From positions 19,246,642 through 19,310,641 of the forward strand of contig CM055111.1 of assembly GCA_029204225.1 (NCBI GenBank): 64,000 nt of DNA, written 5' to 3'. This DNA comes from Diphasiastrum complanatum. Lineage: Eukaryota > Streptophyta > Lycopodiopsida > Lycopodiales > Lycopodiaceae. The position numbers and the translations under genes are program-made. Positions 1-64,000 of this stretch are shown here, piece after piece. How positions within the stretch are numbered: the first letter of the stretch is position 1; every line of letters starts with the position of its first letter. The notes beneath the pieces are model-generated. The model worked only from the letters and a program-made list of their open reading frames with translations. It searched no databases and was not told the origin of the DNA.

Positions 1-1427
1 ATTAATACAAAATTCATCTAGATCTAATATGTTCAATATTATCGTAATTTTCCAAATATGGTAATTATTTGATGTTTCCCAATGGCTTCAATGGAAAAGA
101 AAAAAATTGGGCAAAAATGTGCCCACCAACCATGACAAAGTTTCTTAGAAAGCAAGAATTGGAAGAACTTGGAATTTGAATTATCTTAAATAGTGTGACA
201 TGCATACATGCATAAAATCATATTTTCTTTTTTTTTCATGAAGAAAAAAGAGGTGCCTTCCAGAGCGAAATCTTGTGCAACCCCGTTATTTTTTTTCAAA
301 TGTTTTACATGCACCTTTAGATGCAAAAGGTGAATGTAAAACAAATTCACTTGTTTTGTTAGATGACACTAGTACGTTTGCCCGCCCAAGCCGGCGGGCT
401 CCACATTTTTTAAAATATGAGTTTAGTCCGGATAGCTCACGCTGCCCGTCACAGCGTGAGCTGCGAGCTGGCCGGAAACCCATTTTATTTTAGTATATAT
501 AGATTATGCGCAAAAAGTGCTTGTAAAAAAAATAAAACAAATTTCCATGTCAAGGAAGGTCCATTGCCTTGGCCGTTCCACTGTGGCAAGAGGAAGGCCT
601 CCAAAGGCGATCCTCGGCCCCCTCCTGATTTACAAAGAAACGAATTCACGACTTTTACACTAAACAACCCTAAAGCCTTGCACATATATATATGTCGAAA
701 GGTGGGCAAATCTCAGTGCTCTCATTGTCGGTTAATAATATTAGACATACTTCATTCACTCTTTTACTCGCAGATGTCTTATACTATTCCAAAACAACAT
801 TTCTGTTGAAAAGAAGGAGCTGGTAGAGAAGCAGCAGCAGCGGCAGAAGATTATCCTTGGATTAGGCAGGCGTAATCAAAACAGCAACACAAGAGATCGA
901 CCGGGTTTTGTTTTTTGGCCACTACTCTCAATACTTGTAATATTCATTTTGTTGAAAGTCGTAAATATTTTGCTTGTTTAATCATTGGGCTTCCATGATG
1001 TTCAGTCTCAGTCCTCTACTTGTTTTAGGGCTTTCTAAGATTTAATTGATAATCGTCTTGTGAACTGTAACTCATTAATTCATCATGCAGCTTCTTGTTC
1101 AACAAGATGTCCTTCTTCGATGTAAGCACCCATGTTCTACATTACAGTTTATTAAGCTTATTAGTATTCTTTGTATGCTATTCAGCCATTGCGATTGCCA
1201 TGGAGCAAATTTATGATCCAACAAGTGGTGAGGTTGGTGAGGTTCGTGGGAATAAAATAATGATTATCAAGGACCAACTGCTTAGAGCTGATGAGCTTCC
1301 TCCAGAAAGCTGTTGCGACTGCTCTTGCAACTAAAGAGCATGGATTTGGGCTTGGAGGATTTGAAAGCCACAATGGTGGGAAAAGTCATGAACAGATTAA
1401 AAAAGCGTGCATATGGAAACGTCCGCA
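1..1427 (+). repeat. Left copy of a 1.42 kb direct repeat
   Basis: Bases 1-1427 match 62578-64000 almost base for base, with only scattered substitutions. Both copies run from a noncoding upstream part through the inferred exons of the TFIIS-N gene and share the same 1-bp coding deletion. A third, shorter and more diverged copy of the first ~610 bases starts at 11332. The match reaches both window edges, so the true repeat is probably longer. Confidence 0.95.
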
Positions 1428-1799
1428 TCATCATCATCCGTCTCCATGCTTTGAAACTCTCGCGAGCGTGCACGTGCTACTCAGGTGCCCACTTCTCCAG
1501 ACATTCTGAAGAACGGCAATCATAAAGCATCTGTTGTTGTTGCACCGTCTATTGCATATGTAGCTTGTGAAAAGAATTTTTGGGTAAAATTTAATGGTGA
1601 GGTAATAGGCGGACCCATAGTTTGTCGGATCCCTACATCAAGGATCTGCAAGAAAGTAGACGAGGTGCCAGCTATTGAGCCCAAAAGAGGCCAAAAAAGG
1701 ATTCATAGTCAGACGGGATCATCAGGCTCACAGGTAAAACGATGCGAGCAGTATGCGACGTTGATCAACATTAACAAATTATCAAAGCCAAATAAGTGA
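818..1799 (+). pseudogene. TFIIS N-terminal (LW/MED26-like) domain gene, copy I, broken
   Basis: A probable nuclear transcription-elongation or Mediator-type protein; the LW domain is the helical bundle of TFIIS, MED26 and IWS1. Visible pieces: a Gln-rich segment at 818-860; an AG/GT-bounded exon at about 1091-1121; a 64-nt intron-like gap ending TTCAG at 1185; then an exon reading AIAIAMEQIYDPTSGEVGEV, followed by the domain core with LKSMDLGLEDLKATMVGKVM and RLKKRAYGNV. A one-base deletion near 1311 (relative to 6609-6826) splits the core over two frames. At about 1427 some 190 bp of the domain and linker are missing, and the frame resumes in a C-terminal segment (1485-1799; KRGQKR basic patch) after a TGA at 1452. 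Retained introns argue for DNA-level duplication, not a processed copy. Family assignment is by motif only; MED26 versus another LW-domain protein is open. Confidence 0.7.
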
Positions 1800-2911
1800 A
1801 GTGCAATTGTGGCGACTAAGCGGCTTGAACGTTCTCTTCTATAGGTTGTCACCTCTGTGCTGCATGGATTTACATAAGCTGATGCATCCTCAACTCAAGT
1901 AAAGTGAGACACTGGAAGTAGAGGCAAATTGCAATTGACCTGCATTTTGAAGATATGCATTGTTGCAACCACTCAGTTTTTTTTTATCAGACAGCTTTTG
2001 TTGTGAACATTCTCTGCCAATAAACACCTTCAACTAATGACGAAGGGGACATAGTTCAGTAATTCGGACCACTGATCAAACGTAACAATCTCAATAACAC
2101 GAACACACAAATTAGGTCTATTATGAAGGCATTTATTAAACCTGTGTTATTGAGATTGTTACGTTTGATCAGTGGTCAGAATTACTGAACTATGTCCCCT
2201 TCGTCATTAGTCGAAGGTGTTTATTGGCAGAGAATGTTAACAACAAAAGTTGTCTGATAAAAAAAACACGTCATTAGTCGAAGGTGTTTAAAGGCAGAGA
2301 ATGTTAACAACAAAAGCTCTCTAATAAAAAAAAACTGAGTGGTTGCAACAATGCATATCTTCAAAATGCAGGTAAATTGCAATTTGCCTCTACTTCCAGT
2401 GTCTCACTTTACTTGAGTTGAGGATGCATCAGCTTAGTAAGCCCTTATGTAAATTCGTGCAGCACATAGGTGACAACCTATAAAAGAGAACGTTTGAGCC
2501 ACTGACTACGTTGCTAATAAGTTGCCACAATTGCACTTCACTTATTTGGCTTTGATGGTTTGTTAATGTTGATCAACGTCGCAGACTGCTCGCATCGTTT
2601 TGCCTGTGAGCCTGATGATCCCGTCTGACTATGAATCCTTTTTTGGCCTCTTTTGGGCTCAATAGCTGGCACCTCGTCTGCTTTCTTGTAGAGCCTTGAT
2701 GTAGGGATCCGACAAACTATGGGTCCGCCTATTACCTCACCATTAAATTTTACCCAAAAATTCTTTTCACAAGCTACATATGCAATAGACGGTGCAACAA
2801 CAACAGATGCTTTATGATTGCCGTTCTTCAGAATGTCTGGAGAAGTGGGCACCTGAGTAGCACGTGCACGCTCGCGAGAGTTTCAAAGCATGGAGACGGA
2901 TGATGATGATG
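1427..2911. repeat. Near-perfect 1.5 kb inverted repeat (palindrome) with 43-bp spacer
   Basis: The left arm (about 1427-2100) is the reverse complement of the right arm (about 2144-2911); the spacer is 2101-2143. Both arms carry the C-terminal coding segment of the TFIIS-N gene plus its 3' noncoding sequence, so the palindrome is two gene copies meeting tail to tail. The arms differ by scattered substitutions and by a duplication in the right arm. A transcript through it would fold into a long hairpin. Confidence 0.95.
2202..2335. repeat. 67-bp tandem duplication in the right palindrome arm
   Basis: Two adjacent copies of a 67-bp unit beginning CGTCATTAGTCGAAGGTGTT lie at 2202-2268 and 2269-2335. 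The left arm has only one copy, so the duplication came after the inverted duplication. Confidence 0.9.
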
Positions 2912-3140
2912 CTCTTGAGATCAATGAATTGTTCATGGTCTTCTTGAGCTGGACTGAAGGCTTTTTTTGAACTTCTTTGGGAGGAGGAAGAGTAGGAGTT
3001 TCTTTGGGCCTGGAAATTTGATGGAGACCTGTAGCGGCAATGCAATCGTTTCTTTGCTTAGTGGGTGGGTGAAATAAGTTGTGGACCAATTGATTCCAAT
3101 CATCCAGAAGCCGATCTGCAACATATCTGACGTTTCCATG
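2535..3140 (-). pseudogene. TFIIS-N/MED26-like gene, copy II, 3' half
   Basis: Read on the minus strand from 3140, this continues the domain exactly where 6609 stops: GNVRYVADRLLDDWNQLVHN is the C-terminal helix of an LW domain, with the typical Trp followed by LV. A Pro/Lys/Ser-rich linker follows to 2886, then one TGA (2883-2885), then in the same frame PTSPDILKNGNHKASVVV and a basic tail to a stop at 2538. With 6609-7530 it forms the most intact copy, interrupted only by element K and this TGA. It lacks the frameshift of copies I and III. Ser/Pro-rich basic tails suit a nuclear protein. Confidence 0.7.
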
Positions 3141-3511
3141 TGTTGGTGTCAAGCAAAACATGTACATAGGTGTGTTTGTTGTCGTCAGCAGTCTGCCTCC
3201 CCCTCCATTTCCTATGTGGCGATCCCAGGCACTTGTTTCTTTGCATGTAGGAGCTCCTCCTTTTTCTATAAAGGAGGAGGCACTTAGAGAATTAATTTAT
3301 CATTCAAACACCAAAAGGCTTTTGTACTGTCATTGTTGTTATGTTGTATGTGAGTCTTTGTTTCAGCAACGTTTCTATTTCTTGGTTCTCTTTGCAATTG
3401 CTTGGTGCCATGGATATAACGTATGGAATATTAGCAGTATTTAATGCTCTATCTCTCTCTGCATGAGCTTCCTCGGTTTCCAATACCTACTCTCTTCTAC
3501 ATAACCCAACA
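3141..3511 (+). repeat. 5' LTR of element K
   Basis: 371 bp with TGTTGG...CCAACA terminal inverted bases. A TATA-like TTCTATAAAGGAGG occurs at about 3264-3277, the expected promoter position. Bases 3160-3270 recur at 12490-12596, the start of the 3' LTR of the second K copy. Confidence 0.8.
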
Positions 3512-3513
3512 AA

Positions 3514-3527
3514 GTTTATGGGCCTAC
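3514..3527 (+). promoter_or_regulatory. Half-tRNA primer-binding site of K
   Basis: GTTTATGGGCCTAC lies 2 nt after the LTR. It is complementary, with two mismatches, to the anticodon arm of plant initiator tRNA-Met (GTGGGCCCATAACC), the same priming scheme as in element E. Confidence 0.65.
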
Positions 3528-3601
3528 ACACTCAGAGCGACCGGTAGCACCGGCTACTGCAGTTTTTTCTGGAGAATTTCTTTCCACACGAATCTGTAGC
3601 G

Positions 3602-4000
3602 ATGCACTTTTTGGAGTCTTCTTTCTTTCACTCCTCTCATGCTCCTTTCTTACTATCGCTCCTATTTTCTTGGATACTCCTGCTTATCTCTCCATCTACA
3701 TTGCATGCAACGGCTCTTAACCAGCTCCATGTTAGCAGGGCCACCATCGCAGCAGCAGAAGCATGGAAGGAGAAGGAAGAAACATTTGAAGCAAAGCCAG
3801 ATCTCCACCTTGGAAATAACCTAGTGCTACTGATAATGTTAGAAGGATGTATGACTATGGAAGACAGTCTTTTAAACCTCCTGGGTGCAATCAGGTCAGA
3901 AACACAAGGGGATGAAGCTCTCACAAATTCCTATGCTCAGTTTGCCACCACGTTTGGAAGCTTCGGAGCTGTTTTTAAAGAAGAAGTGATGCCCCTTTAA
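3602..4000 (+). CDS. Unrecognised 132-aa ORF inside element K
   Basis: I do not recognise the family. The N-terminus has a hydrophobic stretch (FLLSLLFSWILLLISPS, about residues 16-32) that could be a signal peptide or membrane anchor. An acidic, probably helical part follows (AAAEAWKEKEETFEA; TMEDSLLN; RSETQGDEALTNSYAQFATT). The second copy at 11899-12240 keeps the same frame through this part, and its stop lies a few codons further on (VMPLLVDK), so the TAA here looks like a late premature stop. Shared frame in two diverged copies suggests real coding history; it may be a host exon picked up by K. Confidence 0.45.
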   Translation: MHFLESSFFHSSHAPFLLSLLFSWILLLISPSTLHATALNQLHVSRATIAAAEAWKEKEETFEAKPDLHLGNNLVLLIMLEGCMTMEDSLLNLLGAIRSETQGDEALTNSYAQFATTFGSFGAVFKEEVMPL

Positions 4001-4009
4001 GTAGATAAG

Positions 4010-4186
4010 TAGCTTCATGTAAATGCTAAAAATAATTGTAATTCACAGTCCATGTATAGCTACATAGACCACACACAATGGTATGTGAAGATGTAGTCTA
4101 CATGTAGGTGAAAGATGGTTTAATCACAGTCCATGTATAGCTGCATAGACCACACACAAATGGTGTGTGAAGACGTGAAGTCTATG
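4010..4186 (+). repeat. Noncoding tandem repeat (~80 bp unit) in the K interior
   Basis: Two copies of a unit containing CAGTCCATGTATAGCT and the near-palindrome ACCACACACAATGGTGTGTG lie in tandem; the same pair follows the ORF in the second K copy (12250-12420). Each unit can form a small stem on CACACA/TGTGTG. Confidence 0.8.
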
Positions 4187-4836
4187 TGAGAGATTTCAAC
4201 TAGTTTAGTCTAGTTTAGTCATATTTAGGTAAATTGTCAATAAGAGGCCAAAACTCATTTGACTTAGAGATAAACTTTTTGAAGTTATATTAGTTTAAAA
4301 TACATTCAATAAACACTTTTTGAAAGTGTGGGAAAGTTGGTAGTCGAGTTTGAGAGAGATTCAAATTTGAACTTTGGGTACATTGAATCTAGACCCATAA
4401 ATAGTAGGGTTTACATTTTGGAGGGAAAGCCAAGTGGCCAAATAGGGTTTAGAAACTCTATAAAAGGATGTAACTCGTGGAGAGACACATCTTCTCTCTT
4501 CTCTCTCTCATTTCATCACTATACATGGTTCTCTTTGGGTTCTACTAGTCATCGGTGTACTATCTTGGTGTTATCTTGCAATCTTGTGTGTAGAATGCTC
4601 ATTTATTGCTATTTTCAGTTCAACACGTGTGAAATACAGTAGGGTACTGTAATTGTACGGACAACAAACATATTCTATGTTTTGGTTCATGTTTGATCAA
4701 TACCTCTTAGAGTTTGCATCTCATTTTGTAAGTAGATGCTGATTTTTTTACATTGGCAGGATTGTTGGTTTGCTCCTTATTGTAACCAAAGATCAGGGAC
4801 ATGAATTGGATCTTGAATGATCTGAAATCTTTCACA
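4187..4836 (+). repeat. 5' LTR of A2
   Basis: 650 bp, TGAGAG...TTTCACA. A TATA box (CTCTATAAAAGG) at about 4457 and CT-rich sequence after it mark the likely promoter. It is closely similar to both LTRs of element A. The primer site TGGTATCATAGC (4837-4848) follows directly, one base from the canonical initiator-Met site. Confidence 0.9.
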
Positions 4837-4968
4837 TGGTATCATAGCTCTTGTGTTGCAGGTTATGAAAGGATCAGCCATCTTTAGCAAGGATTTGGAG
4901 GAGTAACCAATGCTAGAGCATGCTAGATTGATTTCTACTAAAGAATCAGCATTTTTGCATGTGTAGAA

Positions 4969-5698
4969 TTGATTTTTTGTAGGTCAAAACTCAATATGGA
5001 GAGGCCTCAAGCACCTCAAGATCAAGTGAGGTATGACAAGAGAGCAAAGAAAGCTCTACACATGATTAAGATGAATGAACTTCTCAAGGAAGCTGGTAAG
5101 TGCACATCATTTTTGGAGGCTTGGGAAGCTTTGAAGAAGCTTTATGAATCCAAGTCTACATCAAGAGTGCTTACTCTTAGGAGACAAATCTTTCAAAGTT
5201 TGCAAAAGAAAGAAGAGAGTACTCATGCTTTTGTTTTGAGGGTTAAGGCATTCAATGGTGAGTTAGCATGTATTGATGAAAGCATTAAGGAGGTAGAACT
5301 TGTTCAAGTTATACTTAATGGCTTCTTGGATGATTATGCTATTCTTGTTCAAAGTTTTGCTATTCAAAAGACTTTGCCAAGTATTGTGGATTTGCAAGAG
5401 ATCTTGGTGAATGAGGAGTAATAGGCTTCAATCAAGAGGAGGTGGATCTACATCGATGTCTCAATATGGAGAGGAAGCTATGTTCATCAAAGACAAGTTC
5501 AAGGGCAAAGGCAAAGGCAAGTTGTTTAAAGGGCAAGATCAAGGTGAGACTTCTTCTTTTGGCAAAAAAAAAGATAAGTCTAAGTTAAAATGCTTTTATT
5601 GTGGAATCAAAGGGCATTTTGCAAATGAATGTTTGAAGAAGCAAAGAGATGAAGGAAGCAAGCAAATCAACTTTACTACTAAGCTAGTTCATACATGA
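4969..5698 (+). pseudogene. Truncated copia Gag with CCHC knuckle (A2)
   Basis: Capsid-region homology to the Gag of A and B (VRYDKRAKKAL, LLKEAGKCTSFLEAWEALKK, RVLTLRRQIFQSLQKKEEST). A frameshift near 5420 moves reading to 5411-5698, which has a Lys-rich stretch and an intact zinc knuckle CFYCGIKGHFANEC that would bind element RNA. The first ~45 residues of Gag are deleted and a second frameshift follows the knuckle, so no full protein is made. Confidence 0.85.
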
Positions 5699-5723
5699 CT
5701 GGTCACAAGGAGTTCTTTACTTC

Positions 5724-6587
5724 TTGGTCACTTGTGATGGAGCCAAGCAAGCAATTCACATCGCCAATGGTGGTGAGTATGTGATTGAAGGTATTGGTTC
5801 AATTCCTATTTGTCTCTCTACTAATAGGAAAGCAAGACTTGATGGTGCTCTTTACATTCTTTCACTTTCAAAGAATTTGTTAAGTGTTGGTCAAATGATA
5901 GAGAAAGGATACATGGTAAAGTTTGGTGGTGATGTTTGTTTCATTACAAAGGAAGAAATCTTGGTTGCTAGGGGCAATAGACAAGGTACACTTTTCAAGC
6001 TTGATGCTTTTGTTATGGCTAGCAAAAATGATGGAATGGAAAAGGAGATTGGTCTCAGCTTTCCAAAGTTCCCTTTTAGCATCAATAAGATTGGTGGATC
6101 TTATGCAAGTCTTAAAAGCTTTCCTATGCTAGATCTAGGTCACGATCTAATATGCTTCTTTGAGATATTCATCTTTGTGCTAACTTGGCTAGTCTTGAGG
6201 ATAATGATGGTGTTTCAATGGTTCTTCATGGCAAGTGCAAGCATGCAAAAGGTAAGCAAAGAGCTAACTTCATCAATGGAGGTGAAGGTTCTTCCTTGGA
6301 AAAGATTGTTGCTAATGATTTATTTGATCATATGGAAAAAGATGTTGCTAGGTGCATTCATGAAGGAGGTGGTTCTTCTACATTCTTTTGTTATGATTCC
6401 AAGAAAGTCATTTTTTCAGCAAGTAGAGTCACATGTCTTCATAAAGAGAGTAGATCAAATGGTTCTATCAAGAGACTTGGTGAGGGAGATAGTCACAAGT
6501 CAAGAAGAAGAGAAGTATATGAAGAGTTCAAAGTAGGATGTACTTTGAATGATGTAATTGAGAATGATAGTGAGGAAGAATCACTGC
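5724..6587 (+). pseudogene. Gag-pre-integrase end plus A-type unknown coding segment (A2)
   Basis: 5724-6010 matches the segment before the integrase zinc finger of copia (NLLSVGQMIEKGYMVKF, then LFKLDAFVMA). The integrase itself is absent. In its place is the segment also found in A (36165-37136), including EDNDGVSMVLHGKCKHAKGK and HMEKDVARC, here split by frameshifts over 5724-6536 and 6185-6587. It is not recognisable as any known domain. Confidence 0.75.
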
Positions 6588-6608
6588 TCTCTTCTACATA
6601 ATCCAACA

Positions 6609-7530
6609 CCATGTGCACACTTTTCTAATTTGTTCATGGCCTTTCCCAGCATTATGGCTTTCAAATCCTCCAAGCCCAAATCCATGCTCTTCAGTTGCAA
6701 GAGCTGTCGCAATAGGCTTTCCAAAGGAAACCCATCAGCTCTAAACAGTTGGTCGTTGATAATCATTATTTTATTCCCACAAACCTCACCAACCTCACCA
6801 CTTGTTGGATCGTAAATTTGTTCCACGGCAATCGCAATGGCTGAATAGCATACAAAGAATACTAATAAGCTAATTTAGAACATGGCTGCTTATATCGAGG
6901 ATGGCCACCTTGTTGAACAAGAAGCTGCATGATGCATGAATGACTTGCAGTTCGCAAGACGATAATCAATCATATTTTAGAAAGCCCTAAAACAAGCAGA
7001 GGACTGAGACTGAACATAATGGTAGCGCAATGATTAAACAAGCAAAACATTTATTGCTTTCAACAAAATGAGTTTTACAAGTATTGAGAATAGTGTCCAA
7101 AACACAAAACCCGATCGATCTCTTGTGTTGTTGCTTTGATTACGCTTGCCTACTCCAAGAATAATCTTGTGCCACTACTGCTGCTTCTCTACCAACTCCT
7201 TCTTTTCAACAAAAATATTGTGCTAGAACAGTATAAGACCTCTGTGAGTAAAAGAGTGAACGAAGTATGAATAATATTATTAAGTGGCAATGAGAGCACT
7301 CAAACTCTAAATTAGCAGCAGATAATATTCTGGATGTAGTTGCAATAATGTACAATCAAACATTTGGATTTCATAATATTGTTGGTGCACAATGACGAGT
7401 GCTTTGCACCAAGTGCATGACAGGAATCGGGCACCCAATCATCTTTGTGCACCTGTAGCAATTCCAGCCATAACTAGGCAATGTATGAATTTGAAGTAGA
7501 TCATCTTGGCATGAAAGGAGAGTTAGTTAG
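6609..7530 (-). pseudogene. TFIIS-N/MED26-like gene, copy II, 5' half
   Basis: Minus-strand coding from about 6850 to 6609 gives MEQIYDPTSGEVGEV, then LLRQLLQLKSMDLGLEDLKA and GKAMNKLEKCAHG in one unbroken frame. This is the first three-helix part of an LW domain, and the frame is intact where copies I and III carry a 1-bp deletion. The frame stops at the K target duplication (6609) and resumes at 3140. Upstream (6850-7340) is the same intron-like and 5' sequence as in copies I and III, with the Gln-rich piece near 7160-7210 altered. Confidence 0.7.
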
Positions 7531-7534
7531 TCGG

Positions 7535-7745
7535 TGTTGATACGTAGGCAAGGCTAAAGTTTTTGGAATCTTTGTGTGTGATACTAACACGAATATATGT
7601 ACATATCATGTGACTTGTGATCCTATGATTGTTGTCATGTTCTTGATTATTGATTGAGCATTGTTTAATGCTGAAGTTCTGATTTCTTTGATTGTGATCA
7701 AGCGATAGATAGATTCCGCTTTGATTTACTGAGATTTTGCTTTCA
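7535..7745 (+). repeat. LTR of element L, sense strand plus
   Basis: TGTTGATACG...GCTTTCA, 211 bp. The same LTR sits at the matching place in the other TFIIS-N copy at 61785-62011 on the opposite strand, so its insertion antisense to the gene predates the duplication. No ORF of note. Confidence 0.65.
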
Positions 7746-7747
7746 AT

Positions 7748-7761
7748 GGTTATGGGCCCAC
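7748..7761 (+). promoter_or_regulatory. Half-tRNA primer-binding site of L
   Basis: GGTTATGGGCCCAC lies 2 nt after the LTR end. It is an exact 14-nt complement of the anticodon arm of plant initiator tRNA-Met. The same string, equally spaced, follows the 5' LTR of E at 57020. Confidence 0.75.
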
Positions 7762-8489
7762 TCCCGTGAAAGGACGAAGGGATCATTCCAGCCACTTGCA
7801 TTCAAGACATTATCATTTTCAATTATTTCAATAATTGTCATCGTTCTTTATCCTAGTTGGTCTATCTCAGTGGGCTTGCACTTAGACGTGCCAACAGAGT
7901 GGTATCAGAGCCACTGCTCCATTAGTGGTATCAAAGAGACACATTTTAAATAGAGTGATATCAGAGTAGGTTTTGGATTTACTAGAATCTAGAGCATGAT
8001 GACATTGGTTTTGGGACTGTGACCTAAAAAAGAGTAACATTTCTTGGTCTTTTTTAGATTACCTATTTCTAGGCCAAAATCATGATTGTTTTTTCGTTAA
8101 TCTCTGAATTATACCTAAAAAAAGTTTTTAAAAAAACATATTTTTAGTAGAATATTACAAGTTTTTATAGTCATTATAAACCTTTTTTTTTAATTTTATA
8201 AAAGCATCATAATAAAAAATAAACAACATTTCAAGTGATTTTTGAGAATCTAAATCTCATAAAAATACGAAATGGCTCAAATTATGTTTACATATTATTA
8301 TTTCAAAGTACATTTTTTAAGAAATTTTCATTCATGTCTCACTTCAGAACTTGACATATTCTGAACACTCTAATTTTGAACTGATGAAGTGGAGGACCCG
8401 TCTTCTTATTAGAGCCGGTTGATATATCTTCTTCGGAATCAACGTGCAATATTGACAACAAACTTTGTAATTCAAATTTCAAGTACTTT
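7762..8489. other. Noncoding stretch after element L LTR
   Basis: AT-rich and without coding sequence. A consensus-like TGGTATCAGAGCC at 7900-7912 follows GCCAACAGAG and could be the primer site of another LTR element ending at 7896, but no matching LTR was found. Two further near-copies of GGTATCA follow within 60 bp. Confidence 0.4.
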
Positions 8490-9110
8490 CTCTTGCTATG
8501 TTGAACATAGCAACATAAACTTTGGCTATTCTAAGCATAGCAAGAGGAACTTCTGTCACACTGAGCATAGCAACAAAAACTTTGGCTATGCTGATCCAGG
8601 CAAAAAAAACTTTAGCTATGTTGAGCATTGAAGTTTCATTTCGCTATGCTCATCACAAGAATGATCATGGGCCTTCATTGCTTTTGGCAGCAACTTTGTC
8701 AACAAAGCGTAGCTATGTTCAACATTTTTTGTGATGATCACCGAAATGTTGAATATAGGACCATTTTGTCGATGAAGTTGCCAATAAAGCGTAGGACTCA
8801 ACGAAGGTGCATTTTGAGTCCTATGCTCAACATAGTCTCAAAATGGGCCTTCGTTGTTTTTGTCGATAGAGTAAGTCGATCTTCCATAATGTGGATGTTT
8901 CTAAACAAACAACTTATTGGCAAATCTTAACAATTCTCGATCCCTTAGATTGGCTACGCGAGTACTTTTTTTTTAAATTGCTATGCCGAGCATAGTAATG
9001 TTTTGTTTGCTATGCGTGGCATAGATGAATCTTTTTGCTATGTAAAATAAATATTCTATGTAAAAAGAAAAATTCATCAATGTTGAGCATAGGTGAAAAC
9101 TTTTTGTAGA
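8490..9110. repeat. Cluster of CTATG-N-CATAG hairpin motifs
   Basis: At least nine short imperfect palindromes of the form CTATGYTSARCATAG occur (for example CTATGTTGAACATAG near 8499, CTATGCTCAACATAG near 8822, CTATGCCGAGCATAG near 8982). In 8490-8640 they sit in a degenerate tandem array of about 39 bp with AGCATAGCAACAAAAACTTT. ORFs here are by-products of the repeat. Confidence 0.75.
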
Positions 9111-9769
9111 GCTCAGAGATATGCTTCTCTCCCTCTCTTACACGGGCTCGCTGCATGTTCTTGTTTGTTTGCTACAATGATGGTGGCCTCTGCATTCATT
9201 AGAGTACAAGTATAGGTTGCTTTACGTTGTTTTTATTTTTCCATTTACCTCTTGTAGTAATTTCTTATCATTTTGTTTGATATATAGAAAGCCTCACATT
9301 ATGGCCAATGGCTTCACCAATTGCTGCTGAATGCAAAGGAATTAGGGCTTGAGAGTCCAATGCTGGGGAAACGAAATGCATCACTCTCTACCTTGATAAG
9401 ATGGTCGCTCTGGACCTGTCCGTAAGAGGAGCTGGAAAAAACAATAAACTTATGTTTTTTCATATTTGTAAATTATAACAAAATGAAACTTTTTGATTTT
9501 TTATTGATTTTTACAAATTTGGCATTGAATCTGAATGACACTCGGATTGCTCATGTCTCAACCAGTACCACCTCCAAAGAAGCGTAAGATATCTTAAGAA
9601 GTATCTACAAGACTTCAGATGTATCGACTTGTTAGCCGAATTTTGGACATAAAAAATCGGGCTAATTTTTTAGCTAATTTTGACACTATATAGAAATTGA
9701 CATGTAAAAGCCGCAAAATTTCAATATAAAATGGCTGAAAATAGCCAATAGTTAGGAGTCCCAGTCCAC
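9111..9769. other. No gene seen
   Basis: AT-rich intergenic-type sequence with only short frames. I see no LTR, TIR or conserved motif. Confidence 0.5.
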
Positions 9770-9903
9770 TCTATTAGAGTTTGCATCTTATTCATAGTGT
9801 AGATGTTGGTTTTTCTACATTGGCAAAATTGGTGAGTTGCTTGTCTATCTAACCAAAGATCAAAGGGAACATTTTGGATCTTAATGATCTTAAATTATTC
9901 ACA
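9770..9903 (+). repeat. 3' fragment of an A/B-type copia LTR
   Basis: Diverged match to the last ~130 bp of the A and B LTRs: AGAGTTTGCATCT, TTTTTCTACATTGGC, TAACCAAAGATC, ending TTATTCACA. No primer site follows. Confidence 0.7.
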
Positions 9904-10117
9904 GACTCCACAACCATAGGTGTTTCTATTTTTCGTCAATCCGCTCTATACAAAAGTGTCGTCCATGCGTCCATAATGAATTGTATTTTTTTACTAACAA
10001 ATATGTGTTTGAGATATAACAAATAGTAGAACAAATAGCTTAACATGTGAATGATGTACATGGCTTACATGAAAATCACACCCGCTTGCAAATTCTTACT
10101 CTCTCTTTGTTACTTCC

Positions 10118-10841
10118 TCATTGTTTGTTGAGGCCTTCTGTAAGGGCATCACGTAGCCAATCAAGCGTCATATCCTTGGGTAGAAGGGCGCGGTCAAGTG
10201 GGTATGGTTGTCTTCTATGCCCTCTCCTGAAAGTGGCTCGAGTAGTTTGTATACGAGCTTTGGACTCTTCATATCTCAAAATCCACTTTTGCAATTCTTC
10301 ACTATTAAGAATGCAAAACTTATTCGCCTTCTCTCCGAAGGACACACTCATTCTCTTGATTGCTCCTTTTCCCCGAGGTACATCACCAACAACACACTCA
10401 TCATCCTTATTATCCCAAATAGGAGGAATAGAAGGATCGCTATGAGCAAGGAACTTCGTGATATAAACCATGGACTCTTGCACTGGCCATTCTTCCGCCA
10501 TGCTACCCTCAGGCCTTGCTCATTGTCTTACGAAGCCTTTCAACATTTTCATGAATTGTTTGAAGAAAAACATGCAACGACTTTGGACAATGCTTGTATT
10601 GATAATATGGATCAATATTAATGAGAGGACATGGTAATCGGAATACCAATAGTAATTGAAAAAATAGGCAATTGAAAAAAATAGATGATGTACCTACAAT
10701 GGCCACCTCATCTACCAATTGCACAATGGGATGCCTTTGAATGGTGAGAATGGATGTTGGACGATCAAACACATTTCCTCGATGGAGCTTTGTCTTGCCG
10801 CCTTGGCTGAAATATATCTTCATAAGAAAAGTAAACAACAA
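10118..10841 (-). pseudogene. CACTA (En/Spm) transposase remnant, DUF4218 region
   Basis: On the minus strand near 10555-10480 the frame reads KMLKGFVRQ, a stop, then ARPEGSMAEEW; this is the hallmark (K)ARPEGSIAEG motif of the DUF4218 domain in plant CACTA transposase proteins. The frame continues VQESMVYITKFLAHSD, IWDNKDDECVVGDVPRGKG and NSEELQKWILRYEESK, as in the C-terminal part of that protein family. 10509-10841 holds more minus-strand sequence in another frame. There is a TGA in the motif plus frameshifts, so it is inactive. No terminal CACTA repeats were seen nearby. Confidence 0.8.
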
Positions 10842-11199
10842 TTATATATGCATTAGTTAGATCATCATCTTAAATCATTTCAAGAAAAATTATTCTGATT
10901 CTCATTGATCATACCTCACCAAACCACTGAGTTTGTAGATTGCACTCCTTAGCTCCTTTATCAAAAACCCTCTCAGCATCAAGGAAGCACAAATTGTGTT
11001 TATATCTCAATATTCCATACAATCTTTTCATGCTTCTCTTTTTCTTTATTTTGACAAATATTTGTGATTAAATAAATTTCATTGTACTAGCCAGCAAGCA
11101 TATAGTTTTCTTTCCCAAATAGCTTATCAAAAAATGCCAAAGTGATACATTATGAATCTACACATTGATGTAAACACAACAATATATGTGGTGTGTGAA
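10842..11199. other. No gene seen
   Basis: AT-rich. It may hold noncoding flank of the CACTA remnant; no terminus, LTR or ORF of note. Confidence 0.4.
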
Positions 11200-11820
11200 T
11201 AGGAGGGATTGTAAGTGTCCACCACACATTAGATTCGAAAAGGCTTTACATGTTACATGAACTTTATGTCTTCATATGATCAAATTAAGATTTATGTTTC
11301 ATAAAGTTTGCATTGTTTTTGGCTTTGCCCGATTAACACAAAATTCATCTAGATCTAATATGTTCAATATTATCGTAATTTTCCAAATATGGTAATTATT
11401 TGATGTTTCCCAATGGCTTCAATGGAAAAGAAAAAAATTGGGCAAAAATGAGCCCACCAACCATGACGGAGCTTCTTAGAAAGCAAGAATGGGAAGAACT
11501 TCGAATTTGAATTATCTTAAATAGTGTGACATGCATGCATGCACAAAATCATATTTTCCTTTTTTTCATGAAGAAAAAAGAGGTGCCTTCGAAGCAGAGC
11601 GAAATTTTGTGCAATCCCCTTATTTTTTTTCAAATTTTTTACATGGACCTTCAGATTCAAAAAGTGAATGTAAAACAAATTCACTTGTTGTTAGATGACA
11701 CTAGTACGTTTGCCCGCCCAAGTATGCGCAAAAAGTGCTTGTAAAATAAAACATGTTTCAATGTCAAGGAAGGTCCATGGCCTTGGCCGTTCCACTTGGC
11801 AAGAGGAAGGCCTCCAAGGG
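11200..11820 (+). repeat. TFIIS-N repeat, copy IV (upstream part only)
   Basis: Matches 62450-63180, and 11332 onward matches 1-610, with small deletions (for example the GC-rich part 389-484 of copy I is missing). It stops in the CAAGAGGAAGGCCTCCAAGGG stretch, where K sequence begins. No TFIIS-N coding exon is included. Confidence 0.9.
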
Positions 11821-11824
11821 CATG

Positions 11825-12596
11825 CAATTTTTCCTGTAGAATTTCTTTCGAATCTGTAGCGATGCACTTTCTAGAGTCTTCTTTCTTTCACTCCTCTCAT
11901 GCTCCTTGCTTACTATCGCTCCTATTTTCTTGGATACTCCTGCATATCTCTCCATCTACTTAGCAGGGCCACTATTGTAGCAGCAGAAGCATGGAAGGAG
12001 AAGGAAGAAACATTTGAAGCAAACCCAGATCTCCACCTTGGAAATAACCTACTGCTGCTGAGAATGTCAAAAGGATGTATGACTATGGAAGACAATATTT
12101 TAAACCGCCTGTGTGCAATCGAGTTAGAAACACAAGGGGATGAAGCTCTCACAAATTCATATGCTCAGTTTGCCACCACATTTGAAATCTTCAAGGTTGT
12201 TTTTCATGAAGAAGTGATGCCACTTTTAGTGGATAAGTAGCTTCATGTAGATGCTAAAAATCAATGTAATTCATAGTCCATGTATATCCACATAGACCAC
12301 ACACAATGGTGTGTGAAGATGTAAGTCTACATGTAGGTGAAAGATGTTTTAATCACAATCCATGTACAGCTGCGTAGACCACACACAAATGGTGTGTGAA
12401 GACATGGAGTCTGCATGTAGGTGATAGTAGAACTCAGAAAAGAAATAGATGTTTTGCTTGTGGGAGGAATTCTTGGACACCAAAACACAGGTGTGTTTGT
12501 TGACATCAGCAGTCTGCCTCCCCCTCCATTTCCTATGTGGCGATCCTAGGCACTTCTTTCTTGGCATGTAGGCGCTCCTCCTTTTCCTATAGACTA
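11825..12596 (+). mobile_element. Element K, second copy (5' truncated)
   Basis: 11825-12440 matches the K interior (3563-4186): the ORF, then the ~80-bp tandem repeat. A purine tract (CAGAAAAGAAATAGA) precedes TGTTTTGCTTG at about 12450, the inferred start of a 3' LTR whose next ~100 bp match 3160-3270. The LTR breaks off at about 12596. The 5' LTR is missing. Confidence 0.75.
11899..12240 (+). CDS. Unrecognised ORF of element K, second copy (113 aa)
   Basis: Same protein as at 3602-4000 from residue ~45 on: AAEAWKEKEETFEANPDLHL, GCMTMEDNILN, NSYAQFATTFE, ending VMPLLVDK. The hydrophobic N-terminus is read in another frame because about 30 bp are missing upstream. The difference in frame only at the N-terminus, with the rest conserved, suggests the C-terminal ~95 residues were the constrained part. 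No known domain. Confidence 0.45.
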   Translation: MLLAYYRSYFLGYSCISLHLLSRATIVAAEAWKEKEETFEANPDLHLGNNLLLLRMSKGCMTMEDNILNRLCAIELETQGDEALTNSYAQFATTFEIFKVVFHEEVMPLLVDK

Positions 12597-13016
12597 GATC
12601 TGGAAAATGATATAGGAATCATATATATACATTTTATTAGTGAGAAAAGAAATTGGGTGACTTATAAGACACCTTCACATTCAATCGTCTAAATTTTGGA
12701 CATTATAAAATTTATTGAATTTTTATACGTAAGAGAGTTTATTTCTTGTATTAAGCTTTGGTATAAGGTAAAGTCTCAAAGTGAGAAGCCTAGAAGGACC
12801 TTTGATTTTAAAAATCATTTGTATGCAGATTTTGCATCATAGATAGGCAAAACGATTGAATAACAGAAAGGCCAATTTTGTGATTCAAAAAATTGAAAAT
12901 TTTCAGCAAGTTGAACTTTATGTTTCATCCATCTCTTTGCAACTTCATTGTCTCATATTGGCAAATAGTATCAAATATGATCACAGCTCATATATTGTGT
13001 TTTGTTTTGTTTGGTT
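12597..13016. other. No gene seen
   Basis: AT-rich noncoding sequence; only short frames. Confidence 0.4.
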
Positions 13017-13246
13017 TTTATTTGAGCTAGGCAATTCTAGTTATTATGGTTTTTGTGACAAATATAATTCATGAATAAATTTTCATCAATAACACCTAAT
13101 CTTTATCCAAATATAGTTTTGTGATTGTGTTTTCTTTTGCAGGACATGAAAATGTGTTCCATATTTGATGAAGAAATGGTCGAATTTTCAAATATGCATC
13201 CTGAAGACTACTTTATTGGTGATTTGTGATGCTTTGAAATTGCGAA
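13017..13246. repeat. 230-bp repeat, also at 21656-21868, with exon-like segment
   Basis: Nearly identical to 21656-21868. It contains TTTCTTTTGCAG followed by an open segment (DMKMCSIFDEEMVEFSNMHP then EDYFIGDL and a stop), which looks like a 3' splice site and a terminal exon. The gene is unrecognised; both copies have the same frame. Confidence 0.6.
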
Positions 13247-13867
13247 TACTGAGAAATAGAGATACTGAGATTTGGATCGAGAATGCTGTGAATATTGTGA
13301 ATATTGATTGTGAACATTGTGAATACTAATGTGAAATTGTGAATATTGAGAAATGAATATTATGAGATACTAATCATGAATAATGAGAAATCTGTTAATA
13401 GTGATCTTGAATACTGATCTTCAATATTCTTAAATAAAAAATACTCTACAACATAATTGTGATTATTATGGATGTTTCTAAAACCAAATTAAGAATGTTA
13501 AAATGTGATTATTTAAAATAAGAATTGTGCTTGCTAATCTTGGTTACTTGTGCTAAATTTTTAGTTACAACAAACAATTATCCAAATTTTGGAAGTACAA
13601 AATAATTTCTCACACCAATATCTAGAATACCTTTTTCAGATCCTAAAATTTTAGGATTCATGCTATGATGACATGGCAAGGCCTTTGTGGTACAATACCA
13701 CATCGTTCTTGTTACATTTCTTCCCTCTATCTTCACTGACAAACATATCTACCTCGTTACCAAGTATTGCTCTAGTTATAACATCAACATTTTGATAACA
13801 AAACCAACATGACAAGAACTGGAAATGCTTCATGGTGATTTGCCAGAGAAACAATAAACAACTTGTA
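13247..13867. other. AT-rich, degenerate GTGAATATTG repeat then nothing
   Basis: 13260-13440 is built from loose repeats of GTGAATATTG/GAGAAATA. The rest has no supported feature. Confidence 0.5.
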
Positions 13868-14720
13868 GAAAAAGTGCAGTTCTTATTTGAGCAACTACAA
13901 ATAATTTTCTAGCAACAAAATCTAAACTATGCAAAACAAATCTAAAAGAAGCAGATTTCTTTAAAATAAAAATCAAATCTACAGAGAGTACAACAATCTA
14001 CCAAAAAATCTGAATCTACCGAACTAATTGAGATTTGATGCAAGGGTTGGATCTACTACAAATGTATTGGAGAATTGGCCATCCGAATAGCCTTTAGAAT
14101 AGACACTGCTATACTAAATCCAGTCCATTCCAGCCCATGTATCATAAATTCGGTGTCTCCTATGCTTTAATCAAAACCGACAAAAGAAAATGAGGAGTCT
14201 AAAAAACTTGCAAAACCAAAGATTTAATCACAATGTTCCAAATACTATAGTGCGAGATGGAGACTAATAAGAGAGAGATTACATGACATCCAACACTCGC
14301 CAAAGCTCCATCTTCCATCTTACATCTTTTCTTTTGTCACCTACACAAACATGCCAACACAATGGGATTAGTTGGAATCCAATGAAAAATAAAAGAAGAG
14401 TTTTAGCGTTCTTGAGAGCACCATTTCTTACTATTTGATTTTACAAGGAGGAAAGCTAAAGAAGCACAATCAAGAGGAGCAAGAGCATTAGGACAAAGGA
14501 AGAAGTGCAAAAGCAAGAGGAAGAGCAATAATCAAGAGTGAGGGAGAGGAGGGATTAAACAACCAAAGGAGTAGAGAAAGGCAGGTGCGTCCCTAGATAC
14601 CATCACCAACTCCATTTCCATTTACAAAAAGGCCGCGAGAAGGGACAAAGATTTCAAAATTTGTGAGCATATGTCTGAGCGTCGATATAACCCACAATTT
14701 AGCTTTAGTATTCCGAGTTC
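13868..14720 (-). repeat. Uninterrupted paralogue of the sequence flanking element H
   Basis: The reverse complement matches 30305-30957 and then, without a gap, 47668-47846. The point matching the H insertion is about 14081-14096 and has neither H nor a duplicated target. It also lacks the CACTA terminus that begins at 47847 in the other copy. No recognised gene is in it, although both copies have a possible donor/acceptor pair (TTTGTGTAG|GAGACAAG). Confidence 0.85.
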
Positions 14721-15838
14721 TATTCCAAGGTCTATTCTGAGGCCCTCACTAAGTGCTGAAATCCCACATATTCCTAAGTTTCCCTTTGATATCCCACATC
14801 TTGCAATGTATGTCAGCTTTTGAAAAACCATGCCTGCAATAACCTTCAACTCAAAAATGTTGCATTCTAAAATCATACAACTATGAAAGATTGTCGGTTA
14901 TTATAGTTCCTAGCCTTGTTAAAGAACATGTACAGTGCATTAAATGAAACTACGTTTTATCTAATAAACTATATTCATCATAATAAAAGAATTTAAAATT
15001 ATTCAAACATCGATGTTGGCATCCAACTACTTTTCTTGGGCATCAACCTAGCTCGCTCCAGCAATAAGTTCATGGTACAATGTGTTATAAGGTTACAAAT
15101 TAGCCATGTATCAATAGGTATACAAATATAACTTATATAAAAAACTATGCAAAAAGCTCGAGCACCTACAAGATAGAACTTCCAGACAATTTCTAAAGAC
15201 ATGCATCCTATATATTCACAAGCCAACAATTTAAAATCCTACATATATTTGAGTAAACATACAATTTTCTACAAAATCAAAATAGTCAGTTTTCATAGTC
15301 TTAAATTTTTTAAGGGTTATTCTGAGTTCCTCAGTAAATGTTGAAATCAAATTGGATGAATACAAGATGTGGGAATGCCCTAAAGTGTGTGAATGATCTC
15401 CTAAGCAAGCTTATGCACTTGTTGATGGATGCTAGATTGAATTCCAGGATCTAGATAAAAAGCTAAGGCATAGAGGCAAAGATAGATGCATATGTTGATA
15501 ACCAAAGTACATACACTTTTAAGATAGTGATCCATGAAGAAACTAATTGAAATTAAGCTCCTATCCTTGGGTAGAGAGATAATAGAGCTAATTTGAATTC
15601 GGGTGGAGAGAGAAATTAAAACAAGCAAATCTCACAATACTTAAATTTGACTAAAAAACTCAACATATATTATCATTCCAAAGAGAAGTACATATGAAAC
15701 TCGTGGAGATTCTTCCCTGCATGCTATTGGACCCCTAATCCTAGCCTCTCTAATGCTATTGGATGAGTGATGTATCCATCTTGCAATTCTATTGGACCCT
15801 TCTTGAAGATTTCTCAATTCCTATTGGATTGGACCCCT
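14721..15838. other. No gene seen
   Basis: AT-rich; short ORFs without motifs. 15715-15835 has four loosely spaced copies of CTATTGGA next to the D LTR. Confidence 0.4.
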
Positions 15839-16095
15839 TGAACAAAGCCAACACTTTGACTTGATCATTCATCAAATTACATTAGCACAAGTGTCACAAT
15901 CATATCTACAACCCTACATATCTCGAGATTGCATCACAGATGACTTTTGGCTCAATAGTGGCATTACATGTGGATTTGACCAATTTGCCATCTATGCCAA
16001 TTTTTGGCCCTATCACAAATCTACACAAAGATGCTTGACATAAAGACTTAGGAGACCCCTAAAGCTATGATAGATAAATTTTTATGATTTTCACA
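15839..16095 (-). repeat. 3' LTR of D
   Basis: 257 bp on the minus strand, TGTGAAAATC...TTTGTTCA. A purine tract (minus strand, GGAGGAG) lies just inside at 16096-16104. A second LTR of this type is at 49358-49611, and its first ~10 bp are left at 54172-54181. Confidence 0.75.
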
Positions 16096-16141
16096 CTCCT
16101 CCTAAAAAGATATCTAATCTAAAAAAGCATTGATCTTGGAA

Positions 16142-16490
16142 TCATTCCAAGATTGGATATATGTTTGATGAAGGAATCTTGAGTAGAGGCTTGGTGAGTA
16201 GATCGGCAATACAAGATGATGAATCAATATGCTCCAAATGGATCTCTCCTCCAATAGGCTTCTCTCTCACAAAGTGGTGTCCCACTTCTACATGCTTGCT
16301 TCTTGCATGAAAAATTGGACTATTTGCAAGTGCTTGGGCCGAGATATTATCACAATATAGAAGTAGTAGCTCCACATCTTTAATGCACTTTAGCTCCAAT
16401 AGAATCCTCTTGATCCAAAGCACTTCTTTTGTTGATGTAGTGAGTGCTTTGTACTCGGCCTCACAAGAAGAATGAGAGATAGTCTAATTT
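16142..16490 (-). pseudogene. Copia RNase H C-terminal part (D)
   Basis: Minus-strand SHSSCEAEYKALTTSTKE then VLWIKRILLELK, LLYCDNISAQALANSPIFHA, RSKHVEVGHHFVRE and CIADLLTKPL, the standard end of copia Pol. The N-terminal half of RNase H and most of the RT are deleted upstream. Confidence 0.9.
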
Positions 16491-17135
16491 AAACACCTTC
16501 CACTTGAAATAAGTAGTAAGAGATACAAGAATCCTCATTGCCACCACTGTTTGCCACGAGTGCAAAGGTCTCCTCATAATCAATTCCATGGATTTGAGCA
16601 AGTCCCTTGGCACATATTCTTGCCTTATACTTGTTGATAGTGCCATCTTGATTATACTTGATTCAAAACACCCACTTGGATCCAATGATGTGCTTGTTGG
16701 ATGGAGGATCCACAAGCTCCCAAGTGTTGTTGATGATCAAGGTTTCATACTCTTGCTTCATGGCATCATACCACTCCTTGGTATTGAGTGCCTCTTCAAC
16801 ATCCTTTGGCTCTTCATGAGAGATGAAATATGCAAATCAAGCTCCACTTGCTTGCCTTTGTCATAAAAAAAAAGCCTCTTAGGCTCAGATCTCTCTCTAG
16901 ATGTCCTCCTAGGTGTGTAAACCTGAGGAGACTCCTCCTCAAATCTCGACCCCAACAACTCTTGATGGTATTCAATAGGCATGATAGCTGATGGATCTTG
17001 AGGTGACTTGATCTCGGCCCCTTCAAATGATGGATGTTGATCTTCATGGAATATAACATCTCTACTTTCAATCACTTGAGAAGTAGAGAGCACAATGACT
17101 CTAGAAGGCTTTTTGGTGGATGCATATCCAACCAT
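16491..17135 (-). pseudogene. Copia integrase C-terminus and RT N-terminus (D)
   Basis: 17135-16758 encodes the linker between integrase and RT (VESRDVIFHEDQHPSF type, TPRRTSRERSEPKRL). It continues in broken frames into RT N-terminal motifs (NNTWELV, GSKWVF, IKYNQDGTINKYKAR) and stops at TYFKWKVFKLD, before the first catalytic Asp block. It cannot make an active RT. Confidence 0.85.
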
Positions 17136-17726
17136 GATCCCTTTGCTGGAGCATGGATCATCCTTCTTCTTTAAATTAGTGCCAAATACTCTAAGGTGAT
17201 CAACCTTAGGCTTTTTTTTGAATAAGACCTCATATGGTGTCCTTCCTCCAATATCAAGATGTGGGAGCCTATTGCAAAGATAATTTGCACAATTTATAGC
17301 TTCTCCTCAAAAGTCTACAGGCAAAGATGCTTCAATCCTTATGGATTTTGACATTCACATAAGGATCTATTCTTCCTCTCGGCCACTCCATTTTGAGATG
17401 GTGAATAAGCACAAGAGGATGCCCTCTTTATACCTTCTTGCTCACAATAGTCATGGAATTTGTTGGAGATAAACTCTTCTCCTCCATCACACCTCAAAGC
17501 CTTGATCTTGAATGAGAATTTCTTCTCAACATATGCTTTGAATATAAGGAAACGATCATACACCAAAGATTTAGAAGTAAGAAGATATAGCTAATATTGT
17601 GAAATCATCAATAAAGGTCACAAAGCAAGTGGCTCATCCCTTGCTTTGAGATGATGAGAAGTGCACATCCAAGCGTATCAACTCCAAAGGATGAGTGCTT
17701 TTGATGGACGATCTTTTATATGCTTT
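17136..17726 (-). pseudogene. Copia integrase core fragment (D)
   Basis: Minus-strand IKALRCDGGEEFISNKFHDY and SQNGVAERKNRSLCE carry the second Asp and the Glu of the DDE triad. A deletion near 17340 removes part of the downstream core, and stops occur at 17567-17726. Confidence 0.85.
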
Positions 17727-18358
17727 CTAGTTTGACTTTGCAATAGCACAAGTCTCACAAGGCTTGATCTCCTTGGAAAGATTCCTTGGTAAGCCAATAG
17801 CCTTGGCTTCTTTGCACATAGAAAGCATAAATTTGTAGCTAGGATGTCTTAACCTATTATGCCATAACTTCTCCTTGGAAAGCTTTTTCTCAAAAGCAAT
17901 ATTACAACTCTCTCTTGGATCAAGCCTGTATATGCCTCCAAATCTTGGTCCATGTGCAAGGATCTCATCATTTCTCTTGATAATACAAGAATCAATATTG
18001 AATTTCACATCAAGGCCTCCATCAATAAGTTGGCCAACACTAATGAGGTTCTTTGTAAGATTAGGCACAAAAAAAACCTTGTTGAGAGAAAGAGTGTTAG
18101 AAGATGAGGTCTTCAAGGCAATACTCCCTATGCCTTCAATATTGCATTCTTGGTCATTTGCTATATAGATAGTCTTCTTAGCTCCTCCATAAGGCATAAT
18201 AGATGTGAAGGACTCCTTGGAGCTACACATATGTGAAGATGCTCCACTATCAATGTACCAAGGTCCATCTTTCTTGAAAAGTGTAGATGAAAAACTAGTA
18301 CCATAAGAGATCCCTCTCCATCACTTGCAATATAGCTTCTTTCTCATTTAAAAGGTTG
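17727..18358 (-). pseudogene. Copia protease/pre-integrase region (D)
   Basis: 18230-17727 has the pre-integrase block (FVPNLTKNLISVGQLIDGGL) and the integrase zinc finger (LWHNRLRHPSYKF ... CETCAIAKS). Just upstream (about 18245-18275) the minus strand reads WYIDSGASSHM, the aspartic protease active-site motif. Homology ends at about 18358. Confidence 0.85.
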
Positions 18359-18394
18359 CTTAGTACAGAGGTCGGGGAAACAATTTGTACATTC

Positions 18395-18640
18395 TAAACC
18401 ATAAACCCTAAATCCTAAGCCGTAAACCCTAAACTCTAAGCCCTAAACCTTGAACCCTTAATCCATATCCTAGATCCTAAATTCTAAACCATAAACTCTA
18501 GACCCTAAATCCTAAACTTTGAAATCTAAAACCTAAACCCTAAATTCTATACCCCAAACCATGAACTCTAAATTTTAAATTCTAAACCCTAAACTCTAAA
18601 TTCCAAGCCATAAATCTTGAATCCTAAATCCTGTACTCTG
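18395..18640. repeat. Degenerate AAACCCT (telomere-like) array
   Basis: About 30 imperfect 7-bp units (AAACCCT, AAATCCT, AAACTCT, AAGCCCT). Equivalent arrays sit at 49776-50050 and 54350-54540, all in R units. Degeneracy and recurrence fit an internal part of the repeat rather than a recent telomere. Confidence 0.9.
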
Positions 18641-19099
18641 AATCCAAAATTGTTGGAAATAAACAGGATCCTATTTTGTTAGTCTTAATCCACTAGAAAT
18701 TGACATATGTTTAAGGATCCTATCTAAAGTTCAGAAAGTTGCTCCACGTATTATCAAATTTTCAGACATCTTGAGTAATCAGATAGATAGCGAGCAACAA
18801 CTATATTGATAGTGATTTGGTTATCTTAATTTCAAACTCAAATTAGAACATATACATTGTTGGTATGCCATCGGAAGCTCAATGTGCAAAATTAACCATA
18901 CAGAAGTCATTTAAAGATCATCACACACTTGAATAATTCAAGATTTATTTATCAATCCACTACAACTTTCATCTACTAGACAAATAAAACAAAGATGATA
19001 AAGATCAATGTTGATACAACAGGTAACAACAAAATGCCACAATTAGTGGTTGCGAATAGAATTGCAAAAGCTGAACTGCCTTCATTGCATTCTACACAG

Positions 19100-19328
<229 letters not shown>

Positions 19329-19409
19329 TCCCCCATGCTAGTATCTCAAAATTAAGGCCCACATGCTTATATGAATATCCCTCATGTAGGAGGGAAAGAA
19401 TTGAAGGGG

Positions 19410-20243
19410 CCAACACCTGAAAATAGTCCCCAGAATGGTCCACTGACCAGATCAGGTCACATGACATCAGATGGGGTTCGTAGCTTCTTCAATTCGACTT
19501 TGAGGTGGGTGTTTTCATTCGTCAACTTTGACAGCTCATAAGAGCTGTGGGATCACTTAAGGCATTTCTCTTCCAAAATGGAGACAATTTGTTGATTTAT
19601 GATCTTTGTCAATTGGGTGCCCTGGGTAGCAACAGAAGTGTACACAGCCTGATACTAGGGAACTTCATTCTCTAACTGGAAGGACTCTGCATTAGCAGCT
19701 GCTATGTGCCATTTAGTTCCCAATAGTCTATCTCGTAGATCCATATTCTCAACTTTTAGTAATGATGATTTTGCTTCATTGGCAGCAAGATTACCTTTCA
19801 ACAACTCCACCTCGAGGTCTCTCTTGTCTTTCTAGTGCGGCATTTCAATAACTGGCCTTCACCAATGGAGTCCTTTCAATCCATTTCTCTACCTAGTCAG
19901 TATCAACACATTTTGCAGCCAACCATTGCTCTGCTTCTGCACTCGACACCATTATGGGGGTCTGTAAACAGAAGCCCTGCAGTGTAGTGTCACTAGAATC
20001 GTAGAGCACGGGGTAAGTATCAAAAGGGGTAGCTGGTAAAGAGTGTTCCTTGTGAGAATCAAATTTGCCTCTGTCAACAGACGACTAATCTGCAGGTCGT
20101 GCTGGGGTAGAAACGTTGGTCTGTTGAGGTGTTGCCAGTGACAACTGATTCAGGGCCTCACTAATCCAGTAGTGTCCTATAAAACCCAGGAGGGTCTATG
20201 TCGTCAACTGCAGCAACACACTCGGCTATCTTCTTATCAGTTT
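19410..20243 (-). pseudogene. Coiled-coil coding remnant in R3
   Basis: The minus strand matches 56070-55240 with many stops. Pieces include KWHIAAANAESFQLENEVP-type sequence and AECVAAVDDIDPPGFYRTLL (20240-20161). The family is unrecognised; heptad-like Leu/Glu spacing suggests a coiled coil, possibly a gypsy-type Gag or accessory ORF. Confidence 0.45.
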
Positions 20244-21655
20244 TCCATATATCTGATATAGCGATTGTCATTTTTTCTGTACTCACACAAGCAATTGTTT
20301 GTTTCAGCAAGTTATTAGATTTTTTGTGAATGAGTGATACCAAGATACGATATTTCAGAAAGAGCTAGAAATAATTACGTTGTTCAGTTGAATTTATGAA
20401 AATCCTCTTCAAATACAGAAACAGTGATTGTACCAGCTCTCTTGGTTGAGAGTTTTCTCTAATGGTATTTGGCTTTCCAGAGTCCTGGTCATTCATATTT
20501 AAGTGGCTTGTTTCAGTAATCCATGCTTGTTGTTTATCCTCTAATTCACCAAATTTATGCAACTTGTGCATCAGACATCTACATGAGATTTCGGGCTTGT
20601 AACTATAGTTATGTTATTGTACTCATGTTAATACAGCAGATGAAAAATTGGGGCAGCTAACCTGTAACTGAATTTGGATAGCAGAGACAAGTTCTAATTT
20701 CAATAATGCAATCTTTGTCACAATGGCTTGTGGGATCTCTTTCATTGTATTCTCCAGTTCTTGCATCCTTGATTTTACCATGCAAATATAACCTATGATT
20801 GTAGGGCGTCTTGCCGACGAATTACTTTTTTTCTACTTGCTTCAACTGTACAGGTGCTGATTTTGAACGTTAGTCAGAAAATAATTTTGAAATGTGCTGA
20901 TTCAATCCCTTCTTGTTGTAGTAGCTGACATTTTATTGGGCCTTAGAAACTGAATTCAATTATGATATGACATCATCACGAGCCAACTCCCATTTCTTTT
21001 TTCCAGAGCTATCAAATTTCGTTTCTCCATCTGAGTCATGGCAATGATAAGCGTGATCAATCAAACGCTCATTCGCAACTCTGTGAGTTATTCACAACTG
21101 TGCGACTTTCTACAACGTCATCATACCACTTTAGTTTTTTGTAACAGGACAAGCTTCTATTGACAAATGCAGGTACGTTAACTAACTGATAATCAGGTGT
21201 TCAGTTTTTCAGATATCTGATAACAGCGTTTTGGTCGCTTCTTGTATGAACTTGATATTGTCTCTTTTTTTTTTGGCTTGTCATTTTTCTTTGGTTAGAG
21301 GCACGTATTTCCAAAATATTGGATTGCAGATTTAAGTATGGCCTCGTAAAGTTCTTTATTAAGCTTGTGCGTTTTTAGCATTGAATGAACATCCATTCAT
21401 AATTTTTTATGACTATAAAGTTTCATAGGATGATTATGGCCTTTGTCTGCTACTTTGCAATATAGTGACACAGTGATTCTTCAGTACCAAAAATTTTAGC
21501 TCCTTTGGGTTTTGTAGCAACCAAAGTATGTGCAATGGGTAAATTGTGATGTTTGGGACGGTCTTGCATAGTTGCAGAAGTACTTGAACATTGGCTGGAT
21601 CTGTAAGCATGATTTTTTATATTGATGTCATCAATTGCATATCCAACCTTCTTCT
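20244..21655 (-). other. Possible exon fragments of an unrecognised gene
   Basis: On the minus strand, a coiled-coil-like open segment (MQELENTMKEIPQAIVTKIA then LLKLELVSAIQIQLQ, about 20775-20665) ends at CAG|GTTAGC, a plausible donor. A plausible acceptor (CATGTAG) precedes an open segment with DKQQAWITETSHLNMNDQD and RELVQSLFLYLKRIF (20571-20395). This may be a host gene fragment captured next to R3. No function can be named. Confidence 0.35.
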
Positions 21656-21868
21656 TGGTTTTTGTGACAAATATAATTCATGAATAAATTTTCATCAATA
21701 ACACCTAATCTTTATCCAAATATAGTTTTGTGATTGTGTTTTCTTTTGCAGGACATGAAAATGTGTTCCATATTTGATGAAGAAATGGTCGAATTTTCAA
21801 ATATGCATCCTGAAGACTACTTTATTGGTGATTTGTGATGCTTTAAAATTGCAAATACTAAATAGATG
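21656..21868. repeat. Second copy of the 13017-13246 repeat
   Basis: Same TTGCAG-preceded open segment as in the first copy, with two substitutions near the end (TTTAAAATTGCAAAT). Confidence 0.85.
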
Positions 21869-21898
21869 TCAGATTGATGTCAAAAATTTTGGGCGGGT

Positions 21899-22659
21899 TT
21901 AAAAATGTCCTCTGTGCGTTGGGAATCTATAGAGGATGTCAGATTCCGACATTGATAGAATGCGTCGAATTCCGACATCCTGTTTAATCCTAAAAGAAAT
22001 GTCTACATCTATTACAGATCTTCTTATCACCAGAATTCTTCTGTTGTTTACCAGATTGTTGTTCATTTGTCTTAGACTCATTCTTTTAAGACAACTCCCT
22101 CTTAAACTTAGACTTCTTAGAAGATTTATTCTTCTGAGTAAATAGAGCATTTTCGGAATCACCATTGTCGTCATAGCATTCACGAGCTCTACTTCCTCTT
22201 TAACTCCGTCTATTGCCTTTTGAAGTGTCATTGTCGCAGCTTTCGCCAATAAGGTTCGAGTTGTGTGGAATGACCTAGGTAGGGCTCGAAGAAAATAACT
22301 TGTTTTTCTTTTGAAATTGTATTTTCTGCACCAAAATTCTGCAAGGAAATAAACAGATCTTTAATCTTTCACACAAATGTGTTTAGGTCTTTGTCGTCCC
22401 ACTGTAGATAAGTTAATTGGTTTTCCAAGAACATAAATCTTTTGCATTCAAAATTGATGTCAGATCTAGCATTATATTGTCATGCACTGAAGACGCAATA
22501 ATTGCAACACCCTTCAATAAGAGTGAAGTCTTTAATTTCCAGATCAAGTAGTTTGAGCCTTCTGGATCCAAGATTGTAGTGATCTTTGTGGATACAAAAA
22601 TAGTACTATATCGACTCAGATTCGTTTTGATATTACTGTATCAGTTTTGAAATTCTACA
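21899..22659 (-). pseudogene. Copia Gag fragment (J)
   Basis: The minus strand has RTLLAKAATMTLQKAIDGVK then EEVELVNA, followed in shifted frame by LFTQKNKSSKKSKFKRE and a Lys-rich tail with CNRC, resembling the Gag tail before a zinc knuckle. Several frameshifts and stops. Confidence 0.6.
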
Positions 22660-22670
22660 CTCTGATACCA
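22660..22670 (-). promoter_or_regulatory. Primer-binding site of J (initiator tRNA-Met 3' end)
   Basis: Minus strand TGGTATCAGAG, one base from the LTR edge. Confidence 0.75.
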
Positions 22671-22671
22671 T

Positions 22672-23655
22672 TGTAGGAAAAATAGAAATTATTTTTCCAC
22701 AGAGAACACGATGAAAGTTTGAATAAATCAAACTAATATCAGTGTCTTCAATCGGGTCAGTATCTGATCTATGTACTAATAGAACAGTTTTTGCTGTGAT
22801 TGAATATGCGTGTGAAAATAAGAGACAACTTTAGAGAATTTTAGACAATAAGAAACTATTGATCAAAAATGAATTTCTATAACTCTGAATCTGAATCATC
22901 AATATACATCTCCTACTATCTTATCTTGTTGTTGTGTCTTTGATTGAGTGAGTGGGTTACAACGAGTAGTGCACATCTATTTGTATTACTACAGGATAGG
23001 TCATTTGGACTTTTATTCATAGGTCTTTTGGCCATATCTAACAATTTATGACGGTTGATATTTAAATAGACGCTCTATTTCCAGGGTCGAATATATTCTA
23101 TTCGCGAATTATTCACTACAGTGCATCACTTTTCTCAGCTTCGTGTTTCGCAAGTTGTTCGTGACACTTGTCACTTTGAGTTTGAAGAAGAAATTTAGAA
23201 TATTTCGCGAATTGTTCGCGACAATTTTGCGACATCTGAGGTTTAAACAAGAAATAGAATATTCTGCGACAAGATTTTGTTCAAGAATCTTTCGAGCTTC
23301 AACAAGAAAGCCATGAGCTTCTACAAGAAACTGTTTCCGAATCTTTTGAGAATCTTTCGCAAATCTTTTGATTTGGCTGAAAGATAGATTTTGTGAATCT
23401 TTGGAGAATCTTTTGAGTTGGCTGAAAGATAGATTAGCGAATCTTTTGAGAATCTTTCACGAATCTTTTGAGTTTGATCATGAATAGAAAAGTTTTGAGT
23501 TCACGTTCATTTCTTTCTTATCCTTTGTCAAGTAAACTGCACACTTTGTTAGTAGAATCAAGATCTATCTAGTCAGTTGTTCTACATTCATAGCAACTGG
23601 GTGACGCATTTGATGACCTAATTTCTTAGTATAAGTAGTTGTTCATATTCCTACA
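22672..23655 (-). repeat. 5' LTR of J with internal tandem repeat
   Basis: 984 bp bounded by TGTAGG...CCTACA. 23290-23480 holds repeated blocks of GAATCTTTTGAGAATCTTTC and TTGGCTGAAAGATAGATT, spaced about 54 bp. Confidence 0.75.
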
Positions 23656-24209
23656 TCACAAGCATTAAAGCATGAAGATCAATCATCAAGTATTGAATAG
23701 TTAGCATTCTCTCTCTCAAGCTTGCGAGCTTAAACATGCTTCAGCATTCTAGCTCACTTCTTTTTAGAGATTGTTATTGCGCTTACTACTTATCAGTAGT
23801 TGAACTTAGTTCAAACTTATATTTAGTTGCTTAGATATAGCTTAAAGTATGCGCCTTCGATTTGCAAACTTGTTGTACTCATCTACATCTGTTTTGTTTT
23901 CATCCTGAATCAATACTATCTTCTTATTGTGTTCAACTTCATCTCAGAATGTATGCATTTTTGTAATTCTTCGCGACTGATTATTTTTCTGATACTTCAA
24001 TGCTTTAATGTTTGGTTACGTAATCACTGTAGTACTAATGATCTCAAAGTTAGTTACTATAAGATCGAACATGATTTTTCATTGTTTTGTTCGAAATTGA
24101 TAGGCGTAGTCATGCATAGAGAAAGAGGAAGTTGGTTAATTCCGCTGCATAATAATTTTTCTTTCTTGTTGTTCACATTCTTTTTGTTCGATTCTATTCT
24201 ACCTATCCT
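23656..24209. other. No gene seen
   Basis: Flank of J; AT-rich, with a 163-aa plus-strand frame of hydrophobic residues that shows no motif. Confidence 0.35.
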
Positions 24210-24734
24210 TTACACACCTCTTTCCAACAGTTCCATCATAGCAACACATAACTCTTGGTTGGAACTAGTCTCGACATCCAAAAATTGCTGGAGCTGGCTT
24301 AACTGCATGTCCTTCTGATTGACTTCTACTTGAAGCTGATCCATGCGCTCTTGCATTTCGTCCATTTGGTCAGAAGTGAGTTCTTCATCCCGGCATGCGC
24401 GTGTTGCTTGCTCATTGGCTTTGTTCACTGTTTGTTCCACTTTCTGTAGTTGTCTAGTCAGCACAAGATTTTCCTGCAGTGTCATGCCCATAAATGATTG
24501 GTAAGGAAGGGGTTCCTTTCCATCCGAGTACTGTGGGGGAATATTAGTGAATGGAGGAATGTGAGTGAATGGAGGGACATAGGTGTTTTTTTGTGGAGGT
24601 AGTTGTGAAGAGCTAGGTTGATCATGGATAGGAATAGCGGGTGGGGGTTGAGTGGCGATAGAAGGTGTGGAAGAAATGGTGGTGACGGTAGTTTGTAGGA
24701 GTTGAGCGACAAAAGAATCAGAATCAAAGTTCAA
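24210..24734 (-). CDS. Pro-rich plus coiled-coil ORF (174 aa), unassigned
   Basis: Residues ~20-80 are rich in Pro, Thr, Ser and Gln (PPPAIPIHDQPSSSQLPPQ; PPFTHIPPFTNIPP). Residues ~85-165 form a strong coiled-coil pattern (LVLTRQLQKVEQTVNKANEQ; MQERMDQLQVEVNQKDMQLS). It could be the N-terminal half of a Ty3/gypsy-type Gag or an accessory protein of a nearby element. The upstream minus-strand sequence to about 24990 stays Ser/Thr/Pro-rich in broken frames. No domain I can name. Confidence 0.4.
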   Translation of the reverse strand: MNFDSDSFVAQLLQTTVTTISSTPSIATQPPPAIPIHDQPSSSQLPPQKNTYVPPFTHIPPFTNIPPQYSDGKEPLPYQSFMGMTLQENLVLTRQLQKVEQTVNKANEQATRACRDEELTSDQMDEMQERMDQLQVEVNQKDMQLSQLQQFLDVETSSNQELCVAMMELLERGV

Positions 24735-25000
24735 ATCAAATGTAATGGAGGGGTTAGTAGTGATGATGAGGGGTGGTGATTTGGGGGTGGGAGTGGTAAA
24801 GAAACAAAAACAGTGACTAGAGGGGAGTAGGTAGTGACAGTGATGGAGGATAAGGTGGACGAGAGGACCACAGTGGTGGTGACCATTGTGGCATCAAATG
24901 AGGCTGCCTAATCCGTCTGGGATACTGCCAGAAGCTGTTGTTGTGTTGATAGGCCTGTTGTTGTCATGATTGTTGCTGGAGAAACTGTACTGGTAAGAAT

Positions 25001-26582
25001 TGTGAAAGATTCAACTAGTTTCATCATATTTGCTATATTTCTATATTTGGCATATTGAGGCCAAAACTTGTTTTAGACTTAAAGATTGACTTTTCAAAGT
25101 TCATTAGTCTAAATTTCATTTGAATAAACACTTTTTCAAAATGTGGAAAAGTTAGAATGCGAGTTTGAGTAGATTCAAATTTGAATAGTTGGGTACATTG
25201 AATCTAGACCCAAAAATAGTAGGGTTTGCATTTTGGAGGGAAAGCCAAGTGGCCAAATAGGGTATGGACTTGTTATAGAAGGATGTAACTCATGGAGAAA
25301 GCTACATTCTCTCTTCTCTATCTCATTTCATGCTTATACATGGTTCTCTTGGGTTCTACTATCCATTGGTGCACTATCTTGGTGATTGCTTGCAATTCTA
25401 TGTGTAGAATGGTCATTTATTGTTATTTTTGGATCCACACGTGTGAAATATAGTAGCTTGCTGGTTTTTTATGGAAAAAAGCAGTACTTTATCATTTCAT
25501 TCAAGTTTGATCAAGTTCTATTAGTGTTTCCATCTCATTTTGTGTGGAGATGCTGATTTTTCTAGATTGGTGAGATTGGTAGTGTTTTTTTTCTTCTAAC
25601 TTAAGATCATTCAAGAAGATTAGATCATAATGATCTGAAATCTCTCACATGGTATCAAATCTTGTTCTTCAGGTTATGAAGGAGGAAATTAGATCCGTCA
25701 ATGATTTGGTGAAGATATCAAGTCTAGAGCATGCTAGAGAGGATTCTACACCAAAATCGAGTTTTTTGCTTTTGTAGATTGAATCTTTTGTAGATCAAAA
25801 TACTATATAGGTCAATATACTTGATCATTCACATATTGGATTTGGCCAATTTTTGGATCATTGGATCAGCCTAAGTGGTGGGTTATAGATTGCATATTTT
25901 CAAGCATTTGCATGTAGATTTGAAATAGTCAATTTTTGTGATTTTGTCAAAACCCTAATTTTGATTGAATCTCTAGATACTGAGGTTGCTGGACTTCATT
26001 TGAGTGTGTTTCAATCTTAGGAAGTGGCAAAAGTCATTAGATTGAGGATAGATCATAGGTTGTGATCAAGATTCCATGATTCTATGTGCTGATTTGCTTG
26101 GTATAAGTGCTAGAAGAGAAGTTTTGAGATAGTTTCAAATCTTGGTGATTTTTTTTGAAAGCATTTGTTGTTGTTCAAAGGAGTGCTTTGTGCATTGAAA
26201 CAAGTTGAAAGAGAAGATCAGGTCATTGCTACATGGCAACCTCAATTGAAGTCATGTTGGAAGCCAATGATAGGCTTACCTCAAGTAACTATTCATTGTG
26301 GAAAGTGAGGATGGAGTCACTTCTTGAGATGAATGATGTTTTGGATATTGTTGTAGGTTTGGAGGAGAGACCAGCAACACAACGAGACTAAGTGAGGTAT
26401 GACAATAGGGCCAAGAAGGCTCTACAAATGATAAAGATAAATGTTACCAATGAACTTCTCAAGGAAGTTGGTAAGTGCACATCATCTTTGGAAGCTTGGA
26501 ATCCATTGAAGAAGTTTTATGAATCCAATTCTACTTCTAGAGTGTTGACTCTAAGAAGACAATTTTTTTCTTGTTTGTAACT
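25001..26582 (+). mobile_element. 5' end of a B-type copia (B2)
   Basis: LTR at 25001-25649 (TGTGAAAGATTC...CTCTCACA, B family), degenerate primer site TGGTATCAAATC at 25650, leader, and the start of gag. It breaks at about 26582, where an inverted copia fragment begins. Confidence 0.85.
26234..26580 (+). pseudogene. B-type Gag N-terminus, truncated
   Basis: MATSIEVMLEANDRLTSSNY and WKVRMESLLEMNDVLDIVVG as in the Gag of B, a stop at 26390 (in place of Gln), then VTNELLKEVGKCTSSLEAW to a break at RRQFFSCL. About 115 residues of a ~230-residue capsid part remain. Confidence 0.9.
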
Positions 26583-27435
26583 TATGAGCATCTTTTTTAT
26601 ATATCTTTCTTGACTAAGTTGAATGCTCCTATCCTTTTTGCTCCTACTAATTTGAAATCCCAAATAATAGTGCAACTCGCCCATGTCTTTTATTTTTGCT
26701 CTACCTCGCATTGGTGTATAGTTTATGATATCGTCAACATAGATCACCATGATCGTAATTTCTGAACTTGACCTTCTGAAGAAGATGTTATGATCTGTGC
26801 TGCATCTCTGAAATCCTCTACTTTCAAGAAGTAATTCCACTATTTCCTACCATACTCGAGATGCCTATCTGAGTCCATACAGAGCCTTCCTTAGTATGCA
26901 GATCAGATCAACCCCCTGCTCAAATCCCTCAGGCTACCTCAACTACACGTCCTCATCTAAATCAACATCAAAAAAGTCCATTTTAACGTCCAATTGATAT
27001 ATTTCTATGTCATTTATTGCATCCCATGCCAATAGGACTTGATTGCAAAAGTCTCATCAAAATCTATCCCTTCTTTGTTGAACACCCACTTGCATCCTAT
27101 GGCCTTTCTTCTCTTTGGAAGATGCACCAAATTCCATGTCTTATTCTGATGTATGTATCTCATTTCTTCTAGCATTTCCTGATGCCACATGCTCAAATTC
27201 TCTCAGTTTTGAGTTTCTCTAAAGCTTGCAAGTCCATCATGTCTTCCTTGCTCATGAAAACCATATCGGCAAATTTTTGAGGCACCTTTCTTGTTCTGAT
27301 GGGTCTCTTTTCTTCGCTACAATCTGCATCTGGATGCCCTATTGTGTTTTTTTGATGCAAACGCTCCTTTGACCTATTTCTATTCCCATAGCATTGTTGA
27401 ACATCCTTTAATATATTCTCTAGATACACTTGGAT
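26583..27435 (-). pseudogene. Inverted copia Pol fragment (integrase tail and RT remnant)
   Basis: Minus strand: HPDADCSEEKRPIRTRKVPQ linker, RT N-terminal NKTWNLVHLPKRRKAIGCKW, a large deletion, then FQRCSTDHNIFFRRSSSEIT, MVIYVDDI and DMGELHYYLGFQISRSK. It resembles the RT of element E. It lies against the strand of its neighbours on both sides. Confidence 0.85.
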
Positions 27436-28230
27436 CAAACTTTTGGATTCCAAAAGTAAAGTGTTTGAAGCTTTTGTTAAGTTCAAAACTCTAGTTGAAA
27501 ATAAACTTGATTGCTAGAATTAAAGTATCGAGGAGTGATAATGGTGGAGAGTATATCTCCACTAAGATGATAGAGTTTTGTAAATCCAATGGCATTAAAA
27601 GAGAGCTTACATGTACTCATAGTCCTCAACAAAATGGTATAGCTAAGAGAATGAATAGAACACTTTGTGAGTGTGCAAAGGCTTTAAGGCTAGATGCATC
27701 TCTACCTAAGTTTTTTTGGGGCTATTATTTGTGCAACTTATTTGTGTAATAGATTGCCATGTAAGCCCATTGGAGGCATAACATCTTATGAGGCTTTATT
27801 TTGTAAGAAGCCAAATCTTTAAGATCTAAGAATTTTCGGATCTACTTGCTATGTTTTTCAAGCATTAGATACAAGAAAAAAGGATGATCCTATCTCTATA
27901 AAAGGGATCTTTGTTGATTATGCTGAAAATAGCAAAGGATATAGAGTCTATAATCCAATCATTAAAAAGATTTTAGTGAGTAGAGATGTTACTTTTGATG
28001 AAGGTAACTACTACAAGTTAAATGAAAAAGCTCCTAATCCATCTTATGTCAAGGATCCTGCAAGATTTGAGGAGGAGCCTACATGTGATCAAGATCTTGA
28101 GGATCCACCTCAAGATTCGAGGACTCCAAGGAGGTCTACAAGAAGGAAGGCCAAGCCATCTAGGATCAGCTATGTTGACAAAGGTGAACAAAGGAAAGAT
28201 TTTCATTCACTTACCTCTTACACTTTTCTA
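27436..28230 (+). pseudogene. Copia integrase core and C-terminus (C)
   Basis: SRSDNGGEYISTKMIEFC has the second catalytic Asp. In QQNGIAKRMNRTLCECAKAL the catalytic Glu of NGVAERKNRT is Lys, so the site is dead. A frameshift near 27720 leads to the C-terminal domain (27976-28230, VSRDVTFDEGNYY, RTPRRSTRRKAKPSR). The first Asp and zinc finger are missing. Confidence 0.85.
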
Positions 28231-29114
28231 TGTTTGATGAGCCGAGTTGCTTTGAAGAGGCTATGGAGTCACAAGAATGGAGGGATGCCATGCAAAATGA
28301 GTATGATGCTCTTATGGAGAATCATACATGGAAGCTTGTGAATTTTCCTCTTGGAAGAAAACCACTTGAGTGCAAATGGATCTATAGATTGAAGTATAAT
28401 CAAGATGGGAGCATCAAGAAACACAAGGCAAGGCTAGTGGCAAAGGGATTTTTGCAAACCAAGGGAATAGATTTTGATGAAACTTTTGCTCCTATTGCTA
28501 AACTAGTTTCCATAAGGTTGATAATCTCTTGGCCTCTATTCCAACTTGATGTGACTAATGCATTTCTCATTGGCTATTTGGAGGAGGAAATTTTCATGAG
28601 GCAACCCGAGGGCTTCATCAAAGAAGATCAAGAGGAAAAAGTGTGTTTATTGCTAAGAAGCCTTTATGGGCTTAAGCAAGCACCTAGAGCTTGGTACTCT
28701 AGGTTGAATACTTTCTTGAACTCTGTTAAATTTGTTATAAGTGCTTATGATCCTTCTTTGTACTTAAGATTCAATGATGGTAAAATCATCATTCTCATTT
28801 TGTATGTAGATGACATTATCCTTAGTGGAAATGATCATGATGGTATACAAGAAGTGAAAGTAGCATTGTCTAAAGAGTTTAAGATAGTGGATCTTGGTAA
28901 TCTTCATTTCATATTAGGAATAGAAGTTTCAAGAGGCAAAGATTTGAGTTCTATTTGTCAATCCAAATATGCTTTTTCTATTTTAGGAAAAATTGAAATG
29001 AAAGATTGTAAAGGAGTAGAAACTCCTGTGGAGCAAAATGTAAAAGTTTCTAATAGTGATGATGAAGCATCCTTTGAGGACATCAGATTATATAGAAGAC
29101 TTGTAGCTTCTTGA
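28230..29114 (+). pseudogene. Copia reverse transcriptase (C), nearly complete
   Basis: One 294-aa frame covers most of the RT: NHTWKLVNFPLGRKPLECKW, KARLVAKGFLQTKGIDFDET, the first Asp block LFQLDVTNAFL, LLRSLYGLKQAPRAWY, and the second catalytic block LYVDDIILSGND. A short in-frame gap sits just before LFQLDV (SIRLIISW). The frame ends at the start of the RNase H link with a frameshift. It is the best-preserved RT in the window. Confidence 0.9.
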
Positions 29115-29775
29115 TCTATCTTACTATAACTAGGCCTGATCTAAGTTATAGTGTGGGTAAACTAAGCCAATCTATGCAAAATCCATTGGTTTGTGATTGG
29201 AAAAATACAAAAAGGGTGTTGAGGTACATCTCGGCCACCAAGAACTTTGGCATTTTATATGATGGATCTAATGTTGCCTTAAGGACATATTTGGATGCTG
29301 ATTTTGTAGGTGATAAGGTGGATAGGAGGTCCACAAGTGCCTTGTTACCTTTCTTTGCAATGACATAGTGTCTTGGCTTTCCAAAAAGCAAGATACTATT
29401 TCTCTATCTTCAACCAAGTCAGAATACAAGGCACTAACATCCACAACAAAGGAGATCTTATGGTTGAAGAGGCTTTTGGTGGAGTTGCAAGTCGTGGAGG
29501 CCGAGGAGCAGCCAATAATATATTGTGACAACCAATCAAGCCAAGCATTAGCAACCAATCCCACATTCCATGCGAGGAGCAAGCACATAGAGATTGCTCA
29601 CCATTTTGTGAGGGAAAAGGTTCAAGCAAAGGAGATCAAGCTACATCACGTGTCTTCAATAGGTTGCCTTGCTGATATACTCACTAAAGCCTTGCCAAAG
29701 GCTTCATTTATCAAGTTAAGATCAGCTTTAGGAGTTGTAGATAGATGTACTATAGTTGTATCATGTAAAAATTGA
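29111..29775 (+). pseudogene. Copia RNase H (C)
   Basis: YLTITRPDLSYSVGKLSQSM, LRTYLDADFVGDKVDRRSTS, then after a frameshift near 29368 LSSTKSEYKALTSTTKEILW, YCDNQSSQALATNPTFHARS and CLADILTKALPKA. Acidic residues of the RNase H site are present, but the frame is broken once. Confidence 0.9.
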
Positions 29776-29779
29776 GGAG

Positions 29780-30300
29780 TGTTAGAAATTAGCAATTTTC
29801 ACATAGTTTTTGATGTATTTTGACATCTATGTGGATCCACACGTGTGAAATGACACTTGTAATATTTAGATCCATTTTGATTAGCTTTCATTTGAGTCAA
29901 ATATGACATCTACTAAATTATAGGAGTTAGGTCCTAGATTGTAGGAATCTAGAAGATCAACACAAACCACCAATGGATGATGTGACAAACTTGATAGATC
30001 TTATCCAAACTGGATGTGGATAAGTACAATGAGCTGTCCCACACAGGCTGGATGCAGCATAGAGAGAGATTATGATGATTGTGTACTTGATCCATGATGG
30101 ATCCATTGTGAACCTAGTGATGAGAAATTTTGTTTGTGAAGCAATCTTGGTGTTTTCACTCTCTTAAGCACTTTCTTTGTGGATGAATGCTTAGTAAATC
30201 ATTAGTAAACTATTTCTCTATTAGCAGGCCATATAGTAGCTGTACTTAACATGTGTGATGCCATGGTTCATCATTATTTGATTGTTCTTGCTTGGAATCA
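29780..30300 (+). repeat. 3' LTR of C
   Basis: Begins TGTTAGAAATTAGC after the purine tract TTGAGGAG. The end is uncertain: homology to the 14700 paralogue starts by about 30305, so CTTGGAATCA at 30300 is the likely terminus. No 5' partner is in the window. Confidence 0.6.
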
Positions 30301-30957
30301 CAAAGATTGTCAAGTAGTATACCGATGCCCATACATATGCTCATAAATTTTGAAATCTGTGCCCCTTCCCGCGGCCTTTTTGTAAATCGAGATGGAGTTG
30401 GTGATGGTATCCAGGGATGTACCTACCTTTTCTACTCCTTTGGTTGTTTAATCCCTCCTCTCCCTCACTCTTGATTATTGCTCTTGCTCTTGCTTTTGCA
30501 CTTCTTGCTTTGTCCTCCTGCTCTTGCTCCTCTTGATTGTGTTTCTTTAGCTCTCCTCCTTGTAAAATCAAATGGTAAGAAATGGTGCTCTCAAGAACAC
30601 TAAAACTCTTTTTTTTTGTCATTGGATTCTAACTAATTCCATTGGGTTGGCATGTTTGTGTAGGAGACAAGAGAAAAGATGTAAGATGGAAGATGGAGCT
30701 CTGGTGAGTGTTGGACGTCATGTAATCTCTCTCTTCTTGGTCTCCATCTCACACTCTAGTATTTGGAACATTGTGATTAAAGCTTTGGTTTTGCAAGTTT
30801 TTTAGACTCCTCATTTTCTTTTGCCGATTTTGATTAAAGCATAGGAGGCACTGAATTTACGAGCGACTAGAAAAAGGTATAGATGGGTCGGAATGGTCGT
30901 CGGAATAGACGGATCTACTGGATTTAGTATAGCAGTGCGCATTCTCAAGGCTATATT
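30301..30957 (+). repeat. Left flank of H, paralogous to 14096-14720
   Basis: Reverse-complement match to 14096-14720. The sequence continues after H at 47668. No recognised gene. Confidence 0.85.
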
Positions 30958-31732
30958 TGTCAAAAATGGTTTCGATTCATTGTCGCGAACGATTTTGTTT
31001 CTTTGAATTTTCTTTTGTGCAGAAGTTCACAGGAACCTAGACACGCGACTACACATCACAGAACAAATTTCATTCTAGCAATCACGACAACAGAAGACAA
31101 GGAGATGCATGAAATAGAGCAATCAAATTATCACTTTGATTATTAGAGCGAGATCGTCAATGTCTTGCTCGTTGGCGGCCTGACACTCTGCTCTTCCACT
31201 GTATTCTGCTCATTGGCAGACTTTCATGCAAACTATTTTGTTTCTAGTCTTTTTATTTTCTGCTCTACTCATGCACATTCTCTGTATCTTGCCCTGCTCT
31301 ATTTTGATCTGGAAAAATAGTTTAGATCTCCACTGTGTGGAGTTTACAAGATAGATAAATAGAGAATTACAAGAGCAGTTAACGCTAATCAACTAATTAA
31401 TTACTCTTTGTTATTGCTAGTCGTTTCAGCTGGACGTAAAGTTTAAGACTCCAAGCCCATTGAGCTGTCAGCTTGCAGTGTAAAAGATTGCTTTTCGTTT
31501 CTTTTCAATTGCCATAGGCTTTGCGATTTTTGCAGTCCAGGAGGCATGTTTGATTTTCGCGAATTGTTCGCAAATCATTCGACCTTCGAGTCAAAGTACG
31601 TTGACTTTTGCGAATTATTTGACCTTCACGAATCGTTCGACCTTTGAGTCAAGGCTCATTGACTTTTGTGAATTGTTTATGTCGCCTTGCTTCGCATCGC
31701 GACCAAGTTGCAAGAGTTCACCATTTCTGACA
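30958..31732 (-). repeat. 3' LTR of H
   Basis: TGTCAAAAATGG...CATTTCTGACA, 775 bp, with GCGAATTGTTCGC repeats near its minus-strand start. Purine tract (minus strand GGTTCAAGAGGGAG) lies at 31733-31746. Confidence 0.9.
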
Positions 31733-31839
31733 CTCCCTCTTGAACCTTGCAGCTTTGCACGTTTAATCCGATTGTATTTCTTTGCTTGGCGAAGAGTGGC
31801 TTGTCGAGCAGCTTCGTGAGTAGTTCTACAATCATGTCT

Positions 31840-32518
31840 TCAAACTTTATGTACTGGACATGGATCTCTCATTTCGAGATCAAATCTCGAATGTGATGAT
31901 ACTTCAGAGGTATGTGTTTTATTTTCTGAATTGAAGGTAGGATCCTGGGACAGATAAATGGCACTCTGAGAGTCCATCATCATCGTGCATGGTCCTCCTT
32001 GTGCTATCCCAATTTTCTCCAGCATCATCTGCAACCAAACTACCTCATTCGCCACCTTTGAAGCTGCGACGTATTCAGCTTTGCAAGAAGATTGAGCTAT
32101 CAAGGTTTTCTTTTTGCATATCTAGCTGATTGCAGCTCCGCACGTTATGGTACATCCTCCAGTTATGCACTTGTTGTCATCTTTGCAGCTCGCCCAGCTT
32201 GCATCATTGTAGTGGTGCAGCTTGAATCCTTTTCTTTCGCCTTTTGCTCTGTAGGCTAATCCCATATTTTGGGTACCCTTATTGTAAGATTCATTTTGCC
32301 ATTTGCCAATGTGACATGCTAGGATTGGAACAGAATTTGCTTAAAGCATAAACAGAGAAAGCTAGATCGGGTCTGGTACAAATTGTGAGGTACATCAGAC
32401 TACCGATTAGTTTTGGTAAGGTATACTTGTCATCTTCTATTTTTCTTCTTCCGTTTTTGGGCAATCCTGCTTCGTCAGCTTGGCTCCAGCTATCATTAGT
32501 GTGGCCTTTTCTTTGCAA
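31840..32518 (-). pseudogene. Copia RNase H (H)
   Basis: Minus strand: GSLMYLTICTRPDLAFSVYA, LHHYNDASWASCKDDNKCIT, IAQSSCKAEYVAASKVANEV, MMDSQSAIYLSQDPTFNSEN. Broken by stops and a shift near 32110. Confidence 0.88.
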
Positions 32519-33030
32519 TCCATCATGTGATACTGCTTGAGCACCTTTCTGGCATATTCAGACTAACTCAAGTGCATTATGTCTTTTATTCAATCTCTTC
32601 TGATTTCTGGCCCAAGGCATTTCGTTGCTTCTCCTAGATCTGTGATTTCATAATTTTTAGAAATCTGACTCTTCGTGTCTTTGATCAGCATCAAAGAATT
32701 TCCTGTCATAAGAGAATTATCTACCAAAATAGTCAGTATCACAAAATATTTTCCTACACTTTTCATGTAGACATTACAGTCTGGTTGTGTAGGATTGAGA
32801 CTTCAGAAGACTATCGAGCTTCGTATGCTTGTCATCTTGATCATCGACGAATATGTGTTGAAATAATCAACACCATATCTTTGACTGTAGCCCTTCACAA
32901 CAAGCCTTGTCTTGTAATGGCCAACGATGCCATCTGATTTCATTTTCTTCTTGTACACCCACTTGCAGTCAACGATCTTTCTATTTTTTGGTAGTGGCTC
33001 TAGTGTCCATGCCTCATTTTGCGTCATCGA
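32519..33030 (-). pseudogene. Copia RT remnant (H)
   Basis: Minus strand: NEAWTLEPLPKNRKIVDCKW, KTRLVVKGYSQRYGVDYFNT, a deletion that removes the LDVxxAFL block and the YGLKQ block, then DCNVYMKSVGKYFVILTILV with LVDN in place of YVDD, and DLGEATKCLGPEIRRD. Catalytically dead. Confidence 0.85.
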
Positions 33031-33650
33031 CTTGGTCTCTTATGACATTGTTTGCTTCCAGAATTCTCCCTCTGGACTTTGAATAGCTTCTTGGTATGTT
33101 GTTGGCTCTTCAGCGAAGCTGCAGTACTTGAATTTTGTGTCTTCGTTCCACTGAAGATTGTCAGCGTAATGGTCTGGAGGTCTTCTTTGTCTTGTTGACC
33201 TTATGGGTTCATTTCGTCGCTTTTCGAACGTTTCTTATTCGTGGGGTTGATTATCTACTTCCTAGTGCTCTGGAGTCTATGGCTCAACATTCTGATTTGT
33301 CGTCTATCCTCAATGTCCCTCTTGAATTGGCAGTAGTGTGAAGATCTCATGGCCTCGTTCATCTTTTAGTCCAGAGAATTTGGACTCATTGAACTTCACA
33401 TCTCTATTCAAAACAACATTTTTTGTGGTTGGGTTGTAGAGCTTGTACACTTGTGTTCCATTTGAGTACCCGACCATGATCGTTTGCTCTGGTTTATCAT
33501 CGAGCTTGCTTCTCTTCTCTTTTGAAATGTGCTTGTCTACTGCACATCCAAACACACGTACGTATGAGAGATCAAACTTTCTATCGATCCACATTTCGTA
33601 TGGTGTCTTATTTTCCAACGCTGTCATTGTTGATCTGCTCTACAGGTGTA
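33031..33650 (-). pseudogene. Copia integrase C-terminal part (H)
   Basis: Minus strand: STMTALENKTPYEMWIDRKF, LSYVRVFGCAVDKHISKEKR, NPTTKNVVLNRDVKFNESKF. It continues, across element A, the integrase frame that ends at 44995 (ATAVH). A TAG follows the join. Confidence 0.88.
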
Positions 33651-33652
33651 TA

Positions 33653-34303
33653 TGAGAGATTTCAACTAGTTTAGTCTAGTTTAGTCACATTTTGGTAAAT
33701 TGTCAATAAGAGGCCAAAACTCATTTTAGACTTAGAGATAAACTTTTTGAAGTTATATTAGTTTAAAATACATTCAATAAACACTTCTGGAAAGTGTGAG
33801 AAAGTTGGTAGTCGAGTTTGAGAGAGATTCAGATTTGAACTTTGGTACATTGAATCTAGACCCAAAAATAGTAGGGTTTACATTTTGGAGGGAAAGCCAA
33901 GTGGCCAAATAGGGTTTGAAAACTCTATAAAAGGATATAACTCGTGGAGAGACACATCTTCTCTCTTCTATCTCTCATTTCATCATTATATATGGTTCTC
34001 TTTGGGTTCTACTACTCATTGGTGCACTATCTTGGTGTTATCTTGCAATTCTATGTGTAGAATGATCATTTATTGTTATTTTCGGTTTCACACGTGTGAA
34101 ATATAGTAGAATACTATAATTGTACGAAAAGCAAACATATTTTATGTTTTGGTTCATGTTTGATCAATATCTCTTAGAGTTTGCATCTCATTTTGTATGT
34201 AGATGCTGATTTTTCTACATTGGCAGGATTGTTGGTTTGCTCCTTATTGTAACCAAAGATTTGGGACATGGATTGGATCTTGAATGATCTGAAATCCTTC
34301 ACA
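33653..34303 (+). repeat. 5' LTR of A
   Basis: 651 bp. TATA box CTATAAAAGG at 33925-33934. By eye the LTRs differ at roughly 3-4 percent of positions over the first 500 bp, so the insertion is not brand new. Confidence 0.92.
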
Positions 34304-34315
34304 TGGTATCAGAGC
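34304..34315 (+). promoter_or_regulatory. Primer-binding site of A
   Basis: TGGTATCAGAGC directly after the LTR, a perfect complement of the 3' end of plant initiator tRNA-Met. Confidence 0.95.
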
Positions 34316-34904
34316 TCTTGTGTTTCAGTTTATGAAAGGATCATCCATATTTAGCAAGGATTTGGAGGAGTTACCAATGCTAGAGCATGCTAGATTGATC
34401 TCTACTCAAAAACCAGCATTTTTGCATGTGTAGAATTGATCTTTTGTAGGTCAAAACTCAATATAGGGTTATGTACTTGATCAATTCTGATTTCACACTT
34501 GGTTTACTGGATTTAGATGATATTTGGTGCATTAGGAAGGTCTCATTGGAGTCTACAAGAAGATATACCAAGTTTCTAGAAATTGCATGTAGAATTGGAG
34601 ATATTCAATTTTTTGTTATTTTGTCAAAACCCTAATTTTGATTGGATCTCTAGTTTGTGAGGTTACTGAACTTCATTTGAGTGTGTTTAAATCCTAGAAA
34701 GTGGCAAGAATCATTAGATTGATGATAGATCATAGGTTGATCAAGATTTCACTATTCTATGTGCTGATTTTCTAGTTAGAAGTGCTAGAAGAGATTTGAG
34801 AGGTTCCATATCGTTGTGATTTCTTCTTGAGTTCATTTTTTGACATTCAAGAAAGTGCTTTGTGCATTGGAACAGGTTGAAAGAGAAGATCAGGTCACTT
34901 CAAC

Positions 34905-35978
34905 ATGGCTACAAGTGGTGGATTTATGTTGGAGAGCAATGATAGGCTTACCTCAATCAACTATTCTACTTGGAAGGTGAGGATGGAGTCCTTATTGGAG
35001 ATGAATGAGTTGATGGAGATTGTTGCAGGTGTGGAGGAGATACCTCAAGCACCTCAAGATCAAGTGAGGTATGACAAGAGAGCAAAGAAAGCTCTACAGA
35101 TGATTAAGATGAATGTTACCAATGAACTTCTCAAGGAAGTTGGTAAGTGCACATCATCTTTGGAGGCTTGGGAAGCTTTGAAGAAGCTTTATGAATCCAA
35201 GTCTGCATCAAGAGTGCTTACTCTTACGAGACAAATCTTTCAAAGTTTGCAAAAGAAGGAAGAGAGTACTCATGCTTTTGTTTTGAGAGTTAAAGCATAT
35301 AATGATGAGTTAGCATGTATTGATGAAAGCATTAAGGAGGAAGAACTTGTTCAAGTTATACTTAATGGCTTGTTGGATGATCATGCTAATCTTGTTCAAA
35401 GTTTTGCTATTCAAAAGACTTTGCTAAGTATTGTGGATTTGCAAGAGATCTTGGTGAATGAGGAGTATAGGCTTCAATCAAGAAGAGGTGGATCTACATC
35501 GACATCTCATTATGACGAGGAGGCTATGTTCATCAAAGGCAAGTTCAAGGGCAAAGGCAAAGGCAAGTGGTCTAAAGGGCAAGATCAAGGTAAGACTTCT
35601 TCTTTTGGCAAAAAGAAAGATAAGTCTAAGTTGAAATTCTTTTATTGTGGAATCAAAGGGCATTTTGCAAATGAATGTTTGAAGAAGCAAAGAGATGAAG
35701 GTAGCAAGCAAATCAACTTTATTACTAATGATGAGGATCTAGATGGTGGTGATTCTCTTTTGATGTGTTCTTCAAGTCCAATATCAAGTGAAGGTGACAA
35801 AGATTTATGGTGGATTGATAGTGGAGCTAGTTCACACATGACTAGTCACAAGGAGTTCTTTACTTCTTTGGTCACTTATGATAGAGCCAAGAAAGCAATT
35901 CACATGGCCAATGGTGGTGAGTGTGTGATTGAAGGTATTGGTTCAATTCCTATTTCTCTCTCTACTAATAGGAAATGA
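34905..35978 (+). CDS. Gag with altered zinc knuckle and protease motif (A)
   Basis: Copia Gag capsid region from residue 1 (SGGFMLESNDRLTSINYSTW to about 190), a Lys/Gly-rich segment, then a CCHC knuckle at residues 245-258 in which the first Cys is Phe (FFYCGIKGHFANEC). The aspartic protease motif WWIDSGASSH follows (Asp at 305). A TGA at 35976-35978 interrupts a frame that otherwise continues to 37136; A2 has a sense codon there. Start chosen as the first ATG with Gag homology to B. Gag would form the particle; with the altered knuckle, RNA binding may be weakened. Confidence 0.88.
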   Translation: MATSGGFMLESNDRLTSINYSTWKVRMESLLEMNELMEIVAGVEEIPQAPQDQVRYDKRAKKALQMIKMNVTNELLKEVGKCTSSLEAWEALKKLYESKSASRVLTLTRQIFQSLQKKEESTHAFVLRVKAYNDELACIDESIKEEELVQVILNGLLDDHANLVQSFAIQKTLLSIVDLQEILVNEEYRLQSRRGGSTSTSHYDEEAMFIKGKFKGKGKGKWSKGQDQGKTSSFGKKKDKSKLKFFYCGIKGHFANECLKKQRDEGSKQINFITNDEDLDGGDSLLMCSSSPISSEGDKDLWWIDSGASSHMTSHKEFFTSLVTYDRAKKAIHMANGGECVIEGIGSIPISLSTNRK

Positions 35979-37136
35979 AGACTTGATGGTGTTCTTTACA
36001 TTCCTTCACTTTCAAAGAATTTGATAAGTGTTGGTCAAATGATAGAGAAAGGATACATGGTAAAGTTTGGTTGTGATGCTTGTTGCATTACAAAGGAAGA
36101 AATCTTGGTTGCTAGGGGCAATAGACAAGGTAGACTTTTCAAGCTTGATGCTTTTGTTATGGCTAACAAAAAGGATGGAATGGAAAAGGAGATTGGTCTC
36201 AACTCTCCAAAGTTACCTTTTAGCATCAATAAGATTGGTGGATCTTATGCAAAGTCTAACAAGCTTCCTTATGCTAGATCTAGGTCAAGATCTAATATGC
36301 TTTTTGGAGATGTTCATCTTTGTGCTAACTTGGCTAGTCTTGAGGATAATGATGGTGTTTCAATGGTTCTTCATGGCAAGTGCAAGCATGCAAAAGGTAA
36401 GGAAAGAGCTAACTTCGTCAATGGAGGTGAAGGTTCTTCCTTGAAAAAGATTGTTGTTAATGATTTCTTTGATCATATGGAAAAGGATGTTGCTAGGTGC
36501 ATGCATGAAGGAGGTGGTTCTTCTACATTCTTTTGTGATGAGTCCAAGAAAGTCATTTTTGCAGCAAGTGGAGTCACATTTCTTCATAAAGAAAGTAGAT
36601 CAAATGGTTCTATCAAGAGACTTAGTGAGGGAGATAGTCACAAGTCAAGAAGAAGAGAAGTATGTGAAGAGTTCAAAGTAGGATGTACTTTGAATGATGT
36701 CATTGTGAATGATAGTGAGGAAGAATCATTATCATATGATTCATTACCTAAAACATTGAGTAGAAGTTCTTGTTTGAAAAAAGAGAGTACTTCAATCATC
36801 CTTATGTTGAAGGTACTAATCATTTTTTTCATGGCTTCTAATGTTTTTGAGGTTTCTACTTCTTATGATGCAATCATTAAGAGGGAGTCTTATGAAGGAA
36901 AGAGCAATGGAAGATTGGTTCTTGGGAAGATCCAAGGCATGGATCTCACATCTCTTCATCAACTCAAAGGATTCTATGATTGTGACTTGATCACTCATGA
37001 TCAAGATGGCAAAAAGTTGGTTGGAGAAGACTACATGGAGCAAATCGAGAGGCAATTTCTTCAAGCCAAGGGAGATCTCATTGGTGAGCTTATTGAGGTT
37101 TGTTATGGACTCAAGAGGGCGGATTTATTAGGTTGA
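35979..37136 (+). CDS. Unknown coding segment 1, in frame with Gag (A)
   Basis: Begins with the pre-integrase block (FDKNLISVGQ-type; GYMVKFGCDACCITKEEILV; LFKLDAFVMA). Where the zinc finger WHKRMGHL of B follows, A instead carries about 325 residues of no recognisable domain (36165-37136): Ser/Lys-rich parts, SMVLHGKCKHAKGKERANFV, FFDHMEKDVARCMHEGGGSS, a hydrophobic patch LMLKVLIIFFMASNVF, and a C-terminal YMEQIERQFLQAKGDLIGEL. It shares one frame with Gag, so it was read as a Gag fusion before the TGA arose. A2 has the same segment. It could be a captured host sequence or remodelled Pol. Confidence 0.6.
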   Translation, partial: RLDGVLYIPSLSKNLISVGQMIEKGYMVKFGCDACCITKEEILVARGNRQGRLFKLDAFVMANKKDGMEKEIGLNSPKLPFSINKIGGSYAKSNKLPYARSRSRSNMLFGDVHLCANLASLEDNDGVSMVLHGKCKHAKGKERANFVNGGEGSSLKKIVVNDFFDHMEKDVARCMHEGGGSSTFFCDESKKVIFAASGVTFLHKESRSNGSIKRLSEGDSHKSRRREVCEEFKVGCTLNDVIVNDSEEESLSYDSLPKTLSRSSCLKKESTSIILMLKVLIIFFMASNVFEVSTSYDAIIKRESYEGKSNGRLVLGKIQGMDLTSLHQLKGFYDCDLITHDQDGKKLVGEDYMEQIERQFLQAKGDLIGELIEVCYGLKRADLLG

Positions 37137-37161
37137 TACTCATCTTCACCTACTCTACTTC

Positions 37162-37403
37162 ATGTTGGATGGAAAGTTTGGAATCTATCTTTTGATTTAT
37201 GATGGTGACATTGATGACATTGTTTTCACTAACCATTGTGGAAATTCGAGATCAAGCATTGATGAGTTCTTGTTGGATATTGATCATATGTTTGAGAGGG
37301 AGTATTTCCAGAGGTTCAGGTCTGAAGATATTCATATCTCTGATATCTTTGATGATCAAGAGAAAGGTAAGCAAGTGGAAGCGACTCACTTTGCTTTACT
37401 CAC
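37162..37403 (+). pseudogene. Linker resembling the integrase-RT junction (A)
   Basis: DDQEKGKQVEATHFALLT resembles YDQKGKQVVSGNYIAFLTSL of B, which lies between integrase and RT, so a trace of the Pol backbone remains here. It is in a different frame from both neighbours. Confidence 0.5.
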
Positions 37404-38288
37404 ATGTTTGGAGAATTGTTTTGTGTAGATGATGCTATGCAAGTGGATATTGATTCTCATGGTTTTCATACTAGAAAAAAAAGTAATGGATCTGAAAAAC
37501 AAATTTTGTTCAATGACTTTGATGGTCAAGAGGAAGATCAAGAGGTTGGTCTCAAAGGGCTTCAACAACACAAAAGGAAAGGTGGCAATTTGGAGCTAGT
37601 CAAGAGCATCAAAGGAGAGATAATTGGCAAAGATGTTATGGATCTATTTTTGCAGCTTATTGAAAACTCAAGTAAGGTCAAAGGAACAGCAAGAAAGTGT
37701 TGTTCAAGTTTACTTTACTTGTTCTATCTCATGTTTGAGCTATTTCATGTGAATGTGTGCAAATTGTCAAGATATGGACAAACTAGTTACATTGTCTTGC
37801 AATATCTTATTGTTGGAGTTGTACTAGCATTCTTGGCTGGTTTTGCTGATGAAAATAAAGCTATTGGAGGTTCATTACATCACTCATTCATGGCCAAGTC
37901 ATCAAGTGTTGATGATATCCTGTGGCAAGATGGAGATGGAGGCTCATTATGGAGTTTTATGGTGAATACATATCAAGAAAGGACAAAGTTGGAGGAGACA
38001 AGCAAGAAAATGGTCATCACTCACATTTATTGTTTGGTTGCTGTAATTTTTCAGAGAGTTCAAAGTTTGAAACATGGAGAAATCATTTCATTCACATTCT
38101 ATTTGGTTCTTCATGTTCTAGTTATATTTTGATGTGCAAAATTGATGTAAGAAATAGTGAAGCATCCAATTTGGACACTATTCTCTATATCAATTATGAA
38201 AGATACTTTAGAACCTTAGAAAGAAGATCTATACTTAGGATGGAGATCATTCTAAAGTTGGATCAAAGTTCTATTGTCAAAACTATGC
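37404..38288 (+). CDS. Unknown coding segment 2 (shared with B), A copy
   Basis: The frame 37404-38132 matches the C-terminal 340 residues of the long B ORF: GSEKQILFNDFDGQEEDQEV, LELVKSIKGEIIGKDVMDLF, ARKCCSSLLYLFYLMFELFH. It then shifts frame near 37920 to 37922-38314, matching HSHLL, CKIDVRNSEAS, DTILYINY. Hydrophobic stretches (LLYLFYLMF; LIVGVVLAFLAGF) hint at membrane-associated or buried helices. The family is unrecognised. Relative to B about 180 bp are absent. The right edge AAAACTATGC is the same as in B. Confidence 0.6.
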
Positions 38289-38311
38289 CAAAACTAGTTG
38301 AAGAGGGAGTG

Positions 38312-38830
38312 TGAGAGATTTCAACTAGTTTAGTCTAGTTTAGTCACATTTTGGTAAATTGTCAATAAGAGGCCAAAACTCATTTTAGACTTAGAGATAA
38401 ACTTTTTGAAGTTGTATTAGTTTAAAATACATCCAATAAACACTTTTGGAAAGTGTGGGAAAGTTGATAGTCGAGTTTGAGAGAGATTCAAATTTGAACT
38501 TTGGGTACATTGAATCTAGACCCAAAAATAGTAGGGTTTACATTTTGGAGGGAAAGCCAAGTGGCCAAATAGGGTTTGGAAACTCTATAAAAGGATGTAA
38601 CTCGTGGAGATACACATCTTCTCTCTTCTATCTCTCATTTCATCATTATATATGGTTCTCTTTGGGTTCTACTACTCATTGGTGCCCTATCTTGGTGTTA
38701 TCTTGCAATTCTATGTGTAGAATGATCATTTATTGCTATTTTCGGTTTCACACGTGTGAAATACAGTAGAGTACTATAATTGTGTGGACAGCAAACATAT
38801 TTTATGTTTTGGTTCATGTTTGATCAATAT
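38312..38830 (+). repeat. 3' LTR of A, left part (split by B)
   Basis: Starts after the purine tract TTGAAGAGGGAG. The LTR stops at GATCAATAT (38830) and resumes at 44853 with AATATCTCTTAG, ending 44990. Confidence 0.95.
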
Positions 38831-39480
38831 TGTGAAAGATTTCAGATCCTTAAGATCCAATCTACTTGAATGAACTTTGGTTAGAAACAGAAATACACTA
38901 CCACTTTCATCAATGTAGAAAAATCAGCATCTACACACAATTTGAGATGCAAACACTAATAGAACTTGATCAAACTTGAATGAAATGATTATGTACTGTT
39001 TTTGTCCGTACAAAACCAGCAAGCTACTGTATTTCACACGTGTGGATCCAAAAATAGCAAACATAGATCATTCTACACATAGAATTGCAAGCAATCACTA
39101 AGATAGTGCACCAATGGATAGTAGAACCCAAGAGAACCATGTATAAGCATGAAATGAGATAGAGAAGAGAGAAGATGACTCTCTCTACGAGTTACATCCT
39201 TTTATAACAGGTCCAAATCCTATTTGTCCACTTGGCTTTTCCACCAAAATGCTAACCCTACCAATTTTGGGTCTAGATTCAATGTACCCAACTTATTCAA
39301 ATTGAATCTACTCAAACTCGTATTCTATCTTTCCCACACTTTCAAAAAATGTTTATTCAAATGAAATTTAGACTAATGAACTTTGAAAAGTCAACCTCTA
39401 AGTCTAAAACAAGTTTTGGCCTCAATATGCCAAATATGGAAATATTGCAAAATGTGATGAAACTATTTGAATCTTTCACA
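38831..39480 (-). repeat. 3' LTR of B
   Basis: 650 bp, TGTGAAAGATTTC...ATCTTTCACA on the plus strand. The purine tract (minus strand CTAGTTGAAGAGAGAG) borders it at 39481. Confidence 0.95.
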
Positions 39481-40066
39481 CTCTCTCTTCAACTAGTTTT
39501 AGCATAGACTTTGATAATACTCCAAGTGAAGTCCTATGCTTCATGAACAAGTCTTTTCCCAATGCTTTGGTGAATATATCAGCTACACATTCCCTTGAAG
39601 ACACATGTTGAAGCTCCACCTCCTTTGCAATGACTCGCTCTCTCACAAAATGATATTGTATCTCAATATGCTTGCTCCTAGCATGAAAGATAGGATTGGA
39701 TGCCATTCTTTGGGCTGATTGATTGTCACAAAAGATGATTGGGCTCTCTGAAAAATCCAGCAAGTGAAGATCCTTGATCATCCTCTTGGTCCATACCATC
39801 TCCTTTGTGCAATGTGTAAGAGCTTTGTACTCGGCCTCACTAGATGACAATGAGATAGTGGCTTGTTTCTTTGACATCCATGATATAGCTCCATCACCTA
39901 TGAAAATACAATAAGAACTAATGGATTTCCTATCCATTACATCTCCAGCATAGTCCGAATCTGAAAATCCAAAAAGATTAGGTGATGATCCCTCATACAA
40001 TATGCCAAAATCTCGAGTTCCAATGATGTACCTCAAAACTCGCTTTCCTAGCTTCCAATGCTCCTA
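39476..40066 (-). CDS. Copia RNase H (B)
   Basis: From EHWKLGKRVLRYIIGTRDFG the frame covers RNase H: FGFSDSDYAGDVMDRKSISS, ISLSSSEAEYKALTHCTKEM, FCDNQSAQRMASNPIFHARS, CVADIFTKALGK, ending LVEERV at the purine tract. The usual acidic residues (Asp in SDSDYAG, Glu in EAEYKA, Asp in CDNQSA) are present. It is shifted one frame from the upstream ORF. It would normally be joined to RT, which is missing here. Confidence 0.9.
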
Positions 40067-42057
40067 GCATAGTTTTCGCCAATAGAACTTTGATCCATCA
40101 TAAGAATGATCTTCTTCCTAAGAATAGATCTCCTTCCAATGATCATGTAATGCTCAAAATAGAAACAACCATAATTGATATAGAGAATAGTGTCCACTTG
40201 GGATGCTTCACTATTTCTTACATCAATTTTACATGTAAAAATGTGACTAGAACATGAAGAATCAAATAGAATGTAAATGAAATGATTCCACCATGCTTCC
40301 AACTCTGAACTCTCTGGAAAAATACAGCAAACAGACAATAAATGTGAGTGATCAACTTTGGCTTGCATGTCTCCTCCTCCTTTGTCCTTTGTTGCCTTGT
40401 ATCCACCATGATACTCCATGAATGAGCCTCCATCTTCACCTTGCCACAAGAAACCATCAAACCTTGGAAATCCATGAGTAGGTGAGTACATTAATGATGC
40501 AAATCCAGCACCACATGACTCCATAAACCAAGTAGTTTGCACTAGTCCATCTTCAAGATCTTCTTGACACAAGAAAATGACCATGAATTCACCAAAAATT
40601 GACAATCTCCAAGTATTGGCACCAAGTAGCTCAACACTTGAGAACTTAGCCACGGATGAGTGACATAATGAACCTCCAATAGCTTCATTTCCATCAACAA
40701 AATCAGCCAGAAATTCTAGTACAAATCCAACATCAAAACAATGCTCACCAATGTAGCTAGTTTTACCATATATTGACAATTTGCACACATCCACATGAAA
40801 TTGCTCAAACATGAGATAGAACAAGTAAAGTAAACTTGAACAACACTTCCTTGCTGCTCCTTTGACCTTACTTGAGTCTTCAATATGTTGCAAAAACAGA
40901 TCCATAACACCTTTGCCAATTACCTCTCCTTTGATGCTCTTGACTAGCTCCAAATTGCCAACTTCTCTTTTGACTAGTTGAAGCGCTTTGAGATCAACCT
41001 CTTGATCTTCAACTTGACCATCAAAGTCATTGAACAAAATTTGTTTTCCAGATCCATTACTTGATTTTACAGCAAGATAACATCCATCCACTTGCATAGC
41101 TCCATGTACACAAGAAGATTCTCCAAAAGATGTTCCACTCTTCATAAGAGATCGATACTCAAGATCCATTGCTTGGATCCACTCCTCTTCTTTCCTTACT
41201 TGATCTACACTTGTCAGCTCATCCAAAGAGGTTAGGAAAGCAATATAATTTCCAGAAACTACTTGCTTACCCTTTTGATCATATGTGAGCCTTGAAGGTA
41301 CTTGTCTTTCTCTTGATGTTCTCCTTGGCTTTTGACTTGATGAAGGTCCATCATCACCACCATCCAAAGTAGGATCCTTCTCATCAACATCAAGAATGTT
41401 AGAACCATCAATCATGCTTGAAGACACCATTGGAATGTTTCCCTCATAAAAAATGACATCTCTACCAACAATCACTTTGTTAGTAGAAGGAATGTAAACC
41501 TTGTAGGCTTTACTCACCTCACTATATCCAAAAGAAATACCTCTACTTGAAGATGAATCCTCCTTGGTCCTATCATCAAGAGTAATGTTGACATAGCATG
41601 TGCATCCAAAGGTTCTTAGAAAGTTGACACTCGGCCTCCTCTTGAATAGCATCTCAAAAGGTGTCCTTCCATCCAAAATAGCACTCGGCCACCTATTGCA
41701 CAAGAAATTGGCACACAACAAAGCTTGATCCCAAAATGGTCTATCAAGATTAGCACTTAACCTCATAGCTTTAGCACTCTCACATAAAGTTCTATTCTTC
41801 CTTTCAGCCACTCCATTTTGTTGTGGAGTCCTTGATGTTGTATACTCCCTCTTAATCCCATGCTCATCACAAAAGGCCTTGAACTTGTTAGATATGTACT
41901 CACCACCATTGTCACCTCTCAAGCACTTGATCTTTGTGGAGAATTGGTTTTCCCTTACATTCTTGAACTTGACAAAGACATCATACACTTCATCCTTGGT
42001 CTTTAGTAGATAGATCCAACAAAATCTACTAAAATCATCAATGAATGTTACATACAT
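40048..42057 (-). CDS. Integrase fused to unknown segment 2 (B, 669 aa)
   Basis: Residues ~1-310: integrase core and tail, with VTFIDDFSRFCWIYLLKTKD, KCLRGDNGGEYISNKFKAFC (second Asp) and TPQQNGVAERKNRTLCESAK (Glu), then TPFEMLFKRRPSVNFLRTFG and the RRTSRERQVPSRLTYDQKGK linker. The first catalytic Asp, upstream in the same frame, reads HSYIHG where HSDxHG is expected. After LEYRSLMKSGT, where RT would start with a Trp, the frame enters segment 2 (SSCVHGAMQVD to 40078) without a stop. The upstream Gag frame is the same, separated only by a TAG at 42148. What segment 2 does is unknown. Confidence 0.8.
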   Translation of the reverse strand: MYVTFIDDFSRFCWIYLLKTKDEVYDVFVKFKNVRENQFSTKIKCLRGDNGGEYISNKFKAFCDEHGIKREYTTSRTPQQNGVAERKNRTLCESAKAMRLSANLDRPFWDQALLCANFLCNRWPSAILDGRTPFEMLFKRRPSVNFLRTFGCTCYVNITLDDRTKEDSSSSRGISFGYSEVSKAYKVYIPSTNKVIVGRDVIFYEGNIPMVSSSMIDGSNILDVDEKDPTLDGGDDGPSSSQKPRRTSRERQVPSRLTYDQKGKQVVSGNYIAFLTSLDELTSVDQVRKEEEWIQAMDLEYRSLMKSGTSFGESSCVHGAMQVDGCYLAVKSSNGSGKQILFNDFDGQVEDQEVDLKALQLVKREVGNLELVKSIKGEVIGKGVMDLFLQHIEDSSKVKGAARKCCSSLLYLFYLMFEQFHVDVCKLSIYGKTSYIGEHCFDVGFVLEFLADFVDGNEAIGGSLCHSSVAKFSSVELLGANTWRLSIFGEFMVIFLCQEDLEDGLVQTTWFMESCGAGFASLMYSPTHGFPRFDGFLWQGEDGGSFMEYHGGYKATKDKGGGDMQAKVDHSHLLSVCCIFPESSELEAWWNHFIYILFDSSCSSHIFTCKIDVRNSEASQVDTILYINYGCFYFEHYMIIGRRSILRKKIILMMDQSSIGENYARSIGS

Positions 42058-42147
42058 CTTAGCTCCACTATTGCTAATTGTAGTAAATCCATGAATATAT
42101 GAATGTACAAGTTGAAAAGGCTTTGTAGATCTAGAAATAGATCTAGT

Positions 42148-43602
42148 CTAAGGTAGTCTATGTGACTTAGACAAAGCACAAGACTCACAAACATGCTTGT
42201 CATTGCTTAAGGAACTTGGAAGACCAATCACAACCTTCTTCCTTGCCATTACCTCCAATGACTTGAAGTTGAGATGTCCCATCCTTTTGTGCCAAACCTC
42301 TTGAATAGAATTTTGCTCCCTTGCAACACATCCAACTTGGTTAGCAATAACACAAGCATCAAGTTTGAACAACTTCCATTGTCTTTTACCTGTTCCAATC
42401 AAGACATCCTTCATTTTGATCAAACAAGCATCTCCATCAAACTCGACATTGAGGCCTTTACTTAGCATTTGACTCACACTAAGCAAATTCTTGGTAATAG
42501 ATGGAATAAACAAGACATCCTCCAAATGAACATTCCTATTTGTAGAGAGAGAAATAGGAATTGTGCCAATCCCTTTGATTGCACACTCACCATCATTGGC
42601 CGTGTAGATCACCCTCTTGTCATATCCATATGCCAAAAAAGAAGTGAAGTATTCTTTGTAAAAGGTCGTGTGTGAACTTGCTCCACTATCAATCCACCAA
42701 GGATCTAGATCTCCATCATTAGCAAGCATACATGAAGACATCACAAAAGCATCATCATTTGCATCTTGCACATCCAAACCATCCTCATCAAGAGTAAGAT
42801 TACCTTGCTTGTCTCCTTGATCTCTCTTCTTCTTGTAGCACTCACTTGCAAAGTGTCCTTTGATGCCACAATAGAAGCACTTGAGCTTTGATCTATCCTT
42901 CTTTCTGCCACTTGAAGAAGCATCCACTTGATCTTGTCCTTTAGACCACTTGCTTTTGGTTTTACCCTTGAATTTGCCCTTTGTGAACATAGCATCTTCT
43001 TGAAGTGTCGATGTAGATCCACCTCTTGCTTGAAGCCTATATTTCTCATTGATCAAGATCTCTTGAAGATCCATCAAACTTGGCAAAGTCTTTTGAATAG
43101 CAATACTTTGAACAATGTTAGCATGAGCATCCAACAAGCCATTAAGAATCACTTGAATAAGCTCTCCTTCCTTAATGCTTCCATCTATGCAAGCTAACTC
43201 ATCATTCAATGCTTTCATTCTCAAAACAAAAGTACTTGGACTTTCTTCATTCTTTTGAAAACAAGAAAAGATTTGTCTTCTTAGAGTCAACAATCTAGAA
43301 GTAGACTTGGATTCATAAAGCTTCTTCAATGAATTCCAAGCTTCCAAAGATGATGTGCACTTACCAACTTCCTTGAGAAGTTCATTGGTAACATTTATCT
43401 TTATCATGTGTAGAGCCTTCTTGGCCCTCTTGTCATACCTCAATTGATCTTGTTGTGTTGCTGGTCTCTCTTCCAAACCTACAACATTATCCAAAACATC
43501 ATTCATCTCAAGAAGTGACTCCATCCTCACTTTCCATAATGAATAGTTACTTGAGGTAAGCCTATCATTGGCTTCCAACATGACTCCAATTGAGGTTGCC
43601 AT
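42148..43602 (-). CDS. Gag-protease-integrase zinc finger (B, 484 aa)
   Basis: Copia Gag (residues 1-~230; ANDRLTSSNYSLWKVRMESL), knuckle CFYCGIKGHFASEC at 242-255, aspartic protease motif WWIDSGASSH with Asp305, pre-integrase block LFIPSITKNLLSVSQMLSKG, and the integrase zinc finger WHKRMGHLNFKSLEV (from 437) with CESCALSKSH. It ends at a TAG in the same frame as the integrase ORF, so Gag-Pol was one frame as is usual for plant copia. The intact knuckle and protease contrast with A. Confidence 0.93.
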   Translation of the reverse strand: MATSIGVMLEANDRLTSSNYSLWKVRMESLLEMNDVLDNVVGLEERPATQQDQLRYDKRAKKALHMIKINVTNELLKEVGKCTSSLEAWNSLKKLYESKSTSRLLTLRRQIFSCFQKNEESPSTFVLRMKALNDELACIDGSIKEGELIQVILNGLLDAHANIVQSIAIQKTLPSLMDLQEILINEKYRLQARGGSTSTLQEDAMFTKGKFKGKTKSKWSKGQDQVDASSSGRKKDRSKLKCFYCGIKGHFASECYKKKRDQGDKQGNLTLDEDGLDVQDANDDAFVMSSCMLANDGDLDPWWIDSGASSHTTFYKEYFTSFLAYGYDKRVIYTANDGECAIKGIGTIPISLSTNRNVHLEDVLFIPSITKNLLSVSQMLSKGLNVEFDGDACLIKMKDVLIGTGKRQWKLFKLDACVIANQVGCVAREQNSIQEVWHKRMGHLNFKSLEVMARKKVVIGLPSSLSNDKHVCESCALSKSHRLP

Positions 43603-44190
43603 GTAGCAATGATTTGATCTTCTCTTTCAACCTGTTTCAATGCATAAAGCACTCCTTTGAAAAACAACAAATGCTTTTAAAAGAAATCACCAAGATTTGA
43701 AACTATCTCACAAATTCTCTTCTAGCACTTATCCAAACAAATCAACACATAGAATCATGGAATCTTGATCAACCTATGATCTATCCTCAATCTAATGACT
43801 TTTGCCACTTCCTAAGATTGAAACACACTCAAATGAAGTCCAGCAATCTCACTATCTAGAGATCCAATCAAAATTAGGGTTTTGACAAAATCACAAAAAA
43901 TTGGCTATTCCAAATCTACATGCAAATGTTGAAAATTTGATATGCAATCTATAAGCCACCACTTAGGCTAAACCAATGATCTAAAAATCGGCCAAATCCA
44001 GCATGTGAATTCAAAAAATGGAATTGAACAAGTATATTGACCTATTTAGTGTTTTGATCTACAAAAGATCCAATCTACAAAAGCAAAAAATCCGATTTTG
44101 GTGTAGAATCCTCTCTAGCATGCTCTAGACTTGATATCTTCACCAAATCATTGATAGATCTGATTTCCTCCTTCATAACCTGAAACACAA

Positions 44191-44202
44191 GCTCTGATAC
44201 CA
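44191..44202 (-). promoter_or_regulatory. Primer-binding site of B
   Basis: Minus strand TGGTATCAGAGC directly next to the 5' LTR. Confidence 0.95.
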
Positions 44203-44852
44203 TGTGAAAGATTTTATATCCTTAAGATCTAATCTACTTGAATGATCTTTGGTTAGAAAGAGAAATACACTACCAATTTCACCAATGTAGAAAAATCAGC
44301 ATCTACACACAATTTGAGATGCAAACACTAATAGAACTTGATCAAACTTGAATGAAATGATTATGTACTATTTCTGTCCGTACAAAACCAGCAAGCTACT
44401 GTATTTCACACGTGTGGATCCAAAAATAACAAATATAGATCATTCTACACATAGAATTGCAAGCAATCACCAAGATAGTGCACCAATGGATAGTAGAACC
44501 CAAGAGAACCATGTATAAGCATGAAATGAGATAGAGAAGAGAGAAGATGACTCTCTCTATGAGTTACATCCTTTTATAACAGGTCCAAATCCTATTTGTC
44601 CACTTGGCTTTCTCACCAAAATCCTAACCCTACCAATTTTGGGTCTAGATTCAATGTACCCAACTTATTCAAATTGAATCTACTCAAACTCGCATTCTAT
44701 CTTTCCCACACTTTCAAAAAGTGTTTATTCAAATGAAATTTGGACTAATGAACTTTGAAAAGTCAACCTCTAAGTCTAAAACAAGTTTTGGCCTCAATAT
44801 GCCAAATATGGAAGTATTGCAAAATGTGATGAAACTAGTTGAATCTTTCACA
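44203..44852 (-). repeat. 5' LTR of B
   Basis: 650 bp. A minus-strand TATA-like TTATAAAAGG is at about 44570-44580. Confidence 0.95.
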
Positions 44853-44990
44853 AATATCTCTTAGAGTTTGCATCTCATTTTGTATGTAGATGCTGATTTT
44901 TTTACATTGGAAGGATTGTTGGTTTGCTCCTTATTGTAACCAAAGATTTGGGACATGGATTGGATCTTGAATGATCTGAAATCCTTCACA
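44853..44990 (+). repeat. 3' LTR of A, right part
   Basis: Starts with the second AATAT copy; matches 34166-34303; ends ATCCTTCACA at 44990, followed by GTGTA of H. Confidence 0.95.
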
Positions 44991-45600
44991 GTGTACAGCT
45001 GTTGCTATTGCCTCATCCCAAAATTGACTTGGCAATTGAGCTTGTGCCATCATGCATCTGGCTCCTTCGACTAGCGTCATTTTTCTTCTCTCCGCAACAC
45101 CATTATATTCTGGTGTGTACGCAGGAGTGAACTGATGCTCGATCCCTTGTTCTTGGTAGAATCTTGAAAATTCTTCTCACGTCCATTGTCAGATCTGATA
45201 ATCTGAATCTTCTTTGAGGTGTGTCGCTCTACAAATGCCACAAACTTCTTGAAGGAATCAAACACTTCAGATTTATTCTTTAGGTAGTAGATCGTAGTCA
45301 TTTAGCTGTAGTCATCTATGAATTTTAGGAAATACCTCAATCCCGAGAGCATATCCATTTTCATCAGTCCAACAGACATCTGAGTGGACGAGCTCAAGAA
45401 CTTCCTCGGCTCTTCCTCCCTCATGTGTGAATGGATTCCGATGTTGTTTGCCTTTCTGACAGGCTTTGCAAAACTCAGTATCGGATCTTGATATCATTAG
45501 ACATATGACTATGTCCTTCTTACACATTTCATACAGGTTCCTCATGTTCAGATGATACATTCTTCTGTGCCAGAGCTGATTTTCATTCTCTGATAATTTA
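44991..45600 (-). pseudogene. Copia integrase core (H)
   Basis: Minus strand: zinc-finger tail FCKACQKGKQHRNPF, TIYYLKNKSEVFDSFKKFVA, KIQIIRSDNGREKNF (second Asp), EGARCMMAQAQLPSQFWDEA then IATAVH at the GTGTA target site. Stops and shifts throughout (for example after 45300). Confidence 0.88.
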
Positions 45601-46320
45601 ATATGTTATCAGAGTTGCTGATTATCTTGGCTTAGTAGAGATTTCCTTCTCTGCATCCAACAGTCAGCAATTTGTTTGTATTTTTTTTTATCATGCGACA
45701 TGTATTGCCATCGAACAAAACTCGAATACCAAGATCTGCTATCTTGGAGACTGATAGCAAATTTTTTCTTAGTGAAGACACGTAGAGTGCTCCTGGCAGC
45801 TCTACTTGACCTGACAGTGTTCACAGTTGTAGAGTCCCGATGCCTTTGACATCATGTCTTCTCCCATCACCTAGAATCACTGCTCTATTATTTTCAAGTT
45901 CTCTGAAGTTGATCAAGATCTTCTTGTTCAGTGTAGCTCCTTGAAGCTTCATCAAGTATTGTGAAGGCTTCATCACCTCTATCTGCATCCTTGGATGACT
46001 CTACAACATTTGCTTGCAGTCTTGTTCTTTCTTATTGGGTTGAGTCTGCAATCGTATGCAGAGTGCCCCTTCTTCTTGCAATGCATGCAAGGTATTGCTG
46101 GATTGAACTAGCATTTGTTGGCTGTATGGCCTGGTTTGTGGCCGTGATCATAGGAAGAAGATTGTTGATTCTAGGATTTTGTCTTTTCGATCTGGGTTTG
46201 TTCTTGTTTTTCTTCCTTCCTTTGGTGAAGAGGGCCTTCTCTTGATCACTGCTTCCTTCTCCTTCGTCCCCCGCTAGTCTCTCATCAGCAACAAGACTGA
46301 TTGCTTTGTCAAATTTCATA
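45601..46320 (-). pseudogene. Copia protease/pre-integrase and Gag zinc knuckle (H)
   Basis: Minus strand: knuckle CMHCKKKGHSAYDC near 46080-46030 (in a shifted frame), then GTLQL, ALYVSSLRKNLLSVSKIADL, RVLFDGNTCRMIKK. The protease DSG motif was not clearly seen; that stretch (45960-46030) is disturbed. Confidence 0.8.
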
Positions 46321-46832
46321 ATCTGCTAGACTTACTATGAGCATTCTCAACGGCTGATAGGACGTAGGAGATTTCATGAAGTACATCAGATGTTGTGGTG
46401 TTGGGACCTGGTGCTCCTGTCCTGATGCAACGAGTTGAGCGAAGATCGTTATGATATTCTCAACATGCTGGTCCAACTGGTTGTCATCACATGGTATGGA
46501 TTGTAGCTAATTGTGAAGATGCATCACTGAAGCTGTAGTCCTCACTTCGTACTTCTGTTTTAATCTTTCCCATGTTGCATGGCTGCTTTTGCAGTCTTCA
46601 ATCTGCATGAGTAGATCTTCGTTGATGGACAAAACAATGATCGCCATTGCAGGCTCATCCTTTCTGATCCATTCAGCTCTCCTCGGGTCTCCCTCTGGAG
46701 GCTGCACCTCTGAGAGTTCAATCACCGACCAGATGCCTTCGCCCTTTAGAAGTGTTTTGATTTTGAATTTTCATATCGTGTAATTTGCCCCATCAAGACT
46801 GATTGCCACTCTTGTCTGGATCGTTGTAGCCA
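46321..46832 (-). pseudogene. Copia Gag N-terminal part (H)
   Basis: Minus strand from MATTIQTRVAISLDGANYTI (46832), a stop in place of Trp, then KIKTLLKGEGIWSVIEL, PRRAEWIRKDEPAMAIIVLS and SSHATWERLKQKYEV, the standard Gag capsid pattern (UBN2 type). Confidence 0.85.
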
Positions 46833-46885
46833 TAACGTGTTGTCTAGAAAATCGCTGCTTAGATATCAGTAGTGATAACCTGTAG

Positions 46886-46897
46886 GCTATGATACCA
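46886..46897 (-). promoter_or_regulatory. Primer-binding site of H
   Basis: Minus strand TGGTATCATAGC, one base off the initiator-Met consensus, next to the 5' LTR. Confidence 0.85.
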
Positions 46898-47662
46898 TGT
46901 CGCGAATGGTTTCGATTTGTTGTCGCAAACGATTTTGTTTCTTTGAATTTTCTTTTGTGCGAAAGCTCACATGAACCTAGATAAGCGACTACACATCACA
47001 GAACAGATTTCATTCTAGCAATCATGACAACGAAAGACAAGGAGATGCATGAAATAGAGCAATCAAATTATCAGTTTGATTATTAGAGCGAGATCGTCAG
47101 TGTCTTGCTGGTTGGCGGCCTGATGCTCTGCTCTTTCGTTGTGTTCTGCTCATTGACAAACTTTCATGCACAACTATTTCATTTTTTGTCTTTTTCTTTT
47201 TTCCTCTACTCATGCACATTCTCTGTATCTTGCTCTGCTCTATTTTGATCCAAAAAAATAGTTTATATCTCCACTGTGTGGAGTTTACAAGATAGCTAAA
47301 CAGAGAATTACAAGAGTAATTAATGCTAATCAACTAATCTGTTACTCTCCGTTATTGCCTGTCATTTCACCTGGGCATGAAGTTTAAGACTCCAAGCCCA
47401 TTAAGCTGCCAGTTGGCAGCGTGAAAGATTTCTTTTCGTTTTCCGTCGCTTTGCGATTTTTGCGGTTCAGGAGGCATGTTTGTTTTTTGCGAATTGTTCG
47501 CGAATCATTCGACCTTCGAGTCAAGGTACGTTGACTTTTGTGAATTGTTTGACCTTCGCGAATCCTTTAACCTTCGAGTCAAGGCTCGTTGACTTTCGCG
47601 AATTGTTCATGTCGCCTCGCTTCGCGTCGTGGCAAAGTTGCAGGAGTTCACCATTTATGACA
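46898..47662 (-). repeat. 5' LTR of H
   Basis: 765 bp, TGTCGCGAATGG...CATTTATGACA; pairs with 30958-31732. Confidence 0.92.
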
Positions 47663-47667
47663 ATATT

Positions 47668-47846
47668 GATGGCCAATTCTCCAATACATCTGTAGTAGAT
47701 CAAATCCTTGCATGAAATCTCAGTTAGTTTGGTGAATTCAGACTTTTTTGTAGATCTATGTGCTTGTTGTACTTTGTGTAGATTGAAATTTTTATTTTGA
47801 ACAAATTTGTTTCTTTTAGATTTGTTTAGCATAGTTTAGATTTGTA
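47668..47846 (+). repeat. Right flank of H, paralogous to 13915-14085
   Basis: Reverse-complement match to the 13868-14720 copy, directly continuing 30957. It stops where a CACTA terminus begins. Confidence 0.85.
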
Positions 47847-48370
47847 CACTACAAGAATTGTCATGATTTCTGACGTGAAATCACGTTTTATATTTTTTTT
47901 GAATAGACGCGGGTGTCAAAAGCCACGTCGCAATAGAGTCGTCAAAATCTGTTGCATTTATAATCTGTCGGAATCCGACGACAAGCCCAAAACTAACAAT
48001 CAACCGGTAAAAACATTTTTCGGAAAACATGCCATGTGGACGTCAGATTCCGACGTCCTGGCCACATGGACGTCGGACGTCCACATGGTAGGAAAAGAAA
48101 GACGTGAATTTTTTTTTTCTTCTACCACGTGGACATTGAATTCCCACATGGCCGGGCCGTCGGAATCTGACGTCCAAGTGGCAAGAAAAAAATCGTGGAA
48201 ATTTTTTTTTCTTGTTTTTTTTGTTTTGCCATGTGGACGTCGGATTTCAACAAAAAAACAATTTTTATTTTTTTGTTTTGCCACTTGGCCATCGAAATCT
48301 GACAAATTTTTTTTTCTTCAGAATCCGATGGATTGTAGATGGATTTCGACCCTGATAAAAAATAGAAAAA
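47847..48370 (+). mobile_element. CACTA (En/Spm) terminal and subterminal region
   Basis: CACTACAAGAATT at 47847 is the standard CACTA terminal inverted repeat. It is followed by inverted subterminal motifs GTCGGAATCCGACG, GTCAGATTCCGACGTCC and CGGAATCTGACGTCC, mixed with CCACATGGACGTC. The paralogue at 13868-14720 lacks it at this exact point. The other terminus (TTCTTGTAGTG) was not found; the element is truncated before the copia G remnant. A 206-aa frame across it is not a gene. Confidence 0.8.
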
Positions 48371-48516
48371 AACTAAAATTTCATGATACAAATTCTTACT
48401 TCAGTGTGGAGATTATGGCAAGAACTACGAATATACTATGTCTGGCATATAGTACTACATAGCAACTAACCTCTTACAATCATTTCAAACACGTAAAATG
48501 AATATTTAGATCAACT

Positions 48517-49085
48517 ATGATTCACAATATTAATCAAGAGCATGAGGGTGTACTTGAGTTATGTGGCTATGTGGATGCGGATTGGGGAGGTGACTATGAT
48601 GATCGTAGATTCACCACAGGGTATGTATTCCAGCTTTGTGGCAGTTGCTTTTCTTGGTCTAGTAAGAAGCAAAGTACAATTGCTCTATCCACCACATAAG
48701 CAGACTATAAGGCAATGTGTAGTGTAGCATAGGAAGCTATATGTTTGAGACAGATCTTGGAAGAAGTCGGCATAAAACAGAAAAATCCCACGACTATACA
48801 TAACAACAGTTAGAGTGGCATTCAGCTAGCAAAGAATCCAGTGTTCCATGTGAGAACCAAACACATTGAGATTCAGTATCACTTTATACATGAGAGACTA
48901 CTGAGTCATGAAATTCATGTTGTTCATTGTAGTAGGGAAGAACAACTAGCTGATATTTTCACTAAGCCACTTGTTAGAGAAAAGTTTGATAAGTTTAGAT
49001 CAAAGCTTTTTGTACTTAAAGTTTGTTGACTTTAAAAGCTATGTATATGACTGTACAAAAACTAGACTCTACTTTAAGGGAGAGA
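48517..49085 (+). pseudogene. Copia RNase H remnant (G)
   Basis: LELCGYVDADWGGDYDDRRF, CGSCFSWSSKKQSTIALSTT, then with stops KNPVFHVRTKHIEIQYHFIH and EEQLADIFTKPLVREKF. It ends with a purine tract (AAGGGAGAGAG) at 49076-49086. No RT upstream. Confidence 0.9.
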
Positions 49086-49357
49086 GTTAGAACTAAAGTA
49101 GAATCATTGTGTTATCGTACTGTGGGTCCTATTAGTTAATAAGGATCAGTTGGCCTTGCCACGAGGTGAGACGACGGGATACGCGTCCCGTCAACGACAA
49201 CCTGGCCCATGCATGGGTTGCCTTAGTGAGGAAATATATGTATAGTGTAATTTCATTTTGTGAAATACAGTTGCTATGTGAGCTTGGTGTGGAGAGTGTT
49301 TTCTGTCTGTGTTACTGTGTAGCATGTTTTGTAATCTTGTTCGAAGCAAATTCTAAG
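49086..49357 (+). repeat. 3' LTR remnant of G
   Basis: Begins GTTAGAACTAAAG right after the purine tract (first base of a TGTTAG start lost or mutated). The end is obscured where the D LTR begins at about 49358. Confidence 0.55.
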
Positions 49358-49611
49358 TCAAAGCCAACACTGTCACTTGATCTCTCATCAAATTACATTA
49401 ACACAAGTGTCACAATCCTATTTACAAGACTACCTAGCTCGACATTGCATCACAAATGACTTTTGGCTCAATAGTGGCATTACATGTGGATTTGGCCAAT
49501 TTGCCATCTATGCCAATTTTTGGCCCTATCACAAATCTGCACAAAGATGCTTGACATAGAAACTTAGGAAACCCCTAAATCTATGATTGATAACTTTTTA
49601 TGATTTTCACA
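49358..49611 (-). repeat. D-family LTR next to repeat R1
   Basis: Matches 15839-16095. Its minus-strand start (TGTGAAAATC) joins R1 at 49612 exactly as the last LTR bases join R2 at 54182, so this is the 5' LTR side of the same ancestral insertion. Confidence 0.75.
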
Positions 49612-50466
49612 AGATGGGCATTAAAATTTCGGCTACTAGGTGAGAATCAATAAGAGGAAGTGAACTCTTTTCTCTATACGCCTAATATTACACGTTAATT
49701 GCAAAACACTAATCCCCTATTCTAAAATCGTGAATTGGCCTACTAGTACAGAGGTCGGGGAAACTCTTCGTACATTCTAAACCATAAACCCTAAATCCTA
49801 AGCCGTAAACCCTAAACTCTAAGCCCTAAACCCTGAACCCTAAGCTTTGAACTCTAAATCCATATCTCAGATCCTAAATTCTAAACCATAAACTCTAATC
49901 CCTAGATCATAAACTCTAAACGCTAAAACCTAAACCCTAAATCCTAAATCCCAAACCATGAACTCTAAATTTTAAATTCTAAATCCTAAACCCTAAATTC
50001 CAAGCCATAAATATTGAATTCTAAATTCTGAACTCCAAATCCTAAATTTTGTTAGTCTTAATCCACCAGAACTTGATCCTATCTAGAGTCCACAAAGTTG
50101 CTCCAGGGATTATCAAATTTTCAGATGCCTTGAGCAATCAAACAGATAGCGAACAACAACTATATTGGAAGTGATTCGGGTATCTTAATTTCAAACTCAG
50201 AACAAATACATTGTTGGTATGCTATCGGATGCACAATGTGCAGAATTAACTATATTAAATTCATTTAAAGATCATCACAGACTCGGATAATTCAGGATTT
50301 GTTTATCAATTCACTACAACTTTCATCTACCAGACAAATAAAACAGTGACGATAAAGATCAATGTTGATACAACAGGTAGCAACAAAATGCCACAATCAG
50401 TGGCTGCGAATAGAATTGCAAAAGCTGAACTGCCTTTGTTGCATTAGCAGAAGATAAAGGAGCATA

Positions 50467-50510
<44 letters not shown>

Positions 50511-50600
50511 CTATGCTGGTATCTCAAAATGAAGACTCACATGCCTATATGAACATCCTTCACGTAGGAGGGAAAGAATTGAAGGGGCACTACTAGAAGC
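49612..50600. repeat. Repeat unit R, copy R1
   Basis: Starts AGATGGGCATTAAAATTTCG. It includes the AAACCCT-like array at 49776-50050 and a CT tract at 50473-50507. The minus-strand gypsy integrase end lies directly at its right edge, so R1 probably holds the 3' LTR and tail of that gypsy element. Confidence 0.75.
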
Positions 50601-50602
50601 AG

Positions 50603-51070
50603 TTACAAGGTCTCATCGGTTGGCATCTTCACTCTCGAGACATTTACTCGAGTATTAAGTAAATGTCCTTCAAAATCGGCTAATTGAAGTGATCCATTGT
50701 TAAAAATTTCTCTGACTTTGTACAGTCCCATCCATCTGGTATGTAATTTCCCAGGAAACAACATGTGTCTGTTATCATACAAAAGCACGTAGTCCCCTCG
50801 TTTGATTTTTACTTTTTTAATAGATTGGTCAAAAATGTCATTTCTTTTATTCTGAACTCATTTAGTCTCAATTAATGAAAGACGACGATCCTCCTCCAGT
50901 TGCGTCAAAAATATCATTCGCATAGGGTCGGTCCACACTGGTTCCTCTATTTCCTCCCAATTTGAGCTACCATTTCTATTGCCCTCGTCTGGAGGTACAA
51001 TTTCAATTGGCTGATTGCTAAATATTTCTAGTATTGCCTCCTCACACTTAGTAGACTTCCCAAGACTCAC
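50603..51070 (-). pseudogene. Ty3/gypsy integrase C-terminal region
   Basis: Minus strand: PVWTDPMRMIFLTQLEEDRR then SLIETK and a stop, KVKIKRGDYVLLYDNRHMLF, PGKLHTRWMGLYKVREIFNN, GSLQLADFEG and NTRVNVSRVK. The LLYDxRxxxFPGKLxxRWxGP signature is typical of Tat/Athila-type gypsy integrases at the end of Pol. A nonsense codon at 50858 breaks the frame. RT, RNase H and integrase core are not present. Confidence 0.88.
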
Positions 51071-52850
51071 CTGTCATTCACTCTCTTCCATCCTCTCTTC
51101 TCTACCCCTTTATGAACCAAGGGACCGGTGTGCTGTGAAAAACCCCAAGTCACCTGCCCATACTAGCCTGCTTGTCATGGAGGAGAACCACTGATGATGA
51201 TGACAAAGTTTGTTGTCCAACTTCCCAAGTGGCATTCCTAGAACTCTGATCCAGGGCCTACCACAGACTGTGGGCCTGACTGCGACTGCCTCCAATTCTG
51301 GAGGGTTTGTTCCTCTTTCATGGGCGTTGATTGAGGGCTCACTCCAGATCAAAACACGTCGTTGGCTTCTGCTTTGATTGTTCAATCAGTTTGGATATTG
51401 GGAGTTGTTATAATCTAGCGACGCTTGAGGCAATTGCCTTCCTATCCGTGATGGAGTAGAATGATGCTAACAGACTGCGTTGGTGGAGCGTGTAGATTAG
51501 CCTAAAAGGAGGCACCCAAAACCACTAATCTCAACACTGTCAACAGAGGTTAGGATTTGCAAAGGACAATATGGCTGCATTGGCTCTATAAAAACCTGCA
51601 TCATGCTGTCAGCACATATTCCTGTCTACAAATGAGCGAACCTCAGTCCTTCCAGACCGTAGAGCAGCGTAGATGCGACAAGCTCCTCTTGTCAAATAAC
51701 CCAGAGCTGAGAGGATGAACACAAATATTTTTGTGGGTCACTAGCTTACAATGAAGGAAGAACATGGCAACGAAACTAGAGAACGGGCTCAAACACCCGA
51801 ACAATATCACAAACATACACTGTAGCATGATCCGATCACTCGCGCCAGAACCAGATCATTAGCCTTCACGAACCGAATAGCTGGGAGTCATAATTGGCGA
51901 CTCCTTCTCTCAATTCTTGCCCATCATCAACGAAATCACAAAAAAGTTTCATACATGCAAAAAACCCTCTCTTCAACAACACCTCGCTCACACTTTAGCA
52001 ATGATCCATTTCTTTTGAATCACGTGAACCATCACCAATGGCTAAGAGCAACCGGTTCTATCACGACCATCAACAACTCCTCTCTTTTGTAACATGCAAA
52101 GCACAAGTTGTTTCTCCCATTTATAGGCATCCTTCAATCCTCCCCTTCAAAATGCCATCTTTTCATCCTTCAAGAAGAGACTTTGGTCAAGCCATGTAGT
52201 TTTAACTAACGTTCAGCAGACTGTGAAGTAAGACTTGAATTACCCTCAAATATGTTAAATGTCCTCTATTGTATTAAGCACTCGATCCTGATCATGATAA
52301 TTACCTCTAAATTGCAATAGCGCATCTATTTAAGAGAGTCTCAAATTATAAAACCCCTAATTAAGAAAAAAATTGGTGGTACTAATACGAAAAGCAAGAG
52401 TGACAATCTTAAGTGGTACATTTTGTCACAATTTTTTTAGTTGTATTTTGCACACATTTTTCAATTCAATCAATTTTAGGTATTAATGTTTTAGTCATCA
52501 TAATTAGTCATAAATAAGTTTAATATGTATAGTTTAGAAACAATTCAACAAATGTTTTTTTTAAAAGAATTCTTATACTGTTCAAATCACTTCAATTTTT
52601 CAATTGTTTCTACAAAAGTTAAACTTCCAAAGTTTGAAAATCTGAAAAAAAAAATCAATAATCTGTTCACATTTGAAAGTTTACAGTAGAGCCAAATTTG
52701 GAAATTATAGAAACTTTTTTAATTTTTTATTAATTTTCACAAATTTGGCAAACAATTTTCAACTTTTTGAAAAGATGAGTGTCTAGGTCATTTCTCATTT
52801 TTTTGGTCATTGTGTTCTAGGATATAAAAGGAACCTAATACGTTCTCGTT
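51071..52850. other. No gene recognised
   Basis: Higher GC than most of the window up to about 51950, then AT-rich. A minus-strand 91-aa frame (51110-51385) has no motif. The sequence may belong to the same gypsy element, but I cannot support a part. Confidence 0.4.
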
Positions 52851-53037
52851 TTCAGAGCTAGTTTATATTATGTTTGTGTTCAATCTTTATTCATCAATCA
52901 TAATGGAAGGTTGAACCTATGAGATGCGCTTGATTAACAAGTTCAACGGAAATGATTTCCATATGTGAAAAGTCAAGATGAGGATGATCTTGATCAAGAA
53001 GGAGCTATGGGGATACGTAAACGGTTCGACACGCAGA
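52851..53037 (+). pseudogene. Copia Gag N-terminal fragment
   Basis: MRCLINKFNGNDFHM, a TGA in place of Trp, then KVKMRMILIKKELWGYVNGS, the start of a copia Gag (NFxGxNFxxWKxKMxxxL). A TATA-like ATATAAAAGG at 52820 and the leader precede it. It is cut after GS by a TFIIS-N fragment. Confidence 0.8.
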
Positions 53038-53128
53038 CGTGCACACTTTTTTGATTTGTTCACGGCCTCTCCTAGCATTGTGGCTTTCAAATCCTCCACG
53101 CCCAAATCCATGCTCTTCAGTTGCAAAG
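53038..53128 (-). pseudogene. TFIIS-N domain fragment
   Basis: Minus strand LQLKSMDLGVEDLKATMLGE then AVNKSKKCA matches 6612-6710 closely. Only ~30 codons are left, placed between unrelated copia pieces. Confidence 0.8.
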
Positions 53129-54181
53129 TCTTGCATGAAAAATTGGACTATTTGCAAGTGCTTGGGCTAAGATATTATCACAATATAGAAATGGTAGCTC
53201 CTCCTCTTAAAATAAGTAGCAAGAGATATAAAAATCATTATTTTCGCCATCTTTGCCATGGGTGCAAAGGTCTCCTCATAATCAATTCCATGGATTTGAG
53301 CAAATCCCTTGGCACATAAGCTTGCCTTGTACTTGTTGATAGTGCCATCTTGATTATACTTGATTCGAAATACCCACTTGGATCCAATGATGTGCTTGTT
53401 GGATAGAGGATTCACAAGCTCCCAAGTGTTGTTGATGATCAAGGCTTCATACTCTTTCTTCATAGCATCATACCACTCCTTGGTATTGAGTGCCTCTTCA
53501 ACTTCCTTTGGCTCTTCATGAGAGATGAAATATGCAAATCAAGCTCCACTTGCTTGCCTTTGTTAGCATAATAAAGTCTCTTAGGTTCGGATCTCTCTCT
53601 AGATGTCCTTCTAGGTGTGTAAACTCGAGGAGACTCCTCCTCAAATCTCGACCCCAACAAGTCTTGATGGTCTTCAATAGGAATGATAGGTGATGGATCT
53701 TGAGGTGGCTTGATCTCGGCCCCTTCAAATGATGGATGTTGATCTTCATGGAATATAACATCTCTACTTTCAGTAACTCGAGAAGTAGAGAGCACAAAGA
53801 CTCTATAAGCCTTTTTGGTGGATGAATATCCAACCATGATCCCTTTGCTAGAGTATGGATCATCCTTCTTCCTTGTTTCCAAGGGAATATGAACAAAGCA
53901 AATAGTGCCAAATACTCTAAGGTGATCAACCTTAGGCTTCTTTTTGAATATGACCTCATATGGTGTCCTTCCTCCAAGATCAAGATGTGGGAGCCTATTG
54001 CAAAGATAATTTGCATTCTCCCCAAAAGTCCATAGGCAAAGATGCTTCAATCCTTATGGCTTCTGCACATTCACATAAGGATCTATTCTTCCTCTCGGCC
54101 AGTCCTTATTGAGATGGTGAATAAGCACATGAGAACTCCCTCTTTATACCTTCTTGCTCATAATAATCATGGATTTTCACA
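53129..54181 (-). mobile_element. Copia D-family element D2, internally deleted
   Basis: Minus order: last ~10 bp of a 5' LTR (54172-54181), deletion, integrase, RT N-terminus, deletion, 90 bp of RNase H. It joins repeat R2 at 54182 at the same base as the D LTR joins R1. Confidence 0.85.
53167..54170 (-). pseudogene. Copia integrase C-terminus and RT N-terminus (D2)
   Basis: 54050-53460 encodes NYLCNRLPHLDLGGRTPYEV, VDHLRVFGTICFVHIPLETR, VTESRDVIFHEDQHPSFEGA and TPRRTSRERSEPKRL. 53463-53167 is the RT start: NNTWELVNPL, HIIGSKWVFRIKYNQDGTIN, GFAQIHGIDYEETFAPMAK. It is better preserved than D over this part, but the catalytic RT blocks are deleted. Confidence 0.88.
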
Positions 54182-54996
54182 AGATGGGCATTAAAATTTC
54201 GGCTACTAGGTGGGAATCAATAGGAGGAAGTGAACTCTTTTATCTATATGGCTAATATTAAATGTTAATTGCAAAACTCTAATCCCCTACCCTAAAATCG
54301 TGAATTGGACTACTAGTACAGAGGTCGAGAAGACTCTTCGTACATTCTAGACCTTAAACCCTAAATCCTAAGCCATAAACCATAAACTCTAAACCCTGGA
54401 TCATAAACTCTAAACGCTATAACCTAAACCCTAAATTCTAAATCCCAAACCATGAACTCTAAATTTTAAATTCTAAATCCTAAACCCTAAATCCCAAGCC
54501 ATAAAGTTTGAATCCTAAATTCTGAACTCTGAATCCAAAATTGTTGGAAATAAACAGGATCCTATTCTGTTAGTCTTAATCCACCAAAACTTGATCCTAT
54601 CTAGAGTCCACAAAGTTGCTCCAAGGATTATCAAATTTTCAGACATCTTGAGCAATCAAACAGATAACGAACAATAACTATACTGCTAGTGATTTGATTA
54701 TCTTAATTTCAAACTCAAATCAGAACAGATACATTGCTGGTATGCTATCGAATGCACAATGTGCAAAATTAACCATACAGAATTCATTTAAAGATCATCA
54801 CGCACTTGAATAATTCAGGATTTATTTATCAATTCACTACAACTTTCATCTACCAGACAAATAAAACAGTGATGATAAAGATCAATGTTGATACAATAGG
54901 TAGCAACAAAATGCCACAATCAGTGGCTGCAAATAGAATTGAAAAAGTTGAACTGCCTTCGTTGCATTAGCAAAAGATAAAGGAGCATACACAGAA

Positions 54997-55055
<59 letters not shown>

Positions 55056-56100
55056 CTATGATGGTATCTCAAAATGAAGACTCACATGCCTATATGAACA
55101 TCCCTCACGTAGGAGGGGAAGAATTGAAGGGGCACTACTAGAAGCAACTGCTAGAGGCAGTTACAAGGTCGCACCGGTTGGCATCTCCATCGGATTCACA
55201 CGCACCCTTAGGTACCTTAAATCTAGTGAGGGCCAACACCTGAAAATAGTCCCCAGAATGGTCCACTGACCAGATCAGGTCACATGACATCAGATGGGGT
55301 TCGTAGCTTCTTCAATTCGACTTTGAGGTGGGCATCTTCGTTCGTCAACTTTGACAGCTCATAAGAGCTATGGCATCACTTAAGCATTCCTCTTCCAAAC
55401 GTCTAGTAAGTCCCTCCATGGAGACAATTTGTTAATTTATGATCTTTGTCAATTGGGTGCCCTGGGTAGCAACAGAGGTGTACACAGCCTGATAGTAGGG
55501 AACTTCATTCTCTAACTGGAAGGACTCTGCTTTAGCAGCTGCTATGTGCCATTTGGTTCCCAATAGTCTATCTTGCAGATCCATATTCTCAGCTTTTAGT
55601 AATGACAATTTCGCTTCAATGGCAACAAGATTACCTTTCAGCAACTCCACCTCGGTGGTCTCTCTTGTCTTTCCAGTCAGACATTTCAATAGCTGGTCTT
55701 CAGCAATGGAGTCCTTTCAATCCATTTGTCTACCTAGTCAGTATCAACACATTTTGCAGCCAACCATTGCTCTGCTTCTGCTCCCGACACCAGTACAGGC
55801 TTCTGTAAACAGAAGCCCTACGGCGTAGTGTCACCGGAATGGTAGAGCACGAGGTAAGTATCAGAAGGGATAGCTGGTAAAGAGTGTCCCTTGTCAGAAT
55901 CAGCTTTGTCTCTATCAGCAGACAGCTGATCTGCAGGTCGTGCTGGGGTAGAAACGTTGGTCTGTTGAGGTGTCCGCACAAATTCAGGGCCTCACATAGA
56001 TCCGCTAGTGTCCTATATAACCCAGGAGGGTCTGTGTCATCAACTGCAGCAGCACACTCGGCTTTCTTCTTATCAATAGTGTCAAGTACGAGTACAGCTT
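54182..56100. repeat. Repeat unit R, copy R2
   Basis: AAACCCT-like array at 54350-54540, CT tract at 54999-55052, and the coiled-coil coding remnant at 55230-56100, in the same order as R3. A ~17-bp remnant of the gypsy integrase tail (CGGTTGGCATCTCCAT) is at 55175. Confidence 0.8.
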
Positions 56101-56631
56101 GGCAACCAGAAATATTTGGCACTTGGGCAGATAAACTAGCAGTCGTAGTTCTGGTATCGGAAGCCAGAACATCTACAGACTTATCAACAAAACCAGCCTC
56201 GGTCTCCTAGACATCATCGTCGAGGTTCACAACATCATTTGGGATCTTCGTTGGTATGTCCACATCGGGTAGTATGTCCGCTTGGTCAGAAACATGCACA
56301 TGAGTTCTTACATCCGAATATTCGTCAGCTCCACCATCAAGCTTGGAGTTTGGCTCTACAATCTTTGCTTGGTCTTCGACTTAGAGTGAGAAGGTAGCTT
56401 TATTTTGGCCATTGTCTTCATTCTAGACCTGCACGGCTAGTCCGGAACCTGCAGGTTAGCAACAGTCCTGTGCGCATCATCTGCATCCACATCCTTAGTC
56501 GCTAGGCCTCTTACAACAATGCCTCCAATACCTAGTACTTGGAAAACGGGTATATTCAACCTTAAGGCCAGCAATTTGTTCAACAACAATGCAAATTCAA
56601 CGCTTTTACTGTTGGTGTCACATGACATCAA
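55240..56631 (-). pseudogene. Unrecognised coding remnant, coiled coil, interrupted by E
   Basis: Minus-strand segments: FALLLNKLLALRLNIPVFQV (56600-56540), AECAAAVDDTDPPGLYRTLA (56060-56000), KCVDTD and DKWIERTPLLK, then a coiled coil VELLKGNLVAIEAKLSLLKA with ENMDLQDRLLGTKWHIAAAK (55650-55550). Removing element E and one TTTAC joins it in frame to a segment at 61768-61440 (LMKFLIWVAEVLTWRFHPKF; KAYNGAVLNWVEGTSEW). It may be a gypsy-type Gag or accessory protein, or a host gene. No function can be given. Confidence 0.45.
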
Positions 56632-57017
56632 CGGTCACTGCTAACAGTCTTCAGTCACATGGCATGTTAGAAATGGATTCGTCATGTTCCTAGGATGTGT
56701 AGGGTTTGCAAAGGTTTTCTTGGCATGCATGATGCCACGATAATTAGTAGTGTATACGTAGATATGAGGACAAAGAATATTGTACATGCTAGGTGTAAAT
56801 ACGATAGTCATCACATTGCACATTATATGAAATCTTGGCGCGGCACTGGCATGCGGACGTATATGTATATGCTTCGTGAGGCTATGATCACGCTTATTGT
56901 AATCAAGTGTTTGCTTCTTGTGTGTGAGTGTGATTTTACTTTATGATTGATCAATCGAGTGCTTGTAGATTTTGTATGTCATGCTATCATCTTCCTCGTA
57001 GTGTTTTCATTCTAACA
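56610..57017 (+). repeat. 5' LTR of E
   Basis: 408 bp, TGTTGGTGTCAC...CATTCTAACA. Confidence 0.93.
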
Positions 57018-57019
57018 TT

Positions 57020-57033
57020 GGTTATGGGCCCAC
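57020..57033 (+). promoter_or_regulatory. Half-tRNA primer-binding site of E
   Basis: GGTTATGGGCCCAC, 2 nt after the LTR, exactly complementary to the anticodon stem-loop of plant initiator tRNA-Met; no TGGTATCAGAGC site is present. Confidence 0.85.
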
Positions 57034-57195
57034 GTACGTAAAGGAAGAATCCCAGGATTGCATGCCATCTTAGAGCGAACAGTATCAAAACAGTATCGGT
57101 TGCTGATTCAACTTTTTGCTGACACGAGTGAACTCGTGCGATCTGTCAATCTACATAAAGTGACAATCTTTTGAAGCTCCTACAAATCGGAGAAT

Positions 57196-58184
57196 ATGGC
57201 ACTAGAAGCGTCGACGGAGAGCGAGCTGATTGATCGGTCAGAGGCCGACAATTATAGTTCTTGGAGTTGGAAAATGAAAATCTTGCTGAAAGACAAGGGC
57301 CTATGGGGTGTCATGTCAGGCGAGGAGACTCCTGAACTGGATCAAGAGGGCTGGGTGAAGAACGCACAGCAGGCCGAATTGATCGCTACGAAAGGGTCGA
57401 AGGCACACATGATGTTGTGCCTGAGCTTAGGAGAAACTGCGATCTCATTAGTAAGAGACCAGGAGACAGTGAAGGAGGTATGGGATGCGCTTCATGGCAG
57501 CTTTCAGGCTAAAGGTTTCTCAAGTACCCTGATGTTGCAGAGGCAGCTGACGAACACCAAGATGAGTGGGGGTGATTCGATGAGGGACCATGTGGAGAAG
57601 ATCAAGGACATTGGAAGACAGTTAATGGCGGCCGGTGCAGTGGTTGACAAACAACAGCTTATATACAATTTGATCACCAGTCTCCCATCCAGCTATGATC
57701 CGCTCGTCATAATGCTTGATGGGTTTGAGGATAACTGGACATGGAGTTTATCACTTGGAGGCTCATTTAGGAAGAAAGCAGGCGGAAGGTCAATCCAGTG
57801 CAGGATGAAATGGCACTATTGAGTGGCTTCAAGAAGATGGGGATCAAGAATCAAAGACCCATCACGGAAGGTGGGCAATTGGGTCAACAAGAGAAGGACT
57901 TCAAGAAGAAAGGATGGCCAGAGAAATCTGACAATAAGTGTTACTATTGTGATCGGCCAGGGCACTTCGCTCACGAATGCAATAAAAAGAAAGCTGACAT
58001 GCAGAGGAGGAGTCCAGATCAAGGCAACCTAGTTGATGAGGTGCAAGAGACCACAAATGCATTCGCTATGATGGCTAAGGAGAATTGGAACTCTCTGGAA
58101 TTGTCAAACACACAGTCATGCAATGCATCATCTGATTATAACGAGATTGTATGTAAAGTTGAAAGCCAAGAGACAGATCATTGA
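57196..58184 (+). pseudogene. Copia Gag with zinc knuckle (E)
   Basis: 57196-57822: YSSWSWKMKILLKDKGLWGV, KEVWDALHGSFQAKGFSSTL, LQRQLTNTKMSGGDSMRDHV, IYNLITSLPSSYDPLVIML. A frameshift near 57800 leads to 57798-58184 with Lys-rich sequence and the knuckle CYYCDRPGHFAHEC. Gag is otherwise complete. A TGA at 58182 separates it from the protease. Confidence 0.92.
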
Positions 58185-58189
58185 AGTGG

Positions 58190-58476
58190 ACCTATACTGG
58201 TATTTTGATTCCGCAACTACGTCCCATATGATGAACAATCGTGATGCCTTCATCACCTATCAGATGCTCAGCGGTAAAGAGATCATGATGGGGGACAAAG
58301 GCATGATTGATGCGGTAGGGAGAGGCTCTGTTCGCATATGGCTTGGGCAAGAGAGGAGCATGAACATGTGTGACGTGCTGCATGTTCCTAATTTGGCCAA
58401 GAACCTGATGTTAGTAGCTAGACTTACAGATGCTAGATATCATGTGTTGTTTGAAAAAGAAGGGTCCAACATTTAG
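58190..58476 (+). pseudogene. Copia protease/pre-integrase (E)
   Basis: WYFDSATTSHMMNNRDAF carries the aspartic protease site, with DSA in place of DSG. GSVRIWLGQ and DVLHVPNLAKNLMLVARLTD follow. It ends at a TAG (58474-58476) in the same frame as the integrase. Confidence 0.88.
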
Positions 58477-59730
58477 ATGGATGACGGGCAAATCAGCATT
58501 AGATTCAGGACAGGAGGAGCTGACGAAATATCCATGGCGTGTCTAACGGTTGACTCCAACAAAATCAACAATCTTTGGCATAGGCGGATGGGGCATCTAG
58601 GATCCAAGAGCCTTCAGACCTTGGCAAACGACGACATGCTGAGGGGGTTTGATTCCGATGTCAAGGAGGGCATAGACAAATGTGATGTGTGCATTTTTGG
58701 AAAGCAGCATAGAGAATGTTTTCCAGAGATACATCCAACAAGATCCACTAAAGGGCTTGAGCTGATTCACACGGACATCTGTGGACCAATGGAGGTGTCA
58801 TCTATCGGTGGATCTATGTACTTCATTACATACACAGACAACTATAGGAGGAGGACACAAATTTGGACCTTGAAGCAGAAATCTCAGGCGCTTGAAAGTT
58901 TCGAGGCATTAAAGAGCATAGTTGAGAGTGAAACCAACAAGAAAGTCAAGAAGCTCATAAGTGACAATGGAGGAGAATTCAAGAACAAAGAATTTGATGA
59001 ATTCTGCCTAAAGAATGGTATCTTGAGAGAATTCACTATACCATACACTCCCAAACAAAATGGCTTGGCGGAAAGAAAAAACAGAACATTGATGGAAATG
59101 ACACGTTGCATGTTGCAGGAGAATGACCTACCTAAGTACGTATGGGCAGAGGCTGTGGCAACTGCATGTCACATAATCAACAGATCTCCAACGAAGGCCC
59201 TGGCAGGAGAAATCCCCTCACGAGATGTGGTACGTACATAAGCCAAGGGTAGATCACTTCAGGGTGTTTGGTTGCACTGCATACGTACACATTCCGAAAG
59301 AAAAACAGAAGAAACTTGATCCTAAGTCCAACAAATGCTTGTTTGTAGGATATCTGGAGGGGACTAAAGGATATAAGCTCTTTGATCCTATTACAAGAAA
59401 GTTCATTAATGTCAGGGATGTTGTGTTTGATGAAGATCCCACAATGGTCGTAAAAAAGGTCTCCAATTCTAATGCGGATTGTGGACTCAAGGGGGCATGA
59501 CGTTTCATACAGAAGTCATTAGCATTTCGAGCTCCAATACATCCCAACACAATGTATCTTCGGATGATCATAACCATGATGAGATCATTGATGGTCAGGT
59601 GTCCGCGAGGGAGAAATTCTTTGATGCGGAAGAAAACGAAGAATCTGATATAGTGAGTCAACCAAGACTCAAGATCAAGTTCAATAGGGAAAGATCAGAG
59701 GCAATTGCAGAGCCGAGACCAAACAGGTGA
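58477..59730 (+). pseudogene. Copia integrase (E)
   Basis: Zinc finger LWHRRMGHLGSKSLQ ... CDVCIFGKQH; first Asp in LIHTDICGPM; second in KKLISDNGGEFKNKEF; Glu in PKQNGLAERKNRTLMEM. All three catalytic residues are present in one 254-aa frame (58477-59241). A shift near 59220 leads to the C-terminal part (VDHFRVFGCTAYVHIPKEKQ; FINVRDVVFDED) and a linker. It is the best-preserved integrase in the window. Confidence 0.93.
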
Positions 59731-60642
59731 AAGAGAGCCCCACAAAGATTCGATGAGATGATATTCATGAGTCAAGAACCTGATGAAGAGCCAAGATCTT
59801 ACCGGGAAGCTTGAGAGAGGGGAGATTGGAATGAGTGGCTGCATGCGATGACAGAGGAAATGGAGTCGATCAAGAAGAACAATGCATGGAGTATGGTACA
59901 CGTACCAGAAGGTAGGAGGGCCATTGGTTGTAGATGGATTTTTTGTGAGCGAAATTTCAAGAAATGCAACTCAGATCAGAGCATATTCATCAGAAGGTCT
60001 CATTCGGAAATCACTGTCATAGCACTGTATGTGGATAACATAATTCTGATTGGTAACGACATTTCAAGGCTGGAGTCTTGTAAGGCAGAATTGAAGACTG
60101 AGTCTGAGATCAAATATATGGGGCAACTGCATTATTGCCTAGGAATTCAAGTTGAAAGAAATAGGATCAGAAAGTCTATCCACCTATGGCAGGAAAGGTA
60201 CATCATTTATATGCTCAAAAGATTTGGGATGGAAAATTGTATTCCTGTTGAAACTCCACAAGAACAGGGTATAAGATTGAGCAAGGAGATGTCACCTCAG
60301 ACTCAGTCTGACAGAGCAGAAATGAAGCGATGTCCATATAGGAGCCTAGTGGGATCACTGATGTATGCCATGGTATGCACTAGGCCAGATATAGCCACGA
60401 CAATTGGATCACTCAGCAGGTATCTGGAAAACCCAGGCATCGATCATTGGCAAGTAGCGAAAAGAGTTCTGAAGTACTTAAAGGGAAGCATTCAGTTTGG
60501 GTTGGAATACAGATTTCCTTTTGAGAACGTTGAGGGGTTCGTTGACTCTGACTGGGCTAGTGACGCGGATGACAAGAAATCTACTTGTGGGTTCGTCCTT
60601 ATGATGGGCGGAAGAGCTGTAAGTTGGGCAAGCAACAAATAG
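59731..60642 (+). pseudogene. Copia RT with central deletion, and RNase H start (E)
   Basis: EMESIKKNNAWSMVHVPEGR and AIGCRWIF begin the RT; about 370 bp are then missing, with the first catalytic Asp and the YGLKQAPR block. It resumes at NFKKCNSDQSIFIRRSHSEI, with YVDN in place of YVDD, then YMGQLHYCLGIQVERNRIRK and RNase H VEGFVDSDWASDADDKKSTC. A TAG at 60640 replaces a Gln before KSMALSS. Inactive. Confidence 0.92.
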
Positions 60643-60984
60643 AAATCTATGGCTCTCTCCTCAATGGAAGCAGAATTAACGGGGATATGTCACGGTGCTA
60701 GAGAGTATGTTTGGATCAAGAGTCTATGCCACGAGATAGGCATCTTGACAAAAGGGATGAAGATCTTCAATGACAACCAGGGCAACATCTTCATATTCAG
60801 GAATGGAGGCCTACATAGGCGGAGCAAACACATTGATATCCAGCACCACTTTGTCAAAGATTTGGTACAAAGTCAGAAGATGGTGCTGGAGTTCTGTCCC
60901 ACCAAAACGATGACTGCCGACATAATGACCAAGCCTCTATCGAAGGCTAGATTTGTATGCTTAAAAAATGCCATGGGGGAATGA
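60643..60984 (+). pseudogene. Copia RNase H C-terminal part (E)
   Basis: MALSSMEAELTGICHGAREY, IFNDNQGNIFIFRNGGLHRR, SKHIDIQHHFVKDLVQSQ and MTADIMTKPLSKARFVCLKN. Continuous to a stop at 60982, just before the 3' LTR. Confidence 0.93.
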
Positions 60985-61025
60985 AGAGCAGCATCAGAGA
61001 AGACGAATAGCATTGAGATGGAGAT

Positions 61026-61439
61026 TTTTGGTGTCCATGTCACATGACACCAACGGTCACTGCTAACCGTCTTCAGTCACATGGCATGTTTGAAATGGAT
61101 TCGTCATGTTCCTAGGATGTGTAGGGTTTGCAAAGGTTTTCTTGGCATGCATGATGCCACGATAATTAGTAGTGTATACGTAGATATGAGGACAAAGAAT
61201 ATTGTACATGCTAGGTGTAAATACGATAGTCATCACATTGCACATTATATGAAATCTTGGCGCGGCACTGGCATGCGGACGTATATGTACATGCTTCGTG
61301 AGGTTATGATCACGCTTATTGTAATCAAGTGTTTGCTTCTTGTGTGTGAGTGTGATTTTACTTTATGATTGATCAATTGAGTGCTTGTAGATTCTGTATG
61401 TCATGCTATCATCTTCCTCGCTGTGTTTTCATTCTAACA
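61026..61439 (+). repeat. 3' LTR of E
   Basis: 414 bp; the first bases read TTTTGG instead of TGTTGG, and a 6-bp insertion follows. Confidence 0.92.
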
Positions 61440-61784
61440 TTTACTTTTGCTTGATACAAAACAACTTATATCTCATTTGATCCATTCACTTGTTCCCTCC
61501 ACCCAATTTAGGACGGCTCCGTTGTAAGCTTTAATGGCTGCTTGAACCAAGGTCCCACTCAGAAACTTGGGATGAAACCTCCAAGTGAGAACCTCAGCTA
61601 CCCAAATCAGGAACTTCATCAGATTAGGGATTTGGCTTTTCTCCTCTGAAATGGTCCTTCAGAGCCTTTGCTTCTCTAGCATCGACAACATGAGCTGACT
61701 CGAGTTGATGAAAATGATAATGTTTTGAATGCAAGTGGCTGGAATGATCCCTGTGTCCTTTCACGGGAGTGGGCCCATAACCAT
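61440..61784 (-). pseudogene. Coding remnant between E and the L LTR
   Basis: Minus-strand open segment LMKFLIWVAEVLTWRFHPKF then KAYNGAVLNWVEGTSEW and a TGA, which continues past the E insertion into 56604-56437. The L half-tRNA primer site (minus strand, 61769-61782) and LTR lie just before it, so it may be the gag-like ORF of L. Confidence 0.45.
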
Positions 61785-62011
61785 TGAAAGCAAAATCTCA
61801 GTAAATCAAAGCGGAATCTATCTATCGCTTGATTACAATCAGAGAAATAAGAACATCAACATTAAACAATGCTCAATCAATAATCAAGAACACGACAACA
61901 ATCATACGATCACAAAAAGCATGTTTTTCCATTCACATGATATGTACATATATTCGCGTTAGTATCACACACAAATATTCCAAAAACTTTAGCCTTGCCT
62001 ACGTGTCAACA
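61785..62011 (-). repeat. LTR of element L (minus), in the TFIIS-N repeat copy III
   Basis: Minus strand TGTTGACACG...GCTTTCA, matching 7535-7745; primer site GGTTATGGGCCCAC at 61769-61782 on the minus strand. Confidence 0.7.
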
Positions 62012-62577
62012 ATGACTAACTAACTCTCCTTTCATGCCAAGATGATCTACTTCAGATTTATACATTGCCTAGTAATGGCTGGAATTGCTACAGGCGCACA
62101 AAGATGATTGGGTGCATGACTCTCGTCATGCACTTGGTGCTCGAGCACCCGTCATTGTGCACCAACAATATTATGAAATCCAAATGTTTGATTGTATGTT
62201 ATTGCAGCTACATCCATATTATTATCTGCTACTAATTTAGAGTTTGAGTGGTCTCATTGCCGCTTAATAATAATAGACATAATTCATTCACTCAGATCTT
62301 ATCCTGTTTCAGCACAACATTTCTGTTGAAAAGGAGTTGGTAGAGAAGTAGCAGTAGTGGCACAAGATTATTCTTGGATTAGGCAAGCATAATCAAAGCA
62401 ACAACACAAGAGATCGATCGGGTTTTGTGTTTTGGACACTATTCTCAATACTTGTTGTAAGTGTCCGCCGCACATTAGATTCGAAAATGCTTTACATGTT
62501 ACATGAACTTTACGTCTTCATATGATCAAATTAAGATTTATGTTTCATGGAGTTTGCGTTGTTTTTGGCTTTGCTCG
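62012..62577 (+). repeat. TFIIS-N repeat copy III, duplicated upstream part
   Basis: 62012-62452 matches the reverse complement of 7534-7085, including the Gln-rich segment (here with a TAG). At 62453 it joins sequence matching 11210 onward, so the Gln-rich exon occurs again at 63390-63440. This is a partial tandem duplication about 1.06 kb apart. Confidence 0.85.
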
Positions 62578-64000
62578 ATTAATACAAAATTCATCTAGAT
62601 CTAATATGTTCAATATTATCATAATTTTCCAAATATGGTAATTATTTGATGTTTCCCAATGGCTTCAATGGAAAAGAAAAAAATTGGGCAAAAATGTGCC
62701 CACCAACCATGACAAAGTTTCTTAGAAAGCAAGAATTGGAAGAACTTGGAATTTGAATTATCTTAAATAGTGTGACATGCATACAGGCATAAAATCATAT
62801 TTTCTTTTTTTCTCATGAAGAAAAAAGAGGTGCCTTCCAGAGCGAAATCTTGTGCAACCCCGTTATTTTTTTTCAAATGTTTTACATGCACCTTCAGATG
62901 CAAAAGGTGAATGTAAAACAAATTCACTTGTTTTGTTAGATGACACTAGTACGTTTGCCCGCCCAAGCCGGCCGGCTCCACATTTTTTAAAATATGAGTT
63001 TGGTCCGGATAGCTCACGCTGCCCGTCACAGCGTGAGCTGCGAGCTGGCCGGAAACAAATTTTATTTTAGTATATATAGATTATGCACAAAAAGTGCTTG
63101 TAAAAAAAATAAAACACATTTCCATGTCAAGGAAGGTCCATGGCCTTGGCCGTTCCACCGTGGCAAGAGGAAGGCCTCCAAGGGCGATCCTAGGGCCCCT
63201 CCTGATTTACAAAGAAATTAATTCACGACTTTTACCCTAAACAACCCTAAAGCCTTCCACATGTATATATGTCGAAAGGTGGGCAAATCTCAGTGCTCTC
63301 ATTGTCGGTTAATAATATTAGACATACTTCATTCACTCTTTTACTCGCAGATGTCTTATACTATGCCAGTACAGCATTTCTGTTGAAAAGAAGGAGCTGG
63401 TAGAGAAGCAGCAGCAGCGGCAGAAGATTATTCTTGGATTAGGCAGGCGTAATCAAAACAGCAACACAAGAGATCGACCGGGTTTTGTTTTTTGGCCACT
63501 ACTCTCAATACTTGTAATATTCATTTTGTTGAAAGTCGTAAATATTTTGCTTGTTTAATCATTGGGCTTCCATGATGTTCAGTCTCAGTCCTCTACTTGT
63601 TTTAGGGCTTTCTAAGACTTAATTGATAATCGTCTTGTGAACTGTAACTCATTAATTCATCATGCAGCTTCTTGTTCAACAAGATGTCCTTCTTCGATGT
63701 AAGCACCCATGTTCTACATTACAGTTTATTAAGCTTATTAGTATTCTTTGTATGCTATTCAGCCGTTGCGATTGCCATGGAGCAAATTTATGATCCAACA
63801 AGTGGTGAGGTTGGTGAGGTTCGTGGGAATAAAATAATGATTATCAAGGACCAACTGCTTAGAGCTGATGAGCTTCCTCCAGAAAGCTGTTGCGACTGCT
63901 CTTGCAACTAAAGAGCATGGATTTGGGCTTGGAGGATTTGAAAGCCACAATGGTGGGAAAAGTCATGAACAGATTAAAAAAGCGTGCATATGGAAACGTT
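62578..64000 (+). pseudogene. TFIIS-N/MED26-like gene, copy III (runs off the window)
   Basis: Near-identical to 1-1427, including the Gln-rich segment (about 63395-63440), the intron-like gap, AIAIAMEQIYDPTSGEVGEV (63772 on), the 1-bp deletion near 63888, and LKATMVGKVMNRLKKRAYGN at the window end. Because the frameshift is shared with copy I, the two derive from one already broken copy. Whether the 3' part continues intact cannot be seen. Confidence 0.7.

Follow-up and report, generated by a model that had tools for sequence, protein, structure and literature searches.

Family B, a group of Copia retrotransposons in the genome of the lycophyte Diphasiastrum complanatum, lacks reverse transcriptase (RT) alone and carries in its place an open module that recurs in other retroelement families at different junctions. 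Judged from its sequence, B is probably a non-autonomous family that was born of recombination between retroelements and would be mobilized in trans by P, an RT-bearing sister family.

Results

The window, meaning the whole 64,000-nucleotide stretch of DNA that was analyzed, contains a full-length, non-autonomous Copia insertion of 6022 bp on the minus strand (element B, 38831-44852), delimited by its long terminal repeats (LTRs) and a 5-bp target-site duplication, AATAT (left, 38826-38830; right, 44853-44857). The 5' LTR (44203-44852) and 3' LTR (38831-39480), both on the minus strand, are 650 bp long, read TGTGAAAGA...TTTCACA at both ends of the element, and stand at a K2P distance of 0.0331. 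The word TGGTATCAGAGC (44191-44202, minus strand), which we take to be the primer binding site (PBS), is repeated unchanged at 34304-34315 in element A, a member of family A on the plus strand (33653-38830). B is inserted in the 3' LTR of A, which resumes at 44853-44990, and the empty AATAT target is seen at 34166-34170 in A's other LTR; the nesting shows in which order the two elements were inserted.

Within B, all on the minus strand, a gag-protease (PR) open reading frame (ORF) with Pfam matches to Retrotran_gag_2, zf-CCHC, Pol_BBD, and gag_pre-integrs (42148-43626) is followed by the integrase (INT) core and C-terminal part (rve and SH3_retrovirus in Pfam; 41134-42147), which form one open frame with the module (40066-41129). 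A TAG at 42150-42148 separates gag-PR from INT in the window copy only (1 of 24 readable copies). The RNase H ORF (39476-40063) is recognized by motif and by alignment to an RT-bearing copy and was without a match in the Pfam search of B. The element has what a Ty1/copia element should have, namely, TG..CA LTRs, a target duplication, a PBS, a polypurine tract (PPT), and gag-PR-INT before RNase H, and it lacks what an autonomous one needs, an in-frame RT domain.

The earlier note, made from the letters of the window, had described an INT frame that passes LEYRSLMKSGT into unrecognized protein and continues in frame to RNase H. Its description of the RT loss and of an open module is borne out: the frame runs on for about 355 codons, for which Pfam gave nothing at E ≤ 1; the module is followed by the RNase H block EHWKLGKRVLRYI; and RT is missing between INT and RNase H. 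The continuity into RNase H is not. The module is in frame with INT, but their common ORF (42147-40048) terminates at ...YARSIGS, and RNase H (40063-39476) lies in a different frame. Compared with an RT-bearing sister copy, exactly 1064 nt (41129-40066) stand in place of 879 nt of RT/connection, and because 1064 is not a multiple of three, the RNase H frame is lost. Of the 30 copies fetched, 28 are readable here, and all of them keep the stop at 40050-40048; the frame mismatch is thus a family trait. The open frame of the module, at 358 codons, is beyond chance: in 1000 first-order simulations of equal length, none of the six frames stayed open for more than 165 codons. Six of the 21 copies listed can be read without interruption from the edge of the locus through INT and the module. 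At 40221-40490, the module is also overlapped by an open stretch in a different frame, which is 90 codons long here and 107 codons long in several copies.

The 3' junction of B, AGGAGCA (40059-40065, minus strand), is found both at the module end of a subfamily termed B2 and where RNase H begins in the RT-bearing family. In the window's own genome (1.74 Gb), the 3' junction word of B occurs at 548 + 524 = 1072 places (≤2 mismatches) on many contigs, so B is a family rather than a single copy and is found without RT at many places. A first look for the module gave 3503 candidates, and the best 40 of these by similarity, which are not a random sample, were scored; besides the window copy, they comprise 39 copies at about 98%. 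The 2851-nt INT-module-RNase H stretch aligns whole in 19 of the 30 best copies and piecewise in the other 11, at about 97%; five pairs within these 30 differ by four module columns or fewer, and the copies are thus partly nonindependent. An ordinary decay, deletion, or assembly artifact of one copy might be suspected from the extra stop at 42150-42148, but it has practically no probability left, as the same junction stands at 1072 places on many contigs and the LTRs and target duplication are intact. The copy counts rule it out, and the view of the earlier note that neither random decay nor a simple deletion had made the structure is upheld.

Family P carries RT where B carries the module. 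The INT-RT join word ATGAAGAGTGGAACATGG occurs at 669 + 671 = 1340 genome places (≤1 mismatch), an upper bound, since the word also stands at loci L054 and L056, which lack RT, and at L071, a B-type copy in which a base has changed; YVDD follows in frame within 600 nt of the join word at 14 of the 30 loci read. Against B, the P copy L076 (which contains L064) is 96.4% identical over 44149-41130 and 97.0% over 40065-38919, and between 41130 and 40065 the two do not align, 879 nt of RT/connection standing against the 1064-nt module. B also shares its LTR (96.3%) and an alike PPT region with L076, which was read over a stretch that includes neither a 5' LTR nor the PBS; an RT-bearing sister with a common LTR and PPT, such as an autonomous partner should be, is thus present. 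Trees built from loci with long enough hits, for INT (24 B, 19 P, and 3 B2) and for RNase H (28 B and 14 P), show B and P intermixed, and a single origin of B is therefore unproved.

The module is not confined to B. Family A, whose gag-PR is 77% identical to that of P and whose pol tail and LTR are 80% identical, has 2.1 kb of its own sequence (X) where INT-RT-RNase H would be. X consists of X1 (36171-37406, plus strand), a coding-like orphan stretch that follows gag-PR and contains a weakly RT-like block, and of the family A module (37407-38288, plus strand), which is joined straight to the last pol residues. One open frame of 682 to 783 codons reaches the end of X in 5 of 15 family A copies (L033, L036, L040, L043, and L045), and the module is part of an orphan ORF of about 700 codons that fills the INT-RT-RNase H place of family A. 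The 3' junction word of family A occurs at 2221 genome places (≤2 mismatches); four occurrences at exact 3089-bp steps (C1:25526018-25535310) suggest a tandem array of part of a family A element.

Two further arrangements were found, of which subfamily B2 is represented by three loci (L046, L054, and L056) and family T by one old copy at one locus (L077). The B2 module is without a 174-nt in-frame segment of the B module (40467-40640, minus strand, edges approximate), which is absent from the A, B2, and T copies read. In L046 and L056, the B2 module meets a later point of RNase H, and the stretch of L054 ends before it. In T, INT is followed by the module from its position 194 onward and then by the same later RNase H point as in B2. 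The B2/T 3' junction word occurs at 1041 places (≤3 mismatches), among which some mutated RNase H copies may be included, and a word from the module core occurs at 5546 places (≤3 mismatches). The frame at the junction, kept in A, B, and T and lost in L046 and L054/L056, is uninformative.

Several observations concern the distribution of these sequences. At least 47 exact module words, among the 100 listed up to this region, crowd into about 2 Mb (C1:48.25-50.30 Mb), which may be a centromere or a duplicated block in which this family abounds; L077, the one stretch read in this region, carries old family T copies. Nine exact B2/T junction words form a second local crowd within 0.56 Mb (C1:24.28-24.84 Mb). 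In the window itself, an element fragment at 4374-6600 has a gag about 95% like that of A and is rearranged beyond gag. A nested cluster at 25029-29775 has an LTR and gag like those of B (90 to 94%), followed after gag by minus-strand RT-like pieces and then by the INT-RT-RNase H of a different Copia lineage, named by motif only. Degenerate CCCTAAA-like arrays lie inside the chromosome at window positions 18373-18672, 49747-50062, and 54264-54542.

The module junctions differ among A, B, B2, and T. The three joins that are comparable on both sides all fall at matches of 7 to 10 nt: L054/L056 join at ACATGGAG, common to the INT-RT join and the module; L046 joins at TACATGGAGC, between RT (VYMEQ) and the module, with the RT side seen in L050, L055, L061, and others; and the 3' join of B falls at AGGAGCA, where the end of a B2-type module meets the RNase H of P. 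For the 5' join of B, no clear short match and no donor were found. The occurrence of the module in several families at different junctions implies that it moved between families, most simply, on these sequence patterns, by template switching, as joins at short matches are the pattern made by RT jumping between copackaged RNAs. Recombination of copackaged RNAs within one family has been shown for Onsen of Arabidopsis, in the parts of that account drawn on here (PMC5668417). Gene conversion between genomic copies is a possible alternative to RNA template switching. For the window copies of A and B, gag has a dS of 0.57 over 361 codons, and the module gives 0.13 over 141 codons and 0.25 over 91; the lower values in the module indicate that its exchange came after the split of the gag lines.

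The profile searches and structure prediction that the earlier note had proposed were run, the profile searches without a sound match of the module to a known RT or other domain and the structure prediction without a fold. No family scored above the cutoff for the module or X in Pfam or NCBIfam, and there was no sound sequence match in PDB; the weak matches were at E = 0.18 in NCBIfam, E = 1.4 in PDB, and E = 0.014 for an endonuclease-like Pfam model in X1. Rfam and plasmid tblastn searches gave no sound match, and among 7991 candidates scored, no protein matched X at E ≤ 1. AlphaFold returned neither a fold nor a confident residue, with mean pLDDT values of 27 for the module and 26 for A's ORF, from shallow alignments of 20 and 10 low-diversity sequences.

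By composition, the module was or is coding. G is distributed over the three codon positions as 120/72/58 in the module, 117/75/64 in X1, and 97/60/49 in A's module, and in each case none of 1000 simulations was as uneven. No such unevenness is seen in the B-only 174-nt piece (12/10/19; 117 of 1000 simulations) or in an LTR used as a control (504 of 1000).

Strong codon periodicity and an open frame in the module and X1 are what captured exons would show, and captured genes are usually sense oriented, according to the portions of the source that we draw on (PMC7264820). Both fit the suggestion of the earlier note that the module is a transduced host sequence, i.e., a clubmoss gene fragment picked up by the element in the manner of maize Bs1. 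The searched libraries yielded no relative of the module outside this genome, and its sole protein match is an annotated ORF, P0001, which ends like a family A copy. No cellular donor is recognizable, in a genome scan that covered the best 40 places and in which a diverged donor gene could hide, and wherever the context was read, it is a retroelement with gag or INT. On these grounds, we consider transduction unsupported and unlikely, about as unlikely as the accessory protein discussed below.

Divergence between families sets the module apart from its neighbors. Omega is 0.95 and 0.75 in the module versus 0.35 in gag, and in the first module piece, the shifted frames used as a control give 0.66 and 0.69 versus 0.95 in the true frame. 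Differences between A and B by codon position are 0.19/0.15/0.30 in gag-PR and 0.126/0.173/0.116 in the module; those between B and T, as judged from the one old copy (L077), are 0.18/0.15/0.325 in gag-PR, 0.146/0.153/0.325 in INT, and 0.16/0.19/0.168 in the module. Gag-PR and INT thus differ roughly twice as often at third positions as at first or second ones; gag and INT are conserved between families, and the amino acids of the module are not. Against the closer copies (P, L046, L054, and L056), there is little third-position excess even in gag and INT, so this contrast rests on A and T. The earlier note had named a dN/dS near 1 with randomly placed stops as speaking against its reading; the ratio is indeed near 1 (0.75 to 0.95), but stops appear only when single copies are considered, the module being free of them in 19 of 30 B and 10 of 14 A copies.

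Differences fixed between families were counted in 30 B copies and 14 of 15 A copies (L043 was dropped, as its end word was not found) after removal of copy-private changes. They fall on the codon positions of the module as 27/38/24, and the single ones comprise 47 nonsynonymous and 6 synonymous changes on 663.7 and 164.3 sites, with 16 codons bearing two or three differences excluded. The modules of A and B are separated by indels of 9, 174, and 12 nt, each divisible by three, and fixed stops are absent, with about 4.2 expected (89 changes x 0.048). In-frame indels and the lack of fixed stops hint, in copies chosen by similarity, at more frame keeping than a pure passenger would show. Variants shared within B are too few for a measure of selection inside the family (by codon position, module 4/5/7, INT 7/6/11, and RNase H 5/3/1). 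Among the few other copies, the module has one stop and 1- and 2-nt indels in L046, one stop and a 10-nt indel in L054, no stop and one 12-nt indel in L056, and five stops and several indels in the T copy.

The earlier note had also proposed an accessory protein spread by template switching. Spread of the module by this route fits best with its presence in A, B, B2, and T at differing junctions. A conserved protein does not fit: judged by omega, the module lacks the amino acid constraint expected of an accessory ORF, and it is without the third-position excess present in gag and INT of the same elements. A fast-evolving accessory protein with an anti-silencing, packaging, or env-like function, under selection that may include positive selection and traded between families, would agree better with a frame open in A and B, in-frame indels only, a coding composition, and an excess of nonsynonymous over synonymous single fixed differences (47 versus 6, about 1.9 per site). 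We nevertheless regard such a protein as unlikely: the distribution 27/38/24 does not depart from chance (chi-square of 3.7 with two degrees of freedom), AlphaFold gave no fold (from shallow alignments), no relatives were found, the module is out of frame with INT/RT in the three B2 copies, and in B it is stopped at the RNase H join.

The module could instead be the ghost of an element's own RT-RNase H, i.e., the decayed connection and RNase H of an old non-autonomous lineage. X1 contains an RT-like block, YMEQ...YGLKR...LLIYDGDI, with YDGDIDD in the place of the catalytic YVDD, for which homology is borderline. This block, just upstream of the module in A, scores 66 against L064 (reached by 1 of 300 shuffles) and 72 against L061 (0 of 300), and only 3 of 500 shuffles reach the score of the alignment from YMEQ to the end, which includes the RT-like block and the shared last residues. 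At the DNA level, A's X scores 564 against L064, shared tail included, and the best of 30 simulations scores 557. Against this, the scores with two further RT copies were reached by 21 and 22 of 300 shuffles (stops were treated as X for all four copies). When the module was aligned with connection plus RNase H, the figure was 44 of 500, and it rose to 260 of 500 once the shared tail was removed; on a Copia RT-RNase H profile of 118 sequences, A's ORF was outscored by 46 of 2000 shuffles. The first 24 pairings tried gave 4 of 200 shuffles at best, and the module had no profile or pairwise match to known RT or RNase H domains. A ghost RNase H that was convincing by eye failed both pairwise and profile tests. 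We consider this origin of the module very unlikely.

Discussion

The reading we favor, non-autonomous birth of B by recombination, would run as follows. Copackaged RNAs would have recombined when RT jumped between them at short matches, the most direct parents presumably being a P element, which reads AGGAGCA/TTGG at the join, and a B2-like element, in which CTATGCTAGGAGCA/AGC marks the passage from the module to RNase H. The RT and RNase H of P-type elements could then act on B in trans via the shared LTRs and polypurine tract, and B would thereby have spread to about a thousand copies. B may itself still make Gag, protease, and integrase, while the module would be a passenger or spacer rather than a working enzyme. 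Why its frame is open can be suggested less firmly: it may have originated recently from a real ORF, or a stop might expose the RNA to decay.

The latter thought can be carried further, to a mobile filler frame that is acquired repeatedly by template switching and in which selection keeps the frame and not the amino acids. Such an open frame across the missing enzyme might shield the packaged RNA from nonsense-mediated decay or keep its length. We think it unlikely that this is the correct description.

B is not named in the titles or opening lines of abstracts of the open-access papers listed in our literature searches. Its closest published plans, as far as the portions of these reports considered here describe them, are those of RLG_Quinta and the RLG_Sabrina variants, from which B differs by losing RT alone. 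RLG_Quinta of einkorn wheat encodes GAG and DUF1 without RT and INT and is proposed to be mobilized by its autonomous sister RLG_Cereba, with exchange by recombination (PMC11302176). Family A, with gag and an unknown part and with INT and RT absent, has the same plan and fits a Quinta-like element, as B, which retains INT, does not. Quinta and Cereba are Gypsy elements, whereas B is a Copia element that retains INT and RNase H sequence, and here the unknown part is common to several families at differing junctions. In the RLG_Sabrina variants of wheat, a coding stretch has likewise been swapped for an unrelated protein-encoding sequence, but it is GAG-Pro that is replaced in Sabrina and RT in B; four of the proteins encoded by the variants are described as having no relatives, and each variant has several hundred copies (PMC9744471).

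Other systems, again as the consulted parts of their accounts present them, are alike in fewer respects. The RLC_Angela subfamilies of wheat are Copia elements whose non-autonomous partners coevolve with autonomous ones; the Angela coding region is degenerate throughout, whereas gag-PR-INT of B is open in some copies and RT is cleanly exchanged (PMC9744471). BARE2 of barley is a Copia element without one function, presumed to be served by a sister, and there GAG is disrupted, whereas in B it is RT that is absent (PMC9744471). Maize Bs1 is a retroelement that has taken in foreign sequence, but it carries known host gene sequences, whereas no host source was found here (PMC7264820).

Family B offers a clear natural case, in a lycophyte, of the birth of an RT-less family, with an RT-bearing sister and recombinants with differing junctions alongside it, and the exchange can be dated to after the split of the gag lines. 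The loss of RT only, with integrase kept, differs from the losses described for wheat in the parts of those reports on which we draw (PMC11302176, PMC9744471). The frame of the orphan ORF seems to outlive its sequence, which makes a "frame without protein" a testable idea.
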